A stretch of 32,065 nt of DNA, taken from NCBI GenBank assembly GCA_018499905.2, contig JAHBAU020000047.1, forward strand, positions 1 through 32,065, written 5' to 3'. The notes under the pieces were generated by a model. It saw nothing but the letters and a program-made list of their open reading frames with translations. It searched no databases and was not told where the DNA came from. Positions 1 through 32,065 of the stretch are shown piece by piece; position 1 is the first letter of the stretch, and each line of letters starts with the position of its first letter. The translations under genes were made by a program, and so were the position numbers. The stretch is from Candidatus Saccharimonadota bacterium. GTDB lineage: Bacteria; Patescibacteriota; Saccharimonadia; Saccharimonadales; AQU-01.

Positions 1-19
1 AGATGTGTATAAGAGACAG
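1..19. other. Nextera/Tn5 mosaic-end adapter at contig start
   Basis: The first 19 bases equal the Tn5 mosaic-end sequence used in Nextera libraries, base for base. This is library adapter, not genome. Read in frame with dnaJ it yields the artefact residues YKRQ (with the GTG at 5 taken as Met). Genuine sequence starts at about base 20. Confidence 0.97.
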
Positions 20-727
20 GACCTGACGTTTGAAGAGGCAGTCTTTGGCGTTGAAAAAACGATTGCCATCAATCTGCAAGATAATTGCGGCCATTGCAAG
101 GGCACAACGGTTGAGCCTGGCTATGAATTAAAAACCTGTGAAACTTGTAAGGGTTCGGGGCAGGTAGCGCGCGTTACGCAAACTATCTTTGGCAATATTC
201 AACAGGCCGCAATCTGTCATACCTGTCATGGGCAAGGTAAAGTCCCTGAAAAAGAATGTTCAGTTTGCCACGGCAAGGGCACAGAAGCAAAGCGGCAGGA
301 AATACGGCTCAAGGTCCCGGCCGGTATTGATGACGGCGCGGTTATTAGGCTAAGAGAGCATGGTGAAGCAATTGCGCATGGCCCCAAGGGCGATTTGTAC
401 GTCAGTGTTAGGGTCAAGCCACACAAGAAATTTACCCGAGAAGGCCAGCTTATTCTGAGTGAGGAAGTGATTGATATGGTTGACGCCGCACTCGGAACTG
501 AAATTGAAGTCGATACCGTCGATGGACCTGTCAAAATGCGTGTGCCAGCCGGTACGCAGAGCGGCACGGACTTTAAATTATCTGGCCACGGCGTGCCTCA
601 TCTCAAATCTGATTCCCGCGGCGCTCATATTGTGACTATCACCGTAGAAACCCCCACCAAGCTCAGCAAACGTCAAGAAGAACTCCTTCAAGAATTTAAA
701 TCAGCACCCAAAAAACGCTTTTTCTAA
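20..727 (+). CDS. dnaJ: Chaperone DnaJ, C-terminal part (5' truncated)
   Basis: Hsp40 co-chaperone that delivers unfolded clients to DnaK and stimulates its ATPase in the cytoplasm. The J domain and G/F linker are missing because the contig starts inside the gene. What remains begins at the conserved start of C-terminal domain I (DLTFEEAVFG). It contains the four-repeat zinc-binding region: CGHCKGTT (first repeat degenerate), CETCKGSG, CHTCHGQG and CSVCHGKG, at frame residues 28-92. Domains I and II follow (PAGIDDGAVIRL, GDLYVSVRVKPH, VPAGTQSGTDFKL). The frame closes with TAA at 725-727. Its end overlaps the convergent GGDEF gene by 4 nt. The identification is secure; only the missing N-terminus prevents checking the HPD motif. 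Confidence 0.96.
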   Translation, partial: DLTFEEAVFGVEKTIAINLQDNCGHCKGTTVEPGYELKTCETCKGSGQVARVTQTIFGNIQQAAICHTCHGQGKVPEKECSVCHGKGTEAKRQEIRLKVPAGIDDGAVIRLREHGEAIAHGPKGDLYVSVRVKPHKKFTREGQLILSEEVIDMVDAALGTEIEVDTVDGPVKMRVPAGTQSGTDFKLSGHGVPHLKSDSRGAHIVTITVETPTKLSKRQEELLQEFKSAPKKRFF

Positions 728-1548
728 AGCTTGAGGTTGGGATCGAGGCCAACTTGAAGCTCAGCCCTTTTTCTCTCGGCTGCTTGGAGTACATGGTCTT
801 CAATACGGTTCTGATGCGCTCGCATGACACCCATGGCGGCATCTAATTCATGTAAGTCGGTAAGGTTTCTAATTTGATCAAGACTATTGTTTATCTTGCC
901 TGTCTGCTTGCCTAGGATCATTGTAATATCTGCTCTCGCTAGCAAAGTTTCTGGAGTGTCAAAAGGTTGTCTATCTGCAAAACCTCCCGAAACAGAAACA
1001 CCAAGCCCCTCATAGTCGGTACCTCTGAATGCTGCTTCTAGATCGGCATTCACTCTGACTGTCTGAACGTCATTAGCGTTTCTTAGCGCATCAGGGTCCG
1101 GCGATAATTGCGGGTCAACTATCGAGTACTCGTCGCGTTGTTCGTTTTCTGCCCATATCTTCGGCGATATAACAATAAACTCATCACCACCGGTTCTTGC
1201 GACCACTTCTCCCTCTCGATTAAACACATCATGTAACTTTTGACCTACGGTTCGTATGATTGCGTCACCGGCTTGATGCCCCATAACATCGTTAGCTTCC
1301 TTGATGCGATTAACATCAAAGGCATAAACACGTACGTCGTCACCTCTTCTAAAGTTTGCATCCAAAGCCGCAAAGGCGGCCCGGCGATTTTTTTGACCTG
1401 TCAGCTCGTCTTCATATACGGCCGCGTGGATTCTATCAGCAGCTGCGGTAATTTGAGCAAAAGGCAGTTGTTCATCTGGAACGGCATATGCAGATCTGAG
1501 TGCATCGCCAAAATTTCGTTGTTGTGGGGTGCCGGAATGCTCTGTCAT
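724..1548 (-). CDS. GGDEF-domain protein, probable diguanylate cyclase
   Basis: Predicted cytoplasmic enzyme of 274 residues that would condense two GTP into cyclic di-GMP. The GGDEF domain is complete: DELTGQKNRR (residues 47-56), FDVNRIKEAND..GHQAGD with metal-binding Asp78, the signature GGDEF at 120-124, and the late ARAD...KQTGKIN segment. The allosteric inhibitory site, normally RxxD five residues before GGDEF, reads REGE (111-114), so product inhibition may be weakened. The N-terminal ~45 residues show no known sensor domain or membrane segment. A Lys/Arg-containing helix follows the domain. It is transcribed convergently to dnaJ, and the two stop codons overlap within CTAA. No EAL, HD-GYP or PilZ protein is visible in the window. 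Confident family call; activity inferred. Confidence 0.9.
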   Translation of the reverse strand: MTEHSGTPQQRNFGDALRSAYAVPDEQLPFAQITAAADRIHAAVYEDELTGQKNRRAAFAALDANFRRGDDVRVYAFDVNRIKEANDVMGHQAGDAIIRTVGQKLHDVFNREGEVVARTGGDEFIVISPKIWAENEQRDEYSIVDPQLSPDPDALRNANDVQTVRVNADLEAAFRGTDYEGLGVSVSGGFADRQPFDTPETLLARADITMILGKQTGKINNSLDQIRNLTDLHELDAAMGVMRAHQNRIEDHVLQAAERKRAELQVGLDPNLKL

Positions 1549-1662
1549 AACATTATGCTTTTTGTTTTAAATAAACTGTTCTACAATCAATCATAGCATA
1601 AGTGTACTCCTGTCGAGAAGAGTTAAACAAAAGCAGTTTCAGGAGTCGAAGAAAACGATCTA

Positions 1663-1824
1663 ATGAGACACATGGGCACCAGCGTCTTACAGAGAATCAA
1701 AAGCGTTCAACCACGACGTCGTCTTGGTAATGAAGGCTTTATTCCACTCATTCTGACGCTTTTGGCGGTTTTGATCGCTGTTATTGTGCTGGTATATTTA
1801 AGAGTTGCTAACGCCCAAAAGTGA
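1663..1824 (+). CDS. Small single-pass membrane protein (53 aa)
   Basis: A 53-codon frame, ATG to TGA. No other start codon lies between it and the upstream in-frame stop at 1624. The N-terminal ~20 residues are strongly basic (QPRRRL). A hydrophobic segment of about 20 residues (FIPLILTLLAVLIAVIVLVY) ends in a short LRVANAQK tail. The layout predicts a membrane anchor with the N-terminus inside by the positive-inside rule. The Gly-Phe junction before the hydrophobic stretch loosely resembles a prepilin cleavage site, but the +5 Glu is missing. An AGGAG lies 17 nt upstream of the ATG, rather far for a ribosome site. It sits before the RimB-like/RimK pair. Function unknown. Confidence 0.6.
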   Translation: MRHMGTSVLQRIKSVQPRRRLGNEGFIPLILTLLAVLIAVIVLVYLRVANAQK

Positions 1825-1856
1825 TGAGAATCACTAGTAAATTATGGGGAAACTTG

Positions 1857-1862
1857 TATAAT
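1857..1862 (+). promoter_or_regulatory. -10 hexamer, apparently leaderless start of RimB-like gene
   Basis: A perfect TATAAT ends 11 nt before the ATG at 1874 with no Shine-Dalgarno between them. A start about 7 nt downstream of the hexamer would leave a leader of only a few nucleotides. No good -35 box is visible. Confidence 0.6.
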
Positions 1863-1873
1863 TACGCGAACTT

Positions 1874-2293
1874 ATGACAGACAAGCAAGTAATTGGGGCT
1901 TTTGAGCAAGTTTCGTTCCCTGAATATGGGCTAGACGATGTCGTTGCCAAAATTGACACCGGTGCCTATAGCGGTGCTTTGCACTGTACAAAGATCGAGA
2001 CGTACAAAGATGGTCGAAAGACACTGCTTAAATTTTCGCCATTCGATCACCCTGAGATCATTGTTACGACGGACGATTTTAAAACCAAGCACGTCAAAAG
2101 TTCAAACGGCATTCGCGAAGAACGGTACTTCGTGACCACCACCATCTGCATAGATAACAATCCATACACCATCAGTATGAGTCTGGCGAACCGCAGTGAG
2201 ATGCGCTGGCCAGTTCTTATTGGCCGGAGTTTCTTAAAGAAGAACCGCTTCCTGGTTGACTCCAGCAAAGCCTCTCGGTATGGTAAGACCTGA
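1874..2293 (+). CDS. RimB-like putative ATP-dependent zinc protease (PF05618 family)
   Basis: A 139-residue protein of the RimK-associated 'ATP-dependent zinc protease' family, which has a retropepsin-like fold. Landmarks are KIDTGAYSGALHC early (Asp28 in the D-T-G position), a central region that binds the substrate tail in homologues, and the conserved end RSEMRWPVLIGRSFL...FLVDSS. In bacteria that carry the pair, the protease trims or opposes the poly-glutamate tails that RimK adds. That pairing is reproduced here, with rimK starting 20 nt downstream on the same strand. The length is typical for the single-domain form. There is no signal peptide, so a cytoplasmic location is expected. A TATAAT lies 11 nt upstream of the chosen ATG. 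Confidence 0.85.
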   Translation: MTDKQVIGAFEQVSFPEYGLDDVVAKIDTGAYSGALHCTKIETYKDGRKTLLKFSPFDHPEIIVTTDDFKTKHVKSSNGIREERYFVTTTICIDNNPYTISMSLANRSEMRWPVLIGRSFLKKNRFLVDSSKASRYGKT

Positions 2294-2313
2294 AAGGGGC
2301 TAGTAATCCAATC

Positions 2314-3216
2314 ATGAAAATTGCAATTTTATCTCAAGGTCCCGGAAACTACTCAACAAAGCGACTCGTCGAAGAAGCCGAAAAGCGCGGTCACGATGTG
2401 CGAGTTATTAATTATGCCAAATGCTATGTAACCATCGAAAGTAGCAAGCCGGTTATCCGTTACGAAGGTCAGGACTTAAATGACATTGATGTGGTTATCC
2501 CGCGCATTGCATCTAGCCTGACAAAATACGGCACGGCAATTTTGCGTCAATTTGAGCTAAAAGGAGTATTTACCACTGCCCGCTCAATCGCAATCAATCG
2601 CACGCGCGACAAACTGCGAGCCACCCAGATTTTGGCCCAATCAGGGGTTGGTATTCCAAAAACTGTGTTTGCCCGTGAAACCGCAGATCTAGACGATGTG
2701 GTGGTTCAGGCGGGTGGCGCGCCGCTGATCATCAAAGTTGCCCGTGGCACCCACGGCAACGGCGTGGTGTTGGCCGAAACCCGCAAAGCTGCTCAAGCGG
2801 TAATGCAGGCCTTTTACGTGGAAGGTGTGTCGTTCTTGGTGCAGGAATTTATTGGCGAAGCAGCCGGAAGTGATATACGTGCCTTTGTGGTCGGCGGCAA
2901 AGTCGTCGCCAGTATGAAGCGACAGAGCCTAGACGATGATTTTCGGTCAAACTTGCATCAAGGCGGCGAAGGCAAGCCAGTCAAACTGACTGATCTGGAG
3001 CGCAAAACTGCACAAAAAGCTGCTCGAGCCATGGGGCTGCCAGTCTGCGGTGTGGACATGCTAAGAAGTGAACGCGGCCCGCTGGTACTTGAAGTCAATT
3101 CCAGCCCAGGCTTTGGTATCGAAAAGTACACCGGTCACAACGTTGGCGAAAAAATAATTGAATATGTTGAACAAAATGCCAAACGCCAAACCCGCAAAGA
3201 CCGAGTTGGCGCTTAA
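2314..3216 (+). CDS. rimK: RimK-type alpha-L-glutamate ligase (ATP-grasp)
   Basis: A 300-residue ATP-grasp ligase. RimK uses ATP to add glutamate to protein C-termini (ribosomal protein bS6 in E. coli); related enzymes modify other peptides or cofactors. The N-terminal RimK fold begins MKIAILSQGPGNYST and contains DIDVVIPRIASSLTKYG. The ATP-grasp domain shows the nucleotide loop KVARGTHGNGVVLA, VQEFIGEAAGSDIRAFVVG, and the metal-binding end VLEVNSSPGFGIEKYTG. A purine-rich AAAGGGG lies about 14 nt before the ATG. It directly follows the RimB-like protease, so the two probably form a writer/eraser pair. The bS6 gene is not in the window, so the substrate here is unproven. Confidence 0.92.
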   Translation: MKIAILSQGPGNYSTKRLVEEAEKRGHDVRVINYAKCYVTIESSKPVIRYEGQDLNDIDVVIPRIASSLTKYGTAILRQFELKGVFTTARSIAINRTRDKLRATQILAQSGVGIPKTVFARETADLDDVVVQAGGAPLIIKVARGTHGNGVVLAETRKAAQAVMQAFYVEGVSFLVQEFIGEAAGSDIRAFVVGGKVVASMKRQSLDDDFRSNLHQGGEGKPVKLTDLERKTAQKAARAMGLPVCGVDMLRSERGPLVLEVNSSPGFGIEKYTGHNVGEKIIEYVEQNAKRQTRKDRVGA

Positions 3217-3700
3217 AAGGCCCAGCCAAAAAGAGTTGATCGTCAAGGCGGCTCGTAAACATACAGAAATATTGATTGCGGCCGTCCTGGTAGTGAGCGC
3301 CGTATCCTTTGGCGCGTATCTGCGGGTCTCTGGTCCGTCACCAGGCACGCTCGTCATGAATGGCATGGTATTTAGGGCTGAGGTAGTTGATACGCCGCAA
3401 GCAGTAGAAAAAGGACTGTCTGGCCGGCAATCCCTCGCACCTGATGCTGCAATGCTGTTCGTGTTTGATGAGGCTAAAACCTGGTGTTTTTGGATGAAGG
3501 ATATGGAATTCTCGTTAGATATACTTTGGCTTGATGACAGTAAAACAATTGTCGCTGTTGAGTCTGATTTGACACCAGAAACCTACCCGCAGGACTATTG
3601 CCCGCCAAAACCGGCGCTGTATGTTGTTGAAGTCAGGGCTGGTACTGCTGACCAGTTAGGTTTGAAGCCAGGTGTGCAGGTCAGTTTTACTGATCAATAA
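3176..3700 (+). CDS. DUF192-family membrane-anchored protein
   Basis: An N-terminal basic stretch is followed by one membrane segment (around EILIAAVLVVSAVSFGAYL) and an extracytoplasmic DUF192 domain (PF02643). Family landmarks are EKGLSGRQSLAPDAAMLFVF, the WCFWMKDM..SLDILWLDD core, and a final VVEVRAGTADQLGLKPGVQV. The family's function is unknown. The frame stays open upstream to a TTG at 3158 and an ATG at 3164. I chose the ATG at 3176, which gives 174 residues and the smallest overlap with rimK (41 nt); none of the three has a clear Shine-Dalgarno. The overlap makes co-transcription with rimK likely. Confidence 0.85.
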   Translation: MPNAKPAKTELALKRPSQKELIVKAARKHTEILIAAVLVVSAVSFGAYLRVSGPSPGTLVMNGMVFRAEVVDTPQAVEKGLSGRQSLAPDAAMLFVFDEAKTWCFWMKDMEFSLDILWLDDSKTIVAVESDLTPETYPQDYCPPKPALYVVEVRAGTADQLGLKPGVQVSFTDQ

Positions 3701-3703
3701 ACA

Positions 3704-3712
3704 TGCTATATT
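3704..3712 (+). promoter_or_regulatory. Extended -10 (TGC-TATATT), leaderless start
   Basis: TGC followed by TATATT ends exactly 6 nt before the ATG at 3719. There is no Shine-Dalgarno. This is one of the clearest examples of the leaderless pattern that recurs in this window. Confidence 0.65.
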
Positions 3713-3718
3713 AAGCTT

Positions 3719-4210
3719 ATGCTTCCCGATATATTACTCGCACTTATAGCCGTTTTGCCGCTAATGCTGCTTTTGGTGCTTCGAAGCAATGCGGCCATTG
3801 TGTTTTTAGCCGCTTGCAGCGGTGTTCTGTTACAGCAGCAGTTTGGGCCTGATGCCCATATGATTCTTGATGCACTGCTGCCACGTTCGAGCTCTGTCTA
3901 TAAACAAGCACTGGATATTGGTTTGGTAGCTCTAGTACCTCTCGTAGCTATGATTATGCTCCGCAAAAAGGCGAAGGGGTTTAAGTATCTGCTGGGTGTC
4001 ATCCCTGGCATTTGTACTGGACTATTGATGGTGTTGGCCCTCGTGCCTTTTGTGTCCAGCATTACCCAGGACAACATGCGAGCGACAGAATTCTGGCGCA
4101 ACTTGTATGAATTCCGCGGTGCGGTCGTGTTACTTGGTGTGGCCAGCAGTTTGCTCATCCTAAAACCGAGCAAAAAGCATGAGGACGCGCACAAAAAGCA
4201 CCATAAATAA
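3719..4210 (+). CDS. Multi-pass membrane protein of unknown function
   Basis: A 163-residue protein with about five hydrophobic segments: near residues 4-21 and 24-40, then a loop with LDALLPRSS, then 67-82, 91-113 and 134-147. The C-terminal tail is strongly polar and His/Lys-rich (KKHEDAHKKHHK). The overall plan (short loops, a central amphipathic stretch after the second helix) loosely recalls CvpA-type proteins, but I see no diagnostic motif and do not assign it. The start is supported by an extended -10 only 6 nt upstream. The histidine tail could bind metal, which is speculation. Confidence 0.75.
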   Translation: MLPDILLALIAVLPLMLLLVLRSNAAIVFLAACSGVLLQQQFGPDAHMILDALLPRSSSVYKQALDIGLVALVPLVAMIMLRKKAKGFKYLLGVIPGICTGLLMVLALVPFVSSITQDNMRATEFWRNLYEFRGAVVLLGVASSLLILKPSKKHEDAHKKHHK

Positions 4211-4302
4211 ACGTTGAAAATAATACACTAAAAAACCAGTAACCATTTAATCTGTCAAGGTATGTATTACAGGGGTTTGCACCAATAGCAAAAGAATTTA
4301 CG

Positions 4303-4311
4303 TGCTATACT
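4303..4311 (+). promoter_or_regulatory. Extended -10 (TGC-TATACT) upstream of secreted protein
   Basis: TGC then TATACT, about 41 nt before the ATG at 4353. A TTGCAC lies upstream but 23 nt away, too far for a normal -35. Transcription would start near 4318, just at the base of the small hairpin that overlaps the ribosome site. Confidence 0.55.
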
Positions 4312-4318
4312 GGTTAAG

Positions 4319-4340
4319 CCTTTATTTCTAAATAAGGAGG
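4319..4340 (+). promoter_or_regulatory. 5' leader hairpin overlapping a strong Shine-Dalgarno
   Basis: The arms CCTTTATTT (4319-4327) and AAATAAGG (4330-4337) can pair with one bulged T. The second arm contains the first half of the AAGGAGG ribosome site (4334-4340). The stem is AT-rich and weak. It is placed at the predicted extreme 5' end of the mRNA. Confidence 0.35.
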
Positions 4341-4352
4341 GTAGACAAGTTT

Positions 4353-4904
4353 ATGACAATAGCTAAGAAAAATGTGCAACGGTATCTGCTGGCAGTAGTT
4401 GCGTCGGTGGCGTTGTTTTCTGCAACACCTGCAGCGGTTCTTGCGCACGGAAACCAGGGTGGGGGCCGTGGTTGGGGTTTTGGCCACTTAAAGGGCCGCC
4501 ATGGTATGTACTGGCAGCTGTGTAAAACCGACAAAGAAGGCTTTAAGGTTCGATTGCACCGTAAATGGATGAGTGTTGAAAGTTTTCAAGAAAAGTATGC
4601 CAAGGTGCTTGATCGGCTCGATACATTTGTGGCAGAGAATAACCTCACGGTAGAAAATGCCGACGAGCTGAAAAGTGCGATAGATACTGCCGCTGCCACT
4701 GTCACGACCGAGCTTAATGAGCTCAAGGCCATTAAAGATGCGGTCAACTGCGACGATGAAGAATCTGTAGAAGCTAATAGTGAAGCCTTTAAGGCACAGG
4801 TCCAAGCAGTAAAAGATGTTTTAAAAGCCTACAGAGAAGCGCTGAAGGCCTATAAGCAGGCAATTCATGCTGCCGCTGACGCCGCTAACAGCGAATCTGA
4901 GTAG
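4353..4904 (+). CDS. Secreted alpha-helical protein of unknown function
   Basis: A 183-residue protein with a classic signal peptide (basic MTIAKKNVQR, hydrophobic core, likely cleavage after AVLA near residue 31). A Gly/His-rich stretch follows (HGNQGGGRGWGFGHLKGRHG), then a long helical region rich in Ala, Lys and Glu that probably forms a small helical bundle. Two cysteines (LCKTD and NCDDE) could form a disulfide after export. A strong Shine-Dalgarno AAGGAGG at 4334-4340 fixes the start. It has its own promoter and the next small exported gene follows 14 nt later. I recognise no family. A surface or spacer role is conceivable, and the His-rich start could bind metal. Confidence 0.75.
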   Translation: MTIAKKNVQRYLLAVVASVALFSATPAAVLAHGNQGGGRGWGFGHLKGRHGMYWQLCKTDKEGFKVRLHRKWMSVESFQEKYAKVLDRLDTFVAENNLTVENADELKSAIDTAAATVTTELNELKAIKDAVNCDDEESVEANSEAFKAQVQAVKDVLKAYREALKAYKQAIHAAADAANSESE

Positions 4905-4918
4905 ATTGTTTTAGGCTC

Positions 4919-5212
4919 ATGAGGCGAAAACTACTGGTCGGCGTGCTGATATTGATCGTACTGGGGCTCATTTACTTTGTGCCTACACAATCCGATTCGG
5001 TAAACACCGGCCAGGGGTTTGGCAGCCCGCCTTCCTCAACGACTACTACAGAACAGACGAGTGAGCCGTCGACAGACACTGCTGCTCCGCCAGCTGCGAC
5101 CCAGCCTCCTGTTACATCAGATAGTCCAAAAAAGGTTGATACAACACAGCTAAACGATGTTGACGCATCACTCAATGATGATCTCGACAGCGAAGTCGAC
5201 GGATCTTTCTAG
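4919..5212 (+). CDS. Short membrane-anchored Ser/Thr/Pro-rich protein
   Basis: A 97-residue protein. The basic start MRRK leads into one hydrophobic segment (residues 5-22), followed by a low-complexity extracellular tail rich in Thr, Ser and Pro and finally an acidic end (NDVDASLNDDLDSEVDGSF). It looks like an uncleaved anchor or signal peptide with a disordered exterior part. It begins 14 nt after the secreted helical protein, so probably the same transcript. Its stop shares CTAG with the stop of the convergent DUF1905 gene (4-nt tail-to-tail overlap). No known family. Confidence 0.65.
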   Translation: MRRKLLVGVLILIVLGLIYFVPTQSDSVNTGQGFGSPPSSTTTTEQTSEPSTDTAAPPAATQPPVTSDSPKKVDTTQLNDVDASLNDDLDSEVDGSF

Positions 5213-5505
5213 TAGTCGATCAAAGTGAATGAAACCTGCACATTGTCGCCAGGCCACAGGTCGTTTTTTGTGCGGGCTTCCTTTTTTACTGGCAACAAAT
5301 AACAACTAGTTTTGGCATCTGGAAAAATTGATGTCTTCCAGGAATACGCTCCGACGCTAACTGTCACTCTAACTGAGCCAAAACCGCGGCGAGGCCCAGC
5401 AGTGATAGCTTTAATTTCTTGGCTGATGTTTTTCGGGATAGTTATAAAGTGCCAGGCAGCATCACCGGCATATAGCCAGAGCTCTGCTTTGAAAGTGTAG
5501 ACCAT
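5209..5505 (-). CDS. DUF1905-domain protein
   Basis: A 98-residue soluble protein matching the DUF1905 pattern (PF08922): an early FKAELWLY strand, the WHFITIP element, GFGSVRVTVSVGAYSWKTSIFP, then a closing LWPGDNVQVSF. The fold is a small beta barrel of unknown biochemical function. Homologues are often stand-alone or fused to a YdeI-like domain, which is absent here. It starts 8 nt after the FkbM methyltransferase stop, with AAAGG in the gap, so the two are probably co-translated. The gene ends in a CTAG overlap with the convergent neighbour. Confidence 0.8.
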   Translation of the reverse strand: MVYTFKAELWLYAGDAAWHFITIPKNISQEIKAITAGPRRGFGSVRVTVSVGAYSWKTSIFPDAKTSCYLLPVKKEARTKNDLWPGDNVQVSFTLIDY

Positions 5506-5513
5506 ACCTTTAT

Positions 5514-6398
5514 TTAAGCATGCTTTGGCAAGAGGATGAGGGTGGTCAGTTTATTTTTAGGCAACGCGTTTAAGGCGGTCAGAGGCATGAGGTGTGAACG
5601 GTAGTGCTTGCCCATACTGAGGGTGTAAATGTCATAGTCGAGTTTAGCTAGCAGTGCGTCCAGCTTACTCTTTAATGGGCTTTTAGGATCGTACTCTAGG
5701 ATCATAGGTGGGTGAAAGCGTTTTAATGTTTGAGCGGCTCCCAGCAAGACGCCCAGCTCATAGCCTTCAACGTCAAGCTTTATGAGGTCAACGTGGGTTA
5801 AATCGGCAGTGTAATCATCGAGGCGCCGAACATTGACTTTAACAGGCTTGCCGTAGGTGTGATCGGCACGCTGTCTGGTAAGCAGGGTACTGCTGCCGCG
5901 CTCAGTCAGATCGGGGCGCATTGATACTGTACCGGCTTTGGGCCCCAGCGCAACCTGGTGAACCTCAATATTACTTAACTTGTTAAGCTTAATATTTTCT
6001 CTTAAATTATCGACAATACCAGGCAATGGCTCAAATGCTAATACTTTGCCATTTTTAGCAAGCTTGGCAGCGTAAAGGCTCAAGGCACCAATGTTCGCAC
6101 CAATGTCTAGAACCACAGAATCATCGGCACAAATCATCTTCATTACTTTTAGTACGCCTGCTTCGTAGCCTCCCAGGTAATACAAATCGTTATCAATAAA
6201 ACCCGGGCGGTGCTTCGGGTCGACAATAATATCGTAACCATTAATTGTCTTAATGATGGCGGCACCACTGCTTTTGGGGAGCAGTAATTTGGCAATGCTG
6301 AATTGCCAGCCGACGGAATCAAAAAACGGGAAGCGGGTGAGGAGCCAGTTTATTTTTCGCGTGATAATAAAGCGCGGGTTGCGACGGGTATCAATCAT
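5514..6398 (-). CDS. FkbM-family SAM-dependent methyltransferase
   Basis: A 294-residue Rossmann-fold methyltransferase (PF05050). The SAM site VLDIGANIG is at residues 96-104, the acidic residue after strand 2 is in AFEPLP (Glu123), and the family motif DLIKLDVEGYE occurs late. The N-terminal ~90 residues are family-typical (YDIIVDPKHRPGFIDNDLYYLGGYE). FkbM enzymes O-methylate sugars, polyketides or other small molecules, so a cell-envelope glycan is a plausible but unproven substrate. A TACACT hexamer lies 9 nt before the ATG, which suggests a near-leaderless transcript shared with DUF1905. No glycosyltransferase is adjacent. Confidence 0.88.
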   Translation of the reverse strand: MIDTRRNPRFIITRKINWLLTRFPFFDSVGWQFSIAKLLLPKSSGAAIIKTINGYDIIVDPKHRPGFIDNDLYYLGGYEAGVLKVMKMICADDSVVLDIGANIGALSLYAAKLAKNGKVLAFEPLPGIVDNLRENIKLNKLSNIEVHQVALGPKAGTVSMRPDLTERGSSTLLTRQRADHTYGKPVKVNVRRLDDYTADLTHVDLIKLDVEGYELGVLLGAAQTLKRFHPPMILEYDPKSPLKSKLDALLAKLDYDIYTLSMGKHYRSHLMPLTALNALPKNKLTTLILLPKHA

Positions 6399-6446
6399 GA
6401 ACTTTTAAGTGTAGCCAACCCTCTAATGCTTTGCAAGCAGCTGCCT

Positions 6447-6773
6447 TTATGCCGACCAAAGATAATACTCTCTGCCGTCGGTGCCTGTGGCGTAGATTGC
6501 GCCATCACTCTGTGGAATTGGATTTTTGACCAACCTTCCCTTAAGGTTCGGCTGGAATTCTTCCAATACCTCTCGTACATAGTCTGGATTGTCCATTAAG
6601 GAATAATCGTCAGTGGCATAGTACCGTTTTCCTTTGTATGTAAAGCGATACACAGATTGCATGCCAAAGATATGTGATTTGAATGCTCGAAATTCTGTGA
6701 TTTCTTTTGCATCCACATTGGCAACTATGCCGTATGTTCTTAACAGCTCGCTTACTATTTTTGAATCATGCAT
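6447..6773 (-). CDS. Hypothetical protein, coupled to upstream gene (108 aa)
   Basis: An unrecognised soluble protein. I place the start at the ATG at 6773. That ATG overlaps the upstream stop by 8 nt (ATGCATGA), a typical coupling arrangement; the frame stays open further upstream, but only through the coding sequence of the neighbour. It has no membrane segment. Visible features are a helical start, then beta-rich segments (SVYRFTYKGKRYYATDDYS) and an aromatic end (GREYYLWSA). It probably acts with the 307-residue protein encoded just before it. Confidence 0.6.
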   Translation of the reverse strand: MHDSKIVSELLRTYGIVANVDAKEITEFRAFKSHIFGMQSVYRFTYKGKRYYATDDYSLMDNPDYVREVLEEFQPNLKGRLVKNPIPQSDGAIYATGTDGREYYLWSA

Positions 6774-7689
6774 AGTACTCAGCCCATAACTCCTCATTAG
6801 AACCTGCAGTAACACCTGTAGTCTGAGAAATGGCATGATTCTGCAATGATTCTCTCCGGTCTACAATGCCTGAAACGATGCCGCTTTTACGCCAGAACTG
6901 CCCTTCAACTCTTCTAGCCAGATGTTCTTCGAGGTTATGGCTTCCATAAATATCAGGTTCACCCAAAGGGAGTGCGGTGCTGCCGACAAATTCGGCTGCA
7001 CGAATGCCCGTTGCGTATGTCGATTCTGGATCAATCCCAAATACATATTCGCCGATGCCTAGCCTATAGCCTAGGTACCGCTCGGCATTCACACCGAGTG
7101 ATTCCTGAGGATCCAGGCCAAGTATGATGGCTTGCATATTTGCAGGGTGAATTGGAGCGAGGATGGCGTCTATATTTTCTACGTACTGGTCAACAAGCTC
7201 TCGATAATCTTGCCATCGTGTTTCGTGCGGTAGGCTTTTATCCAAAAAGCCCGGCGCGTTCGTAATGTCTGTAGCCCGGACGGATCCATCAATGTCACAT
7301 GCAAGGGCAGGGTCAATGCCAGTAATAACATGCGACCAAAACAGTAAATAGTCGGCCTGTCCCCAACCTGCAACCTTTCCAAGACTAGCTGGCACAACCA
7401 CATCTGATCTTTGTACGCCAAGATCCCCATACTGTGCAGTAAGTGCGTCAGCTACTAACAGCCCGTGGGCGCCATTTCTTGCCAACGCTTCACCAAAGTT
7501 CAGGCCTTGATCTCGCACATAACCACCAGAAGTAATGGCCATGCTTACATATATACACGGGTCGAAACTGCTATCTGCAACAAAAGTTCGATAAGCCGAG
7601 TAGGCATCAGCCGTGGCGGGATTGTCAGCGGCTTCTAGCTCAGCAAAAACAGGCCTGTATGGATCTATTTCATGCGCCATGCTTGTCAT
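6766..7689 (-). CDS. Hypothetical protein, 307 aa
   Basis: A soluble, acidic protein with no recognised family. It shows alternating hydrophobic strands and helices (CIYVSMAITSGGYVRD, HGLLVADALTA, DYLLFWSHVITGID), suggesting an alpha/beta fold. There is a conserved-looking Gly/Asp-rich end region (EYVFGIDPESTYATGIRAAE) but no diagnostic active-site motif I can name. I considered nucleoside deoxyribosyltransferase and cyclodipeptide synthase folds and could support neither. Start ATG at 7689 is favoured over 7680 because TTGCAT, a 16-nt spacer and TGC-CAAAAT lie just upstream, the hexamer ending 6 nt before 7689. It is coupled to the 108-residue gene and lies downstream of the structured segment. 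Confidence 0.65.
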   Translation of the reverse strand: MTSMAHEIDPYRPVFAELEAADNPATADAYSAYRTFVADSSFDPCIYVSMAITSGGYVRDQGLNFGEALARNGAHGLLVADALTAQYGDLGVQRSDVVVPASLGKVAGWGQADYLLFWSHVITGIDPALACDIDGSVRATDITNAPGFLDKSLPHETRWQDYRELVDQYVENIDAILAPIHPANMQAIILGLDPQESLGVNAERYLGYRLGIGEYVFGIDPESTYATGIRAAEFVGSTALPLGEPDIYGSHNLEEHLARRVEGQFWRKSGIVSGIVDRRESLQNHAISQTTGVTAGSNEELWAEYYA

Positions 7690-7695
7690 ACTCAG

Positions 7696-7722
7696 ATTTT
7701 GGCAGATGTGCGCGTCAATGCA
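7696..7722 (-). promoter_or_regulatory. Putative promoter of the 307-aa gene
   Basis: On the minus strand a TTGCAT is followed 16 nt later by CAAAAT, preceded directly by TGC. The -10 ends 6 nt before the ATG at 7689. The individual hexamers are only fair matches; the spacing and the repeated leaderless layout are the main support. Confidence 0.45.
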
Positions 7723-7727
7723 AGCTC

Positions 7728-8041
7728 TAGCAAAATATGTTTTGTGCTAGGTATGGTGGGACTCGCCTCGCAGGCAAAAGAAATATACTTTTGCCAATGC
7801 GACCACTCGCTATCTCCCCGAGATAGCTCGGGCAAGGGGCCAGGGAAGTCCCCCGGACTTCCCGTTCGAGTCCTCACCGGGCGCCTGGCAATCAAGTACG
7901 TCGGAGAGGGGCTCGGTCACCTTTGGCGACCCCGAAACTTCACGATTGGCAACAAGTTGCCATCGGAAGGTTTCCTTGCGAATTGCCCCCGGCAATTCTC
8001 ACCCGCGACACGAATCGTGTCCCGTGCGAGCCCGGGGGATC
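7728..8041. other. Gene-free segment packed with short perfect hairpins; possible structured RNA
   Basis: No plausible gene lies here, but consecutive inverted repeats do. They are 7773-7780/7788-7795 (8 bp, extended by CGCA/TGCG), 7809-7816/7820-7827 (8 bp, CCC loop), 7843-7851/7855-7863 (9 bp, CCC loop), 7915-7921/7925-7931 (7 bp with a wobble on the minus strand), 7947-7952/7957-7962 (6 bp plus a flanking CGA/TCG), 7965-7968/7972-7975 (4 bp), 7980-7987/7991-7998 (8 bp, CCC loop) and 8007-8012/8016-8021 (6 bp). An imperfect repeat lies at 7728-7749. The segment is visibly richer in G and C than its neighbours. GGCAA recurs five times. The transcribed strand, if any, is uncertain. Confidence 0.55.
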
Positions 8042-8050
8042 CAAAGAAAA

Positions 8051-8071
8051 GACCCCAGTCAAGCTGAGGTC
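8051..8071 (-). terminator. Intrinsic terminator of tRNA-Lys
   Basis: The stem is 8051-8058 with 8064-8071 and a 5-nt loop. The one non-Watson-Crick position is a U-G wobble on the minus strand but an A-C mismatch on the plus strand. On the minus strand it is followed by TTTTCTTT. It begins 7 nt after the encoded CCA of the tRNA. Confidence 0.8.
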
Positions 8072-8078
8072 ATTTCTT

Positions 8079-8154
8079 TGGAGGGCCCACCGGGGCTCGA
8101 ACCCGGGACACGAGGCTTAAAAGGCCTCTGCTCTACCAACTGAGCTATGGGCCC
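8079..8154 (-). tRNA. tRNA-Lys (anticodon TTT), CCA encoded
   Basis: The cloverleaf folds cleanly. The acceptor stem is GGGCCCA with TGGGCCC, the D arm contains TAGCTCAGTTGGTAGAGCA, and the anticodon stem GAGGC/GCCTC encloses the loop CTTTTAA, which gives anticodon TTT. The T arm is CCGGG-TTCGAGC-CCCGG. The discriminator is T and the 3' CCA (8079-8081) is encoded. A terminator follows directly. A possible -10 (TACAAT, plus-strand 8179-8184) lies upstream. Confidence 0.97.
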
Positions 8155-8178
8155 TCGTCTATGTGTGATGATTGGACA

Positions 8179-8184
8179 ATTGTA
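8179..8184 (-). promoter_or_regulatory. Putative -10 of tRNA-Lys
   Basis: A minus-strand TACAAT about 25 nt before the tRNA 5' end. It sits in the context TTGTTTT..CGGCAG-TACAAT, much like the sequence before mgtE (TTGTTTTCGGCG-TACAAT). A convincing -35 is not visible. Confidence 0.4.
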
Positions 8185-8242
8185 CTGCCGACAAAACAAG
8201 TTTGCTCGGCACTACTAATTATCCAACCAAGCCATCTCCTCT

Positions 8243-8284
8243 AAAAATCATAAACAGCAGTAAACTGCTTAGTTCATGATTTTT
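8243..8284 (-). terminator. Intrinsic terminator after mgtE
   Basis: A long hairpin with outer arms AAAAATCAT (8243-8251) and ATGATTTTT (8276-8284) and an inner AGCAG/CTGCT stem. The A- and T-runs at its two ends would let it work in both directions. It lies 79 nt after the mgtE stop and before the tRNA promoter. The remaining bases between it and mgtE show nothing I can identify. Confidence 0.65.
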
Positions 8285-8362
8285 GTCAAAGACAAGGGGA
8301 TAAGAACAGGGGACATTATCTGTTAAATTGCGTGAAATGTCAATTTGTACAACAGGGGCGAT

Positions 8363-9631
8363 CTAGGTGAGAATAATTGTGGCGAGGCCCAAGAAGGCCA
8401 TGAAGCCCAGGACATCGGTGGCGGTGGTGATGAATATGGTGGCAGAAGCGGCTGGATCTTTACCAAGTTTTTGCATAATAAGCGGCACAATGGTGCCAAA
8501 ACAAGCGGCAACAAGCAGATTGATGATCATGGCCATAGCAAGAATAAAGGCAATCTTGAAGTCATGGTTCAAGACGATCACTACCGCGGCCACCAACACG
8601 CCGTTTATGAGCCCGTTTATAAAGCCAGCGCCTAGTTCATTGCGCAGTGTTTTCCAGACGGTTTTGAGCTCGATCTGATTAAGCGCAATACCACGTACTT
8701 GCACAGCAAGGGTCTGTGTAGCGGCATTGCCGCCCATGCCGGCGACAATCGGCATGTAGATTGCCAGGAGTACGAACTGGTCTAAGGTATCTTCAAATAG
8801 CCCGACGGTAAAAGCGGCCAAGAACGCCGTTCCTAGGTTGATGATTAGCCACCGATAGCGGTTTTGGACTTTGCGTTGAATAGAGTCGGTGACGCTCTCT
8901 TCTTGGCGGATACCAGCAAAGTCGTACAGGCTAGAGGCTTCGTTGTCTTGGATGAGTTTTAAGATATCATCTGAGTAAATGATGCCGAGCACGGCATCAT
9001 GATCGTTAATGACAGCAACTTTGCCGTGCGGATGATTACGAAACATATCCATGACTTCATCATGCGTGGCGGCGTAAGAGATGCTGGGCATCTTTTTGAC
9101 GTACTTGCCGATGAGCTCATGGCGAGCCGCAAAACCAAGCTCATGACCAGGTAAAAAACCGTTCAAGTGACCGTCTTTCATGACCAGTATGGCTGGTGGT
9201 CGACCGGTAGCTTTCTCGTGTTGTTTAAACTTTTTGGCGACACTCGAGATATTTTCTGTGACGTCGGCTTGAATGTAGTCCAGGGTCATGAGGCCGGCTG
9301 CGGTATCGGCGTCAAACTCCAGGAGTGTTGATAGCGATTTTTTGACCTCTTGGCTTAAAAGACCAAGCACTTTTTCGCGGCGGTGCTTAGTGAGTAGCTG
9401 TAGAATGTCAGTTGCATCATCCGGGTCGATAGCTTCTAGGATGGCGACCAAATCGGGCTCTGGTATATGGATCAGGATGTCGCGTTTGACATGTGGCGTT
9501 ATTGTGCCAAGCAGTTCCAGTCGTTTTTCAAACGGCAATTCCAAAAAGATGGTAACGCGGCGATCCTTGTTGAATAACAGCTCACTTAAAGAGAATGGGT
9601 TAAGCGACGGGATTTTATTTGTCAAATTCAC
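8363..9631 (-). CDS. mgtE: Magnesium transporter MgtE
   Basis: A 422-residue Mg2+-gated Mg2+ channel of the cytoplasmic membrane. Order: a helical N domain (residues ~20-125, with repeated LL...EIDPDDATDILQLL-type helices), two CBS domains (~125-245, DYIQADVTENISS and MPSISYAATHDEVMDMF...GIIYSDDILKLI), a connecting helix, and five membrane helices from ~263. The family signature MPIVAGMGGNAATQTLAVQVRG falls at 293-314. The pore Asp is conserved in TTATDVLGF (Asp406). The start is a GTG, with AAAGGA about 9 nt upstream. Close to the usual ~450-residue length. In this family the cytosolic domains close the pore when Mg2+ is plentiful. It appears to be transcribed alone and ends in a hairpin terminator. 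Confidence 0.95.
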   Translation of the reverse strand: MNLTNKIPSLNPFSLSELLFNKDRRVTIFLELPFEKRLELLGTITPHVKRDILIHIPEPDLVAILEAIDPDDATDILQLLTKHRREKVLGLLSQEVKKSLSTLLEFDADTAAGLMTLDYIQADVTENISSVAKKFKQHEKATGRPPAILVMKDGHLNGFLPGHELGFAARHELIGKYVKKMPSISYAATHDEVMDMFRNHPHGKVAVINDHDAVLGIIYSDDILKLIQDNEASSLYDFAGIRQEESVTDSIQRKVQNRYRWLIINLGTAFLAAFTVGLFEDTLDQFVLLAIYMPIVAGMGGNAATQTLAVQVRGIALNQIELKTVWKTLRNELGAGFINGLINGVLVAAVVIVLNHDFKIAFILAMAMIINLLVAACFGTIVPLIMQKLGKDPAASATIFITTATDVLGFMAFLGLATIILT

Positions 9632-9780
9632 GTGAGCAGTCCTTTGCTTTTGTTTTTTGACTTATGTACTTACTCCTTATTGTACGCCGAAAACAATCAA
9701 AAGAGTTAATTAATCTATTTTTCATCGATTTATAAACGCCAGCATTATGCACGGATCAGAGAGCTGACTATGCTGGCGAT

Positions 9781-11229
9781 ATGGACGCGAGGCATGCATT
9801 GCGGCGGACGACATATATGACGCTCTTCTTGGCTGGGACATTGGCAGGTCTTGGCGGGTCCCGACTACGACTAGATATCGCTTTAGAAGTGATGTTGGCT
9901 GCCATAGCTTTGGTGACGGTTGGATTTAAGTATCGAGTGATGTTGCCGGTTGGGTTAGTAGTGCTTGGTGGTAGTTTCGGGCTGTGGCGAGGCGAGTCAT
10001 TCATGACCAAGGTTGATGCCATTACAAAGCTTGGTGGCCGACAAGTGGTCGTGCGCGGATTTGCGGCTAGCGATAGTGTCTATGGCGACCGGGGGCAAAT
10101 GGAATTTGATCTTAGTAGTCTTCAAGTTCTTGAGCCCGAGCCGTCGCCCTTAGCTGGCAAGATGCTGGTGCGCGGCTTTGGTGAAAACATGATTTATAAG
10201 GGTGACAACGTAGAAATTAGCGGCAAATTATATGTATCCCGCGGATCGCGACAATCTGGCGTGAGTTTTGCAAATATTCGCGCGCTTTCACGGTCGCAAG
10301 GTTCATTAGATAAGGTGCGGCGTAAGTTTGAAGCCGGCATGTTGTCGGCTTTGCCAGAGCCGCTTGGGTCATTTGGCCTTGGACTGCTCATTGGACAGCG
10401 AAGCAACCTGCCCAAAAGCTTGAGCGATGAGCTATCAATTGTTGGGCTGACGCATATCGTGGCGGTTTCTGGCTACAATCTGACGATTATTCTGCGGGCT
10501 ATGAAACGCTTATTGGCGCAGCGTTCGAAGTTCCAGGCGACAGCTGCATCGGTAGTATTGATGCTAGTATTTTTACTATGTACGGGCTTTAGTGCTTCAA
10601 TAGTGCGCGCCTCGCTAGTCAGTTCTTTAAGTTTATGGGCGTGGTACTACGGCAGAACTTTTAAGCCGCTCTTGCTCATCTTGCTAGCTGCGAGTGTGAC
10701 GGCTCTCGTGAACCCATTTTATGTGTGGTCGGATATAGGCTGGTATTTGTCGTTCTTGGCATTTTTTGGGGTGTTGGTCATTGGGCCACAGCTTGTTCGT
10801 CTGCTGAGTAAACGTGGCGAACCAAAGATACTTTTGTCGGTTCTCACGGAAACGCTTTCGGCACAGCTCATGACAACACCGATCATTATGTATATATTTG
10901 GCAGGTTTTCGTTGATAGCTATTGTGTCGAACATCCTCATTGTGCCACTCGTTTCGGTAGCCATGTTGGTTAGTCTGATTGCCGGGCTTGGCGGCATGCT
11001 GCTGCCGGCTATAAGTGGCTGGCTGTCATTGCCAGCGCGCTACCTTCTAACGTATATGATTGACTTAGTACACATTATGGCAGGGGTTTCGTGGGCATCG
11101 TTTGAACTGCCGTTAAATCTAGTATGGATGCTATTGGCTTACGCGGCACTGGTATTGGGCGTTCTAGCGATGGTTAGGAAAAACAGGGGTAAAGATGGTA
11201 CAATAAGTTCATTAGAGACAAGCAGCTAA
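9781..11229 (+). CDS. comEC: ComEC/Rec2-family competence protein, short form
   Basis: A 482-residue polytopic membrane protein, the predicted channel for single-stranded DNA uptake. The N-terminal DUF4131-like region has membrane segments and a small extracellular beta part (VVVRGFAASDSVYGDRG; NVEISGKLYV). The competence domain (PF03772) follows, with the family hallmark GLTHIVAVSGYNLTIIL and CTGFSASIVRASLVSSL, and about eight further helices. The C-terminal metallo-beta-lactamase-like domain of full-length ComEC is absent, and the protein ends soon after the last helix. Start ATG at 9781 has a TATGCT hexamer 6 nt upstream. Together with the pilus locus this supports natural transformation, though ComEA and ComF are not in the window. 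Confidence 0.92.
   Translation: MDARHALRRTTYMTLFLAGTLAGLGGSRLRLDIALEVMLAAIALVTVGFKYRVMLPVGLVVLGGSFGLWRGESFMTKVDAITKLGGRQVVVRGFAASDSVYGDRGQMEFDLSSLQVLEPEPSPLAGKMLVRGFGENMIYKGDNVEISGKLYVSRGSRQSGVSFANIRALSRSQGSLDKVRRKFEAGMLSALPEPLGSFGLGLLIGQRSNLPKSLSDELSIVGLTHIVAVSGYNLTIILRAMKRLLAQRSKFQATAASVVLMLVFLLCTGFSASIVRASLVSSLSLWAWYYGRTFKPLLLILLAASVTALVNPFYVWSDIGWYLSFLAFFGVLVIGPQLVRLLSKRGEPKILLSVLTETLSAQLMTTPIIMYIFGRFSLIAIVSNILIVPLVSVAMLVSLIAGLGGMLLPAISGWLSLPARYLLTYMIDLVHIMAGVSWASFELPLNLVWMLLAYAALVLGVLAMVRKNRGKDGTISSLETSS
11196..11204 (+). promoter_or_regulatory. Extended -10 inside comEC end, serving yebC-ruv genes
   Basis: TGG directly followed by TACAAT, about 38 nt before the yebC ATG and inside the last codons of comEC. 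AGGGAAAAG just before the ATG serves as ribosome site. This gives the recombination block its own promoter. Confidence 0.45.
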
Positions 11230-11242
11230 GCAGGGAAAAGCT

Positions 11243-11968
11243 ATGAGCGGACACAGTAAATGGTCAACAATCAAACGGCAAAAAGCGCTAACTGACGCTA
11301 AACGCGGGGCAGTCTTTACACGGCTTGGCAATCAAATTGCCATTGCTGCCCGCAGCGGAACTGATCCAGCTTTGAATGGGGCACTAGCCATGGTCATTGA
11401 AAAAGCCAAAGCGGCCAACATGCCCATGAGTAATATTGAACGGGCTATTCAGCGGGTGTCCGACAAGAATGCCGCACAACTGACTGAAGTGATGTACGAA
11501 GGCTACGGTCCTGGCGGTGTAGGTATTTTGGTAGAAGTAGCCACCGACAACATTAATCGAACCTATCCAGAAGTTCGCTTGGCATTTAGCAAGCATGGCG
11601 GCAGTATGGCTGAGAAAGGCGCGGTGGCCTTTCAGTTCGATCATAAGGGCGTGATTAGGGTGAAGGGAACGGGCGAAGAGCAACTACTGACTATTCTCGA
11701 TTGTGGTGCAGAAGATGCAGTTGAAGAGGGCGATGAAACCATTGTGTACACCGATGCCAAACAATTAGCAGCCGTTCGCGACGCCATAAAGGCTGCCGGG
11801 CTTGAATTAATTGATGCAGAACTAGCCTATGTGCCCAAAAATACCATCACCATCAGTGACAAAGAAACCGCCGGAAAAATTGAACGACTCATGGACGCCC
11901 TAGACGAGCTAGACGATGTGACCAACAGTTACTCCAACTTTGATATTGCCGAAGGGCTTTTGTCGTAA
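11243..11968 (+). CDS. yebC: YebC/PmpR-family protein
   Basis: A 241-residue member of the YebC (TACO1) family, near the usual ~245 length. The N-terminus is diagnostic (MSGHSKWSTIKRQKALTDAKRG), followed by ARSGTDPALN...AKAANMPMSNIERAIQR, then VMYEGYGPGGVGILVEVATDN and DRAYPEVR-like TYPEVRLAF. Some members regulate transcription by binding DNA, and others relieve ribosome stalling at proline-rich stretches; which role holds here is not visible. The Pro-rich linkers of the dockerin proteins in this genome make the translational role plausible. It sits immediately before ruvC, an association seen in many bacteria, and shares its transcript. Confidence 0.95.
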   Translation: MSGHSKWSTIKRQKALTDAKRGAVFTRLGNQIAIAARSGTDPALNGALAMVIEKAKAANMPMSNIERAIQRVSDKNAAQLTEVMYEGYGPGGVGILVEVATDNINRTYPEVRLAFSKHGGSMAEKGAVAFQFDHKGVIRVKGTGEEQLLTILDCGAEDAVEEGDETIVYTDAKQLAAVRDAIKAAGLELIDAELAYVPKNTITISDKETAGKIERLMDALDELDDVTNSYSNFDIAEGLLS

Positions 11969-11986
11969 AAGGGCACGAGAAAGCTC

Positions 11987-12457
11987 ATGCGCATACTTGG
12001 CATTGACCCCGGCACAGGTATTCTTGGATTTGGGGTGATTGATGTTGTCGGCAGCAAGGCTCAGCTGGTGGATGCTGGGGTTATCAGGACGCCGGTAAAA
12101 GAAGACGACGCGATTCGATTACAAACAATTTATGACGAGCTATCAGATATTATTATGCAGACCAAGCCACAGGCTATGTCTGTCGAAAAACTGTTTTTTG
12201 CACAAAACGTGACGACGGCTATGACGGTAGCTCAGGCGCGTGGCGTCGTGCTGCTCTGTGGCATGCAGAATCAGCTGACGATTGCCGAATATACGCCGCT
12301 CCAAATCAAGCAGGCTTTAACGGGTTATGGTCGTGCCGATAAAAAGCAGATCCAGGAAATGGTCCGTGTACTCTTAGGCTTAAAAGACGTACCCAAACCC
12401 GATGATTGTGCCGATGCGCTGGCCGCGGCTATCTGTCACTCGATGAATGTGAGATAA
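11987..12457 (+). CDS. ruvC: Holliday junction resolvase RuvC
   Basis: A 156-residue RNase H-fold endonuclease that cuts Holliday junctions symmetrically. Catalytic acids are visible: Asp7 in GIDPGTG, Glu67 in SVEKLFFAQN, and Asp140 plus Asp143 in PDDCADALA. The DNA-contacting region TAMTVAQARGVVLL is conserved. It starts 18 nt after yebC and is followed 7 nt later by ruvA, so it is part of the recombination block. Length is slightly below the ~170 of E. coli, missing only the tail. Confidence 0.96.
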   Translation: MRILGIDPGTGILGFGVIDVVGSKAQLVDAGVIRTPVKEDDAIRLQTIYDELSDIIMQTKPQAMSVEKLFFAQNVTTAMTVAQARGVVLLCGMQNQLTIAEYTPLQIKQALTGYGRADKKQIQEMVRVLLGLKDVPKPDDCADALAAAICHSMNVR

Positions 12458-12458
12458 T
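12453..12458 (+). promoter_or_regulatory. GATAAT hexamer 6 nt before ruvA
   Basis: The hexamer overlaps the ruvC stop and ends 6 nt before the ruvA ATG at 12465. There is no Shine-Dalgarno. It fits the leaderless pattern and could give ruvA an internal start. Confidence 0.4.
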
Positions 12459-12464
12459 CTGTAA

Positions 12465-13049
12465 ATGATCGCGACGCTGGAGGGAATTATTGATGAACAA
12501 CTGCTGGACAGTGTGATACTGAATGTCCAGGGTGTTGGTTATGGGGTGGCAGTTACGGTAGAAGATCATGGCCAACTGACGGCTGGCAAGCCAGCAAAAC
12601 TATTTATTTATGAACATATACGTGAAAATAGTTATGACTTGTTTGGGTTTGTAGGACGCGATACAAAACAGCTATTTGAACTGTTGCTTGGCGTAAATGG
12701 TGTTGGACCAAAGATGGCCATGAGTATTTTGAGTATCGGTAATAGCTCAGAAGTGCGGTCAGCCATCGCCGGGGGTGATACTAAGCTAATCCAACGGGCG
12801 AATGGAGTGGGCAAGCGGGTGGCCGAACGGGTCGTCGTCGATCTCAAAGACAAAGTCGGATTGACAGGCGTCGATTTGGCAGATACAGGGCTACTATTAT
12901 CTGAGTCGACAGCCGCCGGCGATGAAGCAGCCCAGGCGCTTATGTCACTTGGCTATAGCCCGGCTGATGCGATGCTGGCTCTCAAGTCAATCGATAGCAG
13001 TCTCTCAACAGAAGAAAGAATCAAATTAGCTTTGAAGGGGAAGCCATGA
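12465..13049 (+). CDS. ruvA: Holliday junction branch-migration protein RuvA
   Basis: A 194-residue protein. RuvA tetramers bind the Holliday junction and load RuvB rings. The N-terminal OB-fold starts MIATLEGIIDEQ and includes GVGYGVAVTVED. Two helix-hairpin-helix motifs follow (LLGVNGVGPKMAMSIL and IQRANGVGKRVAERVVVDL). The C-terminal domain III, which contacts RuvB, is present (EAAQALMSLGYSPADAMLALKSI). The stop overlaps the start of the SDR gene by 4 nt (ATGA), so translation of the two is probably coupled. Confidence 0.96.
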   Translation: MIATLEGIIDEQLLDSVILNVQGVGYGVAVTVEDHGQLTAGKPAKLFIYEHIRENSYDLFGFVGRDTKQLFELLLGVNGVGPKMAMSILSIGNSSEVRSAIAGGDTKLIQRANGVGKRVAERVVVDLKDKVGLTGVDLADTGLLLSESTAAGDEAAQALMSLGYSPADAMLALKSIDSSLSTEERIKLALKGKP

Positions 13050-13726
13050 ACATAGTGATTACCGGCGCAAGTGATGGCATTGGCGAGGCGATGACTCGCG
13101 CCTTTTGCAAAGAGCACACTGTCATTATGTTGGCGAGAAACGAAGAGAAGTTGGCCAAAATTGCGAAGGAAACTGATGCGGAGTTTATGGTGTGTGATGT
13201 CCGTGAGGCAGACCAAGTAAAGCAGGTTTTTGAAGACATTGTAAAAAAGCACGGCACAATAGATGTACTCGTGAACAATGCGGGCGTTATTGTAAACGGC
13301 GACGTGACGGAGACAGAAGACGAAATTATCAAAAACGTCATCGACACCAACACGCTTGGCGCAATCTATGCCGCCAAGTATGCACTGGTAGGTATGAAGC
13401 AGGCCAAGGACGGGCTCATCATCAATGTAGTTTCGCAGGCCGGTGTGACCGCTCGGGCCAACCGCTCTATCTACAACGCTTCCAAATGGGCGCTGACTGG
13501 ATTTACTCGGGCTATCCAAGAGGAGGCGTCCGAATATGGTGTGAGGGTGACCGGATTCTATCCGGGAACCATCTATACCGATTTATTTAAAAAAGCTGGT
13601 TTGTCTATCGACACGAGTGCTTTGACGACCGAAGATATTGTCAAAGCGGTAGCTTTTATCATTAATCAGCCAGCCACTGCCTTTATTCCGCATTTCGAAA
13701 TTAAGCCAAAGTATTTAGGTAAATAA
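13046..13726 (+). CDS. Short-chain dehydrogenase/reductase (SDR)
   Basis: A 226-residue classical SDR, an NAD(P)-dependent oxidoreductase with a Rossmann fold. The cofactor loop TGASDGIG is at residues 6-13, NNAG at 77-80, and the catalytic set is Ser130, Tyr143 and Lys147 (YNASK). The dinucleotide preference and substrate cannot be read with confidence, although Arg31 after strand 2 hints at NADPH. GAAGGGG precedes the ATG, which overlaps the ruvA stop (ATGA), and its own stop shares one base with the ruvB start (TAATG). The enzyme is thus tightly embedded between ruvA and ruvB, an unusual position for a metabolic gene. Confidence 0.92.
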
Positions 13727-14760
13727 TGGCGATTGAGCGAATTGTAAACAGTACCAGTGAGCCCGATGATCCAAAAGACCAAGAGCTAGAAAATAGCTTA
13801 CGGCCCAAAGATTTTGCCAGCTACATCGGCCAAGATCGGATAAAAAAGAACTTAAAGCTGGCCATTGAGGCATCGCAAAAACGGCAGGAGCCGCTAGACC
13901 ATGTCTTGCTATTTGGCCCGCCGGGACTGGGCAAAACCACCATGGCTAGTGTGATTGCCAATGAAATGGGTGCGCAAATTCGCATAACCAGCGGGCCGGC
14001 GATCGAGCGGGCGGGCGATTTGGCAAGTTTGTTAACCAATTTACAGGATGGCGATATTTTGTTTATTGACGAGATCCATCGTCTGCATCGTTCGGTTGAA
14101 GAAGTGCTTTATAGCGCCATGGAAGACTTCAAGATTGATATTATGCTAGGCAAAGGGCCAAGTGCTCGGAGCCTTCGCTTGGATGTGCCCAAATTTACCC
14201 TTATTGGCGCAACAACTCGCACTGGCGCCTTAGCTGCACCACTAAGAGATCGATTTGGCATGGTGCATCGGCTGGAGTTTTATTCGCCGACAGAGATTGC
14301 CGAGATTATTAAACGCGCAGCTTCAATACTTGGCACGGATATTCATTCTAACGCCGCAGAACTTTTGTCCACTCGTGCTCGCTTAACGCCTCGTATTGCC
14401 AATCGCTTGCTGAGAAGGGTACGCGACTTCGCCGACGTGAACGGTGATGGGATTATTGACGAACCGCTCACCACCCAGGCGCTACAACTATTAGAAATTG
14501 ATGAACTCGGACTCGATCCGGCGGACAGACAATTACTCTCGAGCATCATCGAGTCTTATGGCTTTAACCCAGTTGGCCTCAATACGCTCGCCGCACTGAC
14601 TGGTGATGAAGCGACAACCATAGAAGACTATTACGAGCCATATCTCTTACAAATAGGTCTATTAGAACGGACGCCGCGCGGACGAAAGATCACTCATAAG
14701 GCTCTAAAGCATATGGGCAAGTCAATCGGATCCCAGGATGAGCAGACGAAACTGGTATAA
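13726..14760 (+). CDS. ruvB: Holliday junction branch-migration helicase RuvB
   Basis: A 344-residue AAA+ motor that drives branch migration as hexameric rings on RuvA-bound junctions. The typical RuvB start [12 protein letters not shown] is followed by Walker A GPPGLGKT (64-71), Walker [10 protein letters not shown] (111-119), sensor 1 in LIGATTRTG, the arginine-finger region APLRDRFG, and the C-terminal winged helix ([38 protein letters not shown]). Length and motifs are typical. It starts on the last base of the SDR stop codon. Confidence 0.97.
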
Positions 14761-14761
14761 T
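14753..14761 (+). promoter_or_regulatory. Extended -10 (TGG-TATAAT) overlapping ruvB stop
   Basis: A perfect TATAAT, preceded by TGG, overlaps the ruvB stop. It ends 7 nt before an in-frame ATG at 14769. This favours 14769 over the earlier ATG at 14760 as the start of the PH-domain gene, at least for transcripts from this promoter. Confidence 0.55.
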
Positions 14762-14768
14762 GACTCAT

Positions 14769-15389
14769 ATGTCGCATTCACCTGAACACCAGATGTCCGA
14801 GCACCAATTGCAAGAAGCCAGTCACTTATCGGGGATTGCCAAGCGATTGTTTAAGTACATCGAATTTGATGATGACGAAATGATGATCCGGGAAGTTAGA
14901 AAACACCCAATCGGGCTGTTGTTTACCTGGATTACGGGCATTTTTGTCTTGTTTGTCATCATGGGCATCACTTTTTTTCTTTCGTCACAGGTTAAAAATG
15001 TAGATAGCGTCAATGATAGCAATGGAGCTATCCAAACCATAATTTTATTTGTGGGCTTAGTATTGAGCCTACTTAGTGTTGTTGCGACGGCTATTTCAGC
15101 CTGGCTGTACACCAGCAATGTACTGTATGTCACCAGTGAAAAGATTGCCGAAGTAAGATACTTAAGCATTTTTAATCGACGGGTGACACAGCTCAATATA
15201 GGTAAAGTAGAGGACTTAACAGTCAATCAGCGCGGCATATTGCCGAGAATCTTCAACTACGGCAATATTTTAATTGAAACAGCAGGTGAGACAACCAATC
15301 CTGACTTTACTTATGTGCCAATGCCGAACGACGTGTCTAAGTCAATCTTGCAGGCTCACGAGAATTACGTCGAGAAATACGGTAATTAG
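14769..15389 (+). CDS. Membrane protein with bacterial PH domain (PF03703-like)
   Basis: A cytoplasmic ~45-residue start (with the segment IEFDDDEMMIREVRKHPIG) precedes two membrane helices (LLFTWITGIFVLFVIMGITFFL and TIILFVGLVLSLLSVVATAI). A PH-like domain follows: LYVTSEKIAEVRYLSIFNRRVTQLNIGKVEDLTVNQRGILPRIFNYGNILIET is the typical bPH2 pattern, where a membrane-proximal beta sandwich ends with the G.I.IET strand. Function of this family is not established. The frame is also open from the ATG at 14760, which would overlap ruvB and add three residues. I prefer 14769 because of the extended -10 7 nt upstream. Confidence 0.82.
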   Translation: MSHSPEHQMSEHQLQEASHLSGIAKRLFKYIEFDDDEMMIREVRKHPIGLLFTWITGIFVLFVIMGITFFLSSQVKNVDSVNDSNGAIQTIILFVGLVLSLLSVVATAISAWLYTSNVLYVTSEKIAEVRYLSIFNRRVTQLNIGKVEDLTVNQRGILPRIFNYGNILIETAGETTNPDFTYVPMPNDVSKSILQAHENYVEKYGN

Positions 15390-15431
15390 CACACAATAGA
15401 GATACTCCTTCAGGGTTTCTCACCAAAGCCA

Positions 15432-15452
15432 GCAAGATCGAATAGATCTTGC
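15432..15452. terminator. Hairpin between convergent genes, possible terminator
   Basis: A perfect 8-bp stem, GCAAGATC with GATCTTGC, and a 5-nt loop, in the gap between the PH-domain gene and the convergent pilus operon. No T-run follows on either strand, so terminator activity is uncertain. Confidence 0.4.
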
Positions 15453-15502
15453 CCGTCTGCTCTTACTGATGCACAGCGCCGCAGATACGAGCCACTAACA
15501 TT

Positions 15503-15808
15503 TTATTCACTAAAGGGGTTGTCTCGAGCATCTTGAAAGAGGGCTTTAACTTCGACACTGTTGTCTTCGAGATTTTGCACTTTGTTGACAATGGCTTCAT
15601 CAACTTTTGGTCGTTGCACAGTGTTAAGTTTCTCGGTGATGGCGTCATCGGATGGTTCGGCAGTTGTCAATCCGTTGATACGAAAAACCAGGTAGCTGTA
15701 GAGCCCAAGCATGGCAACCACAAATACTAGCCCCAGGTACTTCAGCAAGGTTTGCGAAAGTGCCTGGAGTTTCTTGGTAACTGCGCTTAGATTGAGTGAA
15801 GTAGCCAT
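15503..15808 (-). CDS. Small pilus-assembly protein in the PilP position
   Basis: A 101-residue protein. An amphipathic N-terminus precedes one membrane helix (around LGLVFVVAMLGLYSYLVF), then a polar helical region ending ARDNPFSE. It is the last gene after pilM-pilN-pilO, exactly where Gram-negative clusters have pilP. Its single helix and terminal NPF echo PilP's DPF-type segment. It lacks PilP's beta domain, which contacts the secretin PilQ and would be pointless without an outer membrane. I treat it as a PilP-like analogue, not a proven homologue. Ribosome site AAGGA lies about 8 nt upstream, right after the pilO stop. Confidence 0.6.
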   Translation of the reverse strand: MATSLNLSAVTKKLQALSQTLLKYLGLVFVVAMLGLYSYLVFRINGLTTAEPSDDAITEKLNTVQRPKVDEAIVNKVQNLEDNSVEVKALFQDARDNPFSE

Positions 15809-15819
15809 AGGTAGTTCCT

Positions 15820-16461
15820 TTACGGTTTGATGTAGGCGTTAAGAGTCAAATTGAAGGTGAGCAAGTCACGGTCGCCTGGATTTGGCTGGACAGTGACGGT
15901 GCTAACTTGCGCGGTGCGGCGGTTTTGTTCAAGGTCGTGCAGGAAGCCGATGAAATTATCGTACGACGTCGGTGAAGTGGTGTCCTGCTGGACTGTAATA
16001 AGCAAGCTATAGACTCCGGTAATGCCTTCAACAGGCTGTACTTGCGTCACGGGTGTCTTGGGCGTCGAAGGCGTCGTGCTGCTACCCTCTGAACCGGATG
16101 AAGTTGCGGCAGGAGCCTGGGTTTGGCCAAGTGTCGAGGCCGGGAAGCTGATGCTAGCGAATTTGATGCCATGCTGCTCGGCAATCTTAACGATCTCGCG
16201 AACAGCGGCAGCCTGGTCTTTGTCTTTGGGTACCACTGTATTGGCGATCTTTTCCAATTCGGAGTAGTTTTCGACATCACGCTTTGATCGGCTGAGCGAG
16301 GCTTGCTGTTCATCCAAGACGGCGCTTTCCAACTTTAAATCGGATAGTTTACCCGATTTACTGGCCAGCATCTGACTAGCACCAAATACCGCACCAAAGT
16401 TAAGCACTGCCAATATGACGACGATCCCGATCATCACAAAGTACATGCGCTTATTATTCAT
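15820..16461 (-). CDS. pilO: Type IV pilus alignment protein PilO
   Basis: A 213-residue bitopic inner-membrane protein. A short cytoplasmic start and one helix (residues ~7-31) are followed by a coiled coil (LKLESAVLDEQQASLSRSKRDVENYSELEKI) and a ferredoxin-like domain. A Ser/Thr/Pro-rich insertion (SSGSEGSSTTPSTPKTP) lies between beta elements. PilO pairs with PilN to form the alignment complex linking PilM and the platform. It starts 2 nt after the pilN stop. Sequence conservation in this family is low, so the call leans on gene order plus topology. Confidence 0.85.
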   Translation of the reverse strand: MNNKRMYFVMIGIVVILAVLNFGAVFGASQMLASKSGKLSDLKLESAVLDEQQASLSRSKRDVENYSELEKIANTVVPKDKDQAAAVREIVKIAEQHGIKFASISFPASTLGQTQAPAATSSGSEGSSTTPSTPKTPVTQVQPVEGITGVYSLLITVQQDTTSPTSYDNFIGFLHDLEQNRRTAQVSTVTVQPNPGDRDLLTFNLTLNAYIKP

Positions 16462-16463
16462 CG

Positions 16464-17069
16464 CTAGTTACCTGTGGCTTTCGTGTTAGCACTGCTGATA
16501 AATAAAAATGGATTGTTTTTGGCAAACAAGGCGCGAATAGTGACCGTACAAGGATAGCGCGGATCGGAGGAGTTGGCTGAGCAAGTGATGTTCACCAAAT
16601 CGGCATTTTCAAATATCTTGTTGGCGGGATCCTTTAGATTAACCTGTATCTGGGTAGCGGTGTCATAGTCGGCAGCCATAGCTGTCAGGTCGATGCCGCC
16701 GCTGAGCTTGCTGATGCTAATGCCCGTAAGACTGGAATTGGCCGGCATGGCCGTTCCCACCTGTTGTAGTAGTTTGGAAAAGAGAATTTCACGCGAGAGT
16801 ACCTGCACCATTAACTTAAGACTGGATGAAATTTCTTCAACTCGCTTTTCTGTTTGCGAAAGCTGCTGATTCTCCAGGTCGAGTTTAGTTTTGGAAATTT
16901 GCTCGGAATAGGCGTTGGTTGCTTGGTTAATATAAAACAGGCCAAAAGCAACGATAAGCCCGGTACCGGCCATGCCGACTATGAGGCCTAGACACCACCT
17001 GAGAAGCTTACGATTGTGCCGTGCGTAAGCGATATTATTCTTGACGTCGGTAGGCAATAGATTGATCAT
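16464..17069 (-). CDS. pilN: Type IV pilus assembly protein PilN
   Basis: A 201-residue bitopic protein. The N-terminus MINLLPTDVKNNI is the conserved PilN tail that docks into PilM (consensus INLLP). One membrane helix (~residues 25-47), a coiled coil (SEQISKTKLDLENQQLSQTEKRVEEI) and a ferredoxin-like domain (SLTGISISKLSGGIDLTAMAADYDTATQIQ) follow. Its start overlaps the pilM stop by 4 nt and it is followed by pilO, the canonical order. Confidence 0.92.
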   Translation of the reverse strand: MINLLPTDVKNNIAYARHNRKLLRWCLGLIVGMAGTGLIVAFGLFYINQATNAYSEQISKTKLDLENQQLSQTEKRVEEISSSLKLMVQVLSREILFSKLLQQVGTAMPANSSLTGISISKLSGGIDLTAMAADYDTATQIQVNLKDPANKIFENADLVNITCSANSSDPRYPCTVTIRALFAKNNPFLFISSANTKATGN

Positions 17070-18154
17070 TCAAAAATCTCCGCCGGTTTTATCATAGCCA
17101 GCCCTGCGACGGTAATGAACATAGATTTTTCTGTTTCACTGGGCGGTTGCAGTTTGCCAAAGCTTATATGGTGCCATGGATCAGACATGCGGACCGGCAT
17201 ACGCAAACTATTGGTCATAAAATCACTCAGCCCAGGCATGTTTGCGCCGCCTCCCATGGTGACCAGCTGGCGAATCTTACGGTCGTTACCTTGGTATCGC
17301 TCTTCATAATAACGGATCATGCGCTTGATTTCTTTGAGCAGTTGGTCAAGGGTAGGTGTTAAAGCTTGGGTGATCTCATTCTGGCGCTTAGAAAAACTTA
17401 AGCCGTACTTAGTTTTAATAATCAGCGCTTCTTGTCGGGAAACACCGAGCTTTTGGGCAATCTGATCGGTAAAATTATCGCCACCACCCCGAACCGTTCC
17501 GGTAACCACCAGCGTTCGGTCGTAGATAGTTATATCGCTGGATACCGATCCAAAATCAACCAATACAGTAGGGACATCACTGAGCTCAGTTCTGACGAAA
17601 AGGCGGGTAGTCGCAGAAATTGTTGGCTCCATGGCAACAGCCTCAAGCCCTAATGTGCGGGCTAGCAAAAAGTATGAGTCAACAATCTTTTTCGGAACTG
17701 CTACAGCCAACAACTCAATTTCATCAGCGGTTCTATCGGTTATCATGTAGTCGATATACAGGTCATCGATGGCCATGGGGATATACTGCTCGGCCTCGGT
17801 TAGTACGGCTTCAGCTAGCTCTTTGCTATCCATCTTTGGCAGCTTAATCATGCGCAAGAATGTACGGGCGGCTGGTATGCTCATGGCTGCTCTACGGGTC
17901 GTAATTTCACCAATCAAACTTTGCTCGAACAGCTTTTTGGCGGATTGCGCCAGGGCCTCAATATTGACAATAACGCCATCTTTGTCGATAGCTTCTGGCT
18001 CAAATCGATTGACGCCGTAGCCGGTGACCTGAGGCTCCTTGCCACTGTAGTCAAACTGCATAACCTTCATCGAGCTAAAACCGATATCAAGGCCGAACAG
18101 CGGCTTGTCTCGGTAGAAGTGCGACCCCTTTTGCGTATTTTTATTCATGCTCAC
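17066..18154 (-). CDS. pilM: Type IV pilus actin-like ATPase PilM
   Basis: A 362-residue cytoplasmic protein of the actin/FtsA fold. Nucleotide-site motifs are LFGLDIGFSSMKVMQ (phosphate 1), VLVDFGSVSSDITIYDR (phosphate 2) and LVTMGGGANMPGLSDFM (adenosine). The family segment IPMAIDDLYIDYM is also present. PilM binds the PilN tail and couples the cytoplasmic ATPases to the periplasmic alignment complex. Starts at 18154 and 18148 are both possible; GGGTGA precedes them. A TATAAT lies about 37 nt upstream (18191-18196), so pilMNO and the PilP-like gene probably form their own transcript. Confidence 0.94.
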   Translation of the reverse strand: MSMNKNTQKGSHFYRDKPLFGLDIGFSSMKVMQFDYSGKEPQVTGYGVNRFEPEAIDKDGVIVNIEALAQSAKKLFEQSLIGEITTRRAAMSIPAARTFLRMIKLPKMDSKELAEAVLTEAEQYIPMAIDDLYIDYMITDRTADEIELLAVAVPKKIVDSYFLLARTLGLEAVAMEPTISATTRLFVRTELSDVPTVLVDFGSVSSDITIYDRTLVVTGTVRGGGDNFTDQIAQKLGVSRQEALIIKTKYGLSFSKRQNEITQALTPTLDQLLKEIKRMIRYYEERYQGNDRKIRQLVTMGGGANMPGLSDFMTNSLRMPVRMSDPWHHISFGKLQPPSETEKSMFITVAGLAMIKPAEIFE

Positions 18155-18190
18155 CCGATGGTTAATACTTCTTATGGTTACTTAGGCATC

Positions 18191-18196
18191 ATTATA
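18191..18196 (-). promoter_or_regulatory. -10 of the pilMNO operon
   Basis: A perfect minus-strand TATAAT just after the stop of the 633-residue prepilin gene and 36 nt before the pilM ATG. No clear -35 is visible. Confidence 0.5.
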
Positions 18197-18200
18197 TCAT

Positions 18201-20102
18201 TTATAGGGTCGGAACGAGATCTGCCGGACAGGTGCTGACATATGAGCTGCCAGCGAGCGCCCACTTTGCCCGGAAATATTCTTCTAACGCTTCTATTTGT
18301 CGGCAAGTCAATGCATAGTCATAGACGACAATCTCACCAAAGTCGCCATTAAAGAAATTAGTGCCACTTCCGGGCATGGCGCCGCTGCGTGTGCCGCCTA
18401 GGTACAATTGATCTATGCCATAGGTGTATGGTGATCCGCTGGGGCTATAGCCAGTATTCTGCGCAACTTGTGCGCCACCGCCTTTGAGAGTGCTGGTGAT
18501 TGTGTTGTTTGATGAGTTAATGGCAAAGCTACCAACATACAGGTAAGGCGTACTGTTGCAGGCTGCTGCGCAGGTAAAGTTTGTACGGTAGGTTGCCGAA
18601 TTGCCAGAGTATTGGCTTGAAAATCCCTGGCCATTATTGTAGCGCTCAAGCGGAATGATCGAAGTGCCACTGGTCGTATCATTCGTCCCTGAATTTGTCA
18701 TACCAGAAATGAGCCGCCCATCATTGGCAGAAGTGCCAAAATTCGCATTCACTAACGCAAACACGGTCATTTCGCGTTTGGCGCTCAAGGCACTGGTCAG
18801 ACTGCTTAACATGGTGCCGTTGTTGAACCGAGCGATCGTCTTGCCGTTAATCTGATTGTCTACCCGGGTTGGGGATGTACCATGTGCGCTAACGGCATGA
18901 TTGCCATTACCAGACTTGTCATTCCATTGCCCGACGGCTTCGCCATTATTTGCCTGACTGATCGATCCAGCTCCAGCAGCGTAGTTGATCGTCAATAAAT
19001 TACCGTTTTTCAACAGATGTCGACTGCCGCTTCCTGACACGCGCTGTATGGCAAACCCCATTCGACCGCCGCCAGTTGATGGATTCCAGTTCGCATTATT
19101 AACAATTTCTTGAACCACGCTGGTGACGTTGTACACAGTGTTGTTTCCGGGAGGGCAGTTATTATCGGATACATCAACATAGCTTGTTGTCCGTAGACTC
19201 GCAGTTGTTAGCGGTGTACGAAGCTCGTTAGTACCGCTAGATGTAAATAAGTCGGGGTGCAGGTTATTTGCCGCCTTGTAAATACCATATACCCTATGCG
19301 TGACGCTACCGCTGGCGCCAGCTGGAGTTGTGCAAGCTAGTGTGATTGATGCCGATGAAACAGTTGCCCCTTGCGGCACAGTTACGTTTGAGTAGATCAT
19401 TCCTATATTCAAATATCGGGTTGAAGAGCTTGAACAAACCGCACTAGAAAATTCACTGCTTTCGCAGTTGTGCATTTCAAAATCGTTACTTTGCCACGAA
19501 GCGGTTGTCTGAGAGCCATTATCCGCACGTTCTTCTTTGGTGTCGCGTGTTGAATCGCCTGCACTACCATAAGAGGTAGTTGGGGTAAGCGTGGTTGTTG
19601 CCGCCGTAACTTTATTGAGCGTTGTAAAGTCGCTTGCATCCAGCCATAGGAGTGGCGCAAAGTTATCGGGCGTCTTACAAGCCGCATATGTTCGTACGAT
19701 TTCAGAGCGTATGTCAAAAACGTATTGTGCGGTTGCTGACAGTTTGGGCAAGTAGACGCTCCCCGTTCCCTTAATCGTCTTTTCAAGTCCATCGACAGAG
19801 GTGCTGATTACTTCAGCTTTCATGGTTGTTCTGTAGCGGTTATTGCTAACCAAATCTGTTTCGGTCGTGCCTGTATAGTTCCCGCAAGTTGAGTTATCAA
19901 ACTGTTCCTGGGCAAAATCTATGGCTGCCTTGCTCGCGTTTCGGGCAATCTGGATGTAGGCTTGTTTGTAGGCAAGATTAAGGCCGTTATTTGCTTGCAA
20001 TAAGGCCGAGTAGGCAATAATGGCCATGAGTGACATGAGGACGATAACCGTTGGCATGACAAAGCCATGTTGTGAACGGGGTGGTTGCATACGTCGCTTC
20101 AT
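18201..20102 (-). CDS. PilX/GspK-like minor pilin with lectin-like and DNRLRE-like domains; putative tip adhesin
   Basis: A 633-residue protein. The N-terminus is prepilin-like (QHGF-VMPTVIVLMSLMAIIAYSALL), with a cleavage site after Gly13 but Thr instead of Glu at +5, as in tip subunits GspK/PilX. A helical stalk and disulfide-capable cysteines follow. LLWLDASDFTTL (151-162) starts a LamG-like concanavalin fold. It is interrupted at ~185-375 by a DNRLRE-like beta domain (YLNIGMIYSN, VSSASITLAC, HRVYGIYKAANN, YNVTSVVQEIV), then resumes at VGQWNDKSGNGNHA (390-403) to the end. Such lectin-like folds bind glycans or proteins. It overlaps the PilW-like gene by 4 nt. A pilus-tip adhesin is inferred. 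The distal part lacks catalytic motifs. Confidence 0.82.
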   Translation of the reverse strand: MKRRMQPPRSQHGFVMPTVIVLMSLMAIIAYSALLQANNGLNLAYKQAYIQIARNASKAAIDFAQEQFDNSTCGNYTGTTETDLVSNNRYRTTMKAEVISTSVDGLEKTIKGTGSVYLPKLSATAQYVFDIRSEIVRTYAACKTPDNFAPLLWLDASDFTTLNKVTAATTTLTPTTSYGSAGDSTRDTKEERADNGSQTTASWQSNDFEMHNCESSEFSSAVCSSSSTRYLNIGMIYSNVTVPQGATVSSASITLACTTPAGASGSVTHRVYGIYKAANNLHPDLFTSSGTNELRTPLTTASLRTTSYVDVSDNNCPPGNNTVYNVTSVVQEIVNNANWNPSTGGGRMGFAIQRVSGSGSRHLLKNGNLLTINYAAGAGSISQANNGEAVGQWNDKSGNGNHAVSAHGTSPTRVDNQINGKTIARFNNGTMLSSLTSALSAKREMTVFALVNANFGTSANDGRLISGMTNSGTNDTTSGTSIIPLERYNNGQGFSSQYSGNSATYRTNFTCAAACNSTPYLYVGSFAINSSNNTITSTLKGGGAQVAQNTGYSPSGSPYTYGIDQLYLGGTRSGAMPGSGTNFFNGDFGEIVVYDYALTCRQIEALEEYFRAKWALAGSSYVSTCPADLVPTL

Positions 20103-20821
20103 AAATTAACCTTCCGTAGCGTTACTGTTGAGCTGGCGAAGATATCTTCGGCAAACGCTTTATCTTTCAGCTGGATGTCGACCTTTATTTTTTCGGCAAG
20201 CTCAGGGCTGGTTACGACTGTGTTGCCAGTGTCGTAATAGGTGAGTGCAAAAGTGTTTAACTTGTCGGTAAGTAGCTTGTCTGGTGGGCAGGTTGCTGAT
20301 GCATTGGCGGCCGGACAGGTTTGCTTCTGAAAACTTGTGCCGCAGGTAGCCAAGGCCGCGGGAGCAGTCAGTGTTCGCTTATACAAGTTGGTGCCAGATA
20401 CAAAGTAGATTGTATTGTTATACAATTCATCATTTTGCTGGAGAACATCGTCGGGCGCGCAACCAAGTGTATTTATATACACGGGTTTCCGGTTTGGCGA
20501 TCGCTTATTTGTGGTTAGAGCAAGATCAGAAATTATCAGGGTAGGAGGGGTTGTAGCAGCGGTCCAGCCCCCACCAGGTTGATAGGTATCGGTTAAGTTG
20601 GCATTTTTGTCACTCTCAAATGATTTGGCAAATAGTATGTCGTCTTGCATGCCAAAGATAATATTCTGAGCCTCAACCTGCAGGTTGATCAAAGCGCCCT
20701 GCTGGGTCAGTTGTCCATATTGGTTAAAGAGGTAACTCATGAGAAGTACAACAGTTACCATGATGATTGGCGACATAATCAGCACTTCTATAAGCGTAAA
20801 GCCATCTTCTTTACTTTTCAT
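20099..20821 (-). CDS. PilW-like minor prepilin
   Basis: A 240-residue minor pilin. The class III signal is KEDG-FTLIEV, with cleavage after Gly and Glu at +5, followed by the hydrophobic helix (LIMSPIIMVTVVLLMSYLF; note an unusual Ser-Pro). Then comes the PilW-type stalk (QLTQQGALINLQVEAQNIIFGMQDDI) and a beta-rich globular part with cysteines (LGCAPDD, ATCGTSFQKQTC, ATCPP) that may form disulfides. Starts within the stop of the preceding minor pilin gene (ATGA) and overlaps the next by 4 nt, so all three minor pilins are co-translated. Minor pilins prime assembly and sit at the tip. Confidence 0.88.
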   Translation of the reverse strand: MKSKEDGFTLIEVLIMSPIIMVTVVLLMSYLFNQYGQLTQQGALINLQVEAQNIIFGMQDDILFAKSFESDKNANLTDTYQPGGGWTAATTPPTLIISDLALTTNKRSPNRKPVYINTLGCAPDDVLQQNDELYNNTIYFVSGTNLYKRTLTAPAALATCGTSFQKQTCPAANASATCPPDKLLTDKLNTFALTYYDTGNTVVTSPELAEKIKVDIQLKDKAFAEDIFASSTVTLRKVNL

Positions 20822-21237
20822 CGGCCAATCCCGTATTTTTGGATAAAGTTGGCATACTGAATCTGACGCTGACTGGCACCGCTGCCAAATTTTATATCAA
20901 CAACTACTTGCTTGAGTGTGCCCGAAACAGTATTCACATAAACAATACCTGTTCTTGGTTTTTCAAGTGTTGATGGCAAGCTTGCACTAAAATCTTCTAC
21001 TTGCTGCAGTGTCCCGGTCGGGGTAGTGGCAGGCAGGCTATTGAAGTTGAGGTTTTCATAGTCCTGGAGTTTCGCAAAGGCGATGGCGTTAGCAGTGTTA
21101 ATATCAACCGCTTTCTTATAGATATTCTGAATCGACGCAAAGCTGGTCACAAACGCACCAAAAGTCACGCCAATCACAATAAGCGTTATCAGCAGTTCGA
21201 CAACAGAAAAACCGTCTTTTTCGTCCAAAAGGCTCAT
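20818..21237 (-). CDS. PilV/PilI-like minor prepilin
   Basis: A 139-residue prepilin. Leader MSLLDEKDG, cleavage before Phe, then FSVVELLITLIVIGVTF with Glu at +5. A short beta domain follows (GIVYVNTVSGTLKQVVVDIKF). I place the start at the ATG at 21237; the frame extends further upstream but that part (LFCIIKIT) is not leader-like. A perfect TATAAT lies 10 nt before this ATG, which also supports it. First gene of a minor-pilin trio with overlapping junctions. Confidence 0.85.
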   Translation of the reverse strand: MSLLDEKDGFSVVELLITLIVIGVTFGAFVTSFASIQNIYKKAVDINTANAIAFAKLQDYENLNFNSLPATTPTGTLQQVEDFSASLPSTLEKPRTGIVYVNTVSGTLKQVVVDIKFGSGASQRQIQYANFIQKYGIGR

Positions 21238-21247
21238 GGTTATCTTT

Positions 21248-21253
21248 ATTATA
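21248..21253 (-). promoter_or_regulatory. -10 of the minor-pilin operon, near-leaderless
   Basis: A minus-strand TATAAT ending 10 nt before the ATG at 21237, without a Shine-Dalgarno. It begins 14 nt after the end of the pilin terminator stem, which separates the two transcripts. Confidence 0.6.
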
Positions 21254-21266
21254 CAGAACAACACTA

Positions 21267-21295
21267 AAAGAGAGGGCTATTTTGGCCCTCTCTTT
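21267..21295 (-). terminator. Intrinsic terminator after the major pilin gene
   Basis: An 11-bp perfect stem (21267-21277 with 21285-21295) and a 7-nt loop. On the minus strand the second arm runs into CTCTTTTAG. Placed 31 nt after the pilin stop, between it and the minor-pilin promoter. Confidence 0.85.
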
Positions 21296-21325
21296 ATTGG
21301 CTTCTCGGTAACCTATTAGAGTTAC

Positions 21326-21778
21326 TTAGTTCAGGTTGCTCTTGGCAAAGGTGCCACTACCTTCATATGTCGCGGTCATTGTGTAAACTGCACAGTCGTT
21401 TGTGCTGTTGTCACAAGCAGTGGTGCCATCGCTGGCAAATACTGCGTATGAGTAAACGTTAGCTGCGGCAGTTGCGGCAATGGTGCCGGATGTACCTTTA
21501 GGATCCTTCAATGCTTCAGCGTCAAGACCCTTCATGTTAGTGCCGCGCCACGTGGCATCGTTCAGATTGGCAAGCGTTGGGTATCTACCGTTTTGCGCGT
21601 AGTAAGCCTCTACTTGGCCATGGATAGCCTTAATGTCAGTTTGGCGCTCGGTGTTGCGACCCTTTTGTTGAATACCAGTAAATGTTGTGACGACGAGACC
21701 GGCCAAGATACCGATAACGACGATAACGATCAAGAGTTCCACGATAGTGAAACCGCTGCTCTTAAGTTGCTTTCTCAT
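21326..21778 (-). CDS. pilA: Major type IV pilin (PilA-like)
   Basis: A 150-residue prepilin that would build the pilus fibre. Leader MRKQLKSSG, cleavage before Phe, then the canonical FTIVELLIVIVVIGILAGLVV with Glu at +5. The helix continues as TERQTDIKAIHGQVEAYYAQNGRYPTL. A compact beta domain follows with a possible disulfide (TACDNSTNDCAVYT). It has its own promoter (TATAAT about 50 nt upstream) and its own strong terminator, as expected for the most abundant subunit. The gene lies between pilC and the minor pilins. No prepilin peptidase is present in the window. Confidence 0.92.
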   Translation of the reverse strand: MRKQLKSSGFTIVELLIVIVVIGILAGLVVTTFTGIQQKGRNTERQTDIKAIHGQVEAYYAQNGRYPTLANLNDATWRGTNMKGLDAEALKDPKGTSGTIAATAAANVYSYAVFASDGTTACDNSTNDCAVYTMTATYEGSGTFAKSNLN

Positions 21779-21827
21779 TGCTTTTAGTGCCCACCCTTTC
21801 TTAAAGGTTGTTTTTTTAATTATTTTG

Positions 21828-21833
21828 ATTATA
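21828..21833 (-). promoter_or_regulatory. -10 of the major pilin gene
   Basis: A minus-strand TATAAT (context CGTATAATCA) about 50 nt before the pilin ATG, leaving a real leader that contains AAAGGGTGGG. This contrasts with the leaderless starts nearby. Confidence 0.5.
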
Positions 21834-21875
21834 CGAGGTAAGTGTACAACGCCTAAAGCATAAGCGCAAGTAATT

Positions 21876-23099
21876 TTATTCGGTGCCGACGTTCTGGCTT
21901 AATGACGAGATCGGACCCATGACACTGGCTGCAATTAAGCCCACCATGCCACCGAGTACAATAATCATCAACGGCTCGATGATAGAACTCAGCCCATCAA
22001 TAACTGCATCAACCTCTTCTTCGTAGAAATCTGCAACCTTTATGAGGATTGTGTCGATCTGCCCCGTTTCTTCACCAACTGTTAGCATTTGCGCGACGAT
22101 AGGCGGGAAGTGCTTGCTGGCCGATAGTGGTTCCGACAGCTGCTTACCGTTTTTGACCTGCTGTGCAGCATCCTTGAGCTCGGCTTCAATAACCTTATTA
22201 CCAATGGCGCCACCGGTGACATTCAGTGCTTCGAGTACGCCAACACCGGCAGACATGAGTGATGCAAAGGTGCGAGCAAAACGGGCTATAGCCATCTTGA
22301 TGATAATGGTCTTAATAACCGGTGTTTTGAGTAAAAGACTGTGAAACTGATATTTGCCTTTCGGTGTCTTAATGTAACGTCTGAGCAACCAACTGCCGAC
22401 ACCTAAGACAATAAAGATTAAAATGGCGTTCTTTTGCATAAAACTGCTAGCCGAGAGCATGGCTCGTGTGTAGACGGGCAATTCGCCTTTGCCGTCGCTC
22501 AAATCTTCGAGGATTTTGCCAATCTTAGGTATGACAAAAAACATGATGCCAAAGAATGCGATGACGGTGATGGATAGAATAGCCACCGGATAGGTCATGG
22601 CGCTTTTAACTTTTTTGCGGATACTGGCATCTTTTTCTACCTGTGCAGCTAGCCGCTTCAGAATTTCGTCTAAGATACCGCCGGCTTCACCAGCTCGAAC
22701 CATATTGACGTATACATCAGAAAACGCCTCTGGAAATTTAGCAAGAGAATCGCCAAGGGGCTGCCCGGCCTCAACATCCTTGATAATGACACCAATGATT
22801 TCGGCAAAATGCTTGTTGTCGGCTTGCGCCTGCAGCATGGTGAGTGACCTTGTTAAAGGCACGCCCGCGGCAATCGTTGTCGATAACTGTCGTGTAAAGA
22901 TGACAACGTCCTTGAGCTTTACTTTCTTCCCGCGCTTGAACTTGGCGAGTATGCCGCCACCAGAGCGAACTTGTTTAATAAGAATTGGTCGAAAGCCCTG
23001 GCGTTTTAAATTGGCGGCCACGACCTCACGATCGGTTGCTTCTACCTCACCGGTGACATTCTTTCCATCTTTAGATTTAGCAGTGTAATGAAATCGCAT
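21876..23099 (-). CDS. pilC: Type IV pilus platform protein PilC
   Basis: A 407-residue polytopic inner-membrane protein on which pilins are assembled. The N-terminus (MRFHYTAKSKDGKNVTGEVEATD...LKRQGFRPI) is typical. Two repeated GspF domains follow, each with a cytoplasmic helical bundle: FTRQLSTTIAAGVPLTRSLTML...DSLAKFPEAFSDVYVNMVRAGEAGG and FARTFASLMSAGVGVLEALNVTGG...PIVAQMLTVGEETGQID. Three membrane helices are visible, the last near the C-terminus (IEPLMIIVLGGMVGLIAASVM). It starts 2 nt after the pilB stop, hence one transcript. Confidence 0.96.
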   Translation of the reverse strand: MRFHYTAKSKDGKNVTGEVEATDREVVAANLKRQGFRPILIKQVRSGGGILAKFKRGKKVKLKDVVIFTRQLSTTIAAGVPLTRSLTMLQAQADNKHFAEIIGVIIKDVEAGQPLGDSLAKFPEAFSDVYVNMVRAGEAGGILDEILKRLAAQVEKDASIRKKVKSAMTYPVAILSITVIAFFGIMFFVIPKIGKILEDLSDGKGELPVYTRAMLSASSFMQKNAILIFIVLGVGSWLLRRYIKTPKGKYQFHSLLLKTPVIKTIIIKMAIARFARTFASLMSAGVGVLEALNVTGGAIGNKVIEAELKDAAQQVKNGKQLSEPLSASKHFPPIVAQMLTVGEETGQIDTILIKVADFYEEEVDAVIDGLSSIIEPLMIIVLGGMVGLIAASVMGPISSLSQNVGTE

Positions 23100-23101
23100 A
23101 A

Positions 23102-24913
23102 TTATTTTTCTGAGGTGACTCTCAAGATTTCTTCTATGGTGGTCGAACCGCGTAGAGCTTTGATAAAGCCATCAAGCTGCATGGTAACCATACCGTCTTT
23201 AATTGCCTGACTCTGAATGGCGTCACTGGTTGAATCGGATACGATGAGTTTTTGGACTTCAGTTGAGCTCGGCAGAACTTCATAGATGCCCATGCGACCC
23301 TTATAGCCGATGTGTCCGCAGTTTTCACAGCCGCCATCATGTACTTTCCAAAGGCGAGTGATTTTGGATTCGGTGGTACTAAGTTCGGTAGTCGATGCCT
23401 TGCCTGATTTTGCGTTCGCTTTGCCGATACCACCATCCAAAGCTTGCTTTTCAAGCTCGTGCACTTGTTTCATGACACTGGTATCGTCGGTATGAAAAAT
23501 TTCGTTGATTTGCTTGATATCGGCTTCGTTTGGCTCGTAAATCTCGCGGCAGTCAACACACAAACGACGAACAAGTCGCTGTCCAACGACTGCTCGAACA
23601 GTGCTGGCAATCAGGAATGGCTCAATGCCCATATCAAGAAGGCGTGGCAAGCAAGTAGCCGCATTGTTGGTGTGCAGCGTCGAAAACACCAAGTGCCCGG
23701 TTAGGGCGGCCTGCACGCCAAGGTTGGCGGTTTCGGAATCGCGAATCTCGCCGACCATGATGATGTTTGGATCTTGCCGAAGCAAAGCTCGGAGCCCATT
23801 GACGAATGTCATGCCGGCTTGGGGATTAACTTGCGTCTGGTTGGTGCCTGGTACTCGGTATTCCACCGGGTCTTCGACTGTCGAAATATTAACAGAAGGC
23901 TTATTCAACATACTCAGCACGCTAAACAGGCTAGTAGACTTGCCCGAACCAGTCGGTCCGGTTACTAATATCATGCCATGCGGCTGGACAATAGCTTTAT
24001 TGATATTTTGCAGCGCGGTACCCCAATAGCCCAGCTCTTCAAGTGTTGCCGCTTTAGACGACTCATTCAAGATACGCATGACTACTTTTTCGCCATCGAC
24101 AATCGGCAGAGTAGAGACACGCAGGGCATAAATCTGGCCACTAACTTGCACCTTAAAGCGGCCGTCCTGTGGTGCACGGCGTTCGTCAATCTTCAGATTC
24201 GATAAGATCTTGATACGTGAAACGAGTGCACCTAGAACTTTCTTGGGTAGCTTGTTCGCCTCACGTAATATGCCGTCAACACGGTATCGGACTAATACGG
24301 AATTTTCTCTTGGTTCAATATGGATATCGCTCGCACCTGATTTAACAGCGTACTCGATGATTAAATTGACGGTTTGAGCAATTGGCGAATCTTCGGCCAA
24401 GTCCTCTTCGTCAATCTCTTCTTCATCTTCTTCTTCGGACTCTTCCGGGGTCATGACTTTAGTGAGTTCGCTGGAAATGTTGCCCCGGTACTGATCAAGC
24501 GCCGCCTGAATATTGGTGCTGGTCGCAATATGCACCTTTAGGTCGGTGCCAAGCTGTTTTTGCAGAAAGTTGATTGCCTGAATATCATCAGGGTCTTCCA
24601 TGGCCAGAAGCTTTTTGCCATCATCATCGTTCCCAAACACCACAACTTTGTATTGCCGGGCAATTCGTTCGGGAATTTCTTTTAGCACCTCTCGCCTGAT
24701 GTCTTTAGCATTGAGCTCGATATACGGAACGTCGGCCTCAGCTGCGTATAGCTTTGTCAGCTCTTTCTCTGACAAAATACTGTTCTTAACCACCAGGTCT
24801 TGCAGGGGCTTTTTTTCGGTTTTGGCCTGTTCATGCAGGGCCGTCAACTGTTCATCGGTTGTTTTGGTGGCCGATTTTAACAGTTTTTCGACTATAGCGT
24901 CAGATACTCTCAT
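23102..24913 (-). CDS. pilB: Type IV pilus assembly ATPase PilB
   Basis: A 603-residue extension motor of the GspE/PilB family. An N-terminal MshEN-like region (~1-145) is followed by an acidic linker (EESEEEDEEEIDEED). The ATPase core contains Walker A GPTGSGKST (319-327), Asp box STVEDPVEYR (345-353), Walker B IIMVGEIRD (384-392) and His box TGHLVFSTLHTN (405-416). The zinc-binding cysteines are Cys452, Cys455, Cys529 and Cys532; the 73 residues between the pairs, rich in Ser/Thr/Lys, look longer than usual. TATAAT lies 18 nt upstream (24932-24937) with no Shine-Dalgarno. No retraction ATPase PilT is in the window. Confidence 0.96.
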   Translation of the reverse strand: MRVSDAIVEKLLKSATKTTDEQLTALHEQAKTEKKPLQDLVVKNSILSEKELTKLYAAEADVPYIELNAKDIRREVLKEIPERIARQYKVVVFGNDDDGKKLLAMEDPDDIQAINFLQKQLGTDLKVHIATSTNIQAALDQYRGNISSELTKVMTPEESEEEDEEEIDEEDLAEDSPIAQTVNLIIEYAVKSGASDIHIEPRENSVLVRYRVDGILREANKLPKKVLGALVSRIKILSNLKIDERRAPQDGRFKVQVSGQIYALRVSTLPIVDGEKVVMRILNESSKAATLEELGYWGTALQNINKAIVQPHGMILVTGPTGSGKSTSLFSVLSMLNKPSVNISTVEDPVEYRVPGTNQTQVNPQAGMTFVNGLRALLRQDPNIIMVGEIRDSETANLGVQAALTGHLVFSTLHTNNAATCLPRLLDMGIEPFLIASTVRAVVGQRLVRRLCVDCREIYEPNEADIKQINEIFHTDDTSVMKQVHELEKQALDGGIGKANAKSGKASTTELSTTESKITRLWKVHDGGCENCGHIGYKGRMGIYEVLPSSTEVQKLIVSDSTSDAIQSQAIKDGMVTMQLDGFIKALRGSTTIEEILRVTSEK

Positions 24914-24931
24914 AGGTTGTCTTTAGTCGTC

Positions 24932-24937
24932 ATTATA
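24932..24937 (-). promoter_or_regulatory. -10 of the pilB-pilC operon
   Basis: A minus-strand TATAAT ending 18 nt before the pilB ATG, which would give a leader of roughly 11 nt with no ribosome site. A small hairpin, CTTTGT/ACAAAG (24963-24977), lies upstream and could end the preceding transcript. Confidence 0.5.
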
Positions 24938-24995
24938 TAGTAAAACGCTTATGCTGGCATATCTTTGTCACACAAAGTGGCTGGCACATTCTTTC

Positions 24996-25571
24996 TTAAA
25001 AGAACTGGCTCTTCGAACCGCAGTTCACGCAATAGCCCGGATGATTCATGGGCTGCCCCTGATGTGAGCGACACGAGCCTTTTATGCAATAGTACACCGA
25101 GCTGTTGGCATCCCAGCTACTCAGTGTTGCACTGCTCACATAGCCAGAAAGGTACTTTTGGGCAACAGCTTTACAGGTGGCAGTATCACCTGCATTACAA
25201 AAACGGATACTAATTTGGTAGGTGTGCTGCGGCCCGTTGCCATCAGGCGGCCAGTTATCGTAGTCATAGACCGTGCCAGGCCAAGGAGCATCAGGCCACG
25301 AGTTGTTGAAACCATCGGACTGGATAAACTCCTTCATACCCGCCGGAATATCTCTGACGACATCAGGGGGGTAGTCATTATATTTTGCAACATAAAGTGT
25401 CATAGCATTGCCGAGAGTATTGAGCTCAGATATTGCCCGGGTGTAGTAAGTGCGGCTTCGGTAGCGTGGCAAGGCATAACTATAGGTAAAACCAGCAATG
25501 ACGCCTATTAAAACGATAACCATCACGATTTCGACAATGGTAAAGCCACGGGTGTTTGCTTTGGTGCCCAT
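24996..25571 (-). CDS. Cys-rich prepilin-like protein
   Basis: A 191-residue prepilin. Leader MGTKANTRG, cleavage before Phe10, FTIVEIVMVIVLIGVIAGF with Glu at +5, then the helix with YYTRAISELNTLGNAMTLYVAKYNDYPPD, typical of GspG/PilE-like subunits. The C-terminal third holds six cysteines (125, 133, 162, 167, 181, 184), the last two as CVNCG, which look like disulfides or a small metal site. I set the start at the ATG at 25571: the frame extends upstream, but a TGG-TACTAT ends 6 nt before this ATG. Separated from pilB by 82 nt, so probably transcribed on its own. Role among the pilins unknown. Confidence 0.85.
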   Translation of the reverse strand: MGTKANTRGFTIVEIVMVIVLIGVIAGFTYSYALPRYRSRTYYTRAISELNTLGNAMTLYVAKYNDYPPDVVRDIPAGMKEFIQSDGFNNSWPDAPWPGTVYDYDNWPPDGNGPQHTYQISIRFCNAGDTATCKAVAQKYLSGYVSSATLSSWDANSSVYYCIKGSCRSHQGQPMNHPGYCVNCGSKSQFF

Positions 25572-25577
25572 ACATGA

Positions 25578-25586
25578 ATAGTACCA
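25578..25586 (-). promoter_or_regulatory. Extended -10 (TGG-TACTAT), leaderless
   Basis: On the minus strand TGG then TACTAT ends exactly 6 nt before the ATG at 25571. There is no Shine-Dalgarno. Confidence 0.55.
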
Positions 25587-25670
25587 AAGCATAACCATCA
25601 TCACCACTGCAATATTGCCGCATATGGCTTTTCTAGAAAATATAACAACAGATAAGAGGCGTTCATCCTG

Positions 25671-25676
25671 TATAAT
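25671..25676 (+). promoter_or_regulatory. -10 of the bL25 gene
   Basis: A perfect TATAAT in the context CTGTATAATGG, followed by a leader of about 22 nt that contains a strong AAGGAGGG. This is a conventional promoter plus ribosome site, unlike many genes here. Confidence 0.6.
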
Positions 25677-25705
25677 GGTGCTACAGAACAAGGAGGGATA
25701 TACCA

Positions 25706-26350
25706 GTGAGCAACGACAGTATTACGCTCAAAGTTGAAGAACGATCGGTGCAGGGCAAGGCGGTCAAGCAGCTTCGAGCCACCGGCATGATACCGGCGGT
25801 TATACATGACCACGGCAAAGAGTCGAGAATTGTCATGGCGCCACACAACGAGATGCTTAAGATCTATCAGCAAGTTGGCAAGCACCACCCGCTATCTTTA
25901 CTGCTGGGCAAGCAAAATTACATGGCACTTATTAAAGATGTCGACTTTGATCCTAAGAAAAGTCTCATGCGCCACGTGGTGTTTAACGCCGTCAAGCAAG
26001 ACGAAAAAGTTGAAACCGAAGTACCGGTACATCTCGTTGGTGAAATCCCAGCCGAAAAAACCGGCTTAATGGTTATCCGCTCGCTTGATCACGTAGACAT
26101 TGAAGCGCTGCCAAAAGATTTGATTGACTCACTTGAAGTTGATGCCACCAGCCTAGTCGCAATTGGCGACAAAGTGTTTGTCAGTGACATTAAACCACCT
26201 GCTGGCGTAACTATCTTGACCGAGCCAGAACATCCAATTGCCGCCGTCGAAGAAACCAAGGCCCAGATGTCAGAGGAGGCCACAGAAGAGGCAGCCGAAG
26301 CCGCATCAGCCAATAATGATAAGGCAACCGAATCATCCGAGGAAGAATAA
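25706..26350 (+). CDS. rplY: 50S ribosomal protein bL25 (long CTC/TL5 form)
   Basis: A 214-residue ribosomal protein that binds 5S rRNA. The N-terminal L25 domain (residues ~5-95) shows LKVEERSVQGKAVKQLRATGMIPAVIHDHG and the HHPLSLLLGKQNYMALIKDVDFDPKKSLMRHVVF segment. The C-terminal TL5 beta domain follows (VETEVPVHLVGEIPAEKTGLMVIRSLDHVDIEALPKDL). The protein ends in an acidic low-complexity tail (SEEATEEAAEAASANNDKATESSEEE). The start is GTG at 25706, set by AAGGAGGG 7-8 nt upstream; the next frame positions offer nothing better. It stands alone between the pilus locus and the dockerin genes. Confidence 0.94.
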   Translation: MSNDSITLKVEERSVQGKAVKQLRATGMIPAVIHDHGKESRIVMAPHNEMLKIYQQVGKHHPLSLLLGKQNYMALIKDVDFDPKKSLMRHVVFNAVKQDEKVETEVPVHLVGEIPAEKTGLMVIRSLDHVDIEALPKDLIDSLEVDATSLVAIGDKVFVSDIKPPAGVTILTEPEHPIAAVEETKAQMSEEATEEAAEAASANNDKATESSEEE

Positions 26351-26426
26351 TCTAAGATCCTATTGTGCTTATGGTCAATAGATGATTTTATTGTAAGTAA
26401 TATACCTTGGATTTGAGGCAGGCCGA

Positions 26427-28922
26427 GTGAACAGAAGACCCTCTAGGATAAATAAAATTAGGCTGAAGACGAAGTATGGCCGAAAGTTCAAGTTTCTTTG
26501 GGCAGGTTTGTTCGCCGCTTTTGGTGCCTGGGCTCTAATAGCCAGTTTTGCCGCCACTGCAACCGGTACTTGGGTGAATATAACACCTCCACCGCCGGCT
26601 GACTTTAATCTTGTCCCTTATGTAAATTACGGCGCCCAAACGATAGTCGCAGCACCCAGCAACCCAAACGTGGTCTACCTAGGGTCTTGCTTGCAAGGCA
26701 TCTTTAAAACCACTGATAAAGGTGTAACCTGGACCAAGGTGAATACCGGGACAAAAAGCAATGAGCTTGATGCCGGGCGCAACTGGACTTTGGCGGTAGA
26801 CCCGACAAACGAAAACATCCTATATACGGTTTCGGGGTATTCTTATCCCGGTTTGTACAAGTCAACTGATGGCGGAGTAAATTGGCAGCAAATGATCCCG
26901 GCCAACATTAGTCAGCAAATTCTAAATCCTTGGGGCTCCCAGAGCAACCCGTATAGCATTGCTATCAATCCTGCAAATAGCAATCACTTGCTTGTAACGT
27001 TCCATGCAAACTGGGGTAATAACAGCTCTGGTTTGATCGAATCGCGTGACGGCGGGCAGTCTTGGACTATTCACCAAGCTGGTAGTGGCAGCTGGGGATC
27101 TGGTCACTACGTCTTTTTTGTTACTCCATCAATCTGGATGGTGGGCACACAAGAAGATGGTATATGGCGGTCAACCAACGAGGGTGCAACTTGGACCAAG
27201 GTGTCGAGCAATAATATACAGCACGGAGCCGCTCAACAATATCGCGCATCAGACGGTAGGCTTTATATGAGTACTTCCTCAACCATTATGCGTAGTTCTG
27301 ACGACGGAGCAACCTGGACAAATATTGGACCTTCTGGCAGTTTTGGTGCAGTAATTGGTGATGGCACAAATCTATACACCATCGCAAGTTGGACAAATAA
27401 TGCCAAGTGGTATGTTTCTGATGAGAGTGCTGGCGGTACAAATTGGCGTGAATTTAATAGCCAGGGCTTTAATAACGGAGTAATGAGTATGACCTTTGAC
27501 CCAGTGAATAGGATAGTCTACTCATCTAACTGGGAAATTGGCGTCTGGAAGCTGCAAGTTGGTGGTTCGCCAGCCCCTAATCCTACGCCAACTCCTACAC
27601 CCACGCCAACGCCGGCGCCTACGCCCGTACCGCCACCCACCCCTACACCCGCGCCTGCAAAATTCACAACGCTACCTGTCGGTGCCACCTTACCCAGTGA
27701 ATCTACTTGTACTTCGCAGGTCAAAGCTGCTGCCGAGATACGGCCAGGAAATGCGGTACCAAACGCCACGAGAGGCAGCGGCGGCAATTATGTCTTCCCA
27801 AATGTGACAGGTAATTTCATCGGAACCACAGATGAGATTATCCAGTGGGCGGCTTGCAAGCATGGGATGGACGAGGATTTGCTGCGAGCGCAGATGGCGA
27901 CCGAATCGTATTGGCACCAAAGCGGTATCGGTGACTTTGCGACCGATGCAGCACTTTGCTCACCTGTTTATCCGATTAAGACCTACCCAGCACAGTATAA
28001 CGGTGACGGCCAACACATAAACCAGTGTCCCGAATCAGTTGGCATGTCGCAGGTTCGTTGGGCATATCACAAGAGCGCTTTCTTTAGCAGCACGACCGAG
28101 AACTCTAGCACAATGACGAGCAACGCTATATTTTCTACCGCTTATAACCTGGATTATTATGGAGCTGTCTGGCGTGACTGCTTCAATGGCAACATGACCT
28201 GGCTCAATACCGTCGAACGAGGTGCTACCTATGCAGCCGGCGATGCGCAAGGCTGCCAAGGCGTATGGTTCTCGGGTCGTTGGCGCACCCAACCAGCAAT
28301 CGATTACATTGCTGCTGTTCAGTCCAACCTTACGAGCCGAATCTGGGAAACCACCGGATTTAAGAATTCTCAACCAGTCAATACTATGCCAGTACCTTCA
28401 CCGTCACCAACACCTACTCCAACCCCTACGCCTACTCCAACCCCGACGCCCACTCCGCCGCCAGTCGACTCGACACCTCCCACAGTTAGCCTTACGGCAC
28501 CGGCTAACGGATCAACCGTCTCGGGCACCATAGCAGTGACGGCAACGGCCACAGACAGTGTCGGTGTTGCAAAAGTCGAACTCTTAGTGGATGGGGCAGT
28601 TCGTGTCACTGACGCCCTTAGCCCGTTTAGCTTTACGCTCAATACTACAACCTTGACCGATAGCTCGCACACAATTACCGCCAAAGCCTATGACACAGCA
28701 GGGAATACCAGTACGAGTAGCGTGACAATCACTGTCAAAAACACAGTAACCCTCAAGGCGGGCGATGTTAACGGCGACAACAAGATAGATATCTTCGATT
28801 TATCACTACTGCTTGGTAACTACGGCAAGGCGACAGCAACCCGCTCTCAAGGAGATTTGAACGCCGACTCGAAGATCGATATCTTCGATCTTTCAATATT
28901 GTTGGGTGCATGGGGTGGATAA
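26427..28922 (+). CDS. Exported dockerin protein: Asp-box repeats, lysozyme-like domain, Ig-like domain, dockerin
   Basis: An 831-residue exported protein. A basic start and hydrophobic segment (24-44) form the signal or anchor. Residues ~50-380 carry five Asp-box (BNR) repeats: TTDKGVTW, STDGGVNW, SRDGGQSW, STNEGATW and SSDDGATW, suggesting a beta propeller. After a Thr/Pro linker (384-410) comes a lysozyme/lytic-transglycosylase-like domain (~413-645): DEDLLRAQMATES with candidate catalytic Glu493, ESVGMSQVR (536-544), NLDYYGAVW. A second Thr/Pro linker, an Ig-like domain (683-771) and a type I dockerin (778-831) follow, with both Ca-binding loops intact (D-x-N-x-D-x3-D-x2-D). GTG start at 26427, with weak ribosome site. 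Enzyme activity is inferred. Confidence 0.85.
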   Translation: MNRRPSRINKIRLKTKYGRKFKFLWAGLFAAFGAWALIASFAATATGTWVNITPPPPADFNLVPYVNYGAQTIVAAPSNPNVVYLGSCLQGIFKTTDKGVTWTKVNTGTKSNELDAGRNWTLAVDPTNENILYTVSGYSYPGLYKSTDGGVNWQQMIPANISQQILNPWGSQSNPYSIAINPANSNHLLVTFHANWGNNSSGLIESRDGGQSWTIHQAGSGSWGSGHYVFFVTPSIWMVGTQEDGIWRSTNEGATWTKVSSNNIQHGAAQQYRASDGRLYMSTSSTIMRSSDDGATWTNIGPSGSFGAVIGDGTNLYTIASWTNNAKWYVSDESAGGTNWREFNSQGFNNGVMSMTFDPVNRIVYSSNWEIGVWKLQVGGSPAPNPTPTPTPTPTPAPTPVPPPTPTPAPAKFTTLPVGATLPSESTCTSQVKAAAEIRPGNAVPNATRGSGGNYVFPNVTGNFIGTTDEIIQWAACKHGMDEDLLRAQMATESYWHQSGIGDFATDAALCSPVYPIKTYPAQYNGDGQHINQCPESVGMSQVRWAYHKSAFFSSTTENSSTMTSNAIFSTAYNLDYYGAVWRDCFNGNMTWLNTVERGATYAAGDAQGCQGVWFSGRWRTQPAIDYIAAVQSNLTSRIWETTGFKNSQPVNTMPVPSPSPTPTPTPTPTPTPTPTPPPVDSTPPTVSLTAPANGSTVSGTIAVTATATDSVGVAKVELLVDGAVRVTDALSPFSFTLNTTTLTDSSHTITAKAYDTAGNTSTSSVTITVKNTVTLKAGDVNGDNKIDIFDLSLLLGNYGKATATRSQGDLNADSKIDIFDLSILLGAWGG

Positions 28923-28957
28923 GACAATGATGTATAGTTACAATAAAGGGAAACAAT

Positions 28958-31447
28958 ATGAAGAAAAAAATTAGATCAAAGGCCTTCTCTAAAAACTACA
29001 GCCTCTGGCTTTGGGGCGGTCTTTTTATGATTATTGGTGGTGCGACCCTAATGATTATCCGAGCAGCAGTTCCACTAACCATCGACACCTCATTGCCCGT
29101 ACCGCAAAATGTCAGAACTTATAGCGATGATCGCAATATGACAGTCACCTGGGATCCAGTAGGCGTCAATCAGACGCGAGTTATTGGCTACTACATTACG
29201 TACCGTACCAAAGGTTCTTCCGAGGAGTTTAAGGTTCGTCAAACCGAAGTAAGAAGAGATCAATATTATGAGTATGCCCCTGCCATTCAGCTACAACCAC
29301 TTACCAATGGTCAAGAGTATGAGGTCTACGTTCAGTCGGCCTCAGGAACTTTTGTTAACGTCGACGCGGGACCACTCGTTTACGACGGGACCAACAAGTG
29401 GGGTAAGGCTGATGGCAAAGTTTCCAATAAGTCGGCTGTAGCCTACGGCACTCCATCTTCCGCCCGTGTCGATGCTATGCGCACTCGACTAACTGGCTTC
29501 TTTGATGATTTTAATACTGTCGCTGGCCCCATGGATGAGCTCAAATGGAATAACTCCACAAATTCTTGCGCCAAGGCGGGCACGGCCTCGGCCTTTATTA
29601 ATGATCAATTCCATGCGCACAATACCGTTGGCTCCAACGCTGCGGGCAGCGTTTTCTGTGATCGCGCTGGTATAGCATCAAGGCCTCGAGCAGTGTTTGA
29701 TATGACAAATGTCACCGAATCGAATCCAGGCCAAATCGAATTTGATATTGATGGCGCAACACATCATCGCGACACTTGGTACCTCGATCTAGTTCCGCTG
29801 TCGGCGCGCACAAACAAACTGCCGCTTGACATCACCTCGCACAACGATCTGTTTGATGCAGACACCGAAAACCCCGGAAATATGCTCAGATTTAATGGGA
29901 ACAGCGGCAGTCTAACAGTTCCCTATTACAACAATAGTCAAGACCCTAACCCAGTTAATCTATTCAGAGGCTCGAGTGCCTGTCAGGATTGGCATGGTGG
30001 TTTTAAAGTGGATTACGATTCATGTGATATGTCGCAAAAGACCAGCGGTCTAAGCTCGCTTGCTGAACCGACAATATCACCCGACCCCATACCAAACGTT
30101 CGAAGGCACTGGGTTATCCAATTCACGCCCACCAAAATCAGAGTCTTTATAGATAGCACACTCATTGCCGTTGCCGATATGCCTACCGGACTCTTTGCAG
30201 AAAAGAAATTCACGGTTCAATCAACCGTGTTCTCATACAACACTGGAAAAACCGACGGCTTTGATCCTGGCCCAATCCCGACAGTAGAAATGATCCATTG
30301 GGATAACTTTGGCTTTAATGGACCGTCGACACCCGAAGTCGTTCACAATTACATGGAAGGCGGCGCAACCGGCACCAATCCAGTTTATGCGAACGGAGAT
30401 TCTAGCGGCTACAGCGTGCCATCAGGCAGTCGAAAGACTATTGTTCCAATCCCTGACACTATAGGAAATCTGGTCAACAATCAGGCCAGATTGTTCTACT
30501 CAACCACCGGGTTCTCATATAACTATGGTTATTGGACGCCAGGTGACCATATTCTCGTCAATGGGAAGCGTTACGACGTGCCAAATCCCAATACGCAGAT
30601 GTCTATAGTTTCCGATCCGCTTGGCTCTAACTTTATGGTGACAGCCTTTACGCTGCCAATTGCCAAATCGGATCTCGTGACAGGTCCCAACAATGTTGAA
30701 TTCAAATTTGCCGATCCAGATCTGAGTTTTGTAAATGTACATATCGAATTACCTTACAGTAGTAGCGATAGCTCACGTCCGTCTTATACACAGCCACTGA
30801 CTATTTTTGGAACAAAATTCTATGATATTGCACAGCCGCCAATTACTAACTGCGATCAATATCGCTATGTCGAGCAAGATCTGGGTCTCCCTTACCAAAC
30901 AGGAAAGGCCAACCTCGTAACTGGTGGCGAATGTGTACTGTTGCCAAAGGGATCACACCATAACACCGGTACAACACCACCGCCAACAACCGATACCGCT
31001 GCTCCGACAGTATCGCTCCTGACGCCAACGGCTGGTGCAACAGTTAATGGTAGCGTTTCTGTGTCTGCATCTGCCACTGATGCGGTTGGTGTGGTAAAAG
31101 TAGAGTTCTTGGTTGACGGCGTGCTAAAGACTACCGATTCAACGAGTCCTTACACCTACAACTGGGATAGCTCAAGTTCGGCTGATGGGACACGTACGCT
31201 GACGGCGAAGGCCTATGACGCAGCGGGTAACTCAAATACCAGCAGCATTGCAGTTACTGTAAAAAACGCTGTAGCGGTCAAGGCCGGTGATGTAAACAGT
31301 GACAACAAAGTTGATATATTCGACCTATCTATCTTACTAGGCAACTATAGCAAGACATCAACCACGCGCTCGCAAGGTGACCTCAATGCTGACTCCAAGA
31401 TCGACATTTTCGACCTATCCATCCTACTTGGGGCATGGGGGAGCTAA
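28958..31447 (+). CDS. Exported dockerin protein: Fn3-like, beta-sandwich region, Ig-like domain, dockerin
   Basis: An 829-residue protein. A basic start and one hydrophobic segment (16-35) form the signal or anchor. A fibronectin III-like domain (~47-163: PVPQNVRTY, MTVTWDP, GYYITYRT, LTNGQEYEVYVQS) is followed by a large beta-rich region (~180-455: FFDDFNTVAG, EFDIDG, WVIQFTPTKIRVFIDSTLI, HWDNFGF) that resembles concanavalin-like sandwiches. A further beta-rich region of unknown type spans ~470-660. An Ig-like domain (683-770) and dockerin (778-829) close the protein, both very like those of the upstream gene, so they share ancestry. No catalytic motif is recognised. AAAGGG precedes the ATG. 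Confidence 0.83.
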   Translation: MKKKIRSKAFSKNYSLWLWGGLFMIIGGATLMIIRAAVPLTIDTSLPVPQNVRTYSDDRNMTVTWDPVGVNQTRVIGYYITYRTKGSSEEFKVRQTEVRRDQYYEYAPAIQLQPLTNGQEYEVYVQSASGTFVNVDAGPLVYDGTNKWGKADGKVSNKSAVAYGTPSSARVDAMRTRLTGFFDDFNTVAGPMDELKWNNSTNSCAKAGTASAFINDQFHAHNTVGSNAAGSVFCDRAGIASRPRAVFDMTNVTESNPGQIEFDIDGATHHRDTWYLDLVPLSARTNKLPLDITSHNDLFDADTENPGNMLRFNGNSGSLTVPYYNNSQDPNPVNLFRGSSACQDWHGGFKVDYDSCDMSQKTSGLSSLAEPTISPDPIPNVRRHWVIQFTPTKIRVFIDSTLIAVADMPTGLFAEKKFTVQSTVFSYNTGKTDGFDPGPIPTVEMIHWDNFGFNGPSTPEVVHNYMEGGATGTNPVYANGDSSGYSVPSGSRKTIVPIPDTIGNLVNNQARLFYSTTGFSYNYGYWTPGDHILVNGKRYDVPNPNTQMSIVSDPLGSNFMVTAFTLPIAKSDLVTGPNNVEFKFADPDLSFVNVHIELPYSSSDSSRPSYTQPLTIFGTKFYDIAQPPITNCDQYRYVEQDLGLPYQTGKANLVTGGECVLLPKGSHHNTGTTPPPTTDTAAPTVSLLTPTAGATVNGSVSVSASATDAVGVVKVEFLVDGVLKTTDSTSPYTYNWDSSSSADGTRTLTAKAYDAAGNSNTSSIAVTVKNAVAVKAGDVNSDNKVDIFDLSILLGNYSKTSTTRSQGDLNADSKIDIFDLSILLGAWGS

Positions 31448-31452
31448 GCATG

Positions 31453-31458
31453 TATAAT
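31453..31458 (+). promoter_or_regulatory. -10 of the cohesin gene
   Basis: A perfect TATAAT in the context CATGTATAATTT, 20 nt before the ATG at 31479. GGGAAAGGA lies between them as ribosome site. A similar TACAAT precedes the second dockerin gene, so the three genes may have separate starts. Confidence 0.5.
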
Positions 31459-31478
31459 TTAGGGAAAGGACAGATAGC

Positions 31479-32046
31479 ATGAGGGTAAAACTGAAAAGAT
31501 TTGTTTCGCCGCCGACTTTAGCGATTGCGCTAGCTTTTATTGTCGCTGGCCTGGGCTTAAGCAGTGTGAAAGGCGCGGGTTCCGCGAGCCTAACATTGTC
31601 GCCATCGAGCGGCTCTGTACTGAATGGCAATAACATCACAGTATCGGTCTACGAGAACTCAGGTGCCGAAGCAGTGAATGCTGTACAGGTTGATTTGTCA
31701 TATGACGCAGCAAAATTACAATATGTCTCGGCAGATATTTCCGGTAGCCCATTTAACGTTGGTGTCAGCCCCAGCGGTGGCAGCGGTTCAGTCAGCTTCT
31801 CGCGAGGTTTGATAGGTAGTACCACCGGCAGTCAATTAGTTGGTCGGGTAACATTTAAAGCGCTTGCCGGCAGTGGCTCTACTGCTGTGAACTTTGGCGG
31901 CGGTTCGGCTATCGTCAGATTGTCTGATAGCCAGAACATCTGGAATGGTTCAACCGGTGGCGGTAGCTACTCGCTGACATCACCGGCAACACCTCCGCCG
32001 GCGCCTACACCTTCACCTAGCCCAACCCCTAGCCCTTCTCCTAGCC
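31479..32046 (+). CDS. Exported cohesin-domain protein, 3' truncated (putative scaffoldin)
   Basis: An incomplete gene running into the contig end. A signal peptide (MRVKLKRF, then PTLAIALAFIVAGLGL, likely cleavage near the GAGSA at 33-36) is followed by a cohesin domain (~36-168). Its strand pattern is SLTLSPSSGSVLNGNNITVSVYEN, AVNAVQVDLSYDAAKLQYVSAD, GSVSFSRG, LVGRVTFKAL and AIVRLSDSQNIW. A Pro/Ser/Thr-rich linker (PAPTPSPSPTPSPSPSP) begins just where the contig breaks, so more domains probably follow. Cohesins bind dockerins with high affinity, and both preceding genes encode dockerins, hence a probable receptor. A surface anchor cannot be seen. The last bases belong to adapter. Confidence 0.85.
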
Positions 32047-32065
32047 CTGTCTCTTATACCCATCT
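32047..32065. other. Nextera/Tn5 mosaic-end adapter at contig end
   Basis: Reverse complement of the mosaic end with one mismatch (C at 32060 instead of A). The apparent residues VSYTH at the end of the cohesin frame come from it. Confidence 0.95.

Follow-up and report, generated by a model that had tools for sequence, protein, structure and literature searches.

A cohesin–dockerin locus in a draft Saccharibacteria genome is one instance of an order-wide system for the likely display of enzymes at the cell surface

Introduction

It has long been asked how CPR epibionts, whose genomes are tiny, open host cells or stay attached to them, and the locus described here bears on whether such a bacterium plugs enzymes into a socket on its own surface. 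The window, which is the whole stretch of 32,065 nucleotides that was analysed, corresponds to the whole of contig C27 in the 48-contig draft genome of a probably parasitic member of the Saccharimonadales, with a size of 1.09 Mb and a completeness of 91%. At its right end lie three co-directional genes, P1, P2 and P3, separated by gaps of 35 and 31 bases (Table 1). The original prediction described two consecutive exported proteins ending in intact two-loop type I dockerins and a next gene that opens with a signal peptide followed by a cohesin, and read them as a self-contained, cellulosome-like module in a CPR-type, probably epibiotic bacterium, suggestive of a cell-surface complex that handles the wall or glycans of another cell.

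Table 1. Features at the right end of the window, in positions of the 32,065-nucleotide stretch
Feature	Position	Strand	Basis
P1, 831-aa exported cargo protein ending in a dockerin	26427..28922	+	Pfam scan; N-terminal hydrophobic segment aa 21-39
P1 BNR/sortilin-type beta-propeller region	26547..27581	+	PF15902, 3e-12; NCBIfam glycosyl_F510_1955, 2e-21, under its cut-off
P1 putative lytic-transglycosylase/glucosaminidase-like domain	27657..28382	+	Motifs; dockerin fusion in G039 and G090
P1 Big_7 Ig-like spacer	28479..28682	+	PF17957, 73 bits
P1 dockerin type I, two complete Ca loops	28758..28901	+	PF00404 over cut-off; 73 bits with profile without own genome
P2, 829-aa exported cargo protein ending in a dockerin	28958..31447	+	Pfam scan
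P2 fn3 domain	29102..29347	+	PF00041, 30.6 bits
P2 central region, function unassigned; common to G005 (53%/45%, two halves) and G090	29363..30982	+	tblastn
P2 Big_7 Ig-like spacer	31004..31207	+	PF17957, 73.7 bits
P2 dockerin type I, two complete Ca loops	31283..31426	+	PF00404 over cut-off; 73 bits with profile without own genome; modelled
P3, cohesin protein, cut by contig end inside Pro/Ser/Thr linker	31479..32046	+	Open frame
P3 signal peptide region	31497..31580	+	Hydrophobic segment aa 7-34
P3 cohesin domain	31581..31979	+	PF00963 over cut-off; 152 bits with profile without own genome; fold matches solved cohesins
Sequencing adapter (taken to be Nextera mosaic end, 1 mismatch; not genomic)	32047..32065	.	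Sequence read directly

Results

Domain content of the three genes

The P3 cohesin, which directly follows the N-terminal hydrophobic signal, scores 30.1 bits against the Pfam Cohesin profile (cut-off 24.1), and the dockerins at the extreme C-termini of P1 and P2 score 23.8 and 25.7 bits against Dockerin_1 (cut-off 22.9). With profiles built without this genome the scores are 152 bits for the cohesin and 73.3 and 73.4 bits for the P1 and P2 dockerins, compared with a best of ~10 bits for 600 shuffled proteins, and none of the other reading frames of the window reaches 8 bits. Both calcium loops are complete in each dockerin (DVNGDNKIDIFD / DLNADSKIDIFD in P1 and DVNSDNKVDIFD / DLNADSKIDIFD in P2), and Asp at positions 1 and 12 of both loops is invariant in 40/40 dockerin proteins examined. 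The domain assignments of the original prediction, together with the Pfam check it had proposed for them, are borne out for all three genes. Scans for promoters and terminators gave results at chance level. Type IV pilus genes (PilM, an assembly ATPase, a PilC-type protein and a pilin-like protein) and a ComEC-like competence gene lie near the locus, in regions 17066-25691 (minus strand) and 9781-11229 (plus strand).

P1 consists of a hydrophobic signal, a BNR/sortilin-type propeller, a P/T linker, a domain of ~240 aa, a second linker, Big_7 and the dockerin. The central domain had no significant match to Pfam or the PDB in profile and single-sequence searches, its AlphaFold model (five sequences) was poor, and a fold search with that model returned no significant match; among its 23 weak fold matches are the lytic transglycosylases MltE and MltF and two peptidoglycan hydrolases. 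An E-S...G-x-x-Q-V...A-x-N motif is invariant in five homologues, a pattern that resembles lytic transglycosylases, and the domain may be a lytic-transglycosylase-like enzyme. Dockerin fusions of the domain are also found in G039, where it is 67% identical, and in G090. The same genome carries a dockerin-less paralogue of the domain, ~50% identical, on contig C33 (L196 3236-4333, G000:C33), which has a weak Glucosaminidase match (E 0.016).

P2 runs from a signal through fn3, a long unassigned region and Big_7 to the dockerin, and the Pfam scan recognised no enzyme domain in it. In G090, a single protein that adjoins a cohesin anchor combines the P2 central region, the P1 enzyme-like domain and a dockerin; because of this fusion, it is suggested that P1 and P2 act together.

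Predicted structure

The modelled chain joined the P2 dockerin to the P3 cohesin by reading through the stop and taking one frame step, and AlphaFold with 110 relatives gave a pLDDT of 84 and a pTM of 0.74, with a disordered linker. The cohesin makes up 56% of this chain and alone would give, by an inferred comparison of length, a pTM of roughly 0.56; therefore the dockerin also appears to be placed fairly confidently. The predicted model is in this respect consistent with docking, so that neither the cohesin match nor the model refutes the original prediction by its own conditions. The best PDB matches in a fold search of the model are cohesins from cohesin–dockerin complexes, and the cohesin model compares with solved cohesins at a best E of 1.5e-10 and a TM by target of 0.70-0.79 for the best five. 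The family profile matches known cohesins and known dockerins among PDB sequences; a single-sequence PDB search with the P3 cohesin found nothing useful.

The contig end and the expected anchor

Bases 32047-32065 (CTGTCTCTTATACCCATCT) are what we take to be the Nextera mosaic (transposon) end with one mismatch. The residues 'VSYTH' that close the P3 open frame are therefore an artefact and P3 is truncated by the assembly, so that the end of P3 at 32046, as originally predicted, is correct. The adapter may also remain on other contigs of the assembly. An overlap search for the missing half of P3 gave no match, nor did a search with the C-terminus of a relative, which is an uninformative negative. 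Most likely P3 ends in a membrane helix beyond the contig end, because complete relatives mostly carry one.

Across the order a membrane helix follows the cohesin in 48 of 55 cohesin proteins that lack a dockerin, while 11 of the 13 that have one carry no membrane helix (48/55 vs 2/13, p = 1.3e-6). The helix and the C-terminal dockerin thus replace each other in these proteins, which fall into two kinds, anchors and adaptors. In G053 and G064 a cargo gene is followed by an adaptor gene and then by an anchor gene. The most cellulosome-like arrangement observed in the order occurs in G096, G145 and G171 (L129, L131 and L133), where a three-cohesin scaffold with a C-terminal dockerin lies beside a two-cohesin membrane anchor. 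At least 11 of 48 anchor cytoplasmic tails share a motif near their end, roughly P-(G)-x-V-I-x-P (L062, L064, L066, L068, L070, L074, L129, L135, L152 and L165), hinting at a common cytoplasmic partner, and Lys/Ala-rich tails occur at L060, L141 and L145.

A second pair in the same genome

Another dockerin–cohesin pair lies on contig C42. Its first gene encodes a polysaccharide deacetylase that ends in a dockerin, and a complete cohesin gene follows 10 bases on. The cohesin protein has a signal peptide, one cohesin and a linker, then a membrane helix (aa 216-237) and a cytoplasmic tail rich in Lys and Ala, and is probably the template for a complete P3. At recognition positions 10-11 the dockerin loops read IF/IF in C27 and AL/AL in C42, and because of this difference the two pairs are suggested to use separate partners. 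No further cohesins were found in this genome besides P3 and the C42 anchor. On another contig (L061 2457-2756, G000:C3), a small protein without a signal peptide has two single dockerin-like calcium loops (DVNKDGQVNMAD twice).

Distribution and cargo

Among the 393 genomes of the order, Pfam detects a cohesin in 54, a dockerin in 100 and both in 47 (p = 2.5e-25, uncorrected for shared ancestry), and a dockerin lies within 3 kb of the cohesin in 41 of the 54 cohesin genomes. In 22 tandem gene pairs the dockerin precedes the cohesin with gaps of -14 to +209 bases; other pairs are convergent. For 31 neighbouring pairs, cohesin similarity and dockerin similarity are correlated in a Mantel test (r = 0.54, 0/5000 permutations, shared ancestry uncorrected). 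It should be noted that the Pfam cohesin went undetected in 339 of the 393 genomes, and because most genomes of the order have no detected cohesin, it is not universally needed there.

A cohesin profile built from the order was applied to the 53 genomes with only a dockerin by Pfam and recovered a cohesin in 11, in every case ~2.5 kb or less from the dockerin. Family f35 accounts for 36 of the 42 dockerin genomes still without a cohesin. Many genomes of this family (L169-L188, e.g. L172 and L182) have dockerin proteases (papain-type, and subtilase with LRR) and no detectable cohesin, and their dockerins look closer to the classical clostridial ones; the partner of the f35 dockerins could lie on another cell.

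The order-built profile matches 162 of 380 genomes across the phylum, with a specificity that is uncalibrated outside the order. Of the 14 best-scoring loci fetched from outside the order, nine combine the cohesin with a dockerin, either within one protein or at most ~1.5 kb away, and where the dockerin is a separate gene it lies upstream on the same strand. As judged from these sequence matches, the cohesin–dockerin system also occurs in other classes of the Patescibacteria. The genomes of relatives measure ~0.5-1.6 Mb, and 9 of 21 relatives, including one of the same family, contain the TM7-type 16S motif AAACATAAAGGAATTGACGG, presumably that of a TM7 probe; the motif is absent from the present draft, which may lack 16S. 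The 16S motif and the genome sizes are the grounds for taking the order as Saccharibacteria and, together with the 1.09 Mb of the present draft, agree with the CPR-type genome first proposed.

Among 40 cargo proteins examined, Big_7 occurs in 19, fn3 in 15 and polysaccharide deacetylase in five; other recognised domains include subtilase in two, GH26, CBM6/35 and an amidase that carries four peptidoglycan-binding repeats.

Discussion

Likely function of the locus

The genes P1 to P3 probably form a surface-display unit in which a membrane-anchored cohesin shows dockerin-bearing enzymes active on walls, glycans or proteins, likely against the cell on which the bacterium grows. P1 and P2 would be exported and their calcium-stabilised C-terminal dockerins would plug into the cohesin of P3, which would itself be exported and kept in the membrane by a C-terminal helix. 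The cargo would thereby be held at the cell surface rather than lost, and would likely be used to attack locally the envelope of the cell that the small bacterium grows on, or to attach to that envelope. Docking and display are likely, and action on a host cell is plausible; the cargo set of this genome and its relatives, with the putative lytic-transglycosylase-like P1, the C42 deacetylase and the relatives' amidase, subtilase and GH26, would be the means. The N-termini of the cargo might, on the other hand, be uncleaved anchors, and if so the cohesin would be unneeded for retention.

The cohesin–dockerin pair and the cell-surface complex of the original prediction are supported, and the types of cargo make another cell's wall or glycans a plausible target. 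The module is not isolated, as had been supposed, and is instead one instance of a system that extends through the order and into other Patescibacteria classes, and the genome has a second pair on C42. Of the likeness to a cellulosome the docking principle stands and the multi-cohesin scaffold does not, as there is mostly one cohesin per anchor, with few exceptions.

Alternative explanations

A cellulosome-type machine that degrades plant or environmental polysaccharides for feeding would account for the three-cohesin scaffolds and two-cohesin anchors of G096, G145 and G171 and for the GH26 or CBM6/35 domains on some cargo, but it is quite improbable here, since neither the window nor the C42 pair contains a cellulase or a cellulose-binding scaffold, the anchors are mostly single-cohesin, and the recognised cargo enzymes are mainly deacetylases, proteases and an amidase. 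A several-cohesin scaffoldin, by which a cellulosome is recognised, was not found in this genome, where the read part of P3 and the C42 anchor carry one cohesin each, and no cellulase or hemicellulase occurs among its three cohesin-paired dockerin proteins, with a GH26 in one relative. That the docked enzymes instead serve to remodel peptidoglycan or a surface polymer of the bacterium itself is a possibility we consider unlikely: deacetylases and amidases are also used in self-modification and a tether in its own membrane puts enzymes at its own wall, but there are subtilases among the cargo and a papain-type protease and LRR proteins in cohesin-less genomes, and the patchy distribution speaks against a housekeeping role.

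Display of active enzymes must also be weighed against adhesion, in which docking would build a surface layer of Ig and propeller proteins and the enzymes would be incidental. The frequency of Big_7 (19/40) and fn3 (15/40) in dockerin proteins, many of which have no recognisable enzyme, and P2, which has none either, are what such a coat would predict; the recurrence of catalytic families among the cargo in several families of the order argues against it and leaves this reading doubtful. It is scarcely credible that C27 was mis-binned from another phylum, for which the 48-contig state of the draft is the one point in favor, as the same architecture is found across many families of the same order, homologues of the P1 domain lie on the genome's own contig C33 and in G039 and G090, and C42 holds a second pair. 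Contamination as the source of the locus was rejected on the order-wide architecture, the C33 homologue and the C42 pair.

Relation to known systems

The clostridial and ruminococcal cellulosomes (type I/III) use the same two domain families and the same docking principle, and adaptors and scaffolds occur in some of the relatives. The anchors here differ from theirs in ending in a membrane helix instead of an SLH domain or a sortase signal and in usually having one cohesin; the cargo here consists of deacetylases, an amidase, proteases and Ig-rich proteins, with no cellulose-binding scaffold or cellulase seen. The Clostridium perfringens NagJ cohesin–NagH dockerin pair and the Archaeoglobus cohesin are among the top PDB relatives by sequence and fold, and share with the present system a non-cellulosomal use of cohesin and dockerin. 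In non-cellulosomal systems of the C. perfringens NagJ and Archaeoglobus type the cohesin lies within a secreted glycoside hydrolase; here it is on a dedicated membrane anchor whose gene adjoins the cargo gene.

Within the Saccharibacteria, Southlakia epibionticum has an envelope-associated dockerin protein, SEML1_0315, that was essential in a screen and for which its authors suggested host glycans as the target; the likeness is that of a saccharibacterial envelope-associated dockerin protein, and no cohesin is mentioned (PMC10633639). In the Ca. Shapirobacterales (Microgenomates), another CPR lineage with both domains, cohesin and dockerin genes are expressed and were read as a cellulosome, in a passage that does not take up gene pairing, anchor architecture or cargo (PMC9123182). 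The animal neural proteins TMEM132 are single-pass membrane proteins that resemble the present system in their extracellular cohesin and Ig-type domains, but have no known dockerin partner (PMC6030884). The paired membrane-anchored cohesin–dockerin architecture was not found described in the open-access literature. What is described here is a conserved cohesin–dockerin system, likely for surface display, in the Saccharibacteria, for which the principle is known and the anchor type, cargo and host are new.

Implications

A wider and rather speculative reading, which we hold to be distinctly unlikely, is that in the Patescibacteria generally a membrane-anchored cohesin with interchangeable dockerin cargo serves as a modular rack that turns enzymes and adhesins against host cells, and that lineages without a cohesin dock their dockerin enzymes onto the cohesins or other receptors of neighbouring cells. 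A conserved socket-and-plug system by which enzymes that degrade walls and proteins stay on the surface is a concrete candidate answer to how these epibionts open their host cells or hold on to them, and it is linked to a dockerin protein found essential in a saccharibacterium that is cultivated and genetically tractable (PMC10633639). The system would also widen the natural diversity of cohesin–dockerin pairs, which is useful for protein-complex building. Since such pairs recur throughout the order and also in further CPR classes, docking may be a widespread way for these bacteria to hold wall- and protein-cutting enzymes at the cell surface.
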